NCBI RefSeq assembly: GCF_003390915.1
Contig: NZ_QMEM01000011.1
Location: 1-64,000, forward strand
Direction of reading: 5' to 3'
DNA from: Lewinella sp. IMCC34183
GTDB lineage: Bacteria > Bacteroidota > Bacteroidia > Chitinophagales > Saprospiraceae
DNA: 64,000 bases
The notes under the pieces were generated by a model. It searched no databases, had not been told where the DNA came from, and saw nothing but the letters and a program-made list of their open reading frames with translations. Of the stretch, positions 1 to 64,000 are shown piece by piece (positions within the stretch are counted from its first letter, which is position 1; every line of letters starts with the position of its first letter). Position numbers and translations under genes: made by a program.

Positions 1-127
1 CGTCGTCGAGGACATCATCACCCGCAGCGCCGAGGTAGCCTCCAACAACATCGTCGTCGAGGACATCATCACCCGCAGCGCCGAGGTAGCCTCCAACAAC
101 ATCGTCGTCGAGGACATCATCACCCGC
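1..127 (+). repeat. 51-bp perfect tandem direct repeat, about 2.5 copies
   Basis: Copies start at 1, 52 and 103; the third stops after 25 bases. The copies are identical and contiguous, with no spacer, so this is not a CRISPR. Perfect identity suggests recent expansion or ongoing homogenisation. The array continues off the left edge. Confidence 0.9.
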
Positions 128-133
128 GCCTAG
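1..133 (+). CDS. 3' end of a CDS made of 17-residue tandem repeats (5' end outside window)
   Basis: The frame starting at base 2 is open from the window edge to TAG at 131-133. It encodes two full copies and one partial copy of the 17-residue unit VVEDIITRSAEVASNNI, ending in TRA-stop. Copies are identical at the DNA level, the period (51 bp) is a multiple of three, and the stop comes directly after the truncated third copy; these points favour a coding repeat. The unit has alternating hydrophobic residues and acidic/Asn positions, but I do not recognise a family. The function and the full repeat number cannot be seen because the 5' part is missing. Confidence 0.6.
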   Translation, partial: VVEDIITRSAEVASNNIVVEDIITRSAEVASNNIVVEDIITRA

Positions 134-420
134 TCCGCAGCGAACGTCAGGAATTACCTGTACCGGGCGAGAAGTGCTTAATTCCGCCCCACCCACAACA
201 TAATCCGATACGTGTAACGTTCTGTAAAATAGGCAGTAGGCACAATTTTAGCCTCCCCGCACCCCTTTTAGAACTCACCACGCCCGGCACTTACGCCTTA
301 TCGAGATCACCTTCATTATTCACCTAGGACCCTTGCCGGCCCGCAACCCGATTTCACTATGGTAGAGGATATCATTTTCTAATCGCCCGAGGGCCGATCC
401 TTTCCCCGCCGCAGCTGCCC
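134..420. other. Intergenic region without a recognisable gene
   Basis: This lies between the end of the repeat gene and the 3' end of the minus-strand gene. I see no convincing terminator, tRNA or ORF. The only curiosity is an 8-codon mini-ORF at 359-382 encoding MVEDIIF-stop, which echoes the first residues of the upstream repeat unit with different codons. It may be a decayed repeat copy or chance. Confidence 0.5.
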
Positions 421-1974
421 CTATTTGCCCCTCACCCGCAGCTTTCTTCCGTCGGGGCTACTGGTCTCCAGGTTTTCCAGGACGATCTCCCACAGGGTTT
501 CATACCGAACTATTTCGGTGCTGTTGGCCCGACCCAGAAGCTTCGCCTGCGGGCTGACCATCTTCTGGTACGTTTTTTGCGACTTCCGCAACGTTGCCGC
601 CCGGTGGAAGTTTGACTTTTCGGCGGTAAGCAACAGCTTAAAGAAGCAGTTGTTCCTTAGGTTCTCGTTATTCATCAGGTACCGGCTGCCGTAGCGTATG
701 AGCGCGTCCGTCCGGTCAATGATGCGCCCGTACTGATCGTTGATCAGCAAGTAGAGAACCTGTAATATCAGGATCTGGATATTCATGCCCTGCTTGTCCT
801 TCGAGTACGAGGGGACGTTATTCACGAACTTGAACAGTTTGAAATCCGGAAGCTTACCCTTCATTTGGTCCGGATCAATTCTTCCGGCCAGGATCAGAAT
901 ATTAATGTAAGCCTCCAGGATAAGCCAGTATTCGACGTGCTGTTGCTTCAGCAGCCGCTTGAGCGCACGACGGTCGACCACCGCAAGTTGCTCGTAGGCG
1001 TAGTCGAAGTTGCCGGTCTGCAGTCCCAGCGTTATCGCGTATTCGGAAAGCTTCAGGTGGTTGATGGAGCCTTCGGCAATCATCGCCTTGGCCCGCTTCA
1101 CCTGCAGGTACCCTTCCTTGAAATCCCGCAGCTTGACCGAGCACTCCACGCGGGTAAGCGCCATTAGGCTCAGGGACTGGTTACCGGCTCCCTTACAGTT
1201 ACGCAGTACGGTTTCCGCCTCGTTGGCCGTCTGAATGGCCTCCGGGTAATCGCCCAGCAGGGTCAGGCTGTGCACCTTCATGATGAAGAAGGTGGCCTGC
1301 ATAGCCGACACGGTGGGGTACTGCTTCACCAGTGGCTCGCATTCCGCTACGTACCCGGATACCTCCTCGCCAATTTCGTTCGGTAGCAACTTGTGCGCAT
1401 AGATCATGCGCCGCATTTCCCGGTAGTAGCTGGAAACCTTATTAAGTACCCGCTCGGCCTCGGCGTAGTGATCGGCGAGGGCCTGGTACTTCAGAAATTG
1501 CTTCTCATCGAAGCCAACCCCCAGATACAGGCCCGCCAGGATCGAAGTCAGCCTACTATTGATGGGCAGGATCTCGTAGTCCTGTACCCGGCGGAGAGTA
1601 AGATGGGCCAGGTACTTCACACTCTGCCAGGCCCGTCGCGTCAGCAGCAGGCTGATGAGATTAAGCTGGCGGTAACCGTTTACCTGGGCATTATCGTAGG
1701 TACGGTAGTTGGCGGAGTACACATCATCGTCCATGATGGCCGTAGTGATGAGATCCCGCAGGCGGCTCTTCAGCGCCCGGTAGGCGGGATGGCTGCTGGT
1801 CGCTTCCTCACCGTATAGTTTGGTTACGATCTCTTCTTCGGTGAGATCTCCCTTGCGTACAAGGGCATGTAGCTCGGCAATCATGGACTGTTTGCCCTTC
1901 GCTTGGCTGATTTTGAGCAGCTTGCCCACTTTTTTCGTGGGGGCTACCTCTAAAAGCTCTCTTATATCTTCCAT
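421..1974 (-). CDS. Hypothetical alpha-helical protein, 517 aa
   Basis: No family is recognised. The protein has no signal peptide and no membrane segment, so it is probably cytoplasmic. It is rich in Leu, Ala, Tyr and Arg in amphipathic helical patterns, with a charged N-terminus (about residues 1-60). Recurring hydrophobic/Tyr spacing through residues 100-400 resembles TPR-like alpha-solenoids, without a clear TPR consensus. The ATG at 1974 fits a good -7 candidate (TAATTTCG, minus strand, 1985-1992) about 10 nt upstream. It is monocistronic: the next genes are on the other strand or beyond a 470-nt gap. A helical-repeat scaffold is an inference only. Confidence 0.75.
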   Translation of the reverse strand: MEDIRELLEVAPTKKVGKLLKISQAKGKQSMIAELHALVRKGDLTEEEIVTKLYGEEATSSHPAYRALKSRLRDLITTAIMDDDVYSANYRTYDNAQVNGYRQLNLISLLLTRRAWQSVKYLAHLTLRRVQDYEILPINSRLTSILAGLYLGVGFDEKQFLKYQALADHYAEAERVLNKVSSYYREMRRMIYAHKLLPNEIGEEVSGYVAECEPLVKQYPTVSAMQATFFIMKVHSLTLLGDYPEAIQTANEAETVLRNCKGAGNQSLSLMALTRVECSVKLRDFKEGYLQVKRAKAMIAEGSINHLKLSEYAITLGLQTGNFDYAYEQLAVVDRRALKRLLKQQHVEYWLILEAYINILILAGRIDPDQMKGKLPDFKLFKFVNNVPSYSKDKQGMNIQILILQVLYLLINDQYGRIIDRTDALIRYGSRYLMNNENLRNNCFFKLLLTAEKSNFHRAATLRKSQKTYQKMVSPQAKLLGRANSTEIVRYETLWEIVLENLETSSPDGRKLRVRGK

Positions 1975-2101
1975 GAGGACATTCCGAAATTAAGGGTTTT
2001 GGAACTATTTCGGTGCCTCTAATATACAGTAAATCAACACATTGAAAAAACTAAGCTAAAACAGAAGGGGCTTTTTAGTGCTGCAAAACAGGCGTTTTTG
2101 C

Positions 2102-2133
2102 TTGTTTTTCCTTCAGTTGCCCCTGTATATTTG
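2102..2133 (+). promoter_or_regulatory. Bacteroidota-type promoter (TTG / TAnnTTTG)
   Basis: TATATTTG at 2126-2133 matches the Bacteroidota -7 consensus TAnnTTTG exactly. A TTG at 2102-2104 in a T-rich run lies 21 nt upstream, near the expected -33 spacing. A transcript from here would start near 2140 and run into the terminator at 2333-2364 with no protein gene between. Confidence 0.55.
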
Positions 2134-2139
2134 TACTAT

Positions 2140-2364
2140 CGAAAACGGGAAAACACCTAAAACTAACTTTCTACGAAGATCTAATTCTTGAGTTTTATGA
2201 AATTGTGTTTGTTCATAGTGTCTCTTTAGTTATAATTCGCAACCCTGAATGTGGGGTTCTAATTTCATCAAAGGAGTGGTTGACATAACTAGCCTCGTGT
2301 CAGCTAACCGGTTTAAGCGAAATTATAACGACAGCGCCAACCGCATTTCGGTTGGCGCTTTTTT
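2140..2364 (+). ncRNA. Candidate structured small RNA, about 225 nt
   Basis: The segment lies between a consensus promoter and an intrinsic terminator and lacks a credible ORF. It can fold. GTTATAATTCGC (2229-2240) is complementary to GCGAAATTATAAC (2317-2329) with one bulged A and encloses two smaller stems: AACCC/GGGTT (2241-2245 with 2254-2258) and GGTTGACA (2278-2285) with TGTC plus AACC (2298-2301, 2306-2309). Upstream, TATGAA/TTCATA forms another hairpin near 2196-2217. I cannot assign a family; a 6S-like or lineage-specific regulatory RNA is possible. The 5' end is inferred from the promoter. Confidence 0.5.
2333..2364 (+). terminator. Strong intrinsic terminator
   Basis: An 11-bp perfect stem, AGCGCCAACCG (2333-2343) with CGGTTGGCGCT (2349-2359), has a 5-nt loop and is followed by a T run to 2364. 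The T tract lies only on the plus-strand side, so it ends plus-strand transcription. The only plus-strand transcript available is the RNA candidate just upstream. Confidence 0.9.
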
Positions 2365-2445
2365 ATTGCGCATACGCCAAGCGGTCAGCGATGGCCCCAA
2401 ATGTAAGGCGCGCATGCCATTTCTCCCAATTTGTTTTAAAGGTTG

Positions 2446-3465
2446 CTACCGAAACATGCCTAGGCAGTCGTTGTAGCGATCGGCGTGCCGCCGCCGCTGC
2501 AGCTCCGCGCTGTTGCCGAAGTCAATGGCAAAGCTCAGTTCGAAGGTGGCGCCCAGGCCACCGGGAACGTTGCGCAAACCCGATATAACGCTGTCGTAGC
2601 TCAGGCCGATCCGGAGGATATCCTCCCGGAACGTTACCGCGGCGATAAAGCCGTCCGGGTTCCCGAAAGCGTGGCGGTACCACCCCCCGACAGAAAACAG
2701 TCCGTAGCCGAAGTAGGCCCCGAGGTTCAGCTGCTGAAAGCTGGCCTGGCTGGTGAAGAGCAGATTAGGAGTTACGTAGGCCGGCCGCCGCGGGTTGCTA
2801 TACCGCTTGAGGTCGAACTGGGCGCCGGTATGCAGACTGAAGCGCTGGGGCCGCCCGGCATAAAGGTTATTGTCGAGGGCGAGCAACCCCTCATCGGGCC
2901 GGTTGAGGTGCTCGATGCTGAACCCCCCGTAAAGGTTCTTGGCGTAAAAGAGCACGCCGGCACCCAGGTCCGCCGACGTCTTGGAAATTCCCGCCAACTG
3001 TTCCTCCGTTACGCCGCCGGCCCCGGTAAGGGGATCTATAATGTCGCCGAATACCAGTCCGCCGAAATCAATGCTGCTGCTGAGCAGTCCCCCGCTGAGC
3101 CCGATGCGGGCGTGCAACTCCTTGCTGACCCGTACATCGTAGGCGTAGACGATGGCGAACTGACTGTTCTTATATAAGCCTTCTAGTTGACTATCGGTCA
3201 GCATCCGGAAGCCAAAGCTGGAGGGTGAATTATTCACCGGCTGCTCGAAGCTAGCGGCAAAGGTGGTGTACGCACTCGGATAGCTCGTATGCTGGCTGCG
3301 GTAATTCAGGGTGATTCGCGGGGCCGCGCTTACCCCCGTGAAGGCGGGATTCAGCTGGAGGGGCGAGGCGTAGAACTGGCTAAACACCGCATCCTGCGCG
3401 CCGCCGGCCCCGGGGCAGCAACAGAGCAGCAAAAGCAGTAGCGGCAGGACGAAGGATCGGGGCAT
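2446..3465 (-). CDS. PorP/SprF family type IX secretion outer-membrane protein
   Basis: PorP/SprF-like proteins are outer-membrane beta-barrels that work with the type IX secretion system, often with one partner adhesin. After a signal peptide (MPRSFVLPLLLLLLCCC, cleavage near GGAQD) comes the family opening 'DAVFSQFYASPLQLNPAFTG', then alternating amphipathic strands with many Gly/Tyr/Phe residues. At 339 aa the length fits the family. The reading frame extends 35 codons upstream, but the ATG at 3465 starts directly at the signal peptide and is preferred. It is divergent from the PorU gene across about 150 nt. Family members are numerous per genome, so the exact partner is unknown. Confidence 0.88.
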   Translation of the reverse strand: MPRSFVLPLLLLLLCCCPGAGGAQDAVFSQFYASPLQLNPAFTGVSAAPRITLNYRSQHTSYPSAYTTFAASFEQPVNNSPSSFGFRMLTDSQLEGLYKNSQFAIVYAYDVRVSKELHARIGLSGGLLSSSIDFGGLVFGDIIDPLTGAGGVTEEQLAGISKTSADLGAGVLFYAKNLYGGFSIEHLNRPDEGLLALDNNLYAGRPQRFSLHTGAQFDLKRYSNPRRPAYVTPNLLFTSQASFQQLNLGAYFGYGLFSVGGWYRHAFGNPDGFIAAVTFREDILRIGLSYDSVISGLRNVPGGLGATFELSFAIDFGNSAELQRRRHADRYNDCLGMFR

Positions 3466-3619
3466 GCCTAAAGCTAATCGCTGCGGTGTCGCTTTCCAAA
3501 TCGGTACGCCGGGCGGTCGCCTTTCCGACAGCCGCCCCCCGCACAACGGCAATCTGCCCGCGCCAGACAACGTTTCCCGACCGGTACTGTATCTTAATTT
3601 CAGGCCCTAATGCCGTTCT

Positions 3620-6600
3620 ATGCTGAAGCCCCTGCTCCCCCTGCTTTGCCTCTTATTTTACACCTCACTTTCGGCTCAGGCAACGTACCGGCTACTGGTC
3701 GAATGGGGGGAACCGACGCTGATCGAGTGGGAGGGCGAGCGGCGCGTGGTGCTGTCGTACCGGCTGGCGGGGGAAGCGGCGGGGCCCGCAGGTGCGGAGA
3801 AGTCCGGTGAACTCCCGGCGTTCGTGCATGCCTTTTCGGTACCCTCCGGCACCGCCATGCGCGTGGAGGTCCTCGGGCTGGAGAGCGAGCCCTTCACGGC
3901 ACCTGCCGCCTTCGACGCGGCACCCGCGGAAGAATTCTCCTTCGCTTACGCCGCCAGCCGACAACCGGACGGATGGCTGGGCAAGGTCAGCGGTCCCGCG
4001 CTTATCCGCGACGCTTCCGGTTTGCGCCGCCTTACCGCCCTTACCTTCCGACTGGTCCCCGACGCCGCGGCCCTCGTCGCGGGCCGGGGACGCTCCGATT
4101 TCGCCGGTACTTCCGTCCTGGCCAGCGGCTCGGTATACCGTTTTGCGGTACCTACCTCCGGCATGTACAAACTTACCCGCTCGTACCTGACCGACCAGCT
4201 CAAGGTGGATCTGACCGGCGTTGACCCCCGCGACATAAAGGTGTTCGGCCAGCCAGGCGGCATGCTGCCGGAAACCGTGAACGACATGCCCCCCGACGAC
4301 CTCTACGAGCAGGCGATCCAGATCGAGGGGGAAGGAGACGGCAGCTTCGACGGGGGCGATTACATCCTGCTGTACGGAGACGGGCCCGACAGCCGGAGGT
4401 ATGACGCCACGGGTGACCGCTTCCGGTATACAAAGAACATCTACGCCACCGAAAACTACTACTACCTCCAGGTGGGGACCCCCGGCCGTGGCCGCCGCGT
4501 TTCCGATCTGCCTACCGCCAGTGCGGGCACGGAGACGAACAGCTACGACGTCCTCTTCCGCTTCGAAGAGGACCGCTACAATATCCTCCACGAACTGGGG
4601 GGCAACAGCCACGGCTCCGGCCAGTCGTGGTTCGGCGAGTTTTTCAAGATTTCCCGCGAGCGCAATTACCCCAACCTGGTCACCTTCCCCGACCTGCTGA
4701 CCGACCGGCCGCTCCGGGTCCGCGCCCGGATGGCGCTCCGCTCGGAGGCCCGGAGCACCTTTTCCGTAGAAGTAAATAACAACGAAATCAGGAGCACGCC
4801 CGCCCCGGCGGTGATCTTCGGCGCGGAAGAGCAGCGCTCGGCCGCCATCCCCACCGAGCTGGTGGGCACCGCTCCGGCCAGCGGCGACCGGGTGAACGTA
4901 CGGGTCTCCTACCCTATCCCCGCCGGCGCTAACCAGAGCGAGGCGTGGCTCGACTGGATCGAGATCCGTGGCCGCCGCCGCCTGTCCTTCGGGGGGCAGA
5001 ACCAGTTTACCTTCCGCGATACCGAAACCGACGAAGCGGCGGCCGTGACCTTCCGGTTGGCCAGCCCCCCCGCCGACGCCCGCGTGTGGCGCATCGACGG
5101 CCAGGACGTTCGCGCGGCTTCCCTGAACGCAGGTACGTTTACCGCCCCGGCCGCCGGCTCGCTATACGAGTACGTCGCGTTTCGGTCCAATAGCGAACTG
5201 CTGACGCCGCGGGCCGTAGGTCCGGTGGCCAACCAGAACCTTCACGCGATCGACGCGGCAGACATGATCATCGTGACCCACCCGGATTTTCGCGCCCAGG
5301 CCGAGGTCCTCGCCGAGCATCGTCGGGCACACAATGGCTACACGGTGCGGGTAGCATCCACCCAGGAAGTCTACAACGAATTCAGCGGAGGCCGCGACGA
5401 CGTCGGTGCCATCCGCAACTTCGTTCGCATGGTCTACGAGCGGGACGCCGACCTGCGGTACCTCCTGCTGTTCGGCGACGGGAGCTTCGACCACCGCGAC
5501 ATTTACGGGCTCGGCACCAACTTCATCCCCACCTTCCAACACGACGGGGCCTTCACCCAGGTCAAAAGCTTCCCCGCCGACGACTTCTTCGGCATCATGA
5601 CGCCCGCCGTGGACAACCAGCCGCTGGCCCCGGACTTGAGCATCGCCGTAGGCCGACTGCCCATCAAATCCGCCGACGAGGCCGGCCCCGTGGTGGACAA
5701 GCTTGTCCGCTACGATACCGACCCCTCCGCCTTCGGCGACTGGCGTACGCGCATGGTGTTCGTCGGCGACGATGAGGACGGCGGCAAGCACACCATCGAC
5801 GTCAACCGGGTAGCGGACGCCGTACAGAGCCGTAAACCCGACCTGAATTTTGACAAGCTCTACTTTGACCTGTTTCCCCAGCAAAGCCTCTCGGCCGGCG
5901 ACCGCTTCCCCGATATCACCGAGGGACTGGACCGTGCCGTCTTCCGCGGCGCCCTGGCCGTCACGTACCTCGGCCACGGGGGACCGCGCGGCTGGGCCCA
6001 GGAGCGGGTGCTGACCATTCCCCAGATCCGTAACTGGACCCGCCCCGCCGGTTCGCCGGACCCCATTCAGCCGCCGGTCTTCATTACCGCCACCTGTACC
6101 TTCAGTAACTACGACGACGCCAGCTTCGTCAGCGCCGGAGAGGAGGCCCTGCTTACCCCACGCGGGGGCGTGATCGCGCTCATGACCACGACGCGCCCGG
6201 TGTTCGCCACCCGGAATTACGAGCTCACCAACAATACCGTTCAGGCCATGCTCGACCGCCCCGGCGGCGAGTGGCGTAGCCTGGGCGACATCATCCGCAT
6301 CGCCAAGAACGAAACCACGCCGATCGACCGGGGATCTTTCCTGTCGGGCGACACCGAGAACGCCAGGAAGTACACCCTGCTGGGCGATCCGGCTACGGTA
6401 ATCGCCTTCCCGCAGCACGCGGTACGCACCACCGGCATCGACAGTTTACCCGTGGACCTTACCCGCTCCGATACGGTGCGGGCACTGCAGCAAATGCGCG
6501 TCAGCGGTGAGATCGTCGACGTCAGTGGCAACCTGCTGAGCACCTTCAATGGCGAGGTCTATCCCACCATCTTCGATAAGGAGCAAACGGTGCCTACCCT

Positions 6601-7516
6601 TCAGCAGGACAGCGACAGCCCCCTGCTGGAGATCGATGTGCAGCGCAACATCGTTTTTCGGGGCCGGGCAACCGTCACCAACGGGAAGTTCAGCTTCGAA
6701 TTCGTGGTTCCCAGTGACATCGACTACGATTTCGGCCAGGCCAAGATCAGCTACTACGCGGCCGACCGGTCGGCCCGCACCGACGCAGCCGGCTACTACG
6801 ACCGCCTGATCATCGGCGGTACGGGCGATGCGAGCAACGGCAACGACGAGGGGCCGGTAGTGGACATCTTCCTCGACGATACCGACTTCGTGCCGGGGTC
6901 ACAGGTCGATCCGGACCCCGTCCTGTTGCTGCACCTCTCTGATGACCTGGGCATCAACGTTACGGGCAACAGCATCGGCCACGATCTTGAAGCCGTACTG
7001 GACGAAGACTCCCGAAACCCGATCGTACTCAACGACTACTACGAAGCGGACGTGGATAACTTCCGCAGCGGCAAGGTCCGCTACCCCCTGTTCGACCTCG
7101 AGCCCGGCCGCCATACCCTTACGGTACGGGCCTGGGACGTTGCCAACAACAGCGCCGTTTCCACCACCGACTTTATCGTGGCCAACAGCTCGGGTAACGC
7201 ACTGACCCACGTTCTGAACTACCCCAACCCTTTTACCACCTCTACTTGCTTCCAGTTCGACCATACGCTGGTGGGTCAGGAAGTGGACGCCCTCATCCAG
7301 ATCTATACCGTGAACGGGCGGCTCGTGAAGACCCTTGAGGCCCCCTTCGCCGTCAGTGATGGCTCGGTGCGGCAGGACGACTGCATTCGCTGGGACGGTC
7401 TCGATGACTACGGCGATCCGCTGGCGCGGGGGGTCTACCTCTACCAGGTACGGCTGATCGGCGACGGAACCAACGTCATCAATGGGGACCTCGAGAAGCT
7501 GGTGATCCTGCGGTAG
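3620..7516 (+). CDS. porU: Type IX secretion system sortase PorU (C25 family)
   Basis: PorU cleaves C-terminal sorting domains from secreted cargo and attaches the cargo to surface lipopolysaccharide. The 1298-aa protein has a signal peptide (about 1-20), an N-terminal beta-rich region with the PorU-typical 'GDYILLYGDGPD' stretch (about 250), and a gingipain-like caspase fold from about 545 to 930. The catalytic pair is visible: His786 in YLGHGG and Cys826 in TATCTFSN. The C-terminus has an Ig/FlgD-like sorting module ('YPNPF' near 1200, 'WDGLDDYG...ARGVYLYQV' near the end). Length and architecture match PorU rather than a secreted gingipain. The start ATG 3620 precedes the signal peptide directly; an ATG at 3610 is out of frame. 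Confidence 0.9.
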   Translation: MLKPLLPLLCLLFYTSLSAQATYRLLVEWGEPTLIEWEGERRVVLSYRLAGEAAGPAGAEKSGELPAFVHAFSVPSGTAMRVEVLGLESEPFTAPAAFDAAPAEEFSFAYAASRQPDGWLGKVSGPALIRDASGLRRLTALTFRLVPDAAALVAGRGRSDFAGTSVLASGSVYRFAVPTSGMYKLTRSYLTDQLKVDLTGVDPRDIKVFGQPGGMLPETVNDMPPDDLYEQAIQIEGEGDGSFDGGDYILLYGDGPDSRRYDATGDRFRYTKNIYATENYYYLQVGTPGRGRRVSDLPTASAGTETNSYDVLFRFEEDRYNILHELGGNSHGSGQSWFGEFFKISRERNYPNLVTFPDLLTDRPLRVRARMALRSEARSTFSVEVNNNEIRSTPAPAVIFGAEEQRSAAIPTELVGTAPASGDRVNVRVSYPIPAGANQSEAWLDWIEIRGRRRLSFGGQNQFTFRDTETDEAAAVTFRLASPPADARVWRIDGQDVRAASLNAGTFTAPAAGSLYEYVAFRSNSELLTPRAVGPVANQNLHAIDAADMIIVTHPDFRAQAEVLAEHRRAHNGYTVRVASTQEVYNEFSGGRDDVGAIRNFVRMVYERDADLRYLLLFGDGSFDHRDIYGLGTNFIPTFQHDGAFTQVKSFPADDFFGIMTPAVDNQPLAPDLSIAVGRLPIKSADEAGPVVDKLVRYDTDPSAFGDWRTRMVFVGDDEDGGKHTIDVNRVADAVQSRKPDLNFDKLYFDLFPQQSLSAGDRFPDITEGLDRAVFRGALAVTYLGHGGPRGWAQERVLTIPQIRNWTRPAGSPDPIQPPVFITATCTFSNYDDASFVSAGEEALLTPRGGVIALMTTTRPVFATRNYELTNNTVQAMLDRPGGEWRSLGDIIRIAKNETTPIDRGSFLSGDTENARKYTLLGDPATVIAFPQHAVRTTGIDSLPVDLTRSDTVRALQQMRVSGEIVDVSGNLLSTFNGEVYPTIFDKEQTVPTLQQDSDSPLLEIDVQRNIVFRGRATVTNGKFSFEFVVPSDIDYDFGQAKISYYAADRSARTDAAGYYDRLIIGGTGDASNGNDEGPVVDIFLDDTDFVPGSQVDPDPVLLLHLSDDLGINVTGNSIGHDLEAVLDEDSRNPIVLNDYYEADVDNFRSGKVRYPLFDLEPGRHTLTVRAWDVANNSAVSTTDFIVANSSGNALTHVLNYPNPFTTSTCFQFDHTLVGQEVDALIQIYTVNGRLVKTLEAPFAVSDGSVRQDDCIRWDGLDDYGDPLARGVYLYQVRLIGDGTNVINGDLEKLVILR

Positions 7517-7650
7517 ACGCCGAGTGGGTTCTTCCCGGCGACCAGGTTCCTGGCGGAGTCGCCGGGCGCACCGTAAGCCTGCCCCCTCAGGCCAGCCGTC
7601 GGTACGTGTGCACCTGGAAAACGGCTCCTACCCGACCACATACAATGAAA

Positions 7651-7680
7651 GTGGCCAGGACTCCGTAGAATCCTGGCCAC
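7651..7680 (-). terminator. Hairpin between convergent genes, likely terminator for the SusCD operon
   Basis: GTGGCCAGGA (7651-7660) pairs perfectly with TCCTGGCCAC (7671-7680) around a 10-nt loop. Read on the minus strand the stem is followed by TTTCATT, a weak U tract, placing it about 28 nt after the SusD stop. It may also stop PorU transcription from the other side. Confidence 0.65.
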
Positions 7681-7707
7681 TCGCGGTAGCGGTTAACCCG
7701 TAGACTA

Positions 7708-9426
7708 CTAGTAGCCGGGGTTCTGTCCGAGTACATCAAGTCCCTGCAGGTCGATCTGTCCCTGGGGGATCGGGTAGTAGAGATCCTGGGGGGAGGTAAA
7801 GACCGCGCCGCCGAACTGGACGGGGAGGTACTGCTTCTCGTAGTTGATGTAACCGGGGATGAAGCTTTCCAAACGGCCCCAGCGACGCAGATCGAAGAAG
7901 CGGTGGCCCTCACCGGAGAGTTCCAGCTTTCTTTCGAATTGCACGATCTTACGGGCGTTATCCTGGCTGCCCAGGTCGTCGTAGGTAGAGATTTCGTAGT
8001 TGGCGGGAGAATCTTCCAGTACGGAATTAGCGGCACGTTCGCGGACCATGTTGATCAGGTCCTTGGCCCGGTCGAGGTCACCCAGTTCGATCTCGGTTTC
8101 GGCCAGCATAAGCAGCACGTCGGCGTAGCGGACGACGATGTAGTTCACGGCCGGGTAACCACGGGTCCAGCTCGTACCATCGGAGAAAGTGTTCTCCTGC
8201 GATGCGTAGTAGATGAACTTCTTGGGAGCGTAAGGACCACCGTGGCCCTGGTCGCGGATCCAGTTGCGGCCGGGGAAGGGGCCCCAGTCCAGGTAGGGAA
8301 TACCCCGACGGCCTACCGAGTGGTCGAGGCGGGGATCCACCGGCTTGTCGTCGATCGAGTAGGGATCGGCGGAGGCAAGGCCGAAGTCGGAAACGATCTC
8401 GTTATCGGCGCTGCGGTACCCCTCGTCGAAGATGGGCTTACCGTCTTCGGTGCGGAAGGAGTTGACCAGGTCGAAACTGGGCTGGAAGAATCCACAGCAA
8501 CCGCCAGGTCCGCTGGAGCCGGTGTTGTTGGGAAAGTTGAGTACAAAGTCAGGGTTCGCGTTGTTGACCGTACCCGTGTTCGCGGCTGCCTGGATCGCGA
8601 AGATCGACTCCTTGTTGTTGTCGAAGGCGGCATTGAACAGGTCAGGGTAGTTTTCCATCAGACCGACGGCCTGTCCGTTGGCGGTCTGTCCGTTTTCGAC
8701 CACCCAGTCAAACAGGTTCTTGGCCTCGGGGTACTTCTTCTGGAAAAGGTACGTCTTGCCGAGGAGGGCGGCGGCGGCGGTCTTATTAGCGCGTCCGGCC
8801 TGGTCCTGAATAGCCGGCAGGTTGTCGTAGGCAAATTTGAAGTCAGCCTCGATTTCCGGCCAGAGACCGGACGACGGGGTGGTGACGGCCTCTTCGGAGG
8901 TCATGTTCTCCGTGATGAAGGGCGCCTTGTCGAAGGAAATTTTCAACTGGAAGTAGTACAGTCCCCGCAGGAACCGGCCTTCGGCGATCGCGCCGGTGCG
9001 GAATTCCTCGCTAACGTTGGGATCTTCGGAGCCCTGAGCGATGGAGATCGCCGCGTTGGAGCGTGCAACGCCCTCAAAGAGACCGTTCCAGCGGTCGGAA
9101 GGGACCCGGGAGGTGGGGGTAAGCTGGTACTCGACGACCTGATTAATATCGGTAAAGTCACCGGTTTCCGTACCCTTGTTGGCATCACCGCCCTGGATAG
9201 AGCCGTTGGTCCAGTTGGAAGCACCGGAAAAGTAGTTGCCCCGGCCGCCCAACTGGGAGTAGGCGCCCAGCAGGAGCCCGTCGATACCGGCGCGGCTGCT
9301 CAGGACCGACTCGTTCAGGGAGCCCGTCGGGGCCACTTCTAGAAAATTGTCGGAACAGCTGTGAAAAGCCAACCCGAACGCCGAAAGGGCGACAAATAGA
9401 TACGTGAGACGTTGTTTGGTCTGCAT
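7708..9426 (-). CDS. SusD/RagB family nutrient-binding lipoprotein
   Basis: SusD-like lipoproteins sit on the outer surface and form the lid of the SusC transporter. The 572-aa protein starts with a lipoprotein signal and lipobox ending at Cys24 (LAFHSC), followed by 'SDNFLEVAPTGSLNE', the usual SusD beginning. TPR-like helices follow ('RNAAISIAQ', 'RFLRGLYYFQLKISF', 'AALLGKTYLFQKKYPEAKNLF'), and the C-terminus has the family signature 'VRYADVLLMLAETEIELGD' and 'FERKLELSGEGHRFFDLRRWG'. The ATG at 9426 is preferred over the upstream ATG at 9501 because it starts at the signal peptide. It follows SusC by 78 nt in the same operon. The substrate cannot be told: no glycoside hydrolase or protease gene adjoins. 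Confidence 0.95.
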   Translation of the reverse strand: MQTKQRLTYLFVALSAFGLAFHSCSDNFLEVAPTGSLNESVLSSRAGIDGLLLGAYSQLGGRGNYFSGASNWTNGSIQGGDANKGTETGDFTDINQVVEYQLTPTSRVPSDRWNGLFEGVARSNAAISIAQGSEDPNVSEEFRTGAIAEGRFLRGLYYFQLKISFDKAPFITENMTSEEAVTTPSSGLWPEIEADFKFAYDNLPAIQDQAGRANKTAAAALLGKTYLFQKKYPEAKNLFDWVVENGQTANGQAVGLMENYPDLFNAAFDNNKESIFAIQAAANTGTVNNANPDFVLNFPNNTGSSGPGGCCGFFQPSFDLVNSFRTEDGKPIFDEGYRSADNEIVSDFGLASADPYSIDDKPVDPRLDHSVGRRGIPYLDWGPFPGRNWIRDQGHGGPYAPKKFIYYASQENTFSDGTSWTRGYPAVNYIVVRYADVLLMLAETEIELGDLDRAKDLINMVRERAANSVLEDSPANYEISTYDDLGSQDNARKIVQFERKLELSGEGHRFFDLRRWGRLESFIPGYINYEKQYLPVQFGGAVFTSPQDLYYPIPQGQIDLQGLDVLGQNPGY

Positions 9427-9504
9427 GATGTTGTTGTTGTAATGTGTTCGTGACGCACCGGGCACCCACCGCATCTTGGTCGATGGGTGCCCGATACTCA
9501 CTAA

Positions 9505-12500
9505 TTAAAATCCGAGGCTTACGCTGAAGTTGTAGCCCCGCGTGACCGGGTAGTTACCCAGGTCGACGCCGAACAGGGTATCGGCGGCACCGCCTACGGC
9601 GGGGTCCAGGCCATCGTATCCGGAGATGGTGAACAGGTTGTTCGCGGCCAGGGAAACGCGGAAGTTGGTCAGCGCGCCGTTGAACAGCTCGTCGGGGAAG
9701 GTGTAGCCCAGCGCGATGTTCTGCAGACGCAGGTAGTCGGCACTCTCCACGTAGTAGCTGTTCGACTGCGTAGAGGTGCTGAAGTTGGAGACGTTCTCGT
9801 AGATCGGTACGTCGGTGTTGGGGTTCTGGGGCGTCCAGCTGTCCAGCACGCGCGTCGAAACCGCGGCGCCTACGAAGGTGCCGTAGAAATCCGTGAACCA
9901 CTTAGAGTAGTTGTAGACTTCGCCGCCGAGTGCGGTGTAGAAGAAGGTCGTCAGGTCGACGCCTTTGTAGTTGAGGCGCAGGTTGAAGCCACCGGTAAAG
10001 TCCGGTACGGCGCTACCGAGGAATGTACGGTCGGCCTCGTCGATGATCCCGTCGGGTACACCCGTGAGTTCTCCGGCATCGTTGCGGCTGTTGTTATCCT
10101 CGTAGCGGAAGCGGCCGGGAGCGGCACCTTCCTGGGTGGGAGCGTTCGCCACTTCCGCGGCGCTCTGGAAGAGTCCGGTAACCTTGTAACCGAAGAAGCT
10201 GGACAGCGGCTGGCCAACCTGGTTGCGCACGATGGTACCGTTGATCCGGGGGCTGGCTACGTTGGTATCAAAGAAGTCTACGTCGTCGGTAAACTTGGTG
10301 ATCTCGTTGTGCAGCAGGGCACCGTTGATGGTAGCCTCGATACTGAAGTCGGAACCGATCTTGGTCCGGTAGATGAACTGGGCGTCGATGCCCTCATTCA
10401 GCATGCTGCCGATGTTGACCGACGGCGGCGTGGCGGATGGGCCGAGTACGTTGGGCACGGCCAGCTGTACCAGCAGGTCGTTGGTCTGCTTGCGCCACAG
10501 GTCGACGATGATGTCGAAGTTGCCACCGGCCAGGGTAGCGTCAAAACCTACGTTGGAAGTAACGGAGGTTTCCCAGCGGGCGGCCTCCGTTCCGATACGG
10601 CTGCGGTAGAAGCCGGCGATGGCCGACGAGTTGGTGCCGCCGATGTCGTAGCTCGAAGCACCCAGCGACGTGCCGTAGAGCGAGAAGCGGTTGTCACCGG
10701 AGACGTTGTTCGAGTTACCCATCTGCCCCCATCCACCGCGGATCTTCAGGTCGGTAAAGAGCGTCTGGTTCTGCATGAAGGGCTCGGCGGTCACGCGCCA
10801 GGCGGCGGAGATGGCGGGGAAGGTTCCGTAGCGGCTGTCGGCACCGAAGCGGCTCGAACCGTCGCGCCGCAGTACACCGGTGAGGTAGTAGCGGTCGTTC
10901 CAGTTGTAATTCAGCTGGCCAAAGACCGAGTAAAAGCGGCTGCCGTTGCTGAAGTCCGAAGTGACCACGCGGCTGCTGACGTTATTGAGCGACACGAAGT
11001 CGGGGCTCTCACTGAAGGGGTTGATGCCCGAGCCGTTGCTGTTGCGGTTCTTGCCGATCTCGAGAGCCTCTACACCCAACAGAACATTGAGATTATGTCC
11101 GCCGGAGAACTCGGTGGCGTAGGTAGCCGTGTTGGTCCAAATCCAGTCGGTGCTGTACCCCTGGAATTCGTTGTAGGAGAAGCTACCGATGTTTTCGGCG
11201 TTCTCGTAGGTGGAGCGGCCGTAAGCGCGACCGTTGTAGCCCGTGTAGCGGCCGCCGAAGCTGCTGCGGAGGGTGAGGGATTCAATAGGATCGAACTCCA
11301 GGTACAGGTTGCCGAAGGCGATGTTGTCGAAGTTCTGATTGTTGGCCAGTCCTTCCCGTTCGGCGACGGGGTTGCGGGGGTTACCGAAGCCGGGCGCCCG
11401 GGTACCGGCGTAGCCGCCGAAGACGTCACGGACGGGGATCAGCGGGTTGAGGCGGAAGGCGGAGAGGATCTGGTTTTCCTCGTTCGCGCTGCCGGCACCT
11501 CCCCCGCCGCCGGTAAGGCCCAGGGTCTTGCGGTGGGTAAATTGCAGGTTTTGCCCGAAGCGCAGGCGGCTGCCGAGGTCGAACTCGGTATTCATCCGCG
11601 CGGTGTACCGCTCGTAGGAGTTGTTGAGCAGAATACCTTCCTGGATCTGGGCGCCCAGGCTGACGTAGTAACGAGCGGATTCCGTCGAACCGGTAAAGCC
11701 GACCGTATGGCGGTTGACCATGGCCCGGCGGGTAATCTCGTCGTACCAGTCGGTTCCCTCCCGGTTCGCGCGAACGACCTGGTACAGCGGACCCGCATTC
11801 GGGTCGATGTTGTACTGGTTCCGCTGTTCTTCGAGGTCGATTTCGCCGGAGACGCCGCCGATACCGCCGACCAGAATGTAGTCGGGTACCACGGGCGAAT
11901 TGCCCTTGCCGTACTGCGGGTGGTCGAACACCGGATCGGTACCGTTGGCGGCAGCGGTGTTGCGGATGGCCTCCCAGGTTTTCAGGGCGTCCTGCTCGGG
12001 GCTGAGGATGGGGTTGCCGCTACCGGGATCGGTAAAGCCGACCAGGCCGTTATAGCTTACCCGCAGCGGAGAGGGCTCGGCGCTGCCCCGCTTGGTCTGG
12101 ATGACAACCACCCCGTTGGCAGCACGCGCTCCGTAGATCGAGGCGGATGCAGCATCCTTTAGGATACTGGTGTTCTGGATGTCGTCCGGGGACAGGAAGT
12201 CGATATTGGTCTGCGGTACACCGTCCACCACGTAGAGCGGGTTGTTGCCGCCGAACGAACCGAAGCCGCGGACGCGAATGATGGACTGGGTTCCCGGCTG
12301 GCCGTTGGTGATGACCGTTACACCGGCCGCGCGGCCCTGCAGCTGCTGCTCGACGTTACCCGAGGGGATAGCGGTAAGCTCCTCCGTGCTGACCGTGGAG
12401 ATGGCACCGGTGGTCTGCCGCTTGCTGGTTACGGCGTAACCGGTAACGACGATTTCGTCCAGGGCTACACCCTCCGTCATGACCACGTCCACGACCGTCT

Positions 12501-12753
12501 GCCCGCTCAGGGTGATGGTCTGGGTTTCGTAGCCCGTAAAGGAATAGATGAGGTCTACTACGTTTTCCGGAACCGTGAGGCTGTAGTTACCGTCCAGGTC
12601 CGCGACGGTACCGGCCGAGGTACCCTTGGCTAGAACGGTAGCTCCCACCAGCGGAAATCCGTCCGGATCTGTAATGGTTCCGGTCACCGTGGTTTGCCCG
12701 TAGATGGCGGCTGAGCACAGCAGCGCCATCAACAGGCTCAATAATTGTTTCAT
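9505..12753 (-). CDS. SusC/RagA family TonB-linked outer-membrane transporter
   Basis: This 1082-aa TonB-dependent receptor imports large nutrients with the SusD partner. It has a signal peptide (1-19), a carboxypeptidase-regulatory-like domain (about 21-95, 'VTGTITDPDGFPLVGATVLAKGT'), a linker with 'LDEIVVTGY', a plug domain (about 105-225, 'PLYVVDGVPQ', 'ILKDAASASIYGARAANGVVVIQTK') and a 22-strand-type barrel ending in Phe ('NFSVSLGF'). The length is normal for the family. It is the first gene of the SusCD operon. No ECF sigma/anti-sigma pair lies next to it. The regulator of the locus is not visible in the window. Confidence 0.95.
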   Translation of the reverse strand: MKQLLSLLMALLCSAAIYGQTTVTGTITDPDGFPLVGATVLAKGTSAGTVADLDGNYSLTVPENVVDLIYSFTGYETQTITLSGQTVVDVVMTEGVALDEIVVTGYAVTSKRQTTGAISTVSTEELTAIPSGNVEQQLQGRAAGVTVITNGQPGTQSIIRVRGFGSFGGNNPLYVVDGVPQTNIDFLSPDDIQNTSILKDAASASIYGARAANGVVVIQTKRGSAEPSPLRVSYNGLVGFTDPGSGNPILSPEQDALKTWEAIRNTAAANGTDPVFDHPQYGKGNSPVVPDYILVGGIGGVSGEIDLEEQRNQYNIDPNAGPLYQVVRANREGTDWYDEITRRAMVNRHTVGFTGSTESARYYVSLGAQIQEGILLNNSYERYTARMNTEFDLGSRLRFGQNLQFTHRKTLGLTGGGGGAGSANEENQILSAFRLNPLIPVRDVFGGYAGTRAPGFGNPRNPVAEREGLANNQNFDNIAFGNLYLEFDPIESLTLRSSFGGRYTGYNGRAYGRSTYENAENIGSFSYNEFQGYSTDWIWTNTATYATEFSGGHNLNVLLGVEALEIGKNRNSNGSGINPFSESPDFVSLNNVSSRVVTSDFSNGSRFYSVFGQLNYNWNDRYYLTGVLRRDGSSRFGADSRYGTFPAISAAWRVTAEPFMQNQTLFTDLKIRGGWGQMGNSNNVSGDNRFSLYGTSLGASSYDIGGTNSSAIAGFYRSRIGTEAARWETSVTSNVGFDATLAGGNFDIIVDLWRKQTNDLLVQLAVPNVLGPSATPPSVNIGSMLNEGIDAQFIYRTKIGSDFSIEATINGALLHNEITKFTDDVDFFDTNVASPRINGTIVRNQVGQPLSSFFGYKVTGLFQSAAEVANAPTQEGAAPGRFRYEDNNSRNDAGELTGVPDGIIDEADRTFLGSAVPDFTGGFNLRLNYKGVDLTTFFYTALGGEVYNYSKWFTDFYGTFVGAAVSTRVLDSWTPQNPNTDVPIYENVSNFSTSTQSNSYYVESADYLRLQNIALGYTFPDELFNGALTNFRVSLAANNLFTISGYDGLDPAVGGAADTLFGVDLGNYPVTRGYNFSVSLGF

Positions 12754-12955
12754 GATCGAGATTAAGTAAGTGAGGCAATTTTTGTTGATCGAGTGCTAGT
12801 TAACATTAACCAGATATTTCTAACACGCCGCTAACATACCGAATAATTAGAAGATAAGGAGAGGGGAAAATTCCACGTTTGCCCGACGATGTACGGCATT
12901 GTCTTGCACCTGCCGCACTACGCAACGTTATCTTGCGCCCGGTTTAATTACAGAT

Positions 12956-15900
12956 ATGAAATTTCCTCTAACGCTTATTTCTGGCGCACTGGTTCTTGTT
13001 TTGTCCTGTGGAGACGCCGAAGCACCCACGCTGTTCGAACGTATTCCGACCCAAAAAAGCGGCCTCACTTTCGCAAATCGGATCACTGAAAACGACACGT
13101 TTAACATTCTAGACTTCGAATACGTCTACAACGGCGGCGGCGTCGGGGCCGCCGATTTCAACGACGACGGGCTTACCGATCTTTACTTCTCCGGCAATAC
13201 GGCCGAGAACCGGCTCTTCCTCAACCTCGGCGATCTCCGCTTCACCGACGTGACGGAAACCGCCGGCGTGAGCGGGCGCGGACGCTGGTGCAGTGGGGTG
13301 ACGGTAGCGGATGTCAACGGGGATGGCCGGCCCGATATCTACGTCAACGCGACGGTCTACACGCCCGGGCAGCGCCGGGCCAACCTACTCTACCTCAACG
13401 AAGGCTCCTCTCCGGCGGCCGGCGGCGGCCCCGCCGTACCGCGCTTCCGGGAGGTCGCCGCGATCTGCGGCATCGCCGACACCACCCACAGTACCCAGTC
13501 CGTATTCTTCGACTACGACCGCGACGGCGACCTCGACCTCTACGTGCTGGTCAATGAAATGGACGACCGCGCGCTCCCCAACCGCTACCTGCCCAAGATC
13601 ACCGACGGCACGGGCCGCAAAAACGACCGGCTTTACCGCAACGACGGCCTCGCCGCCGAAGGGTTGCCGCGCTTCACCGACGTGACCCGAGAGGCCGGCA
13701 TCCTGAAGGAAGGTTACGGCCTCGGCGTCACGGTCTGTGACATCAACGCCGACGGCTGGCCGGACATCTACGTGACCAACGACTACGTCAGCAACGACCT
13801 GCTCTGGATCAATAACCAGGATGGCACCTTCACCGACCGCGCCGGCGAGGTACTCAAGCACAGCAGCTACTCGGCCATGGGCAACGACGTGGCCGACCTC
13901 AATGGCGATGGCCGGGACGACGTGTTCACCGTCGATATGTTTCCCGAAAATAACCTCCGGCGCAAGGCCATGATGGCCCCCAACAACTACAACGCCTACC
14001 TGAACAACGACCGCTTCGGCTACCTGCCGCAGTTTTCCCGTAACGCGCTGCAACTCAACCGCGCGCGCGCCGACGGTGGATTCGTACTTACCGAGATCGG
14101 CATGCTGGCCGGAGTGTCCGCTACCGACTGGAGCTGGAGTCCCCTGGCGGCCGACGTGGATAACGACGGCGACCGCGACCTGCTCATCACCAACGGCTTC
14201 CCGCGCGACGTTACCGACCGCGACTTTATGGACTACAACGTGCAGGTCTCGCGGCTGGCCAGCCGCGAGACCCGTCTGGCGCAAATCCCCTCGGTCAAGA
14301 TACCCAACTACGCCTACGAAAACGACGGGGCCCCCATCCCCCGCTTCACCAAACGCATCGCGGAGTGGGGTTTTGACTACCCCTCCTTCAGCAACGGTGC
14401 CGCCTATGCCGACCTCGACAACGACGGCGACCTCGACTACGTCGTGAATAACATCAACGACAGCTGCTTCCTCTTTCGCAACGACCTGATCTCCACCGGG
14501 CGGGGGGCCGATTCCACCCGCTGGTTGCAGGTCCGCCTCACCGGCGAGGGGCTCAACACCCAGGCCATCGGGGCACGCGTAACCGTTCGTTCCCGCCGCG
14601 GGGAGCAGACCGCTTACCAGCAGCCCGTACGCGGCTTCCTGTCCAGCGTAGCCGATGTACTGCACTTCGGATTTTCGGCCTCGGATTCGGTACTGGACGT
14701 GCGGATCGACTGGCCCGACGGCTCGCGCTACCTGTATAAGAACATCAGCCTGGACCAGCGGATCACGCTGGGCAAGACGGACGGGCAGCCGGTGCCCGCC
14801 ACGGAGGTCGCACGGTCCGCCAGCCCAGGCCTGCGGGCCGCGCCGGACCTTCTCACGGCCCTACCCCGCCACCGGGACAGCCTGTTCATTGACTTCAACG
14901 TGCAGCCGCTGCTCCCCCACAAGCTCTCGGAGTACGGGCCCGGACTGGCCGTCGGAGACGTCGACGGCGACGGCCGCGACGATCTCTACCGCAGCGGTTC
15001 CCATTTCTTCTCCGGCGAACTACTGCTGCAAACGACCGGCGCCGACGGGCAACCCGCCTTCGAACGGGTACCCTTCCCGGAAGACCGGGCGGACGCCGAG
15101 GAGCTCGGGGCTCTTTTCTTTGACGCCGACGGTGATGGAGACGATGACCTTTACCTGGTGAGTGGTGGCAGCGAGTACTCGATCGACCGCCCGGAACTGA
15201 TCGACCGACTCCTGCTCAACGACGGCCGTGGCACCTTCAGCCCGGCCCCGGACGCGCTGCCGAACCTACGGTCGAGCGGCTCCTGCGTACGTGCGGCGGA
15301 CGTCGACCGCGACGGCGACCTGGACCTCTTCGTCGGGGGGCGCCTGCATCCCGGCCGGTTTCCCGCACCCGTGGACAGCTACCTGCTCTACAATGACGGA
15401 CGGGGACACTTCGCACCTACGTCCGCGCCCGAGTTCTCCGCCTTCGGCCTGGTCACCGACGCCCTCTGGACCGACTACAACAACGACGGCTGGGTGGACC
15501 TGATCGTGGTTGGCCAGGGCATGTCGCCCCGCCTCTACGAGAACCGGGACGGCGAGCTGCACGACGCCACGCCGGAGGCCTTCGGCAGTTACGTGGGGTG
15601 GTGGAACAGCGTGGTGGCCGCGGACTTCGATGGCGACGGCGACCTGGATTACGTCTGCGGAAACTTCGGTCAGAATAACCTGTATGGGGGCAGCGGAAGC
15701 GACTACGTGGGCCTGTACGGGGGGGATTTCGACGGCAACGGCGGGTACGACCTCCTGGTGGCCGACTACGCCCTTGCCGAGGACGGCACGTACCAGGAAT
15801 TCCCGCACAATCAGCGTAACGACTCCGAAAAGCAGATCATCGCCCTGAAGCGTATCTACCCACGGCACGAGGCCTTCGGAAGGGCTACGATGGAGGAGAT

Positions 15901-16510
15901 CCTCGCCAACTTCCCCGCCGCCGAAGTAACCGCCCTGCGCGCCAACTACCTGCGGTCGGCCTGGCTGGAGAATCGCGGAGACGGCAATTTTACCGCTCAT
16001 TCGCTTCCGAGGTCGGCACAGGTGGCCCCGATCTTCGGGATGCAGCCCATCGACGTCAATGCCGATGGCTATCCCGACCTCGTGGCCATTGGTAACGACT
16101 TCGGCACGGAGACGGGTATGGGGATGCTGGACGGCCTTAACGGACTCGTCCTCACCTTCGATCCGGAGCGCCACACCTTCACCGAGGCCGCCGAACACGA
16201 CTTTTTCGTTCCCGGCAACGGACGCAGCCTCACCGTCGTCAACGTCGGGGGGCTCCCGACCCTCGTGGCCGCCGAAAACCAGGGCAGCACCCGGGCTTTC
16301 GTCCTTACGGGAGAAGCGCCCCGGGCGGTCCGGGTACCCGCCGACGCGCAACGGGTGACGTACACCCTCGACGGCCGGCCAACGCTCACCGAGGTGTATT
16401 ACGGCAGTGGCTACCTGAGTCAGCGCAGCCGTACGGTATGGTTACCGGCCGGGGCCACCGACGTGCGTATCGTCACCTTCGCGGGTGATGCCACTTCCCC
16501 CAGCCGCTAA
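12956..16510 (+). CDS. FG-GAP/VCBS repeat and ASPIC/UnbV-domain lipoprotein
   Basis: This 1184-aa surface or periplasmic lipoprotein (lipobox VLVLSC, Cys18) has many calcium-binding-type FG-GAP/VCBS motifs, for example 'AADFNDDGLTDLYFSG', 'VADVNGDGRPDIYVN', 'ADLDNDGDLDYVVNN' and 'AADFDGDGDLDYVCGN'. An ASPIC/UnbV module lies between the two propeller halves ('QAIGARVTVRSRRGEQTAYQQPVRGF...VRIDWPDG'). Such proteins often accompany SusCD pairs in Bacteroidota; their biochemical role is unsettled. The start ATG 12956 is chosen because it opens the lipoprotein signal; the frame runs 19 codons further up. TATCTTG at about 12929-12935 could be the -7 element. Confidence 0.88.
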   Translation: MKFPLTLISGALVLVLSCGDAEAPTLFERIPTQKSGLTFANRITENDTFNILDFEYVYNGGGVGAADFNDDGLTDLYFSGNTAENRLFLNLGDLRFTDVTETAGVSGRGRWCSGVTVADVNGDGRPDIYVNATVYTPGQRRANLLYLNEGSSPAAGGGPAVPRFREVAAICGIADTTHSTQSVFFDYDRDGDLDLYVLVNEMDDRALPNRYLPKITDGTGRKNDRLYRNDGLAAEGLPRFTDVTREAGILKEGYGLGVTVCDINADGWPDIYVTNDYVSNDLLWINNQDGTFTDRAGEVLKHSSYSAMGNDVADLNGDGRDDVFTVDMFPENNLRRKAMMAPNNYNAYLNNDRFGYLPQFSRNALQLNRARADGGFVLTEIGMLAGVSATDWSWSPLAADVDNDGDRDLLITNGFPRDVTDRDFMDYNVQVSRLASRETRLAQIPSVKIPNYAYENDGAPIPRFTKRIAEWGFDYPSFSNGAAYADLDNDGDLDYVVNNINDSCFLFRNDLISTGRGADSTRWLQVRLTGEGLNTQAIGARVTVRSRRGEQTAYQQPVRGFLSSVADVLHFGFSASDSVLDVRIDWPDGSRYLYKNISLDQRITLGKTDGQPVPATEVARSASPGLRAAPDLLTALPRHRDSLFIDFNVQPLLPHKLSEYGPGLAVGDVDGDGRDDLYRSGSHFFSGELLLQTTGADGQPAFERVPFPEDRADAEELGALFFDADGDGDDDLYLVSGGSEYSIDRPELIDRLLLNDGRGTFSPAPDALPNLRSSGSCVRAADVDRDGDLDLFVGGRLHPGRFPAPVDSYLLYNDGRGHFAPTSAPEFSAFGLVTDALWTDYNNDGWVDLIVVGQGMSPRLYENRDGELHDATPEAFGSYVGWWNSVVAADFDGDGDLDYVCGNFGQNNLYGGSGSDYVGLYGGDFDGNGGYDLLVADYALAEDGTYQEFPHNQRNDSEKQIIALKRIYPRHEAFGRATMEEILANFPAAEVTALRANYLRSAWLENRGDGNFTAHSLPRSAQVAPIFGMQPIDVNADGYPDLVAIGNDFGTETGMGMLDGLNGLVLTFDPERHTFTEAAEHDFFVPGNGRSLTVVNVGGLPTLVAAENQGSTRAFVLTGEAPRAVRVPADAQRVTYTLDGRPTLTEVYYGSGYLSQRSRTVWLPAGATDVRIVTFAGDATSPSR

Positions 16511-16511
16511 A

Positions 16512-17231
16512 TCAGCCGACGGTCATCGGCACCTCCATAGCCAGGACGCGCGCCCCCTCCGCCCCGGCCACCAGCCGGAACGTTTCCGTTTCGGTGATGC
16601 CCAGTCCGTCCCGGCGGCCCAGGGAATGCCCGTCGACCTCCGCGCTACCTTCCAGCACGAAGAGGTAGACGCCGTGGCCGGATTGGTGCAGGGGGTAGTC
16701 CAGTGCCTGTCCGCGCTCCGCTCGCGTAATGCTGAAGTAGGCATCCTGGTGCAACCATACGGCCCCGTCGCGGGGCTCGGGGGCGGCCACCACCTGCCAG
16801 CGGCCCCGCTCCGCCCCGGCGTCGAGATGAATTTGGTCGTAGCGGGGCTCGACGCCGCGCTCTTTCGGGAATACCCAGATCTGGAGGAATTTGACCGCGC
16901 GATCCAGGTTCTTGTTCTTTTCGGAATGTACCACACCGGTACCGGCGCTCATCACCTGGATGTCGCCCTCCCGGATGACGGTGGTGTTGCCCATGCTGTC
17001 GCGGTGCTCGAGGTCGCCCTCTAGTGGCAGGGAGATGATCTCCATATTATCGTGCGGGTGACTGCCGAAGCCGCGCCCGGCGACCACCTCGTCGTCGTTG
17101 AGTACGCGAAGAGCTCCGAACTGCATCCGCTGGGGATCATAATAACTCGCGAAACTGAAGGTATGGTGGGTATTCAGCCAGCCGTGGTTGGCGTGACCGC
17201 GGGAAGCGGCGGGGTGATAGACGGTTTTCAT
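16512..17231 (-). CDS. Pirin family protein
   Basis: Pirins are bicupin metal proteins; some act as quercetinases and some as regulators. This 239-aa protein has the N-terminal 'GHANHGWLNTHHTFSFASYYDP', the metal site region 'FGSHPHDNMEIISLPLEGDLEHRDS' and 'SAGTGVVHSEKN', all family hallmarks. It corresponds to the shorter bacterial YhhW-type pirins. The ATG at 17231 is chosen over the upstream ATG at 17351, since homology starts with MKTVYHPA. Its stop lies 1 nt from the stop of the convergent FG-GAP gene, leaving no room for a terminator. Confidence 0.92.
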   Translation of the reverse strand: MKTVYHPAASRGHANHGWLNTHHTFSFASYYDPQRMQFGALRVLNDDEVVAGRGFGSHPHDNMEIISLPLEGDLEHRDSMGNTTVIREGDIQVMSAGTGVVHSEKNKNLDRAVKFLQIWVFPKERGVEPRYDQIHLDAGAERGRWQVVAAPEPRDGAVWLHQDAYFSITRAERGQALDYPLHQSGHGVYLFVLEGSAEVDGHSLGRRDGLGITETETFRLVAGAEGARVLAMEVPMTVG

Positions 17232-17351
17232 GGCGTTATAGTTGTAGGTACATTTAATACAGAAAGAATAACACCCCAGTCGCTTTCCGGTTGCGTTGGC
17301 AGGGAGGCCCCGAAGGTGCCGCAATACGGCGACCGAACTAAAATACTGCAC

Positions 17352-17358
17352 TACCTTG
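17352..17358 (+). promoter_or_regulatory. -7 promoter element with very short leader
   Basis: TACCTTG, one base short of the TAnnTTTG consensus, stands 5 nt before the ATG of the nucleoid-associated protein. A -33 TTG at normal spacing is not evident. The transcript would have almost no 5' leader. Confidence 0.4.
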
Positions 17359-17363
17359 CCCGC

Positions 17364-18383
17364 ATGGATCAGTTAATCGTTCACCACGCCGTCGTACACG
17401 AACTAAAGAAGCAGCCGGAAATGGCCGAAGCCGACCTGTTGCTCAGTCAGGAAGCCCTGCCGATCACCGAGCAGGCCGTCGACCTGATCGGGCGGCTGGA
17501 TATGCTCTTCGAGCGCAAATCCGATATCCTGCAGGGCTACCTGCTGGCGCCCGATGAGGGCCTGTTTCCCGCCTATTACCAGAACTGGCTCGACGAGGGG
17601 CGTACCCGCAATCCCTTCCTGGCCTTCAGCCAGAACGCGATGGCCGTCCTGAAGGACAGTCTGCAGGGGGTGACCGGCGCCAAGGGTGGCTACCTGCTGT
17701 TCGCCGACTACACCATGGACGAGCAGCGGATGCTGGGTATATATATGGTACGCAATACGGAGGGGCTGGTCTTTGTCGACGACGAGGAGCACGACCGTCT
17801 CCGGCTGCAGTCTACCGCCTACCTTGACGTCCAGAACATGGCCATGGCGGCGCGGCTGCTGGCCGGCAACGGTCGCAACGTGCAGATGATCCGCCACGCC
17901 CGTACGCAGAGCAGCATCAGTCAGTACTTTACGGACTGGGTAGGTATCGACCGGCCGGAAACCAGCGGGGAACTGACGCAGAGCTTCCTCGAACTGGTGG
18001 AGGAACTGCCCGTACCCAAGGACCGGGAAACCGGCTTCGCGATGAATGAGGGCGACTTCGAGAAGGCGCTGGTCAAGTACGCGGCGAAGGCCCCCCAGCA
18101 TACGATACGGGTGCAGGATTTCGACGAGCACTTCTACGGCAACGAAAAGCCGCTGCAGGATATGCTGAACGAGAATGGAAGTGACCTGGAAGAGGGCTTC
18201 CGCGTCGACAATAAAGCCCTGCGTAATCGCTTCTACCTGCGCGCCGGTGTTGGCGGCATCAGCCTGAGCTGCACGAAGGATCACTTCCGGAACGGTCAGG
18301 TGCACGTGGACGAAGCTGCCGGTACCATAACCATCAACAGCGAGGAGCTCGCTTCGCTCCTGCTGGACCAGTACGGGGAGTAA
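17364..18383 (+). CDS. 37-kDa nucleoid-associated protein (YejK/NdpA-like)
   Basis: The 339-aa protein starts 'MDQLIVHHAVVHELKKQPEM', the typical start of NA37/YejK proteins. It continues through the family's alpha/beta N-terminal region and a middle segment with 'QNAMAVLKDSL', 'GYLLFADYTMDEQRMLGIYMVRN' and 'YLDVQNMAMAARLLAGNGRNVQ'. These proteins associate with the nucleoid; the molecular activity is poorly known. The open frame extends 104 codons upstream, but that part overlaps the pirin gene in antisense and lacks family features, so ATG 17364 is used. Confidence 0.82.
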   Translation: MDQLIVHHAVVHELKKQPEMAEADLLLSQEALPITEQAVDLIGRLDMLFERKSDILQGYLLAPDEGLFPAYYQNWLDEGRTRNPFLAFSQNAMAVLKDSLQGVTGAKGGYLLFADYTMDEQRMLGIYMVRNTEGLVFVDDEEHDRLRLQSTAYLDVQNMAMAARLLAGNGRNVQMIRHARTQSSISQYFTDWVGIDRPETSGELTQSFLELVEELPVPKDRETGFAMNEGDFEKALVKYAAKAPQHTIRVQDFDEHFYGNEKPLQDMLNENGSDLEEGFRVDNKALRNRFYLRAGVGGISLSCTKDHFRNGQVHVDEAAGTITINSEELASLLLDQYGE

Positions 18384-18469
18384 GACCCTAAAATGGGTGG
18401 AATAACGAACATCTACCGCGTTGGGCCGGGTTGTATAGATACCGAAAAACAACAAAACATACCGCTATC

Positions 18470-19054
18470 ATGGCAACCACCGAATCTACTACCCCCACTC
18501 CCGCCACCCAAACCTCCGTGCAGGCATCTGGCCAGAATCTTCCCGCCAAGAACGGCCCCGATGGCAAAGCCGACCAGGCCGACAGCATCATCCGCCGGTA
18601 CGCGCTCTATGGAACGGCCGCGGGTCTGATCCCGAGTTTCGGACTTGACGTCATTGCCATGACGGCGATCCAGGTAAAAATGATCAAGGATTTGGCCGAT
18701 CTGTACGATTATGACGTCGACGACCAGATGATCCGTATGACCATCACCACCGGTATTACCTCCCTGGGTAGCCGCCTCATCACCGGAGTGGCCACCAGCC
18801 TGGCCCGCGCCTTCAGCCCCCTGAAGTTCCTTATCGGCGGTGCCACCCAGGCAGCCCTCAGCGGTTTCATGACCGCCGAGATCGGTAAGATCTACCAGGC
18901 CCGGCTCGCCAGCGGCGAGAACCCCGCGGACGTAAGCGTCAGCGAGATCGTTAATCACGTGATCTCCCAGGTACAACAGGGTAAGTGGAACCCCACCAAG
19001 GTGGCCGGTTTCCGCAACAACTTCGGCTACCTCCTGAGCAGCAACAAAAAGTAG
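18470..19054 (+). CDS. DUF697 (YcjF-like) family protein
   Basis: This 194-aa protein has a Thr/Pro/Gln-rich N-terminal tail (1-35), then a DUF697-type core: 'IIRRYALYGTAAGLIPSFGLDVIAMTAIQVKMIKDLADLYDYDVDD', glycine-rich hydrophobic helices 'GITSLGSRLITG' and 'FLIGGATQAALSGFMTAEIGKIY'. DUF697 members are thought to associate with membranes; the function is unknown. The ATG at 18470 is preferred over 18431 because the extra 13 residues are Lys/Arg-rich and unlike the family. It is followed by a strong bidirectional terminator. Confidence 0.8.
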   Translation: MATTESTTPTPATQTSVQASGQNLPAKNGPDGKADQADSIIRRYALYGTAAGLIPSFGLDVIAMTAIQVKMIKDLADLYDYDVDDQMIRMTITTGITSLGSRLITGVATSLARAFSPLKFLIGGATQAALSGFMTAEIGKIYQARLASGENPADVSVSEIVNHVISQVQQGKWNPTKVAGFRNNFGYLLSSNKK

Positions 19055-19071
19055 TCCGCTACTCATCGATT

Positions 19072-19110
19072 AAAAAAGCCCCGTCACGTGCTACGTGACG
19101 GGGCTTTTTT
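19072..19110. terminator. Bidirectional intrinsic terminator
   Basis: A perfect stem AGCCCCGTCACGT / ACGTGACGGGGCT (19077-19089 with 19093-19105, 3-nt loop) is flanked by an A6 run at 19072-19077 and a T6 run at 19105-19110. It can therefore end transcription from both the DUF697 gene and the convergent membrane-protein gene. Confidence 0.92.
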
Positions 19111-19114
19111 CGTG

Positions 19115-19729
19115 CTAGAAGTTATAGTTGAAGCCGGAGCGGATTTCGTAGGGCGCGTCGTTCAGGTACTTCTCGGAGATCATCCGGAAGAGGACGAGGA
19201 ATTCGAAGCCGCCCGCCCCGGGGCCGCCGCCCTGACTGATGCCGCCGCCGAGAAAAAGAATGGGCCGCGTCCGCCGCAGGACTTCCAGGCTGACATTGCC
19301 CTGAGAGTTGGTGAGGTAGCCAAAGGTTTTCTCGCTGACCAGGCTGTACTCAGCGTGGGCGAAAAAGCCGCGGTAAATCTTTGCCCGCGTAAAAACCCCG
19401 GCCGACCAGGTGAAGGAGTTGTCCTTGAGGTCCGGCTCCAGAGTGAAGCGGTTGTAGATGAGGCTCACCCGGGGTCCCGCACTAAAGATGTTGTTGAACT
19501 TATAGCCGACCATGGGCGAAACGCCGATGCGAAAGTTGCTGCTGTAGTTGCTGGCCGAGAATCCGATCGTGGCACCGGCTCCGTACCAGATGTCGCCGCC
19601 CGTGCCCTCCACGGCGCGCTTTGCATTGCCGTAGTTGAGGTCGTCCCGCGCATCGTCCTCACGCGTCTGGGCACGGAGCAGGCTGGTAGACAGGAACAGG
19701 GCAAAAAGTAGCAGGAAGGCATAACGCAT
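19115..19729 (-). CDS. Predicted outer-membrane beta-barrel protein
   Basis: This 204-aa protein has a signal peptide (MRYAFLLLFALFLSTSLLRAQ), then alternating aromatic/glycine strands ('WYGAGATIGFSASNYSSNFRIGVSPMVGYKFN', 'AGPRVSLIYNRFTLEP') and an aromatic C-terminus (FNYNF), typical of small Bacteroidota barrels. I cannot name the function. The ATG at 19729 opens the signal peptide; an upstream ATG at 19798 would add 23 polar residues. It is convergent with the DUF697 gene and divergent from yraN. Confidence 0.75.
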   Translation of the reverse strand: MRYAFLLLFALFLSTSLLRAQTREDDARDDLNYGNAKRAVEGTGGDIWYGAGATIGFSASNYSSNFRIGVSPMVGYKFNNIFSAGPRVSLIYNRFTLEPDLKDNSFTWSAGVFTRAKIYRGFFAHAEYSLVSEKTFGYLTNSQGNVSLEVLRRTRPILFLGGGISQGGGPGAGGFEFLVLFRMISEKYLNDAPYEIRSGFNYNF

Positions 19730-19802
19730 GGGGCACGGGGTTTGGCGGCCTAAAGATAACGGCGCGCGCCGCCAATCCGCGCCCGCATCGTCCGACAAGT
19801 CC

Positions 19803-19810
19803 TAGCTTTG
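19803..19810 (+). promoter_or_regulatory. Consensus -7 element TAGCTTTG, 4 nt before the yraN start
   Basis: TAGCTTTG fits TAnnTTTG exactly and is followed by only four bases before ATG 19815. No TTG is seen at -33 spacing. If used, the message is essentially leaderless. Confidence 0.5.
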
Positions 19811-19814
19811 GCAC

Positions 19815-20183
19815 ATGACCGACCGGAAGAAGACCGGAAACCGGGGCGAAGCCCTCGCCCGTCAGCACCTTACCGACCGTGGCTACCTGGTCGAGGCGAC
19901 GAATTACCGCTACCGCCGCACGGAGATCGACATCATCGCCCGCCAGGGAGCGATTTTGGTCTTCGTGGAGGTCAAGACTCGGACCTCGGTCGCTTTCGGC
20001 CATCCGAGCATCTTCTATCGTCCCGATCAGCGCCGGCGCATCAGCCGCGCGGCGGCGGCCTACACGGCGGAGGTCGGCCACGACTGGGAAATACGCTTTG
20101 ACCTGATCGCGATCCATTACCGATCTGCGGCAGACTTCACGCTGGATCACTACGAGGACGTGTTCTTCCCCGGCCTCTACTAG
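19815..20183 (+). CDS. yraN: YraN/UPF0102 family nuclease-fold protein
   Basis: This 122-aa protein has the UPF0102 restriction-endonuclease-like fold: 'GEALARQHLTDRGYLVEATNYRYRRTEIDIIARQGAILVFVEVKTRT', in which E-x-D-I-I and V-x-V-E-V-K-T form the PD-(D/E)XK-like site, then 'QRRRISRAAAAY'. The length is usual. The biological role is still unclear. The stop overlaps the stop of the convergent DUF58 gene within the palindrome CTAG (20180-20183). Confidence 0.92.
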   Translation: MTDRKKTGNRGEALARQHLTDRGYLVEATNYRYRRTEIDIIARQGAILVFVEVKTRTSVAFGHPSIFYRPDQRRRISRAAAAYTAEVGHDWEIRFDLIAIHYRSAADFTLDHYEDVFFPGLY

Positions 20184-21529
20184 AACCCGTGTCCCTTCAG
20201 TTCGAGGTACTTGTCGATCACGGCACCGGTCAGCTCCTCCGGACGTACCAGGATCACCTTGATGCCGTTGCGGCGCAGCTGCAGGGCCATCAGCTGCCGC
20301 TCCTGCAGGTAGCGGCGGGCCATACTCTTGCGGTAGACGCTGGCGAGGTCCGGAGTATCCCCCTCCAGCAGATCCGCGATCTCGGTATTTTCGAAGAGGA
20401 CCACCACCAGGGCGTGGTGCCGCCCCACCCGCCGGAGTACGGGCATCACGCGGTCGAGGGCGTAGGTACTTTCGAAGTTGGTGAACAGCAGGAGAAGGCT
20501 GCGTGCGGGCAGGAACCGTCGCGTTGCGTAGTACAGCAGATCGTAGTCGCTTTCCCCCTCCCGCTCGCGCTGGCGGTAGAGGGTTTGCAGCATCCGGCGG
20601 AACTGATCGGGCTTGTTGTCCGCGGGTAACAGGTCACCGAGCTTGTCCGAAAAGGTGAGCAGGCCGGCGCGGTCGCCCTTTTGCAAGGTTACCCGCGTCA
20701 GGGCCAGGGTGGCGTTTATGGCGTGGTCGAGCAGGCTGAGCCCCCCAAACGGCATGAGCATGGTACGCCCCTTATCGATAAGGCTGTAGATGCGCTGGGC
20801 CCGTTCGACCTCGTAGGTGTTCACCATCACTTCCCCCCGGCGGGCGGTCGCCTTCCAGTTCACGGTACGCAAGTCGTCGCCGCGCACGTATTCCTTTATC
20901 TGATCGAATTCGTAGCTACGGGTCACCGGTCTGGGCCGCCGCTGCCCCCCCACCGCGGCCTGACTGGGACCGAGGCGGGTGGCCTGACTTAAATTACGCA
21001 GGCTGGGGTGTACGGCGACCTCTTCGGCCTGCGGTACCCGCAGCCGCCGCTCGAGCAGTCGCCACCGTGTCCGGACGAACACGTTGACATCGCCGAAGGC
21101 ATACACCCCGCGGCTCGTGGGCCGCAGGGGGTAGCGGAAGGTGACCTCGCTGCGGGGCGCGGCCGGCCCCTGCAGGCGGTGGTTGCGCTCCTGCAGTTGG
21201 ACCGGCAGCTCGTCGAAGATGGTCAGGTGAAGGACGGCGGCGCTGGAGTTGCGCACCAGGATCCGGGCATCGAGGGCATCCCCGAGGGAAAAGACGGGAG
21301 GGGCTTTCCGGTGGACCGTGAGGAGGTCGGCTACCGTGGCCAGTTGCCACCCGTCGTAGCCCGCGGCCCCTACTAGAAAACAGAGGCACGCGACCGCCAC
21401 GGGGAACAGGGGCGGAAACCAGAAACCGAGGGCGGACGCCGTAGCGATCACGGCCAGACCACCGAAAAAGCGGTCGCCGAGGTAAAAGGACAGGAGGTGG
21501 TCGCGCAGGGCACGTAATCGGGACGTCAC
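20180..21529 (-). CDS. DUF58 domain-containing protein
   Basis: This 449-aa protein has two N-terminal membrane helices (about 20-60), an immunoglobulin-like segment (about 65-170) and the DUF58 core: 'YEFDQIKEYVRGDDLRTVNWKATARRGEVMVNTYEVERAQRIYSLIDKGRTM'. A von Willebrand A-like C-terminal half follows ('DRAGLLTFSDKLGDLLPA'). DUF58 proteins usually act with a MoxR ATPase, which is absent here. It is divergent from the NlpC/P60 gene across 59 nt. Role: probably envelope-related, not established. Confidence 0.88.
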   Translation of the reverse strand: MTSRLRALRDHLLSFYLGDRFFGGLAVIATASALGFWFPPLFPVAVACLCFLVGAAGYDGWQLATVADLLTVHRKAPPVFSLGDALDARILVRNSSAAVLHLTIFDELPVQLQERNHRLQGPAAPRSEVTFRYPLRPTSRGVYAFGDVNVFVRTRWRLLERRLRVPQAEEVAVHPSLRNLSQATRLGPSQAAVGGQRRPRPVTRSYEFDQIKEYVRGDDLRTVNWKATARRGEVMVNTYEVERAQRIYSLIDKGRTMLMPFGGLSLLDHAINATLALTRVTLQKGDRAGLLTFSDKLGDLLPADNKPDQFRRMLQTLYRQREREGESDYDLLYYATRRFLPARSLLLLFTNFESTYALDRVMPVLRRVGRHHALVVVLFENTEIADLLEGDTPDLASVYRKSMARRYLQERQLMALQLRRNGIKVILVRPEELTGAVIDKYLELKGHGF

Positions 21530-21588
21530 GGGCGGAAAGCTAAACTAAAATCCCCGCACCCGACGTTTCCCCAGCAGAACACTATCGC

Positions 21589-22188
21589 TTGAAACTGCCT
21601 ACTCTCTTCGTTTTCTTCTTTGCACTCGCGCTCAGTAGCTGCAATTCGTTCCGCCCGGTGACGGACGTACGGAATCCGTCGCGCACGTCTACCGCCAACA
21701 ACACGCCGCGGACCCGCACGCGTCCGACAGCGGCCCGCCCGCCGCGGCGCGAATCCACCGGGGAGCGAGTCCCCCCGCCCGCCGCGGGGTCGGCCGGCGT
21801 CATTCGCAACACCTTGGTGTCCCACGCGGAGAAATACCTGGGGTTGCGCTATAAATACGGGGGCAATACCCCGCGGGAAGGCTTCGACTGTTCCGGCTTC
21901 GTCAAGTACCTGTACGACGACCAGGGGATCAGCATTCACCGGGTGTCGCGTGATCAGGCCCGCCAGGGAAAGGAGATCGATGCGCGGCAGGCCCGCCCCG
22001 GAGACCTCGTATTCTTTCGGCGGGGGCCGAACCAGCCGGTCTTTCATGTATCCATGATCGTGTCCGCGGCCCCGGGGGAACTCTGGGTCATCCATCCGAC
22101 CAGCAGCCGGGGCGTGATCCGGGAAAACATACTCGCTTCGTCCTACTGGCGCCCCAAAGTCGCGGAGATCAAAACCTTCCTGCCCTGA
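21589..22188 (+). CDS. NlpC/P60 (C40) family peptidoglycan endopeptidase lipoprotein
   Basis: This 199-aa lipoprotein (lipobox ALSSC, Cys18) hydrolyses peptidoglycan stem peptides. After an Arg/Pro/Thr-rich linker (about 30-65) comes the NlpC/P60 domain: 'VSHAEKYLGLRYKYGGNTPREGFDCSGFVKYLY' with nucleophile Cys101, His153 (VFHVSMIV) and His169 (WVIHP). The start is TTG at 21589: no in-frame ATG or GTG exists between it and the upstream stop at 21541, and the signal peptide begins right there. The motif CTATCGCTTG overlaps the start codon. Confidence 0.85.
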   Translation: MKLPTLFVFFFALALSSCNSFRPVTDVRNPSRTSTANNTPRTRTRPTAARPPRRESTGERVPPPAAGSAGVIRNTLVSHAEKYLGLRYKYGGNTPREGFDCSGFVKYLYDDQGISIHRVSRDQARQGKEIDARQARPGDLVFFRRGPNQPVFHVSMIVSAAPGELWVIHPTSSRGVIRENILASSYWRPKVAEIKTFLP

Positions 22189-22200
22189 CTTGCGGTACGC

Positions 22201-22701
22201 TTACCGGCGGTTGTTACGGCCATCCGGAACTCCTGGTGCCGGTTCCTTTGCATTGATGCTGGATTTATTACCCAGGCCCTGCTTCAATCGCCGCTGGCGC
22301 ATGGGCATTGCGTCGATCATTTCCGTCAGTACCGACACCGGAGTCACTTCGTTTTTGGCCCGGTACTTTTCTTCCCCGTCGAGCCCGACCAGCGAAAGCT
22401 CGAATTGGTAGGGCTGGGCGCTGAATTGCTCATAGAAGTATTCCGACGCACTTTCCCCCAGGAACAAGGTGGAATTCGAGTGATCTCCCTCGGGCGTGAC
22501 CATAAGGATGGTCACCCGGCGCTCCCGCAGCGCATCGTTGGCCTCGCCGAGCAGGGCCCGCTGCTGCAGAAATAGCGGATCATCGACGGCGGGCGTAAAG
22601 AGAATGACGAGCCGCGATTTCCAGCGGAACTCGTTTAGGCTCTGAGCCGCCGTCGCGACGGGCAGCGCGAGCAGGAGCAACAGGGGGAGTAAAGGTTTCA
22701 T
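22201..22701 (-). CDS. DUF4174 domain-containing exported protein
   Basis: This 166-aa protein has a signal peptide (MKPLLPLLLLLALPVATAAQ) and a DUF4174 core: 'LNEFRWKSRLVILFTPAVDDPLFLQQRALLGEANDALRERRVTILMVTPEG', ending with 'LSLVGLDGEEKYRAKNEVTPVSVLTEMIDAMPMRQRRLK'. The fold is thioredoxin-like, but there is no CxxC pair, so redox activity is unlikely. The function is unknown. It may be co-transcribed with the two genes upstream on the same strand (gap 20 nt). Confidence 0.82.
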   Translation of the reverse strand: MKPLLPLLLLLALPVATAAQSLNEFRWKSRLVILFTPAVDDPLFLQQRALLGEANDALRERRVTILMVTPEGDHSNSTLFLGESASEYFYEQFSAQPYQFELSLVGLDGEEKYRAKNEVTPVSVLTEMIDAMPMRQRRLKQGLGNKSSINAKEPAPGVPDGRNNRR

Positions 22702-22721
22702 ACCTTAAACAACGTGACTCC

Positions 22722-23342
22722 CTAATCCGGTGTTCCGGCGATGGCTACCATGAGGGCGCGAAAGGTCTCCGGCTCGTTGTATAGGGCGTCCTGGTAAGTA
22801 GTAGCGCGCAGACGCAGGTTCCACGGCTCGTCGTTGCGTAATTCCAGTTCCACGGTGATGTTTCCGAACTTCTGGTCCAGCTCTCCACGCCCCGGGGGGC
22901 CGGCCTGCCGCTGGTGCCGGGTCCGGGGTTTCAGGTAGTGGCGCTCCTGGGTTTCCACCCAGCTGTCGCGGCTGAATACGCGCCGGTCGCTGATCTGGGT
23001 GCGGTAGTTGAGTTGCAACATCCGCTCCTTCAGGTAGTGAAAGAAGTGGGTGATCTCCTCCCGCGAGTACTGCGTCTCATTGAAGTGGATAACGAACCCC
23101 TTGCTACTGGGCGTGTCAAGGAAGCTGATGGCGTGATCGGTAGCGCGATCGGAACGAAACAGGGCATACTGGTCGTTCAGCCAGTCGAATAGGCGACGGC
23201 GCGCCAGGGTTCGCTTCCAGCGGTCGTACTGCTCCAGTTCCTCGGCGTCACGCTCGATCAGTTCGTGCACGGCCGGCTCCGTCGGGCTGCTGTTCTCGGC
23301 GCTGTCGAAGAGCGCGGTTATTTTTTCCCAGAAAGTGGCCAT
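22722..23342 (-). CDS. Conserved-looking hypothetical protein, 206 aa
   Basis: No family is recognised. The protein is soluble and charged, with no signal or membrane segment, an acidic helix near the N-terminus (about 10-50) and a mixed alpha/beta region. Segments such as 'AISFLDTPSSKGFVIHFNETQYSREEITHFFHYLKERMLQLNYRTQ' suggest a single compact domain. Its start overlaps the end of the upstream membrane-protein gene by 25 nt, indicating translational coupling and possibly a shared task. Confidence 0.7.
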   Translation of the reverse strand: MATFWEKITALFDSAENSSPTEPAVHELIERDAEELEQYDRWKRTLARRRLFDWLNDQYALFRSDRATDHAISFLDTPSSKGFVIHFNETQYSREEITHFFHYLKERMLQLNYRTQISDRRVFSRDSWVETQERHYLKPRTRHQRQAGPPGRGELDQKFGNITVELELRNDEPWNLRLRATTYQDALYNEPETFRALMVAIAGTPD

Positions 23343-23848
23343 CGGTTACGGTGTTGGGGCGTCAGCTCGCCACGGTACTTGCGTTCGCGGTCTTCGCTGT
23401 AGCCGAATTCAGCCCGGGGCAGCAGGCGGTTAAGGGTTTTGGTCACCAGCAGCAGGTGCTCTGCCCGCAGACTAAAGTCGTGCACGGTCCCATCGTCTTC
23501 GTAAAGGTAGAGCACCCCACTGCGCATAAGGTTCAGTCCGAAAGGCATACGCTCGGTGACCATGCCATAAACCCACACGATCCGCTCGGGGTGATCCCGC
23601 AGGTCGCGCTGCAGCGCGGCGGCGGGTTGGCGACCGAGCAGGCGCAGCAGCCAGAAGGCCCCCAGGGTAGCGGCCAGCGCGCCGGCGAAGGGCAGCCATA
23701 TGCTATAGCGCAGGGCCAGGACGGCTACCAGCAGGCCAACCGTGACCAGGCCTACGGCGGTAAGCTGCTGGGCCCGGTGTTCCCGTTCCGCGCTTTTCCA
23801 GAGGGGGGTCAGGCCGGGGTGCCGCAGCAGACGCTCGTTGGGTTGCAT
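23318..23848 (-). CDS. Hypothetical membrane protein, 176 aa
   Basis: No family is recognised. Two adjacent membrane helices lie at about 27-70 ('LTAVGLVTVGLLVAVLAL', 'LPFAGALAATLGAFWLLRLL'), followed by a cytoplasmic-looking domain with 'RIVWVYGMVTERMPFGLNLMRSGVLYLYEDDG', suggestive of a PH-like or small beta domain. It is the first gene of a three-gene minus-strand set with the 206-aa protein and the DUF4174 protein, and divergent from the first phytochrome-like kinase. Confidence 0.68.
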   Translation of the reverse strand: MQPNERLLRHPGLTPLWKSAEREHRAQQLTAVGLVTVGLLVAVLALRYSIWLPFAGALAATLGAFWLLRLLGRQPAAALQRDLRDHPERIVWVYGMVTERMPFGLNLMRSGVLYLYEDDGTVHDFSLRAEHLLLVTKTLNRLLPRAEFGYSEDRERKYRGELTPQHRNRWPLSGKK

Positions 23849-23987
23849 ACGTAGTATAGGTTCAGATTCCGGATCTGGTTTAGATTCACTCCCATTTTGT
23901 CTGCGGCCATAAACAAGTCCCCAGACGTATACGCTTTAGTAGCAAGCCAGATATGTCCTGCCAGGCGATCCGGCTTCGAATTGCCCC

Positions 23988-26135
23988 ATGCCCCTCGACC
24001 CCCGTATACAACCCGGCAGCTACGTTGTTGTACTCGACACCGCCCTCCGCGTGCGGGCGGCGAGTGCAAACGTGGCAGACATTACCGGCGGGGACGCAGG
24101 TGCGTTGCCCGGTCGGGCCGCCGATCAACTTTTCTCGGCGTGGGCCCTGGAGCGCATCCGGCTTTCCGACCCCCGCCGCACACCGATGCCTTTCCCGCTG
24201 GGCTCCGAAGGACCCGTAGACTGGGGCGAGCGGCAGTGCATTCCCTACTTCCAGACTGGCGGGATCGTGCTGGAAATCGAGGCGCGCTCCCCACCCGAGC
24301 AGCAACTGGTTACCGAGGTAGGCTTACGCGATGTGAACGACGCCATCCGTACTTCCGTCGATACGCCCCAGTTGCTGCAGGTGGTCTGTGAGAAGCTGGG
24401 GCACCTGCTGATGTTCGACCGCGTGATAGCCTACGAGCTGCATCCCGAAGGTACGGGCGTCGTGAGCGCGGAATTCAACAACGGCACCTTTCCCGGCATG
24501 CGTGGCCTCCACTACCGGCAGGAGGATTTCGCCGACGAGGCGCGCCGCGCCTACGAAAATGAGGCCGTACTCCAAGCCATCCGGGTAGATCCGCCGGTCA
24601 GCGAGATGATGGGCGACGTGGAAGGCTTCGAGTACACTATCGCCCGACGGCTCGGGTGCCGGCTGCCCTACCCTGCCCTGCGCCGTTTCATGCGCGAATT
24701 GTCGATTACCACTACCCTGAGCCTCGCCCTGTACAACCAGGATAAACTTTGGGGAATAGTGTTCGCGCACGCACGACGTCCCCTCTTCCTGGACTACCAG
24801 TTGCGCACCTTTGTCCACCTGGTTGGCAACCTGACCAGTCAGGCGCTCACCTACCGGGCGTTCAACCAGGCGCACCGAAAGCTGGTGGCCGCAGATTATA
24901 TCCACGCCCGCCTCCGCGAGAACATCGCCGCGGCAAATAGCCTGCTGGACGGGTTGCACTATTCCGATCCCTCCCTGCTGGACGTGATTCCGAATACCGC
25001 CGGTGCGGCTATCCTGTTGGAGGGCCAGTTGGTCAGGATCGGCTCCACCCCCCCTGCGTCTGCGGTGAGCCGGTTGCTCGAGTGGGCCGAGAAAAAAATT
25101 AAGGGGCGGGAAATCTACCACCAGCACTGCCTGGAATCCGTGTATTCCGAAGGAAGCGAGTTACGTGATACGGCCGCCGGCGTACTGCTTGCCCCTCTAA
25201 ATGCCAACCGCACCGAGTGGATCGTATGGTTTCGACCCGAGATAGTTCAGGAAGTGACGTACGGTAGCCGGCACATGCAGCAACCCGACCCCAAAGGTGC
25301 CCGCTTTACCCCGACGGTGGAGACGCGCTACGGCTGCGCGCGCCCCTGGATGGACTCCGACGTGGATGCCGCCCGTGACCTGCAATCCTACGTGCGTGAC
25401 GTAGTGATGGACAAGTATAGTCAGCTGAGCCGGGTCAATCATCAGCTCCAGCTAGCCTACGATGAGATGCAGTCGTTCAGCTACACCGTCAGTCACGACC
25501 TCCGCGCTCCGCTCCGCGGCATCGATGGTTTCGCCGAGATTTTCATTGAGGACTATGGGACCAGGATCGACAAGCAGGGCAAGGCGCTGATCCATACCAT
25601 CCAGCAAAATGCGGTGCGGATGAATCAGTATATCGCGGATATTCTTGAGCTGAGCCGTGTAGGCCGCGCCACGCTATCGATCGGATCCTGCAGCGTGCGG
25701 CAATTGGTAGCCAGCGGATTGCGCAACTTGCCCGAACCACCCGGGTCCAATGTGAAGTTAGAGGTAGCCGAGGACCTTCCACCGATCAAGGGTGACTTTG
25801 CCCAGCTCACGACCGTATTTCATCAGCTGCTCTCGAACGCAATCAAATACAGCGTCGGCCGGGAGACACAGCACATTCGCGTGGGCTTCCGGGCGGGACA
25901 CGGTAACGAGCCGGGCGAATTTTTCATCTCCGACAACGGTATCGGCATCGCCGCCGCGCACCGGGAGCGGGTGTTCGGTATGTTCAACCGGCTCGTCAGA
26001 CAGGATGAGTACGCGGGCAACGGCGTCGGTCTGGCTATCGTGCGCCGGATAATTACCCGCCACGGCGGTGAGGTACGGATCGAAAGCGAACCGGGTAGCG
26101 GAACCACCGTATTGTTCTACACCCGACCGCATTGA
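23988..26135 (+). CDS. Phytochrome-like histidine kinase with degenerate chromophore site
   Basis: The 715-aa protein has phytochrome architecture: PAS-like (1-100), GAF (about 115-290), PHY-like (about 300-480), HisKA with His503 in SYTVSHDLRAPLRGIDGF, and HATPase ('NAIKYSV', 'DNGIGIAAAHRERVFGMFNRL', 'GNGVGLAIVRRI'). It lacks the usual chromophore residues: no N-terminal Cys before 'IQPGSYVVVLD', the PASDIP motif reads RQEDFA, and the pyrrole-water His (SPVHLEYL in the paralogue) is replaced by YPALRRFM. It probably binds bilin weakly, differently or not at all. The ATG at 23988 is the only good start. A receiver gene follows after 109 nt. Confidence 0.88.
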   Translation: MPLDPRIQPGSYVVVLDTALRVRAASANVADITGGDAGALPGRAADQLFSAWALERIRLSDPRRTPMPFPLGSEGPVDWGERQCIPYFQTGGIVLEIEARSPPEQQLVTEVGLRDVNDAIRTSVDTPQLLQVVCEKLGHLLMFDRVIAYELHPEGTGVVSAEFNNGTFPGMRGLHYRQEDFADEARRAYENEAVLQAIRVDPPVSEMMGDVEGFEYTIARRLGCRLPYPALRRFMRELSITTTLSLALYNQDKLWGIVFAHARRPLFLDYQLRTFVHLVGNLTSQALTYRAFNQAHRKLVAADYIHARLRENIAAANSLLDGLHYSDPSLLDVIPNTAGAAILLEGQLVRIGSTPPASAVSRLLEWAEKKIKGREIYHQHCLESVYSEGSELRDTAAGVLLAPLNANRTEWIVWFRPEIVQEVTYGSRHMQQPDPKGARFTPTVETRYGCARPWMDSDVDAARDLQSYVRDVVMDKYSQLSRVNHQLQLAYDEMQSFSYTVSHDLRAPLRGIDGFAEIFIEDYGTRIDKQGKALIHTIQQNAVRMNQYIADILELSRVGRATLSIGSCSVRQLVASGLRNLPEPPGSNVKLEVAEDLPPIKGDFAQLTTVFHQLLSNAIKYSVGRETQHIRVGFRAGHGNEPGEFFISDNGIGIAAAHRERVFGMFNRLVRQDEYAGNGVGLAIVRRIITRHGGEVRIESEPGSGTTVLFYTRPH

Positions 26136-26244
26136 GCAGCCAGCTTGCAAACCAATGGTTAAATTCTGTGTTTACACTACGTTATAAAAAAAGGCGTCCG
26201 ACTCTCACGGCGCGGTACTTCCCCGGTTTTCCACTCCTCACACC

Positions 26245-26673
26245 ATGTACATCAATCAAATCCTACTTGCCGAAGACGATACGACCGACGCTGAATTTTT
26301 CCAGCGTGCACTGAGTCGCCTGGACTCTCCCCCTGAACTGGTGTGGTGCAAAAACGGCGCGGAAGCTCTGAAGGGGCTGGAAGATTGCTCAAAGGCTTCG
26401 TGTATGCCCCGCCTGGCTATCCTGGACATCAAGATGCCGGGAATGAACGGCCTGGAGCTGTTGGAAAAGCTGAAGAGTGATCCCCGGACCAAGGATATGC
26501 CCATCATTATGATGTCCAGCAGCGACGAGCCCCAGGACATCGCCCGGGCCTACGACTGCGGAGCGAACGGCTACCTGGTCAAGCCCAGTCGCTTTCAGGA
26601 CCTTCGGGAACTGGTCGGTAGCATCAACTATTTCTGGATCAAAACTAATCGCCTCCGCCCCATTTCCAGCTAG
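26245..26673 (+). CDS. Single-domain response regulator (Rcp1-like)
   Basis: This 142-aa CheY-like receiver has the acidic pair at E10/D11/D12 (LLAEDD), phospho-acceptor Asp61 (AILDIKMPG), Ser/Thr of 'IIMMSSSDEP' and the conserved Lys in 'GYLVKPS'. No output domain is present. The long loop before the Asp and the 'KPSRFQDLRELV' C-terminus resemble Rcp1-type partners of phytochromes. It lies between the two phytochrome-like kinases and is the natural target of the first. Confidence 0.92.
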   Translation: MYINQILLAEDDTTDAEFFQRALSRLDSPPELVWCKNGAEALKGLEDCSKASCMPRLAILDIKMPGMNGLELLEKLKSDPRTKDMPIIMMSSSDEPQDIARAYDCGANGYLVKPSRFQDLRELVGSINYFWIKTNRLRPISS

Positions 26674-26810
26674 CCGGCGCGGTTACTTCCCTACCTCTTG
26701 ACAACGGAGCGGGTCACCTCCCTGACGTCTTTTTGACGGAAGGTGAGAAACATCCCTGCTGTTTTCCGTTTTACTTGAACGCGGCGAAGCCACGCTATAT
26801 AACCCAGCGT

Positions 26811-29114
26811 ATGCATGTAAAACAAGATCCCGTAGCTAGGAACATACGGGACAGCTATCCCATGACCGTTGACCTGGAGAACTGCGACAAAGAACCGTTG
26901 CGCTTCATTCAGATGGTCCAAGCCTACGCGTGCCTCGTGGTAGTCGAGTTGGAAACGATGAAGGTCCGGTACGCCAGCGAGAATACGGTGGAGGTAATCG
27001 GCAAGCGGTGGAAAGACATACTCGACCGGCCGGTACAGGAGGTTTTCAGCTTTGAAGTCACCGCTCAGATCCCGGTCGGACTTAACCGAGAAGACGGTTT
27101 TGAAACCCTCAATCCCATTCAGGCCTTCTTCAGTGTCGGATCGGACCGGGTGCTCAAGAACGTGATCATCAATCGTTCTGAAAACAACCTCCTCATTGAG
27201 GTGGAAGGTGCATCCCAGTTCCTCCACGCGTCGCGGTATCAGCAGATGCTTTCCCGGGCGATCAACAAAATCCAACGGCTGCGGGAGTACGATAACCTCT
27301 TCGCGGAAACCGCGGCGGTGCTACGGCAGGTGACGGGGTACGACCGGGTCATGATCTACCGCTTCGACAAACAGTTCAACGGCGAGGTCATCGCCGAAGC
27401 CCACGGCGAAGGGCTGGAACCTTACGAGGGCCTACGGTACCCCCATACCGATATCCCGCCCCAGGCACGTGAGCTATACCTGAAGAACCGGATCCGCCTG
27501 ATTAGCAATGTCTCCGCTCCGCCGGCCCGGTTGCGCGCCAGCGGGGAGGTCGGGGAGGATCCGCTGGACTTATCTCCGGCGGGTTGCCGCGGCGTTTCGC
27601 CGGTTCACCTGGAGTACCTGGGGTACATGGGCGTGAACAACTCACTGAGTGTGGCCATCGTGATGGAAGGTAAACTGTGGGGGCTGTTCGCCATGCACCA
27701 CTACTCGCCGCGGTTTGTCGACGCGAGTATCCGCAACATGCTTCTCTTCGTCGGGCAGATATTCAGCGGTCACCTCAGTCTGCAGTCGGCCAACCGGTAC
27801 CGCCAGGAAAACCTGACCCGTAACCTTGCCCGCCTGGCCGTCGGCGAGATGATCACGAAGACCCGGGATATATTCGAAGGGCTCACCCACGGAAGCCATA
27901 ATATCCTAAACCTTTTCGAGGGCGTCAGTGGAGCTGCCATCAAGTTTGAGGACCGGTTTGAGGAGTACCGGTACGCACCGCCCCAAAAGGATATCAAGGA
28001 ACTCATCGGACAGATAGCGGATCGCAAGGATCCCGAAAGCGGACTGGTTTTCCACCACGACAATGTGGGCAACGATTTTGATCCCTTCATGGATCATTGT
28101 GACGATGCCGCCGGTGTCCTCATCATCTTCCTGAACCCGGAACTTACCGACTACGTGGCCTGGTTCCGCCCCGGCCTGTCGCAAACGATCACGTGGGGCG
28201 GCAAGCCGGAAAAACAAGTTGTCGTCGCGGAAGACGGCACGCGCCGGCTTGGCCCCCGCACCAGCTTCGCCCGCTATGTGGAGACGGTAGAGGGATGCAG
28301 TGCCCCCTGGACGAAGGAAGAGATCGACCTTGCCATGTCCCTCCGTACGACCATCATCAACAGCATGATGCAGCGCTACTCGGAGGTAAAACAGGCCAAC
28401 GAGCAACTGAAAAAAGCGCTGGAGGACCTGGAAACCTTTAGCTACACGGTTTCCCACGATCTGCGGGCGCCCCTGCGCGCCATCAACGGGTACACCGAAA
28501 TTCTGGCCGAAGACTATGGGTCGAAACTCGACGAAGACGCTCAGGTCATCATTCAGCGGATCCACCGGGGGGTGGAGCAGATGAATAGCTTCATTACCGA
28601 CATTCTGGAACTGAGCCGCGTAGGTAGCGGAGGATTGAAGATCGAAGAGGTGGAAGTTTCTCCGCTGGCGGGCGAGATCATCTCCGAAATGCGGGCCGTC
28701 TATCCCGATACGGAAGGTCTGGACCTGAAGATCCAGCCGGATATCCCTACCATCCGGGCCGATCGGCGATTGCTGCGGCAATTGTACCTCAATCTGATCT
28801 CCAATGCCTTCAAATACGCGGAGCCGAATGCCGAAGGGATCATCAAGCTGGAGGTAGGTGCACGCCCCGCCACGGATACTAAGCCCGTGGTGTACTACGT
28901 GAGCAATACCGGACCGGCGATACCGGAGGAATACACCCAGACCATATTCGAGATGTTCAGCCGTCTGTCTACCCGCACGGACACTGAGGGAACGGGGGTA
29001 GGCCTTGCCATCGTCGACCGAATCGTACAACGGCACAATGGCAGCGTGTACGTGACCGATGACCGGCTGGGGATTACGTTCAACTTCTACCTAAGCCCCG
29101 ATACGCCGCAATAA
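26811..29114 (+). CDS. bphP: Bacteriophytochrome histidine kinase
   Basis: This red/far-red photoreceptor kinase is 767 aa from ATG 26811. The biliverdin-attaching Cys25 sits in the family motif 'LENCDKEPLRFIQ', followed by PAS, GAF with PHTDIPPQAR (Asp214) and SPVHLEYLGYMGV (His266), 'WGLFAMHHYSPR', PHY, HisKA with His549 (SYTVSHDLRAPLRAINGY) and HATPase ('NAFKYAEP', 'GTGVGLAIVDRI'). The frame extends to a TTG at 26733, but 26811 places the Cys at the usual distance from the N-terminus; 26862 would leave it at residue 8. The stop overlaps the next start (TAATG), so the receiver is translationally coupled. Confidence 0.93.
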   Translation: MHVKQDPVARNIRDSYPMTVDLENCDKEPLRFIQMVQAYACLVVVELETMKVRYASENTVEVIGKRWKDILDRPVQEVFSFEVTAQIPVGLNREDGFETLNPIQAFFSVGSDRVLKNVIINRSENNLLIEVEGASQFLHASRYQQMLSRAINKIQRLREYDNLFAETAAVLRQVTGYDRVMIYRFDKQFNGEVIAEAHGEGLEPYEGLRYPHTDIPPQARELYLKNRIRLISNVSAPPARLRASGEVGEDPLDLSPAGCRGVSPVHLEYLGYMGVNNSLSVAIVMEGKLWGLFAMHHYSPRFVDASIRNMLLFVGQIFSGHLSLQSANRYRQENLTRNLARLAVGEMITKTRDIFEGLTHGSHNILNLFEGVSGAAIKFEDRFEEYRYAPPQKDIKELIGQIADRKDPESGLVFHHDNVGNDFDPFMDHCDDAAGVLIIFLNPELTDYVAWFRPGLSQTITWGGKPEKQVVVAEDGTRRLGPRTSFARYVETVEGCSAPWTKEEIDLAMSLRTTIINSMMQRYSEVKQANEQLKKALEDLETFSYTVSHDLRAPLRAINGYTEILAEDYGSKLDEDAQVIIQRIHRGVEQMNSFITDILELSRVGSGGLKIEEVEVSPLAGEIISEMRAVYPDTEGLDLKIQPDIPTIRADRRLLRQLYLNLISNAFKYAEPNAEGIIKLEVGARPATDTKPVVYYVSNTGPAIPEEYTQTIFEMFSRLSTRTDTEGTGVGLAIVDRIVQRHNGSVYVTDDRLGITFNFYLSPDTPQ

Positions 29115-29599
29115 TGGCTACAAGCACCCCACCCCGATCACACGAGTCCGTTGCGCAGCGGTCGCCCGGCGATGTTCAGGAAGGCGACTACCTGCTGTAT
29201 GCCGAGGACAACCCATCCGACGTTATCTTTTTCGTCCGCAGCCTAAAAAAAGTAGATCCCAACCTGCGGCTGGAACACCGTGAGAACGGGATGCTGGCGC
29301 GGGAATATCTGATGGATTGCGTAGAGAACAACTGGGCCTTGCCGAACCTGGTGATCCTCGACATCAAGATGCCAGGACTTTCGGGCCTAGACCTGCTGGA
29401 ATACATTCGCAGTACGCCCGAGCTGACGCAACTGCCCGTCATCATCCTCAGCGCTTCGGCGGAGGAACGGGATAAGCAGCGGGCTTACCTGAACCACGTC
29501 AACGCTTACCTGGTCAAGCCCGACCGGTACCAGGACCTGAGTGCCCTGGTGGAATCCATCGTCTCGTTCTGGGTCTGGTACAACCACGTTCCCGTATGA
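29114..29599 (+). CDS. Single-domain response regulator, partner of BphP
   Basis: This 161-aa receiver has a 24-residue polar N-terminal extension, 'LLYAEDNPSDVIFF' with the acidic pair, phospho-acceptor Asp83 (VILDIKMPG), 'IILSAS' and 'AYLVKPDRYQDLS'. It is a paralogue of the receiver at 26245. It overlaps bphP by one base upstream and the heme oxygenase gene by four bases (ATGA) downstream, so kinase, receiver and chromophore enzyme form one tight operon. Confidence 0.92.
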   Translation: MATSTPPRSHESVAQRSPGDVQEGDYLLYAEDNPSDVIFFVRSLKKVDPNLRLEHRENGMLAREYLMDCVENNWALPNLVILDIKMPGLSGLDLLEYIRSTPELTQLPVIILSASAEERDKQRAYLNHVNAYLVKPDRYQDLSALVESIVSFWVWYNHVPV

Positions 29600-30126
29600 A
29601 GTCCGCCCTTCCGATACTCGATGCCCTGCGCGCAGCCACCGCGGAGGACCACCAACGGCTGGAGAGCGCCACGCTGGGCGACCGGATCATGGACGGGTCG
29701 CTTTCCCTACCCGAATACCGGCGGATCCTCGAGTGGCAACGCCGCAGCCACGCGCTGCTGGAACCGTCCGTTGCCGACTTCGCGGCCGGTGAGTATGCGT
29801 ACCGCCGGCGATTCCCCGCACCTGCGGGCGCGCCACCCCCCGAAAAGGTCGACCGGGCAACTGTCATCGGTATTATTTACGTCCTGGAGGGCTCCAGTCT
29901 CGGCGGAAGCCTGATCTACCGCAAACTGCAGGATAATCCGGCCCTTGCATCGGCCGCTCCGTTCTCCTTTTACCGCGACCAGGCGGACTGGGGCCTCCAG
30001 CAATGGCGGTCCTTTCTGGCCTACCTGCGCCAGGCCACCTTTACCGAGGAGGAGATCGAGCGGGCCACCGCCTCCGCCCGGGACGCTTTCGGGCGCTTCA
30101 CGACGGAATGGCGGGGCGTTGCGTAG
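29596..30126 (+). CDS. bphO: Biliverdin-producing heme oxygenase
   Basis: The enzyme opens heme to biliverdin, iron and CO, giving the bacteriophytochrome chromophore. The 176-aa protein starts 'LDALRAATAEDHQRLE', with His19 in the position of the proximal heme ligand, and has 'GIIYVLEGSSLGGSLI', matching the distal-helix signature YVxEGSxLGG of bacterial heme oxygenases. The length is normal. Coupling to bphP and its receiver (ATGA overlap) strongly supports the BphO role over iron scavenging. Confidence 0.92.
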   Translation: MKSALPILDALRAATAEDHQRLESATLGDRIMDGSLSLPEYRRILEWQRRSHALLEPSVADFAAGEYAYRRRFPAPAGAPPPEKVDRATVIGIIYVLEGSSLGGSLIYRKLQDNPALASAAPFSFYRDQADWGLQQWRSFLAYLRQATFTEEEIERATASARDAFGRFTTEWRGVA

Positions 30127-30131
30127 CTTTG
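30124..30131 (+). promoter_or_regulatory. -7 element TAGCTTTG overlapping the heme oxygenase stop codon
   Basis: The TAG stop of the heme oxygenase gene (30124-30126) is the first half of an exact TAnnTTTG element, and four bases later stands the ATG of the ArsC-like gene. The arrangement is the same as before yraN (19803-19810). It would give the downstream genes their own leaderless transcript. Confidence 0.45.
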
Positions 30132-30135
30132 CGGC

Positions 30136-30489
30136 ATGGCCAAGCTATTTCACCTCGGTACCTGCTCTACCTGCCGGCGCCTCCTCGGCGAACTGGATCC
30201 CCCGCCACACGTCGAGCAGATCGACATCAAGAAAACCCACGTCACGCCCGAAGACCTGGACCGTATGGCTGCCCTCGCGGGTGGTTACGCCCCCCTCTTC
30301 AACCGCCGCGCCCGCAAATACCAATCCGCCGGCCTGGCCGAGCGCGAGCTGACGGAAGACGACTACCGGCGGCTCATCCTGGAAGAATATACCTTTCTCA
30401 AGCGACCCGTCGTGCTGACGGACAGCGCCGTATACGCCGGCAGCGCCAAGGCCACCGTGGCCGCCGCCCGCGCCGACCTCCACTCCTGA
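30136..30489 (+). CDS. ArsC/Spx-family (YffB-like) thioredoxin-fold protein
   Basis: This 117-aa protein has the ArsC-family fold with a CxxC at Cys10/Cys13 (GTCSTCRRLL) and 'TFLKRPVVL', the typical conserved Arg-Pro segment. Members include arsenate reductases, Spx regulators and uncharacterised YffB-like proteins. Arsenate reduction cannot be claimed, since no other ars gene is near. The stop overlaps the hemF start (TGATG). Confidence 0.85.
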   Translation: MAKLFHLGTCSTCRRLLGELDPPPHVEQIDIKKTHVTPEDLDRMAALAGGYAPLFNRRARKYQSAGLAERELTEDDYRRLILEEYTFLKRPVVLTDSAVYAGSAKATVAAARADLHS

Positions 30490-31382
30490 TGGCCGAACGC
30501 AACGAAATTACCGATTACTTCCGCGGCCTGCAGGCCGACATTTGTCAGCAACTCGCGGATGCGGATGGCGCGGCCTTCGTGGAGGACGAATGGGAACGCC
30601 CCGGCGGCGGTGGTGGGTTCGCCCGTGTCCTGGAGGGGCGGGCCATCGAGAAGGGGGGCGTCAACTTCAGCGCCGTACACGGTGAGCTCTCTCCCGCGGC
30701 GGCGGCCAGCCTGCACGTCGATGCCGGCGAAACGGGCTTCTACGCCACGGGGGTGAGTATCGTCCTGCACCCGCGAAACGTGCACGTACCGATCATCCAC
30801 ATGAACGTGCGCTACTTCGAACTCGACGGCGGGCGGTTCTGGTTCGGCGGGGGCATCGACCTCACGCCCCACTACATCGACCGGGAACAGGCTGCATGGT
30901 TTCACCAGCAACTGCGCGACACCTGCGACCGCTTTGATCCAGCCTATTACCCCCGCTTCAAGCAGTGGGCCGACGAGTACTTCTACCTGCCGCACCGGGA
31001 GGAGACCCGCGGGGTCGGCGGCATCTTCTTCGACCGCCTGGAGCCCGCCACAGAGGGCAAGGACAAGGCGGATCTCTTTGCCTTTACCGCCGGCGTCGGG
31101 GAAACCTTCGCGCCTACCTACCTGCACCTGCTCTCCCTCAACCGGGATGCGCCCTTTACCGAGGAGGAACGCCGCTGGCAGGAGCTCCGCCGGGGGCGTT
31201 ACGTGGAGTTCAACCTGGTCTGGGACCGTGGCACCAAGTTCGGACTTACCACCAACGGCCGCACCGAAAGCATCCTGATGAGCCTGCCGCCGGTGGCCGG
31301 CTGGACCTACGACTACCGCGCGGAGCCCGGCTCCCGGGAAGCCGACACCCTTAGCCTGCTGCGAAAGGGCATCGACTGGTAA
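30489..31382 (+). CDS. hemF: Oxygen-dependent coproporphyrinogen III oxidase
   Basis: HemF decarboxylates coproporphyrinogen III to protoporphyrinogen IX in heme synthesis. The 297-aa protein shows the family signatures 'GGVNFSAVHGE', 'HPRNVHVPIIHMNVRYFELDGGRFWFGGGIDLTPHY', 'RGVGGIFFDRL' and 'GRYVEFNLVWDRGTKFGL', and full family length. The open frame extends to 30003, but homology begins at ATG 30489, which overlaps the upstream stop. Its place after heme oxygenase joins heme production to chromophore production. Confidence 0.95.
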   Translation: MAERNEITDYFRGLQADICQQLADADGAAFVEDEWERPGGGGGFARVLEGRAIEKGGVNFSAVHGELSPAAAASLHVDAGETGFYATGVSIVLHPRNVHVPIIHMNVRYFELDGGRFWFGGGIDLTPHYIDREQAAWFHQQLRDTCDRFDPAYYPRFKQWADEYFYLPHREETRGVGGIFFDRLEPATEGKDKADLFAFTAGVGETFAPTYLHLLSLNRDAPFTEEERRWQELRRGRYVEFNLVWDRGTKFGLTTNGRTESILMSLPPVAGWTYDYRAEPGSREADTLSLLRKGIDW

Positions 31383-31394
31383 ACGCCCCGCTTT

Positions 31395-32312
31395 ATGTCC
31401 CCCACCTACGAAGCCTTCCGTAACCGCCTGCGCAAAATGGCGCGCCACTACGGTAAGTGGGCCCGCCGGCAGGGCCTGGAAGCCTACCGGATCTACGACG
31501 CCGACCTCGACGAGGTGCCCCTGACCGTCGACCGCTACGCAGACCGCCTCTACGTGGCCGTCTACGCCCGCGACGCCGCGGATACACGGGTGGAGGAATA
31601 CCGGGACGTCATCGCGGACACCCTCGAAGTAGCACGCGAACGGGTACACTTCAAACTGCGGCAACGGCAGGCGGGAAAGAAGCAGTACGAGAAGCTGGCC
31701 GAACAACAGCAGGAATTTGCGGTGGAGGAGTACGGCCGCAGGCTACTGGTGAATCTGACCGACTACCTGGATACCGGACTGTTCCTCGACCACCGGGAGG
31801 CGCGGCGGCAGGTCGGAGAGGCCGCGGCGGAGAAGCGAGTCCTCAATCTCTTCGCCTATACCTGTTCCTTCGGGGTGTACGCCGCCACCGGCGGGGCCTC
31901 CCGGGTGGATAATCTCGACCTCAGCAACACCTACCTGGACTGGGGCCGGCGCAACTTCGCGGCCAATGGCCTGGATCCGGACCGCTACGGATTCATCCGG
32001 GCCGATGCCCTGCAGTGGCTACGGGAGCCGGTCGGGGAGCGGTACGACCTGATCGTCCTCGACCCGCCTACCTTTTCCAATTCCAAAATGATGACGGACG
32101 TGCTGGACACCCAGCGCGACCACGTCGGCCTCATCAATCAGAGCCTGGAGCGATTGACGCCGGGGGGGAAGCTGCTGTTCAGCACCAACTACCGAAAATT
32201 CAACCTGGCGACGGAGGAGATCGCCGGACAAGCCACCGAAACAACCCGACAGACCCTGCCCCCTGACTTTCGCAAGAAGAACCTGCACCGCAGCTGGACC
32301 ATCACCCGCTAG
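31395..32312 (+). CDS. SAM-dependent rRNA methyltransferase, RlmK-like
   Basis: This 305-aa class I methyltransferase corresponds to the C-terminal (RlmK) half of the E. coli RlmKL fusion, which makes m7G2069 in 23S rRNA. An N-terminal RNA-binding-like region (1-95) is followed by 'VNLTDYLDTGLFLDHREARR', the SAM-binding 'VLNLFAYTCSFGVYAATGGA', and the catalytic motif 'LIVLDPPTFSNSKMM'. The exact target base is an inference. It starts 12 nt after hemF and is likely in the same transcript. It is convergent with the PorW-like gene 9 nt away. Confidence 0.85.
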   Translation: MSPTYEAFRNRLRKMARHYGKWARRQGLEAYRIYDADLDEVPLTVDRYADRLYVAVYARDAADTRVEEYRDVIADTLEVARERVHFKLRQRQAGKKQYEKLAEQQQEFAVEEYGRRLLVNLTDYLDTGLFLDHREARRQVGEAAAEKRVLNLFAYTCSFGVYAATGGASRVDNLDLSNTYLDWGRRNFAANGLDPDRYGFIRADALQWLREPVGERYDLIVLDPPTFSNSKMMTDVLDTQRDHVGLINQSLERLTPGGKLLFSTNYRKFNLATEEIAGQATETTRQTLPPDFRKKNLHRSWTITR

Positions 32313-32321
32313 CGGCGAGGG

Positions 32322-35300
32322 TCAGTTGTAGTTGTTGCGGAACCACTCCGGATAGCCAGCAACGGAACGGGCCTTGAGAATTTCTCGGTAATTGGTCTGC
32401 GAGACCGGCAATACCTGAAACCCTTCGCCGCTGCGGGCCAGAAATTCCTGGCTGTTCTGCTGGGTATTCTTGTAGTAGTCCATGGCTTCCTTGCCGTTGC
32501 GGAACCGCCGCATGACGAGCATGGGCGTTTCGTTGTCGCGGCCGATATAAATGGGCGTGGACCGCAGGCGATCGAGTTTATTGAATTTCTGATTGAAATC
32601 CTCGAGCTCCACCTTCAGGTCGTTCAGCCGTACGTCGGTGTTTTCAAAAACGATCAGGACGTAGTGGATTTCGTCCGGCGTGGCCTGAAAAGCGGTGCCG
32701 GCGGCATCGGCCGTGCCCGGCTGCCCGGGTATGCGGGCCCCGGTTTCGCCAAGCAACCGCAAGATTTCGCGGGCGCGGGTCTGCTCGGGGGTATTATCGT
32801 ACTTATTGATGACCTGTTGCAGCCCGCTCACGTAGGCGGCGCGCCCTTCCAGCTTACCGGCGACCATGGCGTTGAGAAGATCGTAGCGGGCCCGCAGGGG
32901 GTGGTCGCCGGGCAGGCTGCCGAGGGCATTGGATATCTGGGCGCGGCTTCCGGGGTAGTCGCGCCGTTCGAAGGCGGCGTACGCAGATTCGTAGGCGCGG
33001 TCGCGGGTGGACTGTTCACTGGCCAACTGATTGACGTAGTTGGGGTCGTTGGCCAGGCGGGCGTACTTCGTATCAGCGTATGTATCGGCCAGGCGGGTGG
33101 CATAAGTGCGCGCGCGCTGGGCGTTGCCCGCCTCGGTATGCAGCAGGTAGAGGTAGTACCAGCTTTCGGATTCGTAGGGGCTTCCGGGGAATCGCTCGTC
33201 CAGCGTTTCGAAGGCCTCGATGGCACGGGGTCCGTTACCGACGCGATCGCGGAGTTCGCGGCCGAGGGTGAAGTAGGCCTGGGCGAGTTCGTTACGGGTG
33301 GCGGTCTGTGCTTCCTCGTCGGTAGGCACGTCGGCCAGGATACGGCCGATCTCGTCCTCGGTGATGAGCGTGCGGTCGGCCGCCGCGGGATCGGCTACGC
33401 CGGCATCACCGGCGTCGGTAAAGAGGTTTGCATCGGTGCGGTTGCTGCGGCGCCAGTTGTCTTCGAGGGGGCGGTCGCCCCAGCGGCGGGAGAAATCGCG
33501 GCGGCCGCGGCGGATGGACTGGTTGTCGTAGCCCCAAAAGGCGGTGCCCCCGCCGGTACCGGCCACGGTGATTCCCGTGGCGGCGTTGGATACCGGCAAG
33601 CTGCCCCGGGTGACGGGCGTACTGAAGTTGGCGGCCGAGTTGGTGGCGCGCTGCAGCTCGAACACTTCCTCGGCCCAGCTGCGCCGCTCCTCCTCGGGCA
33701 ACAGGCCGATACGAAGCAGGCTGTCCTTGACGGTGATGGCTTCCAGGTTGGTGGCCACCCCGGTCAGCCGTCCGCGGCGGTCGGCAATACCGGGATAGCG
33801 CAGGTCGGTCTGGTTCATCACCTGCAGGGTGGAATCGTAGTACCGGCTGGCGGTGAGGTAGTCTTCCCCGTCGTAGGCCAGGTCGCCAAGCAATTGGTAG
33901 GCTTCTACCCGGGTATTGCTGCCGCCGTAAGGGCTGTCCAGGGCACGGCGTAAGTAGCCTGAACCGGCTTCCTGGTCGCCGCTGCTGAGGGCAATGCCCG
34001 CCATGGCGTAGAGGATCTGGCTTTCGTACTCCAGGTTCTTCTCTTCCTTGACCATTCGCTCCAGCTGGCTCAGGGCATCGGCCGGGCTGCCACTGCCGCC
34101 GCGGTAGGCGGACTGTGCCATGTTGATGCGCGCGCCAAGCTCGAGTTCGTAGGCGGGCTTGGCGGCCACTACGGCCCGAAAAGCGTCGGCGGCGGAGCCC
34201 GGCTGGTTGAGCTCTTTGTAGAGCTGGCCGGCGATGTAGTAGTAGCGGGCTTGCTCGTTGCGCTCCTCGGCGACCTCGGCGGCGGCCTCCAGGAAGGGGA
34301 TGGCCTCTTCGAGGCGGTCCTGCTCCAGGTAGAGGTAGGCCTGTACGGCGATGGCTTTCCGGCGTACGTCAGCGAAGGTGCCGCGGTCGTTACGCAGGTC
34401 GTCCAGAATGATCTGGGCGCGGTCGAAGTTGTCGCGCTTGATGAGCGTCCAGGCCAGCCACAGCCGAATTTCCTGGTGGGCGGGGCGGTGCTTGATCAGG
34501 TAGCTGCCCGGGCGGGATCCGTACTCGCCGCTACCGGTATCGCCGGCGCCGCGGTTGCTGAAGATGGAGATCATGCCGATGGGCCCTTCCTCGAGTTGCA
34601 GGGAATCGGCAGCCACCGGCTCGGGCTCGTTCTCCAGCCCGGCGAGGGCGGAGGTGTCCTGGCCGGGCGTACCGGTGGGCAGGCGGATTCCCTTCTTGCG
34701 GGCGCGGATCTTGGCCTTGCGTTCGCGCTCGCGCTGCTTCTGTGCGGCCTTGCGTTCCTTTTCGCGTTGGCGGATGGTGCGCTGCCGCTCGCGCTGGGCG
34801 TCGCGGCGGGCCTTGAGGCGGTCGCGGCGGGATTGTGTCTCGCTGGTCGCCACTTCGCGGCGGCTTTCGAATTCTTCCTCGCCGGCCTCGGATTCGTTGC
34901 CGGACTTGCCGCGCTTGGGGCGGGGCCGGAACTCGGTGACGGCGAAATCCAGGGTTCGCTCGGCGCTTTCGTAATCCTGCTTGAGCAGCTGGGCCTGTCC
35001 CACCAGCAGGTAGCTGTCGTCGGTCCAGTTGCTGAAGGGATGCTTCTTTACCACGATGGCTACCTTCTCGATCGCGCGGTCGAGCTCACCGGCCACGCTG
35101 CCGGGGTTGTCGACGGCCAGGAAAGGAAACATCTCCAGGCGCTGATTATAGTTATCAACGAACTGCGCGTCGAGGGCCAGCAGGCTCTCGTCCATAATCT
35201 CGCGGGCGTTGAAGTAGCCGTTGAAGTGGGCGTTTGTATTGTGCCAGGCCTTGGCTACGATGCCCTGGTCCTCCCGCCGCTTCGTGGACGAGCAGGCGGA

Positions 35301-35351
35301 AAGCAGGACCTGCAGAGCCAATAGAATCAGGAAGAGCTGCGTTAGTCTCAA
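32322..35351 (-). CDS. porW: TPR lipoprotein, PorW/SprE-like type IX secretion component
   Basis: This 1009-aa lipoprotein (lipobox LSAC, Cys20) has TPR-type helices along most of its length. The N-terminus 'AKAWHNTNAHFNGYFNAREIMDESLL' resembles PorW/SprE, a periplasm-facing lipoprotein needed for type IX secretion and gliding. Residues 174-223 form a very basic Arg/Lys/Gln helix ('RDAQRERQRTIRQREKERK'), and residues 585-680 are low in TPR pattern and Asn/Gly/Arg-rich. The C-terminal domain ends 'GYPEWFRNNYN'. A Bacteroidota TPR protein of other function remains possible. It is divergent from the M23 peptidase gene. Confidence 0.72.
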   Translation of the reverse strand: MRLTQLFLILLALQVLLSACSSTKRREDQGIVAKAWHNTNAHFNGYFNAREIMDESLLALDAQFVDNYNQRLEMFPFLAVDNPGSVAGELDRAIEKVAIVVKKHPFSNWTDDSYLLVGQAQLLKQDYESAERTLDFAVTEFRPRPKRGKSGNESEAGEEEFESRREVATSETQSRRDRLKARRDAQRERQRTIRQREKERKAAQKQRERERKAKIRARKKGIRLPTGTPGQDTSALAGLENEPEPVAADSLQLEEGPIGMISIFSNRGAGDTGSGEYGSRPGSYLIKHRPAHQEIRLWLAWTLIKRDNFDRAQIILDDLRNDRGTFADVRRKAIAVQAYLYLEQDRLEEAIPFLEAAAEVAEERNEQARYYYIAGQLYKELNQPGSAADAFRAVVAAKPAYELELGARINMAQSAYRGGSGSPADALSQLERMVKEEKNLEYESQILYAMAGIALSSGDQEAGSGYLRRALDSPYGGSNTRVEAYQLLGDLAYDGEDYLTASRYYDSTLQVMNQTDLRYPGIADRRGRLTGVATNLEAITVKDSLLRIGLLPEEERRSWAEEVFELQRATNSAANFSTPVTRGSLPVSNAATGITVAGTGGGTAFWGYDNQSIRRGRRDFSRRWGDRPLEDNWRRSNRTDANLFTDAGDAGVADPAAADRTLITEDEIGRILADVPTDEEAQTATRNELAQAYFTLGRELRDRVGNGPRAIEAFETLDERFPGSPYESESWYYLYLLHTEAGNAQRARTYATRLADTYADTKYARLANDPNYVNQLASEQSTRDRAYESAYAAFERRDYPGSRAQISNALGSLPGDHPLRARYDLLNAMVAGKLEGRAAYVSGLQQVINKYDNTPEQTRAREILRLLGETGARIPGQPGTADAAGTAFQATPDEIHYVLIVFENTDVRLNDLKVELEDFNQKFNKLDRLRSTPIYIGRDNETPMLVMRRFRNGKEAMDYYKNTQQNSQEFLARSGEGFQVLPVSQTNYREILKARSVAGYPEWFRNNYN

Positions 35352-35367
35352 ATCTTATGCTTTAGTG

Positions 35368-35395
35368 TTTGTCGCCGGATCCTCCCCTATCTTTG
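35368..35395 (+). promoter_or_regulatory. Promoter TTTG-N16-TATCTTTG for the M23 peptidase
   Basis: TATCTTTG at 35388-35395 matches TAnnTTTG exactly, and TTTG at 35368-35371 can serve as -33. Transcription would start near 35402 and leave a leader of about 120 nt before the gene, unlike the near-leaderless genes elsewhere in the window. Confidence 0.55.
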
Positions 35396-35522
35396 CCGGC
35401 ACTACCCGAAGCAAACGCGCGCAAGGTACCGTAAAGTGTGGGAGCCGGTACCCTTCCCCCCCGCTCCGTGGGATTCTCCCCCGCACCCGCGGCCCCGCCC
35501 GCCAAATGCCTAAACGCGAAAC

Positions 35523-36425
35523 ATGGAGGAATCAAGCATGCCCCAGGGCCGGTGGGCCCGTATCAAGAGCAAGGTCCAGGACGGATACCAGCTCGTGGTC
35601 CGCGACACCCACAACTACAACGAAGTAGCGACTTACAACCTTACCCCCCTTAACGTATATATCGCCCTCTCGACGGTATTCCTCGTGGCCGCGGTCATCA
35701 CCTTCGCCCTGATCGCGGTGACTCCGCTGCGGCGCTACGTGCCGGGCTACGGTGACGTGGTGCAGCGCCGGGAGATGGCGGAGATCGAGGCCAACATGGC
35801 GGAGCTGAGCCAGGTAGTCGAAGCCCAGAACCTGTACATCGACAACCTGAAGCGCACCATGCTCGGGCAAGTGGTCACCACCGACAGCATCGAGGACCGC
35901 GAGGAGATCGTGGTTGCCGGCGACGTGGTCCCCCTGCCGCCCTCCGAAGAGGAAATCCAGCTCCGCCGCGAAATGGAGCAGCAGCGCTCGGGCGCCCGCC
36001 GCGACACCGAGCAGGTGGTGACTCCCGTCTCGGGCAGCAGCGCGGTTCCGCTGGCCCAGGTATACCTGGTGGCCCCCGTCCACGGGGAGATCAGCGCAGC
36101 CTTCAGTCTCCCGACCGACCACACGGGCGTGGACATCTTGGCGCCCCAGCACACGGCCATCAAGGCGACGCGGGCGGGTATCGTGTTCATGTCCGAATTC
36201 AGCAACGCCAACGGCAACGTGATCGGCATCCAGCACGACAACAACCTCATCAGCTTTTACAAGCACAACTCCACCCTGCTCAAGCAGGTGGGCGACCGCG
36301 TGCAGGCCGGCGAGGCCATCGCCATTATCGGCAATACCGGTACCCAGAGTACGGGCCCCCACCTGCACTTTGAACTGTGGCACGAGGGGCGGGCAGTGGA
36401 TCCGGGGGAGTATGTGAGTTTTTAG
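35523..36425 (+). CDS. M23 family metallopeptidase (LytM-type)
   Basis: This 300-aa inner-membrane-anchored peptidoglycan endopeptidase has one membrane helix (about 45-66), a coiled-coil stretch (about 80-110), an acidic/Gln linker, and an M23 domain with His200/Asp204 (HTGVDI) and His280-x-His282 (GPHLHFEL), so the zinc site is complete. An alternative start ATG at 35538 has a good Shine-Dalgarno (GGAGG, 35526-35530) 8 nt upstream, rare in this window, and may be the true one. It is divergent from the PorW-like gene. Confidence 0.9.
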   Translation: MEESSMPQGRWARIKSKVQDGYQLVVRDTHNYNEVATYNLTPLNVYIALSTVFLVAAVITFALIAVTPLRRYVPGYGDVVQRREMAEIEANMAELSQVVEAQNLYIDNLKRTMLGQVVTTDSIEDREEIVVAGDVVPLPPSEEEIQLRREMEQQRSGARRDTEQVVTPVSGSSAVPLAQVYLVAPVHGEISAAFSLPTDHTGVDILAPQHTAIKATRAGIVFMSEFSNANGNVIGIQHDNNLISFYKHNSTLLKQVGDRVQAGEAIAIIGNTGTQSTGPHLHFELWHEGRAVDPGEYVSF

Positions 36426-36450
36426 GCGGGGTGCGGGTTACGGGTTTCTC

Positions 36451-36521
36451 ACGTCTCTCCGTCCCTTGTCCCTCCGTCTCCCGTCTCTCTGTCCCCTGTC
36501 CCCCCGTCCCTTGATCCTCCA
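36451..36521. repeat. Degenerate polypyrimidine repeat between convergent genes
   Basis: About 70 bases on the plus strand consist almost only of C and T with isolated G, in loosely repeated units such as CGTCTCTCTGTCCC and CGTCCCTTGTCCC. The opposite strand is correspondingly purine-rich. The segment sits between the stops of the M23 and the antiporter-like genes. It is not an intrinsic terminator, because it has no inverted repeat. Confidence 0.7.
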
Positions 36522-36538
36522 CCCAGGGCAACGGTAGG

Positions 36539-38170
36539 TTAACCCAGCAGGTTATAGAGCAGCTGTACGGCCAGGATCTTCCCAATCAGCACCACCGGCA
36601 GCATGCGGGTGTAGCCGATCGTGGGATACTTGTTGCCGGCCTGCTCGATGGCGAATTCCAGCACGGCGGGCTGGCTGCCGACCATGCCGCCCAGGAAACT
36701 GAAGGGGATGCCGAGCATCCGGTACCCGACGACGAGGGTAGCCGCGGTGGTGGTGAGGGCGATCAGGCCACCGGCCAGGAACAGCGCCAGGCCCAGGTCG
36801 GTCTGCAGCGTTTGGTAGAAGGTCTGCCCGGAGCGGATACCGATGCCAGCGAGCAGGAAGATGAGGCCGAGCTGACGCAGGGTCAGGTTGGCCCCGTAGG
36901 GCAGCGTCCATACGATCGGCCCGGTGCGGCGCAGCTGCCCCAGCAGCAGGGCCACGATCAGGGGGCCACCGGCAAAGCCCAGGCTGAAGGAGTACCCGCC
37001 GGGCAGGGCGAAGGTGACCATGCCCAGCAGCAAGCCCAGCGTGATGCCCAGCCCGAAGGAGAGCAAATTTACCCGCGAGAGCGCCTCGTAGCTGTTGCCG
37101 AATACCCGGAATACCTCCGGAAGGTCATCGCGGTGGGCCACCAGCAGGATCCGGTCGCCCAGCTCCAGCACGGTATCGCCGCCGGCCAGCAGGTCCATGT
37201 CGCCCCGCTGTACGCGGGTGATGAGGATGTTGAAACGCTCCGAGAGGTTGAGGGAAGCGATGGTCTTGCCGGCGATCTCCTCGTTGGAGACGAAGATGCG
37301 CCGTACGTCATACACCGAGCGGTCGTGGTTGAGCTGCCCCTCGGCGGCGGTGCCCACCAGCGGTGCGGCCTCCTCGATAGCTTCCGGAGGGCCTACCAGC
37401 ACGATGTGGTCACCGGCCTGCGGACGGCTGTCCCAGGTGGTCAGGGTGGTATCGCCCTCGTGCAGCATGCGCCCGAAGACGACGCCCAACCGGTGCTCGT
37501 GGTGAAAGTCGCGCAGCGTCTTGCCGATCAGGGCGGGCGACTCCACGCGGTAGGTGCGGCTGGTCAGCTTCTCCCCCATGGGGTAATCCTTCTGCAGCTC
37601 GCGGAACTCCTGCGGATAGTCGATGCGGTACACGCGCTGCAGGATCGTGATGCCCACCATCACCCCCAGCACGCCGAGGGGGTAGGCCAGGGAATAGCCC
37701 ACCACCGCCTCCTGGCTGAGGGCATCCTGGAGCTCCAGGGGAGCACTTTTCTGGATGGCGTCGAGCAGGCCGGCCAGGGCCGGGGTGTTGGTACTGGCGC
37801 CCGCGTACAGGCCGCCGGTGGTGGCGGCGCCGAAGTCGAGCCACTCGCCGATACCGTAGGCCAGCAGGGCCGACAGCACCACCGTACCCGTGGCGAAGTA
37901 GATGTCGCGAAAACCGTTGCGCTGGAAGCTGGCGAAGAAGGCCGGCGCGGAGCTCAGGCCCACCGTATACACGAAAATGGCCAGTCCCAGAAAGGTGATG
38001 AACTGCGGCACCTCGAGCCCGGGATCGAGCGCCCCGAACCCCAGCCCTACGAAGAGCACCGCGGCCACGCCCAGCTTAAAGCCGCGAATGCGGATCTCCC
38101 CCAGGCCGTAGCCGATCGCCATGACGGCAAAGAGGAGGAGAAGGGGACTAGTCGTCAGTAGCTCGATCAT
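36539..38170 (-). CDS. YidE/AspT-type transporter with two RCK_C domains
   Basis: This 543-aa membrane protein has the AspT/YidE/YbjL duplicated membrane domain: about 10 helices in two blocks (residues 5-180 and 370-543) around two cytoplasmic TrkA-C/RCK_C domains (about 205-280 and 285-365, 'AGDHIVLVGPPEAIEEAAPLVG', 'LELGDRILLVAHRDDLPEVFRVFG'). The family includes aspartate:alanine exchangers; the substrate here is unknown. Its start overlaps the end of the upstream glycosyltransferase gene by 23 nt, so it is likely expressed with the glycan genes. Confidence 0.88.
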   Translation of the reverse strand: MIELLTTSPLLLLFAVMAIGYGLGEIRIRGFKLGVAAVLFVGLGFGALDPGLEVPQFITFLGLAIFVYTVGLSSAPAFFASFQRNGFRDIYFATGTVVLSALLAYGIGEWLDFGAATTGGLYAGASTNTPALAGLLDAIQKSAPLELQDALSQEAVVGYSLAYPLGVLGVMVGITILQRVYRIDYPQEFRELQKDYPMGEKLTSRTYRVESPALIGKTLRDFHHEHRLGVVFGRMLHEGDTTLTTWDSRPQAGDHIVLVGPPEAIEEAAPLVGTAAEGQLNHDRSVYDVRRIFVSNEEIAGKTIASLNLSERFNILITRVQRGDMDLLAGGDTVLELGDRILLVAHRDDLPEVFRVFGNSYEALSRVNLLSFGLGITLGLLLGMVTFALPGGYSFSLGFAGGPLIVALLLGQLRRTGPIVWTLPYGANLTLRQLGLIFLLAGIGIRSGQTFYQTLQTDLGLALFLAGGLIALTTTAATLVVGYRMLGIPFSFLGGMVGSQPAVLEFAIEQAGNKYPTIGYTRMLPVVLIGKILAVQLLYNLLG

Positions 38171-39089
38171 GCAGCAGGGCGGTGTAGACGGTCCCGACCC
38201 GCTTGGCGGTTTTGCGGAACACGTCGATCAGCCAGTTTTCAAGGTAATACTCCCGGCCCAGGAGCCGGGGGGTGTACAGTAGGAAATCCTTGATCATAAC
38301 TGCCCCGCCCACCAGGAGTTGCCCGGTCAGCGAAAAGAAGCCCCGCCCCACCTGTCCGCCGAGCACCGCGTCGCGCCCCGCGGCGAAGTAGGACCGGAAG
38401 AACCAGTCTACCGACAGCTTCTGCGGCATCACGACGTGGTAAATGATCAGCTTCGGGTCGTAGGCCACCGTGATGCCGCGCGCTCTGGCCTTGGCCTGCA
38501 AATAGGTTTCTTCCCCGTAGGCGATCCGCTTGCCAACCATCCCCACGCGCGGGTCGAAGCCCCCCAGCTCGTGCAGCAGTTGCTTTTCCCACAGCATCAC
38601 CCCGCCGGTAGCCACGTAATTTGCCGGGGGCACGCTCAACTCCCGGTACTGCGGCAGGGCGTTGCTGGCGTAGCGGTCCTGGTACCACTTCGGGCGGCCG
38701 TAGTGGTACCAGGGGTAGTATGCGCCGCCGACGATCCGGTACTCCCCGGTGGCGATCAGTCCGGCCGTACGGGCCAGCAGGTGGGCATCGGCCTTGGCGT
38801 CGTCGTCGAGGTAGAGGACCCAGTCGGCCGCCGCTTCGCGGTAGCCGCGGTTGCGGGCGTGGCTGAGGCCCTGCTCTGTTTCGGTGATGCAGCGGCCGCG
38901 GATGGCGGGCTGCGTGGCCAGGAAACGCTCGGTTACTTGCCGGGTGTTGTCCGTGCTGTTGTTGTCGATTACTAGTAGCTCCCAGGCGGTATCCGAGGAC
39001 ACTTGTTCAGCCAGCGACGCCAGGCAGTATCCCAGCAGATCGGCGCGGTTGTAAGTGCAGACGATGATGGTAAATAGCGGATCGGACAT
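38148..39089 (-). CDS. GT2 family glycosyltransferase
   Basis: This 313-aa GT-A enzyme starts 'FTIIVCTYNRADLLGYCLASLAEQ', with 'LLVIDNNSTDNT' and the metal-binding 'VLYLDDDAKAD' (DxD-type). 'GGFDPRVGMVGKRIAYGEETYLQAKARARG' is the usual acceptor-side motif. The C-terminal part is hydrophobic (about 245-275) and may attach to the membrane. It belongs to the minus-strand glycan block; donor and acceptor are unknown. Confidence 0.9.
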   Translation of the reverse strand: MSDPLFTIIVCTYNRADLLGYCLASLAEQVSSDTAWELLVIDNNSTDNTRQVTERFLATQPAIRGRCITETEQGLSHARNRGYREAAADWVLYLDDDAKADAHLLARTAGLIATGEYRIVGGAYYPWYHYGRPKWYQDRYASNALPQYRELSVPPANYVATGGVMLWEKQLLHELGGFDPRVGMVGKRIAYGEETYLQAKARARGITVAYDPKLIIYHVVMPQKLSVDWFFRSYFAAGRDAVLGGQVGRGFFSLTGQLLVGGAVMIKDFLLYTPRLLGREYYLENWLIDVFRKTAKRVGTVYTALLHDRATDD

Positions 39090-39140
39090 AGGGCGGCGGA
39101 GCGCAGGTGCAATGAGGGGCGGAAGTGGCGAAGCCGGGGG

Positions 39141-40013
39141 TTACACGGTTAACCGCTTCCCACTGGCAAAAGTATCCTGACTGACGATAACGTCGAAGTC
39201 ATTCCGCCCCAGGCTGGCGGTGCGGGCGGTCAGAAAGCATAGCGGTTTACGTCCGTAGTAGGAGGCCCACATGGAATAAGTACTTGGCGGACCGATCAGG
39301 TAGTCACACGCAGCCAACACGTGCAGGTCCTCCATCCCGTTTGCTTTTGGCAGGGAAGCCCATTCCACACCGGGAAATGCTTCTGGATTTACGGGCTCGT
39401 TGGAGCAGACAATAAAGGTCGCACGCTGATCCGGAAAGAGTTCCCGGGCCTGCCGCATAAACCGAAGGTACTCCGTATCGTCATAGTAAAAGCGTCCCCC
39501 CAGGTACTCGCGGTAATCCCCCCGCCGCATGTGGACGCCGATCAGTACGTCGGCGGAAGCCCGGAGTTCGGCAATGAAGTTCGCGACGCGATCCTGTATA
39601 TCTTGCCGGGGCCGAAACACTCGCCGGATCTCCGCGTGGTGAAGCTGCAGGTAGGAGGCGGGCACCGGGGCCAGCCAGGACCGCACCAGGGCGAGGGGGG
39701 GCGCCCCGGATGCTTCCAAAGCCGACAGGTTGGTGGCACCCGCATCGAGCGTGGTCACCCCAAGGCGGTGGTGCCAGGCGGCGGGCAATTTGCGAACCGC
39801 GTAGTAGAGGCGGTCCACCGCATAGTGGGTCGCCTCCAGGCGGCGGTGGAAGTGTACGCCTGGCAGCACATTCGGATCGGCAAAGAGGTCGTAGTACGCC
39901 CCGAAGTACAGCACCCGCAGCGGCCGGCCGTGCTCCAGCGCATAACCCACAAAGGCGGCGTAGGCCCACATCCGGTTACAGAGCTGGCCCGGGGTGTCTA
40001 TGATCCACAGCAA
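39141..40013 (-). CDS. GT11-like (alpha-1,2-fucosyltransferase-type) glycosyltransferase
   Basis: This 290-aa protein opens with 'QLCNRMWAYAAFVGYALEHG', like the GNQLFQYA-type start of GT11 enzymes. It carries 'GVHMRRGDY' at residues 159-167, matching the GDP-binding HxRRxDY motif, then 'FIVCSNEP' and 'DYLIGPPSTYSMWASYYG', also family-like. Fucose transfer is the likeliest activity, but other GDP sugars are possible. It stands alone between two GT2 genes on the same strand, with gaps of 51 and 34 nt. Confidence 0.78.
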   Translation of the reverse strand: MLWIIDTPGQLCNRMWAYAAFVGYALEHGRPLRVLYFGAYYDLFADPNVLPGVHFHRRLEATHYAVDRLYYAVRKLPAAWHHRLGVTTLDAGATNLSALEASGAPPLALVRSWLAPVPASYLQLHHAEIRRVFRPRQDIQDRVANFIAELRASADVLIGVHMRRGDYREYLGGRFYYDDTEYLRFMRQARELFPDQRATFIVCSNEPVNPEAFPGVEWASLPKANGMEDLHVLAACDYLIGPPSTYSMWASYYGRKPLCFLTARTASLGRNDFDVIVSQDTFASGKRLTV

Positions 40014-40047
40014 TACGTAGCAGTTGGAGCCCGGCGACCCGTACTGG

Positions 40048-41091
40048 TCAGAGGCCGTTTTTGAGGGTATGCGCTACCTGCTGCACCAGATAGTGCGGGC
40101 GCAGAGAGGCGAAGTTCGGAGTAAACATAGTGATATAGTCGCGCAGGCGCAGTGGTGAGGCCGCCCGTGCGTATAGCCGGGTATGCACCTCGGCGATTAC
40201 TTCGGCAAAGGCCCGCCGGTCGAAAGCGCCTAACCTGCTGTTCTCCGCCTCCAGGTGCGACAGCCAGGTTCGAGCCCGTCGCAGAAAGGCGCGATACGCC
40301 ACCCGGTTGGTAGCCCGCGGACCGTGCGCCATCTGCAGGTGGATGTCCAGCTGCTCCGCCGTGAAGCTGAAGCCGTAGTGTCGCAGCAACGCCTCCTGCA
40401 CCGACCCCGCGTTCTGGATCTGTAGCTGTCGCTGTTGGCTGGTAATGTTGCTGTTGTGCGTCCGGTACAGCACGAGCTCCTCGCGGAGCAGGTGGCAGTC
40501 CGTCTCCAGGCTCAGGCGCGCCAGCAGGTCGTAGTCCAGCGACGCGCGCAGACGCTGGTTATAGCCCCCGACCGCCGTAAAGGCCCGCCGCCGGTACACC
40601 ACGGTACTGTGTCCCATAGCGTTGGCGAAAAGAAACTTCGCCTTCACCCCATCGGAGGAGGTGATGCGCGATCCGACCCGGTTTCCCCGCTGGCCCGCAT
40701 CGTCTATGTTTCGGTAGGCGCTGCCGAGTAGGCCCACATTCGGGTGGTCGGCCATGAAGCGTACCTGCCGCTCCAGCCGCTCCGGCAACATCAGGTCGTC
40801 GGCGTCCAGGCGGAACAGCAGGTCGCCACGCGCCAGGTCCGCGGCGCGGTTCAGGGTGGCCGAAGGTCCGCGGTTTTCATCGTTTTGCCAGAGCCGAATA
40901 CGGTCGTCCTCCGCAGCCGCAGCCCGTATGTAATCGAAGCCGCCGTCGGTCGATTGGTCGTCGACGAAGACCAGCTCCCAGTGCTGATAACTCTGGACCC
41001 GGACGGATTGGATGAGCGCCGGCAAGTATGCTTCGGCGTTGTAGACCGGCACCAGAATGGATGCGAGTTCAAGGTTCATCGGCTGCTTCAA
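40048..41091 (-). CDS. GT2 family glycosyltransferase
   Basis: This 347-aa protein has a GT-A domain with 'ASILVPVYNAEAYLPALIQSVRVQSYQHWELVFVDDQSTDG', 'LARGDLLFRLDADDLMLPERLERQVRFM' (DxD) and 'AFTAVGGYNQRLRASLDYDLLARLS'. The C-terminal third (about 230-347) is helical and Arg-rich. An alternative start at M5 (41079) shortens the overlap with the upstream gene from 23 to 11 nt. Confidence 0.9.
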   Translation of the reverse strand: MKQPMNLELASILVPVYNAEAYLPALIQSVRVQSYQHWELVFVDDQSTDGGFDYIRAAAAEDDRIRLWQNDENRGPSATLNRAADLARGDLLFRLDADDLMLPERLERQVRFMADHPNVGLLGSAYRNIDDAGQRGNRVGSRITSSDGVKAKFLFANAMGHSTVVYRRRAFTAVGGYNQRLRASLDYDLLARLSLETDCHLLREELVLYRTHNSNITSQQRQLQIQNAGSVQEALLRHYGFSFTAEQLDIHLQMAHGPRATNRVAYRAFLRRARTWLSHLEAENSRLGAFDRRAFAEVIAEVHTRLYARAASPLRLRDYITMFTPNFASLRPHYLVQQVAHTLKNGL

Positions 41092-41971
41092 GACCGGTTT
41101 CCCGGATGATGAGTTGGTGGTACCTGACGTAGCGGGGCAATTCCCGGATATAGCGCAGCAAGAACGGCAGGTGCCGCTTAGCTTCCCCTACCCTCCCGCT
41201 GGTGGTGAGGCGAGCGATCAGGGTAAGATAATCCCATCCCGTGGTCACTACTGCCCGCAGCAGGTGGTTTTTGGGATTGACGGTGCGCAGCAGCCCTACT
41301 ATCCAAAAAGCGTAAGGTGATAGCTGGGTCCGCTGTACTACCGGCCCCGCCGGCCGGTAATGGTAGCCGGTGCTGTCTTCCACCACGCCGAGCCGGTAGC
41401 CCGCCAGCCCTAACCGCGTCGCGAAGTTTTCGTCTTCTCCGTAATGGGGAAAAACCGGATTAAAGCCACCAATGCGGTCGATCACTTCCCGCCGGAGCAG
41501 CCAGATGGCCGCATTGACGAAGGGGACCTCGCGGATGCCGTTTACTACCGGATCGCCCGGCCGTAAGTAGCTGGCAAAGCGGCTATCCCGCTCGGTTGCG
41601 GAGCGGTAGTGTACGGGGCTAAGAATGCCGAAACCGGGTTCCGCGTCCGCCTGCTGCAGCAGCCGTTCGAAGGCGGGTCGGGGAAGGGCAGCATCCTGGT
41701 TGAGAAGCAGGAAATGATCGTAGTTCCGGGCATAGGGCTGGGCAAATACGAAGTTGTGAGCCCTTCCGAAACCTACGTTACGGCGCAGGGGGTGGTAATA
41801 ATCAATCAGGTCGCGGTATTGGCCGCTCAGCAGTGAACGGGTCCCATCGGTCGAAGCGTTGTCGACTACCACGGTGTCAATTAGCTCCCCCAGTGCCCGG
41901 ATGGATTCCAGGCAGGTGGACAGCCAAGCCTCGGCCTGGTAGGTAACGATGATGCTAAGCGTCCGACCCAA
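41069..41971 (-). CDS. GT2 family glycosyltransferase (rhamnosyltransferase-like), TTG start
   Basis: This protein is about 300 aa with 'TLSIIVTYQAEAWLSTCLESIRAL', 'TVVVDNASTDGT', 'NVGFGRAHNFVFA', 'HFLLLNQDAALP' and 'NPVFPHYGEDENFATRLGLAGYRLGVVEDS', the pattern of WbbL-type rhamnosyltransferases. The frame runs up to 42211, but that part overlaps the flippase gene and is unlike the family. The TTG at 41971 is placed exactly where family homology begins and overlaps the flippase stop by 17 nt, so I use it; no nearer ATG exists. Confidence 0.82.
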   Translation of the reverse strand: MGRTLSIIVTYQAEAWLSTCLESIRALGELIDTVVVDNASTDGTRSLLSGQYRDLIDYYHPLRRNVGFGRAHNFVFAQPYARNYDHFLLLNQDAALPRPAFERLLQQADAEPGFGILSPVHYRSATERDSRFASYLRPGDPVVNGIREVPFVNAAIWLLRREVIDRIGGFNPVFPHYGEDENFATRLGLAGYRLGVVEDSTGYHYRPAGPVVQRTQLSPYAFWIVGLLRTVNPKNHLLRAVVTTGWDYLTLIARLTTSGRVGEAKRHLPFLLRYIRELPRYVRYHQLIIRETGLEAADEP

Positions 41972-43367
41972 AGTAGTTGCTTTTGATGTAGCCGCCAATA
42001 GAGTACGCCGACACGAGGCTATACACCAGCAGTACCCCGTAAGTGGCGGTGGGGTTACCGACAATGTAGCATACCAGCAGGGCGACGGTAGCCGCATAAT
42101 TGAACGCCCAGACCCGGAAGATCTCTGGCCAGGTGTAGCCGAAGAGGCGGTAGAACCCCAGATACATTGTGATCGGAATAGTACCAAGCAGGAACCCGAG
42201 GATGATACCAACGATCATTCCCTCGATCGAGTAAAGCACGCCAACCGACGCGCCGATAATTTGAGCCAAGGAACTGACCACAGTGTTGTACACCAGCAAT
42301 CGCTCCCCCCGGAATACGATGAAAAGATTGCCGCAGGCACTGATCATCAGACTAATCGGTAGCAGGATGGACAGCGGGTGCAGGTAACGGCCCACCTCCC
42401 GCCAGTCGCTGCCCCAGATGAGTTCGCTTAGGTCATAGGAGAAGAGGTGGAACACTACGACGGCAGGGAAGGCAATGCCTCCGAGTACGTGGACGTATTG
42501 CGTGAACTCTTCCTTGACGTTACGGCCCTCCACGCGAATTCGCTCAAACATCGGCAGCTGGATGGTGGAGATTACGCCCGCTACGATACTGAGCGGCAGC
42601 CGGTTAAAGCTGTAGGCCCGGTTGTACAATCCAAGATTGGCCGTGGAGTGCAGCTTGCTCAGGTAGAGGTTGTCGATGTTAGAGGAGACATACACCAGTA
42701 CCTGGAAGATGGAAAGATTTACCATCAGGCTACGGATGCGCCGGAACGACGCGCGCAGCGGCAGCACACGGAGCCGGTCAACCCGCCACCCTAGTTTCAC
42801 CCGCCCGGCGTAGCAGGCGTACTTGACCAGCGGCACGGTAAGGAGCGGCAAAATGAGAGCGTAATATGAAAAGCCCGATATTGCTAGCCCGTAGGTCAGG
42901 GCCACCTGCAGGGTCGTCGCTAGCAGCGAAACGCGGGCAATGAGGCCGAACTGTTCGCGGCGGCTCAGGATGGCCTCGTCAACGATCGGTATGGACGTAA
43001 GGAACGCGCAGGCGGCGTACAGTGTCAGCACCGGCAAGAGTTCCGGTCGGCCGTACCACTCGCTGATCGGGAAGGCGGCCCCCAAGAGTAACAGGCCGAG
43101 TAGCGCGCCGCCACACATAGCAAAGAGCCGGACGCTGCGCTGAAAGGAGGGCGCGTCGATCTCGCGGATGACGGCCAGGGAGAAGCCCGCATCGAGGAAG
43201 AGCGCCACCACGCCGTAGTAGATTGCCCCGATGGCCTGGATACCATACTCCTCCGGATCAAGCTGCCGAGAAACCAGGGCACTGCCCACGAAAGTGACCA
43301 GCAAACTGGAATACTTCAGCAAACCGACCTTGAGGAAGTTACTGACAATCTCGCGCTGGAAACTCAT
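41955..43367 (-). CDS. Polysaccharide flippase (MOP/Wzx-like)
   Basis: This 470-aa integral membrane protein has about 12-14 helices. The start 'NFLKVGLLKYSSLLVTFVGSALVSRQLDPEEYGIQAIGAIYYGVVALFLDAGFSLAVIRE' is characteristic of RfbX/Wzx-type flippases of the MOP superfamily, and 'STANLGLYNRAYSFNRLPLS' is the second family block. It would move undecaprenyl-linked repeat units across the inner membrane. It leads the minus-strand set of glycosyltransferases down to the transporter at 36539. Confidence 0.88.
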   Translation of the reverse strand: MSFQREIVSNFLKVGLLKYSSLLVTFVGSALVSRQLDPEEYGIQAIGAIYYGVVALFLDAGFSLAVIREIDAPSFQRSVRLFAMCGGALLGLLLLGAAFPISEWYGRPELLPVLTLYAACAFLTSIPIVDEAILSRREQFGLIARVSLLATTLQVALTYGLAISGFSYYALILPLLTVPLVKYACYAGRVKLGWRVDRLRVLPLRASFRRIRSLMVNLSIFQVLVYVSSNIDNLYLSKLHSTANLGLYNRAYSFNRLPLSIVAGVISTIQLPMFERIRVEGRNVKEEFTQYVHVLGGIAFPAVVVFHLFSYDLSELIWGSDWREVGRYLHPLSILLPISLMISACGNLFIVFRGERLLVYNTVVSSLAQIIGASVGVLYSIEGMIVGIILGFLLGTIPITMYLGFYRLFGYTWPEIFRVWAFNYAATVALLVCYIVGNPTATYGVLLVYSLVSAYSIGGYIKSNYFGSDA

Positions 43368-43439
43368 GCAGGACCTGTAGATTCCGGGGTGTAGAATTGA
43401 ATCGGCTCATCGGGGAAAGGCACGCACCGCGGCGCGGCA

Positions 43440-44075
43440 CTACGCCGGATAGAACTGCAAACAGTCGTCGGATATTTCCAGCTGGTAGTGCGGAGCCAGG
43501 GCGGCCACCCGTGCTTGCACCGCTCCAACGGTGGGGTATCCGGTACCCTCCACGAAAAGGCGTGCGTCATCAATCAGAAGTACGTGCCCTGCTTGCGGGT
43601 AGTGGAGGATAGCGTCGATCTCATGCATGATGGGAGAAACTTCATCGCCGAGGGCCGTGATACCGCCAGAGTAGTGGCCGTCCAGCCAGAAAATGGCGGG
43701 CCGGTTCAGGTCGGCTACTAGGTTGCCGATGGCCCGGCTGCTATCGCCCTGGATGATAGTGACATGATCGTCGCGCTGAAAGCGCTTAGCTGCCCGGAAG
43801 TACAGTTCCTCACTCAGCTCGATGGAAAAGATGCGCACAAACGCTTCCCGCTGCGCTTCGACCATATCGCCTAGGTAGGTGCCGGTTTCCACCAGGGTAG
43901 TGTAGCCGAACCGCTCGCGGTAGCGCGTGATCGTATGCTGCTTGACGATGTGCGGCGGGGGCACCGGTTCGCCGGCTTGCTTCCATGCCTGCAATTCCCG
44001 CTGTTCGCGCCGCTTACGCAGCAAGGTCTTCAGCGGCCGGGGGACCAGCGATTTAAGCAGGGAGAGAATCTTCAT
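43440..44075 (-). CDS. SAM-methyltransferase-like protein of the glycan cluster
   Basis: This 211-aa protein has a Rossmann-type pattern: 'TTLVETGTYLGDMVEAQREAFVRIFSIELSEELYFRAAKRF', 'HVTIIQGDSSRAIGNLVAD', 'AIFWLDGHYSGG' and 'HVLLIDDARLF'. This layout resembles FkbM/TylF-type methyltransferases acting on sugars. The ATG at 44075 is used because the upstream 15 codons are non-homologous; TACCTTCG lies 5 nt before it (minus strand) as a possible -7 element. Divergent from another methyltransferase gene at 44178. Confidence 0.7.
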   Translation of the reverse strand: MKILSLLKSLVPRPLKTLLRKRREQRELQAWKQAGEPVPPPHIVKQHTITRYRERFGYTTLVETGTYLGDMVEAQREAFVRIFSIELSEELYFRAAKRFQRDDHVTIIQGDSSRAIGNLVADLNRPAIFWLDGHYSGGITALGDEVSPIMHEIDAILHYPQAGHVLLIDDARLFVEGTGYPTVGAVQARVAALAPHYQLEISDDCLQFYPA

Positions 44076-44177
44076 CGGGGCGAAGGTAAGGTACGGACGA
44101 GGTTTACCGACCTGCGGCAAAAAGCCCTAGCTTAGCGCGCCGGCCCCGTACCGGGACACGGAACGTACCACTACTCC

Positions 44178-44969
44178 ATGAAGTTAAAGAGCAAGATCGA
44201 GGGAATCCTGGAGCGCCGCCTTTCTCCGGACGCCTTTCAGCGTACGAAAAGAACCTACCAGAAGCTGCGCTCGGTACCAAACCGTAAGAACCTTACCCGC
44301 ATCGGCGAAATTTACGGGACCGACAAGACCGGCGTCCACTTCTATACCCAACACTACCAGCGCCACTTCGGGCACCTGCGCAACCGCCCCGTACGGATGT
44401 TGGAGATTGGCGTCGGGGGCTACGCCGAACCCGATCAGGGAGGCCATTCGCTCCGGATGTGGAAGGAATACTTCTGGCGCGGCCAGATTTACGCGCTGGA
44501 TATCTACGATAAGTCGTTACTCGAGGAGAAGCGCATCCGGATTTTTCAGGGCAGCCAAGTGGATACCGACTTTCTGGAAGAAGTAGTGCAGGAAACCGGT
44601 CCGCTCGACCTAATTGTCGACGATGGCAGCCACCTAAACGATCACGTCATCACTACCTTCGAATTTCTCTTTCCTTACCTCAAAGGGGGCGGCATCTACG
44701 CCATTGAGGACGTGCAGACTTCGTACTGGCCGGATTACGGCGGCGACAGCAACGATTTACAGCAACCGGGTACCATCATGAATTACTTCAAGCAACTGAC
44801 CGATTCCCTCAATCATCAGGAACTCATGCGCCCGGGTTACGTCCCCACCTACTACGACCGCAACATCGTGGCTATGCACTTTTATCACAATATGATTTTT
44901 ATTGAAAAGGGTGCTAACAACGAACAGTCGAATATGGTGAGAAACAACGTACGCATTCCCCGCCCCTGA
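44178..44969 (+). CDS. TylF/MycE-like SAM-dependent methyltransferase
   Basis: This 263-aa protein has 'IGEIYGTDKTGVHFYTQHYQRHFGHLRNRPVRMLEIGVGGYAEPDQGG', 'GQIYALDIYDKS', 'LDLIVDDGSHLNDHVITTFEFLFPYLKGGGIYAIEDVQTSYW' and 'YHNMIFIEKG', which closely follow macrolide sugar O-methyltransferases such as MycE. A metal-dependent O-methyltransferase acting on a glycan sugar is the best guess. It is one of only two plus-strand genes inside the glycan region. Confidence 0.82.
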   Translation: MKLKSKIEGILERRLSPDAFQRTKRTYQKLRSVPNRKNLTRIGEIYGTDKTGVHFYTQHYQRHFGHLRNRPVRMLEIGVGGYAEPDQGGHSLRMWKEYFWRGQIYALDIYDKSLLEEKRIRIFQGSQVDTDFLEEVVQETGPLDLIVDDGSHLNDHVITTFEFLFPYLKGGGIYAIEDVQTSYWPDYGGDSNDLQQPGTIMNYFKQLTDSLNHQELMRPGYVPTYYDRNIVAMHFYHNMIFIEKGANNEQSNMVRNNVRIPRP

Positions 44970-45142
44970 GCCCGCCGAACAACGCTCCAACAGTTTCTAC
45001 CAACGACGTGGAGCGGTCGTTAGAGCACCAGCCGCTACGACAGGAATTCAAATGTGAAATGAATGTCTATTAAAACCATACATACATAGCTCACAGTTAT
45101 ACACCAAGTATTTCACGACGTTTCCCACTTTGGCCTAGCTAT

Positions 45143-47011
45143 ATGCCCTACTCACTTTACATTACGTTGGCCCTGTCCACCTTAAGTCTTGGCCTATTTT
45201 CTCCACTACGGGCCCAGGGCAGATTGGACACCTCTCTGGTCGCTTATTACCCTTTTGAAGGCAGCGCGCTGGACAATAGCGATTACGGCAACCACGGCAC
45301 CATTTTCGGTAACCCTGTTTGCACAACGGGAGTAAACGGAAATGCACTCTTCTTCGATGGGGAAGACGATTACATCATTGTGGAAGACGCGCCACAGTAT
45401 GCGACCATCGAGCGTGAGGTGACCATCTGTGGATGGGCCCGCCCATCCGGGCTGTATAACAATACCTGGATGACCATTCTAGCAAAGACATTGCCCGGCC
45501 AGGACAAGACGCCCTTTTCGGTAATCTATAGGGAGCAAAACGTGATTCCGTATTTACGGTATACCGGCCCGAACAGTCCAATATGGACGCGGGTGGATGT
45601 CTTCAACGCCCCGGGTAGCTTGCCTCTGAATCAGTGGAGCTTTTTTGTCTGGCGCTTCAAGGAAGGCCAGCTTGACATCTTCCTAAACGACGAACTGGTA
45701 ACCACGTATACGTTCGATTTCACCGAACTACTAAAAACGGACGGCCCCCTTGAGATCGCGCGGGACAGCCCTGGCAACACCGAATTCTTTCAGGGAACAC
45801 TGGATGACGTGTGCATCTTCAACGCTGCGCTTACCGACGGAGAAATCAGATACCTTTTTGCGAGCGGCAAAACGGAGCAACCAAGTAATGTTACCGCTAT
45901 CGAACAAGTCATTTGCTCCGGTGACAGCTATATGGGCTATACCGAAGCCGGACAGTACCAAAAGGTACTTTCGAACCAGTATGGTTGCGACAGCATAATA
46001 GAACTCACCTTGCGGGTGGAAGACTTTACGACCCAGACGGAAACCGTGGTGCGCTGTGCAGGGGAGGATTACCTGGGACACACTGAATCCGGAACGTACC
46101 GGGATACCCTAATATCGGATGGCTGCGATACCATCCGAATCACAGAACTGATAGTGGTGCCCGCCGTCTACTCCGTAGTGGAGGCTAGTTTCTGTGACCC
46201 CGTTTACTCGCGCATGTATCCCGGCCCCGGGACATATATAGATACCTTACATACTTCCATCGGCTGCGATAGTATCCGGGAACTTCGCCTGGCCCCCCCT
46301 GCCCTGCAGCAGCGCTTTGATACGGTGCGTATTTGTGCGGGCAATTCATTTGAAGGATACGTTCAGCCCGGCACGTACCTGGACACATTAAAAAGCAACA
46401 CGGGCTGCGATACGGTTCGCACGCTGGTTCTTCTCCAGTCTCCGGCAGTCTTCACCCAGATCGATACCACAATCTGCCAGGGCCAACAGTATGCCGGCTA
46501 CTCGCTGCCGGGACTGTATGTAGATACCCTGCAAGCCGTAGACGGCTGCGACAGCATTCGCACGCTTCAGTTGGCGTTATGGGAAATGGAACAGGTAGCG
46601 GTGAGCGATACGATCTGCGGAGGAGACCAGGTATTCGGGTATACCCAGCCCGGCCAGTACGTGGATACCTTAGTTTCGGATACCAGTTGCCCGCTGGTGA
46701 GGACCCTAGACCTCTCCGTAGTAACTACCTACATCCCAAACGCATTTTCTCCCGACGGGAATGGCAGCAACGACCTATTCAGACTTTATAGCACCTACGG
46801 AGACCTCCGCGTCGAGGAATTGCGGATATATGATCGTTGGGGTGGGCTCGTTCACGAAAGCGCCCAATTCAGCGAGCAAGAACTAACGGGTTGGTGGAAC
46901 GGGACGGTGGGCGGTAAGCCATCCGCTACCGGAGTATATACGTACAGTTTGCGTTACACCTGCCGTAATCTTCCGTTTGAAAGCAGCGGTTCTCTCCTGC
47001 TGAGGCGGTAG
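45143..47011 (+). CDS. Secreted LamG protein with six Cys-pair repeats and CHU_C C-terminal domain
   Basis: This 622-aa protein has a signal peptide (1-24), then a LamG/concanavalin-like domain (about 30-240, 'LVAYYPFEGSALDNSDYGNHGTIFGN', 'GNALFFDGEDDYIIVED', 'GTLDDVCIFNAALTDGEI'). Six repeats of about 45 residues follow (250-530), each with a Cys near 'ICxGxxYxGY' and a second in 'GCDSIRTL'. The C-terminal domain is of gliding-motility type ('YIPNAFSPDGNGSNDLFRLYS', 'IYDRWGGLVHES', 'ATGVYTYSLRY'), a type IX secretion signal. It is probably a surface adhesin. Base composition is more AT-rich than its neighbours, suggesting separate history. Confidence 0.85.
   Translation: MPYSLYITLALSTLSLGLFSPLRAQGRLDTSLVAYYPFEGSALDNSDYGNHGTIFGNPVCTTGVNGNALFFDGEDDYIIVEDAPQYATIEREVTICGWARPSGLYNNTWMTILAKTLPGQDKTPFSVIYREQNVIPYLRYTGPNSPIWTRVDVFNAPGSLPLNQWSFFVWRFKEGQLDIFLNDELVTTYTFDFTELLKTDGPLEIARDSPGNTEFFQGTLDDVCIFNAALTDGEIRYLFASGKTEQPSNVTAIEQVICSGDSYMGYTEAGQYQKVLSNQYGCDSIIELTLRVEDFTTQTETVVRCAGEDYLGHTESGTYRDTLISDGCDTIRITELIVVPAVYSVVEASFCDPVYSRMYPGPGTYIDTLHTSIGCDSIRELRLAPPALQQRFDTVRICAGNSFEGYVQPGTYLDTLKSNTGCDTVRTLVLLQSPAVFTQIDTTICQGQQYAGYSLPGLYVDTLQAVDGCDSIRTLQLALWEMEQVAVSDTICGGDQVFGYTQPGQYVDTLVSDTSCPLVRTLDLSVVTTYIPNAFSPDGNGSNDLFRLYSTYGDLRVEELRIYDRWGGLVHESAQFSEQELTGWWNGTVGGKPSATGVYTYSLRYTCRNLPFESSGSLLLRR
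45890..46727 (+). repeat. Six diverged repeats of about 135 bp inside the LamG protein gene
   Basis: The protein units share the pattern Cys-x-G-x-x-[YF]-x-GY-x-x-[PS]G-x-Y-x-DTL-x5-GCD-[ST]-[IV]-R-x-L. The third lacks the ICxG spacing (ASFCDPVY) and the sixth has SCPLVR in place of GCDSIR. DNA copies are well diverged, so the expansion is old. Confidence 0.8.
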
Positions 47012-47230
47012 AATTTCATGGATCAGTCCGACCTGGAAGGGCTATCTCGCTGCCCGCCTTCAGCGTAATCGTCATCTTTGAAAACGGAAAAGTCTGGCGT
47101 GCCGACCTATAAAGAGGGCACCACTTGAGCGTTTCGCCCAAGACGCGCCGGTACGGCCCAATGAACGTGCAGGAAAGAGATTGCAGGTAGACCACAAGGC
47201 CCACCCCTGGCAGCAGGCGCTTCCCGGTTT
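47012..47230. other. Intergenic region between convergent genes, nothing recognised
   Basis: This lies between the stop of the LamG protein gene and the stop of the GT4 gene. A 62-codon minus-strand ORF has no domain-like features and I do not call it. No hairpin with a T tract was found. Confidence 0.5.
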
Positions 47231-48493
47231 TTATGGAGCCTCGGTGCGGGGGCCTTCCTCGCCAATCGTCAATTCACCCGCCACGAGCTGATTCAGTGCG
47301 TCGAGGTTGGGAAACCACGGCAACTTCCCGTTTCCTTCCCGCCAGGCCAGGTAACACTCCAGTAGCCAGCCACGGGGAGACTTGCCGGCATGGAAGCTGG
47401 CGCCCGTATGGGTAGCCGTCAGTATCTCCTCGATCTCGGGATCGGCCGGTCCCTTGATGATGGCCATGATCGGCCGGCCGGTAGAGAGGTAATCGTACAG
47501 CTTGGCGGTGAGTACCCCGTAGTAATCGGGGCCCGTCCAGCTGAGCAGTAGCAGCACCTGGGCATCCCGCTGCAGCTTTTGCGCGGCCGCGGGAGAAATG
47601 TACCCGCGCGTATTGCAGTGGACGTACTGGTTTAGGTCCTTGGTAAGCTCTTTCCACAGGGCATCATCCTTGCCCCGGTATACCAGCTCGACCTCTCCGG
47701 GCTCCACCTCACCGGCGGCGACCAGCGCGTTGAGGCTGTCGACAAGGGGGGCCAGGGTGTGCAGTCGTTCGTACAGGCTGCCCGTATAAACAATGGTGAA
47801 GCGGTCGGTCCGGGGAGCGGTTGTCGCCGGCGGAAGCTCGTTGATGCTGTTGCGCCGCACCGTCGCGCCGGGAAAGAGCTTGCGCAGCTGCTCTACCTGT
47901 CCCCGCGATACGCCCCACACCTCATCGGCCTCCCGTAGCACGCGCCGCCCCCACCACCGTTGCAGGGCGGGCCACCATACGTCGTGGCGGATGGGATCGG
48001 CGTGAATGTCGCGGAAATCGGCAATCCAGTGCAGCCGCGGAAATTCGCGTTTGAGCCGGCGGGCTACGAGATGATCGCTCCAGGGGCGAAAGGAGGACAA
48101 GATGGTGGTAATGCGTTTCTCGCGTACCAGCCGCACCGCTTCGCGGTAGGCCTCGCGGCGGTAGACCGGGCCACCGTCGTCGGTGAGGTAGAGGAAGGGG
48201 AAGGACTGCCGGAGATCGAGCAGGGGGCCGGACAGGCGCCGGCGGAGGCTGTCGTAAGGGAGGGTCTGCGCCGGGCCGCTGCCACCGGCTACGGTGCGGA
48301 GATCCCGGGCCGGCAGGGCGGTGACGTGCAGGCCGGGCGGATCGGCCCCTTTGAACCCCCGGTCGGCCCGGATGACGTAGATCGCCCCGTAGCGGTGCCT
48401 GGCCCACTCGGCCAGTTGCCCCAGGCGCCGTCCCGCTACCGCCGGCCGCGGTGGGAAGTAATTGGTAATGAAGAGGATGTTACCCGCCGCCAA
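47231..48493 (-). CDS. GT4-type glycosyltransferase
   Basis: This 420-aa GT-B enzyme starts 'NILFITNYFPPRPAVAGRRLGQLAEWARHRYG'. A donor-domain pattern follows: 'TIVYTGSLYERLHTLAPLVDSLNAL', 'VLLLLSWTGPDYYGVLTAKLYDYLSTGRPIMAIIKGP'. The last motif, with LYDYL in place of the usual E-x7-E block, is typical of a GT4 subgroup often annotated simply as glycosyltransferase. It is the last gene of the minus-strand priming operon. The donor is unknown. Confidence 0.82.
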   Translation of the reverse strand: MAAGNILFITNYFPPRPAVAGRRLGQLAEWARHRYGAIYVIRADRGFKGADPPGLHVTALPARDLRTVAGGSGPAQTLPYDSLRRRLSGPLLDLRQSFPFLYLTDDGGPVYRREAYREAVRLVREKRITTILSSFRPWSDHLVARRLKREFPRLHWIADFRDIHADPIRHDVWWPALQRWWGRRVLREADEVWGVSRGQVEQLRKLFPGATVRRNSINELPPATTAPRTDRFTIVYTGSLYERLHTLAPLVDSLNALVAAGEVEPGEVELVYRGKDDALWKELTKDLNQYVHCNTRGYISPAAAQKLQRDAQVLLLLSWTGPDYYGVLTAKLYDYLSTGRPIMAIIKGPADPEIEEILTATHTGASFHAGKSPRGWLLECYLAWREGNGKLPWFPNLDALNQLVAGELTIGEEGPRTEAP

Positions 48494-48539
48494 GGTGCGT
48501 GATTAATGGTGTACGTGAGTTCCTACTCCCGGGTGGCGG

Positions 48540-49226
48540 TCACTGTACGACGCCCGCCTCGGAAAATACCGGCACCTCCGGGAACACCCGATATACGAGA
48601 TCGGAACCGGGCTGGATGATCACCCATGCAGTAAGAAACAAAATTTTCAGGTCCACCATAAACGACTGGTGTGCCTGGTACCACTGCTCGACGCGGCCCT
48701 TGTGCGGGTAAATGACCGTCCGGTAGTATTCCCAGGTATCGTCGCCGCGGTCGCGCACGCGGGTGATGAGCCGCTCCTCGTCGCGGAAGACAATGCTTCC
48801 GATGCCGGTGATCCCGGGCCTGACGTTGTAGATCACCTCCTGTACCCCGGTCGGGTACTGCTCGAAGCTCTTACGCATCACCGGCCGTGGCCCCACGAAG
48901 CTCATGGTCCCGAAAAGGACGTTCAGCAACTGCGGCAGCTCGTTGATCTTCGAACTCCGTAAAAAGCCCCCCATCGGCGTGATCCGGGGATCGCGGGCGG
49001 TCGTGATGATGCCGCCCTTCATGTTAGGGCTGTCCTTGAGCATCGTGGCAAACTTGTAGATGTTGAAGGGCCGGTTGCGGTAACCGATGCGCTCCTGCAA
49101 GTAAAAGACGTACCCCTCCCCCGTAAGCTTCAGGCCGATGACGATCGGGATGAGCAGCGGGGAAAGAATCAGCAAGGCGAAAAAGGCAAAGCAAACGTCA
49201 AAAAAACGCTTTACAACTGGGTACAT
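48540..49226 (-). CDS. Bacterial sugar transferase (phosphoglycosyl transferase, PglC/WcaJ-type)
   Basis: This 228-aa monotopic phosphoglycosyl transferase moves a sugar-1-phosphate from UDP-sugar to undecaprenyl phosphate, the first membrane step. It has an N-terminal hydrophobic re-entrant helix (10-33), 'FYLQERIGYRNRPFNIYKFATM', 'RITPMGGFLRSSKINELPQLLNVLFGTMSFVGPRPVM' and the C-terminal 'VRPGITGIGSI'. It has the short PglC-like form, without the four-helix WcaJ N-terminus. It lies 2 nt after the dehydratase gene, fitting priming with the sugar made by that cassette. Confidence 0.93.
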   Translation of the reverse strand: MYPVVKRFFDVCFAFFALLILSPLLIPIVIGLKLTGEGYVFYLQERIGYRNRPFNIYKFATMLKDSPNMKGGIITTARDPRITPMGGFLRSSKINELPQLLNVLFGTMSFVGPRPVMRKSFEQYPTGVQEVIYNVRPGITGIGSIVFRDEERLITRVRDRGDDTWEYYRTVIYPHKGRVEQWYQAHQSFMVDLKILFLTAWVIIQPGSDLVYRVFPEVPVFSEAGVVQ

Positions 49227-49228
49227 CT

Positions 49229-50446
49229 CTACATTTTCTGGTCGAGGGAACGACCGGTCTCTAGGTGCACAAAGTTAGGGATGAAATCGACCATCAACTG
49301 TACGATAGCGGCCTTATCGATGGTAGTGTCCCGAAATTGGGCGTTCAGGCGCGCAAACATCACGTCTATGTCCTCCACGCTCTTGCGGCCGGCGTTGCGG
49401 ATCACTCCGAGCTGGGCGAACCGGTCGCGGTCGATGTCCTCCCCCTCGGTAAAGAACTCCTCGTAGGGCTTCTCTCCGGAAGTATTGCTGCCGAAGAAGT
49501 AGACCGGGTACGCTTCGTCCTCCCGGGAGAGGTTGGCGGCCGCTTCCCGGGCCTCCTGCTCGGTACTACAGTACCGGGGGGTGTAGTCGCCGTACTCCCG
49601 CAGGAAGTCCTCGGCAATGCTGGAGAACGTGCGCATCTGCTCCTCGCGCAGGTTGGGAAAAAAGATCTCTCCGCTGCGGCCCAGGATACAGGCGAGGAGG
49701 CAAAGCTGGCCGGATTCCTCCGGGCTCACGAAGTAGCGCTTCACGTCATTGGGGGAGCTCAGCGGCTGCTGCTTCATCATCCGCTCCAGAAAGCCAAACA
49801 GCAGGCTCCCGTTGGAGAAGGCGACATTCGCGAAGCGGGCGGTGCTGATCTTGAGCCGGTCGGAGTAGGCCAGGATAACCTCCTCCATAAGCTTCTTGCT
49901 GGCCCCCATCACGTTGACGGGGTTGGCGGCCTTGTCGGTGGATACGCAGAAGAAGTGCTTCGGTGGCTGCGCCAGCAGCAGTTCCAGCAGCTGCTTGGCC
50001 TTGAGTACGTTGTTGTCGATCATGGCCTCGATGGAGTAGTGGTCCTTCTCGCTGCGCACGTGCTTGTGCGCCGCGAAGTTGGCCACGATGTCGAAGGGGC
50101 CTTCGTTTTGCATGATCTTGGCAAATACCGGGTCGCCAAAGTTGATCGGGTAGGGCTTGTAATCATCGGGGACGTTGAGGTCGGCGGCGGAGCGCAGGTC
50201 CCGGGTTAATTCGGTAAGGCCGTTCTCGTTGATATCGATCACGTACAGCCGCGCGGGCCGGAACCGCAGCAGGGCCCGGATGAAGCTCGACCCGATGGTG
50301 CCGGCCCCGCCGATGACGAGTGCCGACTTACCGTCGATCTCACGCGCGAGTTGGTCATGGTAGGTGGCCAGGTCAGCGGTAAATAGGCTTTCCTCGCGCT
50401 CGGTTACGTAGGTATTGATGAAGCTGTTTAGGCTGAAGTGTTTCAT
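49229..50446 (-). CDS. UDP-sugar 4,6-dehydratase-like SDR protein
   Basis: This 405-aa extended SDR protein has NAD-binding 'ALVIGGAGTIGSSFIRALL' (46-52 GGAGTIG), 'YVIDINENGLTELTRDLRS', 'VANFAAHKHVRSEKDHYSIEAMIDNNV' and 'HFFCVSTDKAANPVNVMGASKKLMEEV'. The TDK in the active-site strand and the MGASK motif mark the FlaA1/PglF/CapD-type UDP-GlcNAc 4,6-dehydratases (soluble form). It would supply the 4-keto sugar for the LegC-type aminotransferase upstream. An insertion at about 285-340 is Glu/Asp-rich. Confidence 0.85.
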   Translation of the reverse strand: MKHFSLNSFINTYVTEREESLFTADLATYHDQLAREIDGKSALVIGGAGTIGSSFIRALLRFRPARLYVIDINENGLTELTRDLRSAADLNVPDDYKPYPINFGDPVFAKIMQNEGPFDIVANFAAHKHVRSEKDHYSIEAMIDNNVLKAKQLLELLLAQPPKHFFCVSTDKAANPVNVMGASKKLMEEVILAYSDRLKISTARFANVAFSNGSLLFGFLERMMKQQPLSSPNDVKRYFVSPEESGQLCLLACILGRSGEIFFPNLREEQMRTFSSIAEDFLREYGDYTPRYCSTEQEAREAAANLSREDEAYPVYFFGSNTSGEKPYEEFFTEGEDIDRDRFAQLGVIRNAGRKSVEDIDVMFARLNAQFRDTTIDKAAIVQLMVDFIPNFVHLETGRSLDQKM

Positions 50447-50477
50447 GGGGTTTTGTTTCTACCGGGCTTGCCGGTTT

Positions 50478-50589
50478 TTACCACAGATTACACGGCCCTG
50501 ATAGACCGGTTATCCACTGATTTCCAAGGTAACATTGCTCCTGAGGGCTGAGCTGCACATCCGTGGGAATCCGTGAAGACCTGTGGTAA
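50478..50589. repeat. Intergenic inverted element with ACCACAG/ATCCGTG motifs
   Basis: TTACCACAG (50478-50486) is inverted as CTGTGGTAA (50581-50589). Between them stand ATTACACGG on the left and CATCCGTGGGAATCCGTG on the right, i.e. short CCGTG-type words on opposing arms. Such words recall an intergenic repeat type seen in several bacterial genomes. It fills most of the only wide gap (187 nt) inside this operon. Its role is unknown. Confidence 0.55.
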
Positions 50590-50633
50590 GGTGTTGAAGC
50601 CTGTTGGTACAGGCCCTTATATTTTGCTGGGTT

Positions 50634-51770
50634 CTACCCGTTGTAAAACTCGTTGATCGTATCCACCACTTCCTGCAGTTGCTGATCCGTCAGCCCGCTG
50701 GAGCTGGGGATGCTGATGGCGGTTTCGTGCACCTTTTTGGCCTGGTGGTTCTCGGTGACGTAGGTCAGCCCCGCGTACATCGGTAGCTGGTTCATCGGCG
50801 TCCAGAAGGGTCTCGACTGTACGCCGCAGTCATTGAGGTAAGTGAGCAACTCCCGCATGCGGTCGGTTCGGAAGGTGAACAACCAGCAATTGGGATCAAC
50901 GCCATCGGTCACCCGCTGAAAGGTGATGTCCCCTACCCCCTTGAGTTGCTCTCGGTAAAAGGCATCCATTTTTTTCTTTCGCTCGATCAGGCCGGGCAGC
51001 TGCTCCATCTGGGCCAGGCCGATGGCGGCGAGTACGTTCACCAGCCGGTAGTTGTATCCGACTTCGTCGTGGAAGTAATCCAGGGGATCGGTCTTTGCGG
51101 TAGTGGTCAGGTGCTTGGCCCGGGTGGCCAGGGTTTCGTCCTGAGTGAAGATCATGCCGCCCCCGCCGGTGGTGATGATCTTGTTGCCGTTGAAGCTGCT
51201 GGTTCCGAATACGCCGAAAGTACCGGCGTGGCGCCCCTTCCAGGTCGAGCCGAGGGCCTCGGTGCTGTCCTCGATAATCGGGAGGTTATGCTCCCCGCAC
51301 ACGGCCAGCAGCCGGTCCATATCGCACATGTTGCCGAGCACGTGGACGGGCATGATGGCTCCGATACGGCGACCGTCCGCGCTGAGGTGGCAGGCCCCGT
51401 CGCGCTTTTCGGTGCGCTCGGCGAGAAAAGATTCCAGCAGGTCGAGATCGAGCTGCCAGCTGTCAACGTCGATATCTAGCAGCAGCGGGTCGGCCTTGGT
51501 GTAGGCAATGGCGTTGAGGGTGGCTACGAAGGTTAGGTTCGGCGCCAGCACGTAATCCCCGGCCCCGATGCCCAGCAGGTTCATGGCGGTATGCAGCCCC
51601 GCCGTTCCGTTCATGCAGGAAATGGCGAAGCGACTGTCGGTGTAGTCCGCGATGGCCGTTTCGAATTTACCGACGTAGGCCCCCGCCGTGGATACCCAGC
51701 CGGTGTCCAGGCATTCCTTGACGTAGGTCCATTCGTTGCCGGCCAGGTGGGGGATGGAAAGGGGGATCAT
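50634..51770 (-). CDS. LegC-family PLP-dependent aminotransferase
   Basis: This 378-aa DegT/DnrJ/EryC1/StrS enzyme starts 'MIPLSIPHLAGNEWTYVKECLDTGWVSTAGAYVGKFE', nearly the signature of LegC/PglE-like aminotransferases, which put an amino group on C4 of UDP-4-keto-6-deoxy-GlcNAc. 'DSTEALGSTWKGRHAGTFGVFGTSSFNGNKIITTGGGGMI' carries the PLP lysine (SFNGNK). The ATG at 51770 overlaps the upstream acetyltransferase stop by 4 nt (ATGA). The frame extends 70 codons upstream in non-homologous Arg-rich sequence, rejected. The gap before the dehydratase holds the inverted element. Confidence 0.9.
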   Translation of the reverse strand: MIPLSIPHLAGNEWTYVKECLDTGWVSTAGAYVGKFETAIADYTDSRFAISCMNGTAGLHTAMNLLGIGAGDYVLAPNLTFVATLNAIAYTKADPLLLDIDVDSWQLDLDLLESFLAERTEKRDGACHLSADGRRIGAIMPVHVLGNMCDMDRLLAVCGEHNLPIIEDSTEALGSTWKGRHAGTFGVFGTSSFNGNKIITTGGGGMIFTQDETLATRAKHLTTTAKTDPLDYFHDEVGYNYRLVNVLAAIGLAQMEQLPGLIERKKKMDAFYREQLKGVGDITFQRVTDGVDPNCWLFTFRTDRMRELLTYLNDCGVQSRPFWTPMNQLPMYAGLTYVTENHQAKKVHETAISIPSSSGLTDQQLQEVVDTINEFYNG

Positions 51771-52396
51771 GTTCTGGATTTTGCGGGATTGCCGTACACG
51801 GTGGCACCCGCGGGTACGTCGCGCAAAACTACGGCTCCGGCGCCGATGGTGGCGTGATCGCCGATGTGAATTCCCGGCAGCACGACCGCACCGGCGCCTA
51901 CCAGGGCCCCCGTTCCCACGTGTACATTGCCGGTCAGTATCGCCCCGGGCGCTATGTGGGCATAGGCACCCACAAAACACTCGTGATCGACCTGCGCACC
52001 GGTGTTGATGATCGCACTCACCCCGACGGTCGCGAAGGTTCCGACCGTGGCCCGCACGGCTATCAGGGCGGCGGCTGCGATGCGGGCGCTAGGCACAACG
52101 GTGGCGGCGGGATGGATTACGGCTTCGGTCAGGGATAAACCCCGCCCAAGTATGCGTTGGGTGAGTTTACGGCGCAGGGTATTGTCGCCCGTTGCGGGGA
52201 AAAAGCTGACGTCCGGGCCACCGCCGCCCTCAATATCGTGGTCCGTGCCGAGGTAAGCCAGATGAAAAGGGTTGCTTTCCTTGGGTTCGAGATCGTAGTA
52301 CCCGGCCGGCGTTCGGCCGATTGCCAGCAAGGCCTCACAGACCACCCAAGCGTGGCCGGAGTACCCCAACAGGGCCACGCGATCAGCTTTCTCCAT
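51767..52396 (-). CDS. NeuD/PglD-type sugar N-acetyltransferase
   Basis: This 209-aa enzyme has a small N-terminal Rossmann-like part ('VALLGYSGHAWVVCEALL') and a left-handed beta-helix of hexapeptide repeats ('VVPSARIAAAALIAVRATVGTFATVGVSAIINTGAQVDHECFVGAYAHIAPGAILTG'), with the catalytic His in VDHE. It would acetylate the 4-amino sugar made by the LegC-type enzyme using acetyl-CoA. It lies 17 nt after the lipoyl-acyltransferase gene, giving two related acyltransferases side by side. Confidence 0.9.
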   Translation of the reverse strand: MEKADRVALLGYSGHAWVVCEALLAIGRTPAGYYDLEPKESNPFHLAYLGTDHDIEGGGGPDVSFFPATGDNTLRRKLTQRILGRGLSLTEAVIHPAATVVPSARIAAAALIAVRATVGTFATVGVSAIINTGAQVDHECFVGAYAHIAPGAILTGNVHVGTGALVGAGAVVLPGIHIGDHATIGAGAVVLRDVPAGATVYGNPAKSRT

Positions 52397-52413
52397 AGCG
52401 CTTGCGGGGCGGC

Positions 52414-53511
52414 TTACTTGTCCGCAAGGTCCTTGAAGACGTTTTCTCCGTTGTTGACAAGCTGCCCCGCCCCGATCGAGACTCCCAGGTATACGTTGCT
52501 GTTCATGCCGACTACCGAGTTCTTCCCGATGCTTACCATACCCGCCAGGGTACTGCCGGGCGTCAGGTGGGCATTATCGTCGAGTACGCAATCGTGGCTT
52601 ACGATGGCACCGGAATTGATAATGCAGTTGTTACCTACCGTGACGTTACTGCCAACTATCGCACCCGCAAAAACCTGGTTGCCCTGCCCCATGCTGACCG
52701 ACCGCTCTATGGTTGCCCGGGGGTGGATCAGGTTCGGTACCGTAAACCCTAATCCGGTCAGCATCTCGTAGATCCGGCTCCGCGCCCGCGGATTGGCCAG
52801 GGCCCCGATACCGATGACCGCCTGCCGGATACCGTGCTTCGTAAAGAGGTCCGGAAGGTCATCGTTCGTACCGAGAATGGGCAGCCCGTACGCCTCCGAC
52901 GGGGAGTCTTCCGTACCGATGAACCCAACGCACCTGAGGCCGGGCTGATGCTGCAGCAGATCCAGACAGGCCCCTGCGTGCCCCTTCTCTCCGATGATGA
53001 TCACCGATTGGGCATCGTAGGTAGCGTTCTGGGGCGAAGCCATCACCCGGGGCACGTCGGTCCGGGGTCTGCCCGCTGGTGTCCCGTTTCCCAGTATGTC
53101 CCGCGTAGTGATCAGCGAAAGTCCAGGAAAGTCGCTTGCTTCCAGGCCACGCTCCTTCATCATCTCCCGGGCGGCGGCCGATACGCGTACGTTGCCCCTG
53201 GGGGCTGCGTTGGCGGTGCCTGTCGGGGAGTCGGGCGCCGGCTGGTCCGGCGCGCTCATCTCCTTCTGCGGCGTGATACGTGCGAACACCTCGCCCGCCG
53301 CAATGTCCTCGCCTTCGGCGACCATATAGTGGATGTAGCCGTCGGCGGGCGCGTCCAGCTCGAAATCGGCCTTTGAGGTTTCCAGGGCTCCGATGGTATC
53401 CCCTTCCGCTACCCGGTCTCCCGAGGCGAAGTTCAGCTCGGTGACCCGGTAGAAGTCATCACTAACGGTTTCCTTGGGGACGACGACATTGACGGACTGA
53501 TCAGCGGCCAT
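52414..53511 (-). CDS. Lipoyl domain + E3-binding-like segment + NeuD/PglD acyltransferase fusion
   Basis: This 365-aa protein has an unusual order. Residues 6-81 form a lipoyl domain with the modification site Lys47 in LETSKADFELDAPADGYI. Residues 84-106 are an Ala/Pro-rich swinging linker. Residues 108-140 (VSAAAREMMKERGLEASDF...TTRDI) resemble a peripheral-subunit-binding domain. Residues 168-250 are the NeuD/PglD Rossmann part (IIIGEKGHAG), and 260-360 a left-handed beta-helix with catalytic His306 (VSHDC). No CAT-type E2 catalytic domain is present. It overlaps the E1 gene by 11 nt. Inferred role: transfer of a lipoyl-bound acyl group to an amino sugar. Confidence 0.85.
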   Translation of the reverse strand: MAADQSVNVVVPKETVSDDFYRVTELNFASGDRVAEGDTIGALETSKADFELDAPADGYIHYMVAEGEDIAAGEVFARITPQKEMSAPDQPAPDSPTGTANAAPRGNVRVSAAAREMMKERGLEASDFPGLSLITTRDILGNGTPAGRPRTDVPRVMASPQNATYDAQSVIIIGEKGHAGACLDLLQHQPGLRCVGFIGTEDSPSEAYGLPILGTNDDLPDLFTKHGIRQAVIGIGALANPRARSRIYEMLTGLGFTVPNLIHPRATIERSVSMGQGNQVFAGAIVGSNVTVGNNCIINSGAIVSHDCVLDDNAHLTPGSTLAGMVSIGKNSVVGMNSNVYLGVSIGAGQLVNNGENVFKDLADK

Positions 53512-55498
53512 GGGCGAGTTCTTTTACGGCATTAACGATGGCTTCGGTACCGGGCAGCAGCTTGATCTCCCCGGGAAGCGAGCAGGGGATCACGCCGTCG
53601 AATCCGAGCCGCTTCACGGCCAGTTCGCGGGGCCCGGCCGCGACCACCGAGGCGATCGCCTCCGCGCCAAAGGCCGCAAAGGAAGTACCCTCTTCCGCCA
53701 CGACCAGCTTACCGGTGACTGCTGTACTCTCCAGCAGCGAGGCAGGATCGAAGGGGTGCAGGAGCGTCGGACAAATCACTTCACAGAGAATTTCATGCTC
53801 GTCAAAGGCGCGTTCCGCGGCCCGCTCCGCCTCTTCCAGCATTCCGCCGTAGCAGAGAATCGTTACCTCCGCCGCCACGCCTTCGGGCCGCATCCGGAGC
53901 ACCGGCAGGTCGCCTCCGCTGCTTTCCAGGAGGAAGCCGTCCGGAGTTTTGCGGTTGAGGCTCCGGGTGTAGAGGATCTTGTTTTCCAGTACGACCACCG
54001 GACTGTTGCTCCGTTCGAACAGCCCCCGGTAAATCGTTCCGGGCGCGATGCGGTGGTTCAGGGCCACCACGCTCAGCCCGGGAATACCCAGAAAGAAGCG
54101 TTCGATGGACTGGCTGTGGGTAGGTCCGTACCCCCGCCGGCCGCCCATGGGCGTACGGACGATCAGGGGAACGTTGACACGACCGCCGTACATGGCGTGA
54201 AACTTGGCCGCGTGCTGCAACAGCTGGTCTAGCGTGAGGGTCATAAAGTCCCCGAACATGATCTCGACGACGGGCAACATGCCGCCCACGGCGAGACCGG
54301 TCCCCACGCCGGTGATGGCGGCCTCGCTGATGGGGGTATTTCTTACCCGGTCGGGAAATAGGGTACTCAGGTCGCGGGTCACCTTGAAGGCCCCCCCGTA
54401 GGCTTTGTCCGTAAACTCAGTCCGCTCCTGGATATCCTCACCGATCAGCACCGTGCGCTCGTCGCCGGCAAACTGCTCCTGCAGGGCCTGGTAGATGAGC
54501 TCGTTGAAGCGGGTGTCACTACGCTCGGAGAGGGGCGACCATCCGGAAGCTCCGGCTGCCGGTGTGTCGTCCCAGGCCGGATGGCAACCTTCCTGTACGG
54601 GATCACCCTCGGCCGCTGCTACGGCCTCGTCGATGATCTGGTCCGCCGCGGCGACCAGCTCTCGGTACGCCTCGGGTTGCGCTTCGGCGAAGGCGTTGAT
54701 CATGTCTTTGCCGCGGTATTCCGCCACTTCCTCCTCCCGGCGGTTATCGTCGCTCTTGCTGTGGCTATTCAGGCGGTACGTCTCAATTTCCAGGACCACC
54801 GGCCGGCCGCCGCGCGCGGTTTCTACTGCCCGGCGGCTCGCCTGGTCCAAATCGTCCAGATCGAAGGTCGAGCTGTGGATGTACTCCAGCCCGAATCCCC
54901 GGACCCGCTCCTCCACCGAGCCCGCAAAGGTCTGCCGGAAGGAGGTCGACTGTGCATAGCCGTTGTTCTCGATTACGACCAGCAGCGGCAGGTTCCAGAT
55001 TCCCGCCAGGTTAAGGGTTTCGTACAGGATGCCCTCCCCCAGGGTTCCGTCACCGGTGAAGGCGACACTGAGGCTTTTATTTCCCTTGATCGTATCCGAG
55101 AGGGCGACGCCGGCCGCCACGGGGACCATGCCCCCCTGAATGCCGTTAGAGAGGTAGCGGTGTGCCGTCAGGTGTTGGCTGCCGCCCATGCCCCGGCTTA
55201 CCCCGGTCGTCCGCCCCATAACCTCGGCCATCAGCCCCCGCACATCCTGCGTACGGGCAATGAAGTGACCGTGGCCGCGGTGATTCGAGACGATGAAGTC
55301 ATCCGCTTCCAGGTGCGGGACGATCATGACGGGGGAAAACTCCTGTCCGACGCACGTATGCACCGTACCGTTGAGTTTCCCCTCGCCAAAGAGGTCCAGC
55401 AGTCGCTCCTCCGTTCTGCGCACCAGAATGGCGGAGCGGAAGTGGTCCAGGTACTTGATGTCAGATTCGTTTTCTGCCGTCGGCAAACGATTGACCAT
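53501..55498 (-). CDS. 2-oxoacid dehydrogenase E1, fused alpha and beta subunits
   Basis: This 665-aa thiamine-diphosphate enzyme decarboxylates a 2-oxoacid and acylates lipoyl-lysine. The alpha half (1-330) has HRGHGH (73-78), GMGGSQHL (103-110) and the TPP motif GDG (149-151)...NNG (178-180). The beta half (340-665) has 'VLIGEDI', 'FPDRVRNTPISEAAITGVGTGLAVGGMLPVVEIMFGDFMTLTLDQLLQHAAK' and 'MGGRRGYGPTHSQSIERFFLGIPGLSVVAL'. Fused E1 chains are common in Bacteroidota, but this one lies inside a glycan operon and is followed by a lipoyl protein without a CAT domain. No E3 gene is near. The substrate (pyruvate or another 2-oxoacid) is unknown. Confidence 0.92.
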   Translation of the reverse strand: MVNRLPTAENESDIKYLDHFRSAILVRRTEERLLDLFGEGKLNGTVHTCVGQEFSPVMIVPHLEADDFIVSNHRGHGHFIARTQDVRGLMAEVMGRTTGVSRGMGGSQHLTAHRYLSNGIQGGMVPVAAGVALSDTIKGNKSLSVAFTGDGTLGEGILYETLNLAGIWNLPLLVVIENNGYAQSTSFRQTFAGSVEERVRGFGLEYIHSSTFDLDDLDQASRRAVETARGGRPVVLEIETYRLNSHSKSDDNRREEEVAEYRGKDMINAFAEAQPEAYRELVAAADQIIDEAVAAAEGDPVQEGCHPAWDDTPAAGASGWSPLSERSDTRFNELIYQALQEQFAGDERTVLIGEDIQERTEFTDKAYGGAFKVTRDLSTLFPDRVRNTPISEAAITGVGTGLAVGGMLPVVEIMFGDFMTLTLDQLLQHAAKFHAMYGGRVNVPLIVRTPMGGRRGYGPTHSQSIERFFLGIPGLSVVALNHRIAPGTIYRGLFERSNSPVVVLENKILYTRSLNRKTPDGFLLESSGGDLPVLRMRPEGVAAEVTILCYGGMLEEAERAAERAFDEHEILCEVICPTLLHPFDPASLLESTAVTGKLVVAEEGTSFAAFGAEAIASVVAAGPRELAVKRLGFDGVIPCSLPGEIKLLPGTEAIVNAVKELAHGR

Positions 55499-55532
55499 AC
55501 GGGAATAATTGTTTTGGTTAGGATAGTACCGG

Positions 55533-56729
55533 CTACCGCTCTTCGGAGGCAGCCAATTCCCGGTAGCGCCGCAAAAGCGTCTGGTGGATCACGCCCCGGT
55601 CGTACCGCTCCCTGATTTCCTGCAGCAGCTCATCCGCCATTAGACGGACCTCACTGTAACGGGTCAGAGCGCGTCGTAGTTCTTCGGTTAGCGCACCTAC
55701 ATCGCCGACGGGAAACAGCAAGCCGGTCACGTCATCCGATACGATGTCCACGTTACCCGGAATCCGGGAGCATACGATAGGGCAACCCATCGCGCCGGCC
55801 TGCAGCAGGACATTGGGGAAGCCTTCCCGGTGGGAGGGGTGGACCAGCAGGTGGGCCAGGTGCAAATACGCCGGCACCTCATCCGTCCAGGGAATATGGA
55901 CGATGGCCGGGTTCCCCGTCAGCTCCTCCACCGTTTCCGCGGGTAGTGTCTCTTCGGCCCGCTCTTCTTCCAGCGGGCCCAGCAGTACCAGGCGCAGATC
56001 GGGAAGCTCACCGGACAGGCCCCGGAAGGCCGCGAGCATTTCGATGATCCCCTTGTCCCGCACGAGACGGCCCACCACCACCAGGTACCGACAGGCGGGA
56101 TCGTAGCCCATCTCCCGCTTTACCGCGGTAAGGGTTTCATCGGACAACGATTCCGGTGAAAACTGGGCCAGATCGATCCCGTTCGTGGAGCCCTGGCCGA
56201 TCATCTCCAGTTTATCGGGGGAGCATATTTTTCTTTCCGTCAGCTCATTCAGGATGCTCCGACTGTTGGGCCAGACATTTGTAGCGGCCAGGCAAGTGAG
56301 CCGCTCCATGGCAACAAGCAGGCGGCGCCGGTTGCCGGTAGTCGTCATATAGGGCAGGCCGGCCACGGTATGGATACGAACGGGCACCCTCGCCATACGG
56401 GCGGCCAGCATGCCCAGGAGCCCCGCCTTGGGGGTGTGAGTATGCACGATATCCGGGCGAAAGCGGCGCATCAGGTCCACCAGCTGCCGGAGGCACCGCA
56501 GGTCATGCAGTGGCGTTATCGCCCGCGTAAAGGGTACGATCACGTGGGGGCATTTCTCGTAGTCCCGGACTAGTTCTACTTCGGGGCCGTCGGCGCTGCA
56601 CAGCAGCACCTCCATCCCGTGGTTTGCCATAAACTTCGCCTGCCCGGTGATGAGCAACCGCAGGGAGATGGGTACGGTAGTGATCCGCAGGAGCCGCAAC
56701 TCCCGGGCACCCGGTTTACTGTCGGGCAT
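55533..56729 (-). CDS. GT4 family glycosyltransferase
   Basis: This 398-aa GT-B enzyme has 'LRLLRITTVPISLRLLITGQAKFMANHGMEV', 'RPDIVHTHTPKAGLLGMLAARMARVPVRIHTVAGLP' and donor-site 'YLVVVGRLVRDKGIIEMLAAFRGL' plus 'LLVHPSHREGFPNVLLQAGAMGCPIVCS'. The usual E-x7-E motif reads E-x7-Q, a variant I have seen in Bacteroidota GT4 enzymes. It lies directly upstream of the E1 gene (34 nt) and overlaps the deacetylase gene by 14 nt. Confidence 0.9.
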   Translation of the reverse strand: MPDSKPGARELRLLRITTVPISLRLLITGQAKFMANHGMEVLLCSADGPEVELVRDYEKCPHVIVPFTRAITPLHDLRCLRQLVDLMRRFRPDIVHTHTPKAGLLGMLAARMARVPVRIHTVAGLPYMTTTGNRRRLLVAMERLTCLAATNVWPNSRSILNELTERKICSPDKLEMIGQGSTNGIDLAQFSPESLSDETLTAVKREMGYDPACRYLVVVGRLVRDKGIIEMLAAFRGLSGELPDLRLVLLGPLEEERAEETLPAETVEELTGNPAIVHIPWTDEVPAYLHLAHLLVHPSHREGFPNVLLQAGAMGCPIVCSRIPGNVDIVSDDVTGLLFPVGDVGALTEELRRALTRYSEVRLMADELLQEIRERYDRGVIHQTLLRRYRELAASEER

Positions 56730-57708
56730 GACTGAGTTCTTGCATGGTCACGCTTTCCATACCGTGGCGTTCCCGCAGACGGCTAAAGTGCCGGAGCACG
56801 GCATCCAGGGCAGCCATATTTTTGACCGGATCGGTAGCTAAATTATGCGGATGCCACCAAAGGTGGTAAGTGCGGCCGGTTTCGGCGGCGGCGGTCATCT
56901 CGGAAAGTATCCTGCGGAGTTTCAGGTGCTGTCCTCCGTAGCCGTCCAGTCTGGGTAGGTAGGGCCGGAGAAACCGGCTGGCCGGGAGGTTAGCGAGGTC
57001 AGGTGATCCCCCTTCCGGATGCCCGGTCGAGGGTCCGCTCAGCGGCAGGTAGTGATCGAGCAGGCGCACGGCTTTCTGGGCGGAGCCGGTGTCTTCACCG
57101 TTTGCCGCCTGCCAGAACCAGGCGGGGGGGTTCCCCCGGTAGCTGGTGAACCCAGCCGCCGCCGCCACCTCCGTGAAGTGGCTTTGGTTACGTGGATACA
57201 CGAGGGAGGTGAGCTCCACCCCGAAGTTGGCCAGGGCCAATTGACGGGCGGCCCGCAGGTCGGCGGCGAAGCTTTCCGCCGTGGCCCCCCGCTCCAGGCA
57301 ATAAAAGTGGGAGAAGGTGTGGCTCGCCATCTCCTGGCGGGGGGTATCGATGATGGCCTGGATGAGCGACGGGGCGTAGTGATACGGATCTTCCGACTCG
57401 TCGCGCCCCACGCCATCGAGAAGCGCGTAAGGATTCAACGCGGCGTTCCGGTAAGCGGGCCGCACGTCAGGGACGGCGGCCAGCAGGTCCTCGCGGTCCC
57501 GGGCGAACAGCATACCCACCGTGGCCCAGGTTGCCGCTACGCCGTGGTCGGCGAACCGCCGCAGCGTAATGGGAATCAGCTCCCGGGTGCGGTCGAAGTA
57601 CTTCCTGCCCGGCCCGTCCAGCCGGAGGTGGTCGAATACCCCCCAGTGAAGCTCAAAGTCCAGCGAAATGACCAGGCGGGGCACGGTTACGACGGATTCA
57701 CTCACCAA
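56716..57708 (-). CDS. Polysaccharide deacetylase family protein (NodB-like)
   Basis: This 330-aa protein has 'LVISLDFELHWG' (Asp17), 'HGVAATWATVGMLFA' and the metal pair SHTFSHFY (His130, His134), as in carbohydrate esterase 4 enzymes. The C-terminal 'TYHLWWHPHNLATDP' gives the late histidine block. It would remove N-acetyl groups from a surface glycan, although no export signal is visible, so a cytoplasmic or lipid-linked substrate is likely. It overlaps genes on both sides (14 and 11 nt). Confidence 0.85.
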   Translation of the reverse strand: MVSESVVTVPRLVISLDFELHWGVFDHLRLDGPGRKYFDRTRELIPITLRRFADHGVAATWATVGMLFARDREDLLAAVPDVRPAYRNAALNPYALLDGVGRDESEDPYHYAPSLIQAIIDTPRQEMASHTFSHFYCLERGATAESFAADLRAARQLALANFGVELTSLVYPRNQSHFTEVAAAAGFTSYRGNPPAWFWQAANGEDTGSAQKAVRLLDHYLPLSGPSTGHPEGGSPDLANLPASRFLRPYLPRLDGYGGQHLKLRRILSEMTAAAETGRTYHLWWHPHNLATDPVKNMAALDAVLRHFSRLRERHGMESVTMQELSHARQ

Positions 57709-58864
57709 TGATCACTTTACCCCGGGTACGGTAGGCATAATCGGCGTAGGCCAGGACGATAAACAGGAAAAGGTACATGACCTGCGACTTCTGGCGGATC
57801 GCGATGCCCATGTTACCGCTGATCTGGGCGAGGGCGAAAGAGATACCGAAGAAGGTGACGAGCGAAATTTTAACCGCCCAGGAAGATTGCAGAACGAAGC
57901 GGACAAAGGACATGGAGAGACACTTCCAGAAAAGGATTAGGTAGAACACATTCTCTACCGATACCAGCAGCCCCATTGCGTTAGGCGAGTCGACGAAAAG
58001 CGGGCGAAACCAGAAGGTGAACAGCTTCATGAACTGGTTGTAGTTCGCGATGTCCACACCCGAATCCGCTTTGGTCAGTGACTGCCCCCGCGTGTCGCTG
58101 AAGTCCGTAAAGCCATCCGCGCTCGCATCATCGATCTCGGCCAGGTCCAGGAAGGTACCGGCCACGGGTACCAGGGCGGCAATGGCGACCAGCACGATGA
58201 GCGTTTTCTGCCACGTTTTGATGCCCTTTGAGGAAGTCAGCGATGCCACTACAGCCCCCAGCAGTACGACCAGCAGAATGTGTGGCCTGACGTGGAAGAT
58301 CAACAGCCCCCCGATGGCGGTGGTGATCAGCCGCCGGCCGATGTCGCTTAGGCCGTAAAACACCATACCCAGGCCCATGAGGATGACCCCCCCCTTACCG
58401 AGGGACACCGTCCAGAAATGCATATTCGGCAGGAACAACAGCAGCACCACGAAGTCCACGCCCAGGAAGCGGTGACGAAAGGTAGTCTTGTCTACCATGA
58501 ACAGGTAGAAGTATAAGATCCCCAGAAAGCCGAAGAAGGAAAAGAGCAGCATCATCGCCTCATAGCTGAATCCCAGCCCGTTAACGAAGGGAAAGGCCAT
58601 GAACTTGATGAAGACCGATCCGATCCCGTAAAAATCTTCCCAGCTGTCGCCGATGTAGCTTCCGCTGAACGAATCGCGGTAGTAGCGCCGCGAGTCGCTG
58701 TTGTTGTATAGCGAGTTGATGTAGTAGACCGCGAACAGGAGGTAATGAAAGGCGTACGCCCCCCAGAGCACGGATTTCGGGTGCCGCAGCTCCTTAGCCT
58801 TCGCATTCAGGAACCAGGCGGTCCCCAAGGTGGAAAAGATGATGACGATGAGCGCGCTCAGCAT
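57698..58864 (-). CDS. Predicted polymerase-like membrane protein (Wzy/EpsG-type)
   Basis: This 388-aa protein has about 10 membrane helices and a polar loop near 230-265 ('EIDDASADGFTDFSDTRGQSLTKADSGVDIANYNQFMKLF'). The overall topology and 'YNNSDSRRYYRDSFSGSYIGDSWEDFYGIGSVFI' resemble Wzy/EpsG glycan polymerases. These families are poorly conserved, so the assignment rests mainly on topology and place: it sits between the deacetylase and glycosyltransferase genes, and the window has a flippase but no other polymerase candidate. Confidence 0.68.
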   Translation of the reverse strand: MLSALIVIIFSTLGTAWFLNAKAKELRHPKSVLWGAYAFHYLLFAVYYINSLYNNSDSRRYYRDSFSGSYIGDSWEDFYGIGSVFIKFMAFPFVNGLGFSYEAMMLLFSFFGFLGILYFYLFMVDKTTFRHRFLGVDFVVLLLFLPNMHFWTVSLGKGGVILMGLGMVFYGLSDIGRRLITTAIGGLLIFHVRPHILLVVLLGAVVASLTSSKGIKTWQKTLIVLVAIAALVPVAGTFLDLAEIDDASADGFTDFSDTRGQSLTKADSGVDIANYNQFMKLFTFWFRPLFVDSPNAMGLLVSVENVFYLILFWKCLSMSFVRFVLQSSWAVKISLVTFFGISFALAQISGNMGIAIRQKSQVMYLFLFIVLAYADYAYRTRGKVIIGE

Positions 58865-58867
58865 GGA

Positions 58868-59797
58868 TCAGAAGAGTTCCATATCCCCCAGATTGTAGGA
58901 CCAGTTCTCTACATCCGGCGGCGCGTCAAAGTTCAGCGGCCGGAAGGTGAGGAGAGGACCCTTGGCGAGGGTGACCGATGCGAGGGAGCGCGGTACCGTA
59001 CCGGGCGCCTCGGAGATCAGGACGGCTCCCGACCGACGCGCCGTGTGTAATACGGCGCGCTGGCACTCCCGTTCCGCCCCGGGGGTAGTAATTCGTTCGA
59101 CCACCCGCATCTCAAGCCCCCAGCGTTGCTCCTTGAAGTAGTAAATGACCAGGTACTTGCCCGCCGATCCGGCGGCGGCATAATCGACCACCGGGCACCG
59201 GGCGTAGCGCCACTCCAGGAACGCGCTGCTCCGTGGGGTGTACCAGTCGTGCTGCTCTCCCGTCAGGGTTTCGTACACGAAGAGATCATCCATCGAGGTT
59301 GCCGGCACCGGCCCGGGCGGGCGTTCGGAGAGTCCGGCCAGCGCCATGGCCAGACGAAGCGGACGGACGGGCCGCAGGTTAACTGGGAGTCGTCCAAGTT
59401 TGCGCCACCCCATTTTCAGGTAGCCCGGCGCACTCTTTTCGTTGGGCGTATTGAAGATGAAGTGATCCCCTTCACGTTGGCAATCCTCGACCAGCTGCAG
59501 GGTGAGCTTCTTGAAGATGCCCCGCCCGCGGTAGTCCGGGTCGGTGGCCGTGTCTACGGCGCGCAGCGCACGGTAGGTGTTGCCCCCGTCGCGCCAGTTC
59601 CAACGCATGAAGGCCCGGATGCCCACGAGCCGCCCATCGGCCTCGGCCACGAGTACCGGAGAAGGTCCGAAGGGGTTCTCCTCGTGTTTCCAGCGCCAGT
59701 AGGCTTCGCTTTTGGGGGTGGACGCCTCGCCCATGCTGCGCTGCAGCAAGTCGATGATGGCGGGACGGTCGGCGGGGGTGGTGGGTCTGATGGTCAT
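58868..59797 (-). CDS. GNAT family acyltransferase of the glycan cluster
   Basis: This 309-aa GNAT-like protein has 'TIRPTTPADRPAIIDLLQRS', then 'RALRAVDTATDPDYRGRGIFKKLTLQLVEDC' (acyl-CoA P-loop, RGRGIF) and 'HFIFNTPNEKSAPGYLKMGWRKLGRLP'. The NPFGPSP and NTPNxxSxPGYLKMGW blocks are shared with the protein at 62003, so the two are paralogues. The C-terminal half is a second alpha/beta unit. The acceptor is probably a glycan sugar; not proven. It overlaps the next gene by 4 nt. Confidence 0.82.
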   Translation of the reverse strand: MTIRPTTPADRPAIIDLLQRSMGEASTPKSEAYWRWKHEENPFGPSPVLVAEADGRLVGIRAFMRWNWRDGGNTYRALRAVDTATDPDYRGRGIFKKLTLQLVEDCQREGDHFIFNTPNEKSAPGYLKMGWRKLGRLPVNLRPVRPLRLAMALAGLSERPPGPVPATSMDDLFVYETLTGEQHDWYTPRSSAFLEWRYARCPVVDYAAAGSAGKYLVIYYFKEQRWGLEMRVVERITTPGAERECQRAVLHTARRSGAVLISEAPGTVPRSLASVTLAKGPLLTFRPLNFDAPPDVENWSYNLGDMELF

Positions 59798-60906
59798 TGG
59801 CCGGCGGTTTCCCGGTATACTTCTTCCAGTTTTACGGTCATTCTACGGATACTGAACGCATCGATGATGCGCTGTCGCGCCCGGGCGCCGGTAGCGGCCC
59901 GTAATTCGGGACCGTCGATCAGCCGCTGCAGATCCCCCTCTAGCGCCTTCCAGTCGTCGACCGGCCGGAGATAGCCGTCCTGCCCGTGCCGCACCGCCTC
60001 GGCGATACCGCCGGCGCTGGTGGCCACCACGGGCAGCCCCATACTCATGGCCTCCATCATGGCGATGGGGAGCCCCTCGAAGGCGCTCGTCATCAGGTAG
60101 ACGTCCATGGCCCGCAACCAGGGGCGCACCTCCGAGAGGCGGCCGGGAAGCGTACACGCCCCCGAAAGGCCGGTCTCGTCAATTTGCCTGCGGAGGTTTT
60201 CCTCCTCCGGGCCGTCACCGACGATCACGAAGTGTAAGTTCGGGTTCCGGCGGTAGAGGTTGGCGGCCAGCTCGAGCCAGTGGTGCAGTCGCTTCTGGGT
60301 GCGGAATACGCAGACGGTACCCACGATGGTCTTGGTGCCGGCAATGTCCCGGAGAGCTTCCGGTACGGGCAGGTCCGCAATGGCCTGCGGGCTGAAGCGA
60401 TCCGTATTCACGCCGTTCTGGAGCGAGAGGACCCCCGCGTCACCCAGGTTAGTATGCTCCACGATGCTGCGCTTGACGTCGTCGGAGCAGGCTACGATGC
60501 GCCGGTTCCAGGGCAGGGTGGCCAGGTTGAGCTTGCGCGTCAGGAAGTGGTAGCGCTCCTGGGTATTGTGCTCGGTATAGACGACCGGTATTCCGGTCAT
60601 CTTACCCACGATGCGCCCGACCACGCCGGCGATCGGCAGGTGGCAATGGATGACGTCGGCCCCCCAGTCTTCCACGGTGGCGGCCACCGTGCGGACCCGC
60701 GCCAGGATCTTGGCGTTGTTGACCGCATCGAAGCAGTCGACCGTGGCACCCAGTTCCCGCAGGTCCTCTGCTACCTGTCCCTTATGGGGCAGAAAGTATC
60801 CGTAGCGGAAGTCGAAGGCCGCGCGGTCGTGGACCCGCAGGGTTTCGGGGAGCAGCATCTCGGCGCCCCCGCGGCCCAGGCTCTTGATCAATTGGTAAAC
60901 CTTCAT
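59794..60906 (-). CDS. GT4 family glycosyltransferase
   Basis: This 370-aa GT-B enzyme has 'VYQLIKSLGRGGAEMLLPETLRVHD', 'DVIHCHLPIAGVVGRIVGKMTGIPVVYTEHN', 'IVGTVCVFRTQKRLHHWLELAANLY', 'LHFVIVGDGPEEENLRRQI' and the E-x7-E motif in 'EGLPIAMMEAMSMGLPVVATSAGGIAE'. Donor and acceptor are unknown. It overlaps its neighbours by 4 nt (ATGA) on both sides. Confidence 0.93.
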   Translation of the reverse strand: MKVYQLIKSLGRGGAEMLLPETLRVHDRAAFDFRYGYFLPHKGQVAEDLRELGATVDCFDAVNNAKILARVRTVAATVEDWGADVIHCHLPIAGVVGRIVGKMTGIPVVYTEHNTQERYHFLTRKLNLATLPWNRRIVACSDDVKRSIVEHTNLGDAGVLSLQNGVNTDRFSPQAIADLPVPEALRDIAGTKTIVGTVCVFRTQKRLHHWLELAANLYRRNPNLHFVIVGDGPEEENLRRQIDETGLSGACTLPGRLSEVRPWLRAMDVYLMTSAFEGLPIAMMEAMSMGLPVVATSAGGIAEAVRHGQDGYLRPVDDWKALEGDLQRLIDGPELRAATGARARQRIIDAFSIRRMTVKLEEVYRETAGQ

Positions 60907-62003
60907 GGTCGTTGGTGTAGGACGTCGCCGTAAATCTGCTCAAAGGTCGTCACCGCGCGGTCGATCGCGTAGTCGCGGCGCACGTTCTGCCGCGCCTGCT
61001 CCCCGAGCCGGCGGCGCAGGTCGTCGTTTTCCAGGATACTGGCCAGGGCCCCGGCGTAGGCTTCCAAGTCGTGACTGGGCACGAGCAGGCCGGTCACGTC
61101 GTCCTTGAGTACCTCCTTCACCCCGCCCACATCGACGGCGACGGTCGGGGTACCCTGAATAGCCCCCTCCAGGATTACCCCCGGTATGCCCTCCACGGTC
61201 GATACGATGGCTAGCGCGTCGGCGGCGGCCAGGAAGGGTGCTATCTCGGAGTGTACCCCCCAGAACCGGATCCGGTCCTTCAGGCCCGACGCTTGCGCGT
61301 AGGTTTCCAGTTCCTCCCGCATCGGCCCGTCGCCGACGAACCAGAGGTGAAGCGTTGGCAAACGGTCGCCCAGCCGCTGCACGCAGTCGATCAGGAAGCG
61401 GTGGTTCTTCTCCACGCTGAGTTTCCCCACGAGCGCCACGACCGGGTAGTCGACCCCCAGCCGTTCGCGCTCCGCCCGCCGGTCCAGCCGGGCCTCCGTA
61501 TCGATGCCGCGGCGCACGGTGGCAATGCGGTCCTCCGGATACTGCAGCGTACGCACGAAGTCCTGCCGGCTCTCGTCGCTGACGGAGGTGACGTAATCGA
61601 TGCGGCCGAACATCCACCGCTGCAGGCGGAGCTGCAGGGAAGAACGTATCCACTGGCTGATGATGCTGATGTTGCGGTAGACCACGCGGGCGGAGGGCCG
61701 CAGCAGCTTCAGGGCCACGCTGTACTTGAGCGTATCCGAGCCGTTGGCCTGGATGATGTCGGGCCGGTAGTCGTCGTAGTAGCGAACCAGCGTTCGCAGC
61801 AGTTTGGGGGAGAACTTCGCACCCGCGTTCCCGCCCAGGTCCTGGTTACTGCAGCCGGGGGCGGTCAGCTCGGTTTCCGGCGCCGGGTACAGGCCGACGA
61901 AAGCAACCTCGTGCCCCCGTTCGGCGAGGCCGGTAGAGAGCAGCGAAGCGAAAACCTCGGCGCCTCGGTACTGCCGGCGGGTGACAAGTTGGAGTATGCG
62001 CAT
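60903..62003 (-). CDS. GT4 family glycosyltransferase
   Basis: This 366-aa GT-B enzyme has 'MRILQLVTRRQYRGAEVFASLLSTGLAERGHEV', 'VVALVGKLSVEKNHRFLIDCVQRLG', 'LHLWFVGDGPMREELETYAQ' and the E-x7-E motif in 'EGIPGVILEGAIQGTPTVAVDVGGVKEVL'. Its start overlaps the stop of the upstream GNAT gene by one base (TGATG). Confidence 0.93.
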   Translation of the reverse strand: MRILQLVTRRQYRGAEVFASLLSTGLAERGHEVAFVGLYPAPETELTAPGCSNQDLGGNAGAKFSPKLLRTLVRYYDDYRPDIIQANGSDTLKYSVALKLLRPSARVVYRNISIISQWIRSSLQLRLQRWMFGRIDYVTSVSDESRQDFVRTLQYPEDRIATVRRGIDTEARLDRRAERERLGVDYPVVALVGKLSVEKNHRFLIDCVQRLGDRLPTLHLWFVGDGPMREELETYAQASGLKDRIRFWGVHSEIAPFLAAADALAIVSTVEGIPGVILEGAIQGTPTVAVDVGGVKEVLKDDVTGLLVPSHDLEAYAGALASILENDDLRRRLGEQARQNVRRDYAIDRAVTTFEQIYGDVLHQRP

Positions 62004-62884
62004 CAGAGAACGTCTTCGAGGTCGCCGGGTGAGAAAATGAGCCCGGTCGCGGTCAGCGTTTCGGCATCACGGACGGCGACGAGGCTGCTCCCCTTCTTCT
62101 TCCGGAGCCCGCCGTTGCCCACGGGCCACTCCGGCAGGTCGGCCAGGGTATGAACGAGGTAACAGTTCTCCCGCCGCGCCGCGGCACGGGTGAGTCCTTC
62201 CTGCAAAGCCGCCGGGCCGGCATAGTCGGATACGGAAAGCACCCGCAATCCCCGTACGGACAGCATGCGGTATACGAGCAGGGCGCTGCGGGATGCGGTG
62301 GAGGTGGCGAAGCGGTAAACCGGTCCGGCATAGCGCCAGCGGAGAAAATCGGCGGACAGGTCCGTGCGGTACCGATCGGTAACGGTGACCTCCGGGGATA
62401 CCTCCGTGGGATAGTGGCTCCCGACGGTAGCCTGGGGGAAGTTACCGAAGGGCGGGCACAGCCGGTAGGCGTACGGAAGGGGTTCGCCGTAGACTTCCCA
62501 GCCCATCTTCAGGTAGCCAGGCAGGCTGTTGGAATTGGGGGTATTGTAGACCGGGGGCAGCCCGGGGGTCGCCAGCTGCTCGAGGCCGTAGCGGGTCAGC
62601 CGGGAGAATACCCCCTGCCGGCGGGCCGAGGGGTGTACGACCGTATCCACGGGCCGGATTGCGTCGATGGTACCCGCCAGGTTGCGAAAGCGCCAGCGCA
62701 GGAAGAAGCGGGCGGCTACGATCTTGCCGTCCATCTCGGCCAGGAAGCCCGGTGACGGGCCGAAGGGGTTGTCGCGGTGCTTCCAGTCGAACCAGGACCG
62801 ATCGCCGGTCTTGCTCAGTCCGGTTCCGAAGAGCGCCAGTACCTCCTGCAGATCTTCCCCGTAATTGAAGGGCCTAAATTCCAC
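62003..62884 (-). CDS. GNAT family acyltransferase, paralogue of the one at 58868
   Basis: This 293-aa protein has 'RSWFDWKHRDNPFGPSPGFLAEMDGKIVAARFFLRWRF', 'RPVDTVVHPSARRQGVFSRLTRYGLEQL' (acyl-CoA loop RRQGVF) and 'VYNTPNSNSLPGYLKMGWEVYGEPLP'. It shares order and motifs with the 58868 protein but is well diverged. The two GNAT genes enclose two GT4 genes. It overlaps the partial GT4 gene upstream by 11 nt. Confidence 0.82.
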   Translation of the reverse strand: MEFRPFNYGEDLQEVLALFGTGLSKTGDRSWFDWKHRDNPFGPSPGFLAEMDGKIVAARFFLRWRFRNLAGTIDAIRPVDTVVHPSARRQGVFSRLTRYGLEQLATPGLPPVYNTPNSNSLPGYLKMGWEVYGEPLPYAYRLCPPFGNFPQATVGSHYPTEVSPEVTVTDRYRTDLSADFLRWRYAGPVYRFATSTASRSALLVYRMLSVRGLRVLSVSDYAGPAALQEGLTRAAARRENCYLVHTLADLPEWPVGNGGLRKKKGSSLVAVRDAETLTATGLIFSPGDLEDVL

Positions 62885-64000
62885 GGGCGTGCAGTTTTTC
62901 GTACATACTTACCATTTGCTCCATGACGCTCTCGTTACGGAAGGCTTCCCGGAAGCGACGGTATCCCGCCCCGGAAAGCTCCCGGTACAGATCCGGCGAA
63001 GCGATGAGTTCGCGTACGCGTGCCGCGAGCTCCTGGTGGTCGCTTACCGGGAAAAACAGGGCCCGCCCCTCCTCCCCGACGACCTCGCGGAAGGTGGGGA
63101 TGTCGGAACAGATGCACGGCAGGCGGGCCGCCATGGCCTCCACGAGCGCCCCGCCCATCCCCTCGTGCAAGGAAGAGAACAGAAAGGCATCGCCCGCGGC
63201 GTAAGCCTTATCCATGGCGGGGTCGAAGCCCATCAGTTGCACGTGGTCCTCGAGCGCGTATTCCGCGATGGCGGCTTCGATCGCCTTGGTGGCTCCCCCC
63301 CGGCGTCCGTAAATTTTGAGGACGATATTCGTCTGCCCCTGCTGATTGACGAGCTGGTCCATAGCCTGGACCAGCACGACCTGGTCCTTGACGGCTTCCT
63401 GCCGGCCAACATTGATCAGCACGAAGGGCCGGCTGCCCGGAAAGCTGCGCGGCCCGCCCACGAGCTGGTTCTCGTCGCGGCCCCGGTACACCAGGAAAAC
63501 CCGGTCGTCGTCGTAGTGGTAAAGGGGACGGTAATGCTCCCGCACGGCACGGGAGATCACGTGGAAGTTGAGATTGGAAAGGCGGCCGGTAAGCGCGTCC
63601 ACCCCCTTCACCACCGCGTGCTTGAGCGACCGGATGCGCGACTCAAAGCGGCGGGCTTCGAGGTACGGCAGGCCGACCAGGCTCTGCACGGTGACGAAGG
63701 TCTTATCCGTCCAGCCGACGATCCGCAGGATGAGGTTGGAGTCGAAGATCACCGAATGCACGATGTCCGGCCGCTCCTCGGCGATCGTCCGCTTCACGAA
63801 GGCTACCCGGCTCCGGAGGTTACCGCCCGAACCGACCACTACCCTACCCCGCAATCCGGCAAATTCCTCGCTGATGCCCACCGCTTTGGATTTCAGGGCC
63901 ACGATGGCCGCCGAATGGCCGGTCTCTTCCAGGTGGCGGGCCAGCTGGTAGGTGGAGCGCTCCGCGCCACCGGCCCCGAGGGAATCGATTAGAAAGAGGA
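62874..64000 (-). CDS. GT4 family glycosyltransferase, 5' end outside window
   Basis: The frame is open to the window edge. The segment upstream of the internal GTG at 63902 reads 'LFLIDSLGAGGAERSTYQLA', the standard N-terminus of GT4 enzymes, so the real start lies just beyond 64000. Further motifs are 'RPDIVHSVIFDSNLILRIVG', 'VLINVGRQEAVKDQVVLVQAM', 'NIVLKIYGRRGG' and the E-x7-E motif in 'EGMGGALVEAMAARLPCICSDIPTFREVVG'. Nearly the whole protein is present. Confidence 0.9.
   Translation of the reverse strand, partial: LFLIDSLGAGGAERSTYQLARHLEETGHSAAIVALKSKAVGISEEFAGLRGRVVVGSGGNLRSRVAFVKRTIAEERPDIVHSVIFDSNLILRIVGWTDKTFVTVQSLVGLPYLEARRFESRIRSLKHAVVKGVDALTGRLSNLNFHVISRAVREHYRPLYHYDDDRVFLVYRGRDENQLVGGPRSFPGSRPFVLINVGRQEAVKDQVVLVQAMDQLVNQQGQTNIVLKIYGRRGGATKAIEAAIAEYALEDHVQLMGFDPAMDKAYAAGDAFLFSSLHEGMGGALVEAMAARLPCICSDIPTFREVVGEEGRALFFPVSDHQELAARVRELIASPDLYRELSGAGYRRFREAFRNESVMEQMVSMYEKLHARGI

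Follow-up and report, generated by a model that had tools for sequence, protein, structure and literature searches.

What reaction would be carried out by an E1-type dehydrogenase whose gene overlaps that of a lipoyl-bearing sugar acyltransferase? The question is raised by two open reading frames in the window, the whole stretch of 64,000 nucleotides that was analysed. Both frames were confirmed on the minus strand, where they share 11 nt (53501-53511). They and their neighbors were assigned as follows.

48540..49226, minus strand: initiating sugar-phosphate transferase (Pfam Bac_transf)
49229..50446, minus strand: nucleotide-sugar dehydratase-like SDR (Pfam Polysacc_synt_2)
50634..51770, minus strand: LegC-family 4-aminotransferase (TIGR04181, 453.6 bits, cut-off 420)
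51767..52396, minus strand: plain NeuD/PglD acyltransferase, 209 aa, GNPAK tail kept (TIGR03570, 184.4 bits)
52414..53511, minus strand: fusion of lipoyl, PSBD-like and NeuD/PglD acyltransferase parts, 365 aa, its start overlapping the E1 stop by 11 nt
53501..55498, minus strand: fused E1 alpha/beta, 665 aa, ThDP-dependent, in a RenH/two-component-transketolase-like clade (Pfam, tree, clade columns)
55533..56729, minus strand: glycosyltransferase directly upstream of the E1 (Glycos_transf_1)

The original prediction held that an E2 catalytic domain had been swapped for a sugar acyltransferase, that an acyl group derived from a 2-oxoacid would pass from lipoyl-lysine to an amino sugar without free CoA, and that E3 would be recruited through the PSBD-like part. 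The domain swap, the non-CoA donor and the amino-sugar acceptor have gained support, while the 2-oxoacid source and the recruitment of E3 have not. Within the 365-aa protein the following parts were recognized.

53272..53493, minus strand: lipoyl domain, residues 7-80, with the (S/N)D signature and ETSK motif (Pfam Biotin_lipoyl, AF2, Foldseek)
53371..53373, minus strand: codon of Lys47, the predicted lipoylation site, invariant in 11/11 fusions
53092..53187, minus strand: PSBD-like two-helix segment, residues 109-140, GxGxxGR loop missing (AF2, hhalign)
52756..53010, minus strand: PglD_N domain, residues 168-252, which in homologues forms the nucleotide-sugar platform (Pfam PglD_N, AF2)
52594..52596, minus strand: codon of His306, invariant in 11/11 fusions and in 32/32 rows of alignment A4
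52417..52746, minus strand: left-handed beta-helix acyltransferase domain, residues 256-365, with no GxPA tail at its end (Hexapep, TIGR03570)

Pfam matched Biotin_lipoyl at residues 21-79 (4.1e-9, 36.6 bits), PglD_N at 170-251 (6.9e-8) and Hexapep (1.8e-10), and NCBIfam TIGR03570 (NeuD/PglB/VioB) scored 169.2 bits against a cut-off of 160.8. At E<=0.1 there was no Pfam match in this protein to 2-oxoacid_dh (PF00198, the CAT domain). The lipoyl-site motif reads E44-T-S-K47-A-D-F-E51, and the strands of the lipoyl domain were modeled by AF2 with a block pLDDT of 80-96. By Foldseek, this domain matched PDHK-L2 3crk_C (TMt 0.80) and the beta-helix domain matched PerB 4ea7 (TMt 0.90). His306 occupies the position of the histidine that serves as catalytic residue in PglD/PerB enzymes. 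The arrangement of the domains was not confidently predicted, as the pTM values of the models were 0.59 and 0.62. The family matches and the coordinates agree on a lipoyl domain with Lys47 joined to a NeuD/PglD enzyme with His306 and lacking CAT, as originally described.

After duplicate loci were collapsed, 11 fusions and 71 plain NeuD-type proteins were counted, the latter defined by having no profile match to the lipoyl part and drawn solely from the retrieved loci. The fusions occur in 11 distinct genomes, comprising nine Bacteroidota, one Longimicrobiales MAG and one Bdellovibrionales MAG. The apparent occurrence beyond Bacteroidota rests on the two MAG contigs, and in the E1 tree the Bdellovibrionales row lies very near a Haliscomenobacteraceae row. 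In 11/11 cases the E1 is directly upstream of the fusion, overlapping it by 4-14 nt (listed start codons) in 10 and separated by a 5-nt gap in one. The lipoyl match of the distant fusions L049 and L085 was 17.4 and 17.8 bits (Pfam cut-off 22.1), and the Lys is kept in both. A profile scan of genome contigs gave 7 loci and a single-sequence scan of genome contigs gave no relative; the genome-search counts are lower bounds because the best 3 to 6 candidates were scored per genome. None of 61 matching plasmid records had one place covering 80% of the fusion, and no fusion was found in a scan of viral contigs. Distances among the E1s correlated with those of the two fusion halves (Mantel r 0.94 and 0.90, 0/2000 permutations as high; Spearman 0.75 and 0.45), for which shared ancestry alone could suffice.

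The 665-aa protein matched E1_dh, Transket_pyr and Transketolase_C in Pfam. In the E1 tree it falls in a 17-row clade with 100/100 support, containing the 11 fusion-linked E1s, RenH, G695, G402 and three actinomycete E1s, and 22 columns of the E1 alignment are specific to this clade. Outside it lie 13 other E1s (PDH-type, BCKDH-type and others), and QncN, NapB and SclQ2 sequences were not among the rows. Membership of the E1 in the PDH-type, BCKDH-type or other tested groups was dropped on the basis of this placement. Six partners of clade E1s are lipoyl proteins with a 2-oxoacid_dh (CAT) domain. At the aligned columns, the lipoyl signatures (S/N)D and (S/T)K were present in 17/17 fusions and CAT-type partners versus 0/4 canonical E2s, and a shortened PSBD is common to the fusions and the CAT-type partners. 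Exchange of the E2 catalytic domain for a sugar acyltransferase is supported, since E1s of the same clade are paired elsewhere with proteins of the lipoyl-PSBD-like-CAT type that bear the same lipoyl signatures.

The reading that we favor, with somewhat better than even confidence, is that the pair forms a dedicated acyl relay serving the synthesis of surface sugars: glycolyl-dihydrolipoyl-Lys47 is produced by the E1, and the beta-helix domain passes the glycolyl group on to a nucleotide-linked amino sugar. As suggested by its clade membership, the E1 would take a ketose phosphate (for example xylulose 5-phosphate) and retain the two-carbon dihydroxyethyl unit on ThDP. It would then reductively acylate the oxidized lipoyl group on Lys47 of its partner. 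The architecture and the lost CoA tail motif suggest that the lipoyl arm would next swing to the fused NeuD/PglD domain, where His306 may activate the amine of the nucleotide-linked sugar so that glycolyl passes to the nitrogen, giving an N-glycolyl sugar without CoA. The weakest step is the last, in which the cellular lipoamide dehydrogenase might reoxidize the lipoyl group.

A glycolyl cargo from ketose phosphate is likelier than an acyl group derived from a 2-oxoacid, because the E1 groups with RenH and the scl-like E1s, and RenH/RenI and the scl-like loci resemble the glycolyl-loading QncN/QncL. Because the tree had no rows for QncN, NapB and SclQ2, the evidence for glycolyl comes from RenH and from loci with a layout like that of sclQ1-4. 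NapB/QncN are reportedly treated in a 2012 PNAS paper. According to PMC6335953, synthesis and attachment of a C2-glycolicacyl unit have been demonstrated for QncN/QncL/QncM. The same relay could instead be fed by an E1 that decarboxylates a 2-oxoacid (pyruvate, 2-oxobutyrate, hydroxypyruvate or a branched-chain acid), with the sugar receiving the corresponding acyl group. The domains of this E1 do belong to the 2-oxoacid dehydrogenase superfamily, its best solved-structure matches are PDH and 2-oxoacid dehydrogenase E1 chains, its best NCBIfam model is TIGR03182 (PDH E1 alpha, 213 bits, though below the cut-off of 393.85), and hydroxypyruvate would also yield a glycolyl cargo. However, the E1 stands in the RenH/scl-like clade, away from the 13 other E1s tested. 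In a search of 375 genomes from the window's phylum with a fusion-E1 model, scoring the best three candidates in each, full-length E1s from outside the clade reached at most 381.2 bits against 764.6-1096.2 inside it. A 2-oxoacid source, as first proposed, is unlikely.

The putative relay from ketose phosphate also depends on a donor other than CoA. In the structure of a PglD homologue, a conserved C-terminal proline flips from trans to cis upon CoA binding (PMC8040287). The GxP[AGQKST] tail motif was found in 0/11 fusions and in 56/71 plain NeuD-type proteins. The strict motif is missing also from 15/71 plain proteins, with near-motifs in two of them (L064 and L016), and one plain protein (L062) is a 139-aa fragment. 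As 5/11 fusions retain a C-terminal tail of different sequence, the missing motif does not mean that the entire loop is gone. Taken with the published tie between the proline and CoA, the distribution of the motif indicates that the acyl donor of the fusion is probably not CoA, in keeping with the transfer without free CoA that had been anticipated.

It is improbable that the beta-helix domain still uses free acyl-CoA and that the lipoyl domain and E1 merely tether it or make a separate product. Such a role would suit a bona fide NeuD/PglD homologue, and the tails retained by five fusions can be counted in its favor. Against it are the conservation of Lys47 and the lipoyl signatures in all 11 fusions, the uniform absence of the tail motif, the overlap with the E1 gene in 10 of the 11, and E1 distances that track both fusion halves, though these could reflect shared ancestry. 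It is very unlikely that the E1 is a true transketolase acting on sugar, with two-carbon ketol transfer yielding a branched sugar and the lipoyl-acyltransferase protein serving as a scaffold. NapB/NapD-type relatives are termed two-component transketolases in PMC7570522, but such a role would give no reason for the conserved lipoyl-Lys and catalytic His, and the unit attached by QncN/QncL/QncM was reported as glycolicacyl. Finally, the joining of unrelated genes by assembly or sequencing error is excluded for practical purposes, since the fusion stands right after an E1 in 11 distinct genomes, where gene order is shared, the reading frames are open and the key residues are conserved, and no point was found in favor of an artefact.

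Returning to the proposed relay, the acceptor was considered from neighboring genes. Around the pair in Chryseobacterium L085 (ORFs of 100+ aa) lie genes for a UDP-sugar dehydrogenase, an aminotransferase and a Gfo/Idh protein, with no further acyltransferase recognized in that neighborhood. At the G532 locus, where no GNAT was recognized, PseB and PseC are accompanied by a PseI/NeuB-like synthase and a hydrolase resembling PseG. Thus, in two contexts the fusion occupies a slot without any other recognized N-acyltransferase of the pathway. The Pse clusters L083 and L048 hold a GNAT besides the fusion, and no nearby sugar genes were seen for the G126 and G270 fusions. In the window the acceptor is ambiguous, because the plain NeuD adjoins the same aminotransferase. 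An amino-sugar acceptor, as predicted, is supported in several clusters by the neighboring genes.

The segment originally called E3-binding-like has two helices in the AF2 model (112-121 and 136-140, block pLDDT 79-89). It aligned by hhalign with canonical E2 PSBDs at 89.5% probability and with the CAT-type partners at 98.2%. Neither the window protein nor any of six further fusions was matched by Pfam E3_binding at E<=0.1, and the GxGxxGR loop is absent from 11/11 fusions and 6/6 CAT-type partners. Docking of E3 as a feature evident from sequence was dropped, and the proposed recruitment of E3 through this part is weakened. The missing E3-binding loop counts against the reoxidation step of the relay. 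The genome itself encodes E3, and LipA and LipB above cut-off.

Among known systems, the two-component transketolases (NapB/NapD, QncN/QncL and SclQ2-Q4, which make glycolicacyl-ACP in NRPS pathways) are the closest, the nearest sequence found being RenH/RenI of the renieramycin cluster. RenH/RenI and three actinomycete loci share with the pair the E1 clade, ETSK with (S/N)D, the shortened PSBD-like segment and the order of E1 then lipoyl protein. In those systems a CAT-type domain passes the unit to an ACP, whereas here NeuD/PglD replaces CAT, and family searches of ten genes at 47231-58864 (intergenic gaps <=187 nt) recognized no ACP gene beside the pair. With the sugar N-acetyltransferases NeuD, PglD, PerB and VioB (TIGR03570) the fusion shares PglD_N, the left-handed beta-helix, the conserved His and 4-amino-sugar gene neighbors; unlike them, it has N-terminal lipoyl and PSBD-like domains, a constant E1 neighbor and no GxPA tail. 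The E2s of 2-oxoacid dehydrogenases (PDH, BCKDH, OGDH) likewise have a lipoyl domain with a predicted modifiable Lys, a PSBD in this position and an E1 partner, but the fusion lacks their CAT core and GxGxxGR, and (S/T)K replaces DK at the lipoyl site. LpxA and LpxD are left-handed beta-helix acyltransferases supplied with the acyl group by a carrier protein. Their fold was matched by Foldseek; the donor there is a phosphopantetheinyl ACP acting in trans, and here it would be the fused lipoyl domain.

It is only slightly more likely than not that left-handed beta-helix sugar acyltransferases have, after acyl-CoA and acyl-ACP, a third kind of acyl donor in these fusions: a covalently joined lipoyl arm that a transketolase-like E1 loads with the acyl group. 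This would allow CoA-free N-glycolylation, or other N-hydroxyacylation, of nonulosonic, diamino-uronic and bacillosamine-type sugars from pentose or hexose phosphate. Among the papers listed by literature searches, none described a lipoyl-sugar-acyltransferase fusion. If the relay is real, an E2-type complex can dispense with its CoA-acyltransferase core and pass its cargo to the nitrogen of a sugar, an E2 thereby being adapted from thioester formation to amide formation on sugars. The module is compact and clearly testable, consists of two adjacent genes that overlap in most cases, and is found again in sugar clusters of different kinds. It would also indicate which genes can place N-hydroxyacyl groups on the surface sugars of bacteria. 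For the N-glyceroyl group of Tannerella pseudaminic acid, a candidate gene "remains elusive" according to PMC6120980; the group is glyceroyl in later papers and was reported earlier as glycolyl (PMC4030854).

The gene pair lies on the minus strand, upstream of a gene for a plain NeuD-type protein, that is, one with no profile match to the lipoyl part of the fusion:

53501-55498, minus strand, fused E1 of 665 aa (Pfam E1_dh, Transket_pyr and Transketolase_C)
52414-53511, minus strand, lipoyl-NeuD fusion of 365 aa (Pfam Biotin_lipoyl at 21-79, PglD_N at 170-251, and hexapeptide repeats)
51767-52396, plain NeuD, downstream of the fusion

The 3′ end of the E1 gene and the start of the fusion gene share 11 nt, and no 2-oxoacid_dh domain was detected in the fusion (Pfam, E<=0.1). 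The coordinates, overlap, Pfam domains and missing 2-oxoacid_dh confirm the predicted E1/lipoyl-acyltransferase arrangement. Against the TIGR03570 NeuD model the fusion scored 169.2 bits (cut-off 160.8). AlphaFold2 modeling (mean pLDDT 87.5, pTM 0.59) gives a predicted chain of a lipoyl barrel, a two-helix PSBD-like piece and a PglD-like domain with a beta-helix. In Foldseek searches the N-terminal part of the model resembled the PDH lipoyl domain 3crk_C (TMt 0.80) and the C-terminal part PerB 4ea7 (TMt 0.90). The model of the distant Chryseobacterium fusion had the same element order (mean pLDDT 88.8, pTM 0.62).

The fusion query was matched over both of its halves in 2 of 60 relatives, 4 of 298 family, 5 of 395 phylum, 2 of 395 class and 3 of 396 order genomes, samples that overlap, each include the window's own genome and were mostly scored on the best few candidates per genome; genome_contigs gave seven such loci. 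Collapsing duplicates left 11 distinct fusions. Besides the window's own, they come from Neolewinella marina, from Chryseobacterium cheonjiense and another genome of its genus, from the compared genomes G532 and G616, and from five MAGs, of which three bear the titles Haliscomenobacteraceae or Saprospiraceae, one is Longimicrobiales and one Bdellovibrionales. An E1 lay immediately upstream in 11/11, split over two genes in G616; by the listed start codons the genes overlapped by 4-14 nt in 10/11 and were 5 nt apart in 1/11. The literature searched yielded no description of a lipoyl-sugar-acyltransferase fusion.

A model built from ten fusion-linked E1s was run over 375 phylum genomes. Four fusion-linked E1s scored 1045.6-1096.2 bits, the E1s of G402 and G695 scored 771.9 and 764.6, and the separate alpha chain of G616 scored 365, with every other E1 at or below 381.2. 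In G402 and G695 the next gene encodes a lipoyl protein with an E2 catalytic (CAT) domain. The closest plasmid relative was RenH (42.8% identity, 809 bits), from the renieramycin cluster, where a lipoyl-CAT gene, RenI, comes next. A Streptomyces locus (L133) carries consecutive ACP, E1 alpha, E1 beta and E2 genes beside NRPS genes, the parts of sclQ1-4 as given in PMC6335953. In a tree of 30 E1s, the 11 fusion E1s formed a clade (100/100) with RenH, the G695 and G402 E1s and three actinomycete E1s, leaving 13 others (PDH-, BCKDH-type and others) outside; 22 columns were fixed in at least 16/17 clade members and present in at most 2/13 others. Fusion- and CAT-linked E1s were not cleanly separated within the clade, so that one swap and several are indistinguishable.

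All six CAT-type partners have T or N instead of the catalytic Asp of HxxxDG. The E2s of G402 and G695 (L103:258-1505 and L104:41-1492) have T for D here and carry C-terminal CxxC pairs. The G402 E2 gene is followed by an ORF for a phosphopantetheinyl transferase (PF01648), whose additional N-terminal part resembles an ACP by eye, and further on by genes that, also by eye, look glycosyltransferase-like.

In aligned columns, (S/N)D near residue 17 and (S/T)K at the lipoyl site occurred in 17/17 fusions and CAT-type partners and in 0/4 canonical E2s. Profile comparison of the PSBD-like segments gave 98.2% between fusions and CAT partners, and 89.5% and 92.0%, respectively, against canonical PSBDs. 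The GxGxxGR loop was absent in 11/11 fusions and 6/6 CAT partners, and present in 3/3 own-genome E2s and in L136. The CAT-type partners, common E1 clade and lipoyl signatures support the proposal that a sugar acyltransferase has replaced the E2 catalytic domain.

The source of the acyl group originally predicted, a 2-oxoacid, is probably wrong, as the E1 falls with the RenH/scl-like clade and apart from the 13 other E1s. Formation and attachment of a C2 glycolicacyl unit by QncN/QncL/QncM is reported in PMC6335953, which proposes a ketose phosphate as its source for the Scl homologues; NapB/NapD-type enzymes are described as two-component transketolases in PMC7570522. Judging from E1 clade and lipoyl type, a C2 glycolicacyl unit is most likely also what the window pair loads. 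The E1 would place this unit on the lipoyl arm, and the fused NeuD/PglD domain would then transfer it to an amino sugar; use of E3 is the least secure step of the scheme.

Consistent with this scheme, Lys47 and His306 were invariant in 11/11 fusions. LipA, LipB and two lipoamide dehydrogenases scored over cut-off in the window's own genome, making lipoylation and reoxidation possible in principle. A C-terminal GxP[AGQKST] motif was found in 0/11 fusions versus 56/71 of the plain NeuD-type proteins encoded at the fetched loci, which supports the predicted CoA-free transfer. In the PglD homologue Pcryo_0637 a conserved C-terminal proline goes from trans to cis when CoA binds (PMC8040287); by its position near the C-terminus, we read this as the proline of GxPA. 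Six fusions end short and the other five retain a C-terminal tail, though of different sequence, so loss of the motif holds for all and loss of the loop only for the six. The tail-keeping group is also more diverged at the lipoyl end (Biotin_lipoyl 17.4 bits in L049 and 17.8 in the Chryseobacterium locus L085, cut-off 22.1).

The pair sits in a surface-glycan cluster. Downstream, beyond the plain NeuD, are a LegC-family aminotransferase, a Polysacc_synt_2 SDR and an initiating sugar-phosphate transferase; a glycosyltransferase lies upstream of the pair, with more glycosyltransferases and a flippase-like gene further along. Two GNAT-type (Acetyltransf_9) proteins are encoded at 58868-59797 and 62003-62884. 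Upstream of the glycosyltransferase, the gene at 56716-57708 matches the polysaccharide-deacetylase family only weakly (17.7 bits against a cut-off of 23.1); a de-N-acetylase here could supply the free amine for the fusion.

In C. cheonjiense the pair is flanked on one side by a TviB/WbpA-like dehydrogenase, an L-2-hydroxyglutarate oxidase and a DegT aminotransferase, and on the other by a Gfo/Idh oxidoreductase. This set of genes matches the components of a 2,3-diamino-uronate pathway (WbpA/B/E). No WbpD-type or other acyltransferase was recognized among the other ORFs searched in this 17-kb stretch outside the large ORF at 1-2412. The oxidase (L085:3709-4899; 547 bits, cut-off 299) perhaps clears 2-hydroxyglutarate from a WbpB-type oxidoreductase. 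In G532 the pair has PseB, PseC and a cytidylyltransferase to one side; to the other are a PseI/NeuB-like synthase and a PseG-like hydrolase, which both score below cut-off. The fetched 19.5 kb contained no recognized GNAT, and the sole plus-strand ORF of PseH size (97-651, 184 aa) had no Pfam match. This cluster also encodes a PIG-L-type de-N-acetylase (L090:16445-17167; 84.7 bits, cut-off 28.2).

The fusion is not the sole candidate in the Bdellovibrionales MAG (PseC, PseF, PseI) or a Haliscomenobacteraceae MAG (PseB, DegT aminotransferase, NeuB-family synthase), since each cluster contains a GNAT. No sugar genes were seen near the pair in G126 and G270, where an acetyl-CoA-synthetase-like gene (AMP-binding, ACAS_N) directly follows it (L049:10987-12894 and L050:4416-6323). 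Downstream of the Bdellovibrionales pseudaminate genes (L083:8660-13793), there are a KASIII-like protein, a MaoC/SDR protein and a gene that by eye looks FkbH-like, which suggests that the same glycan carries a further unusual acyl group.
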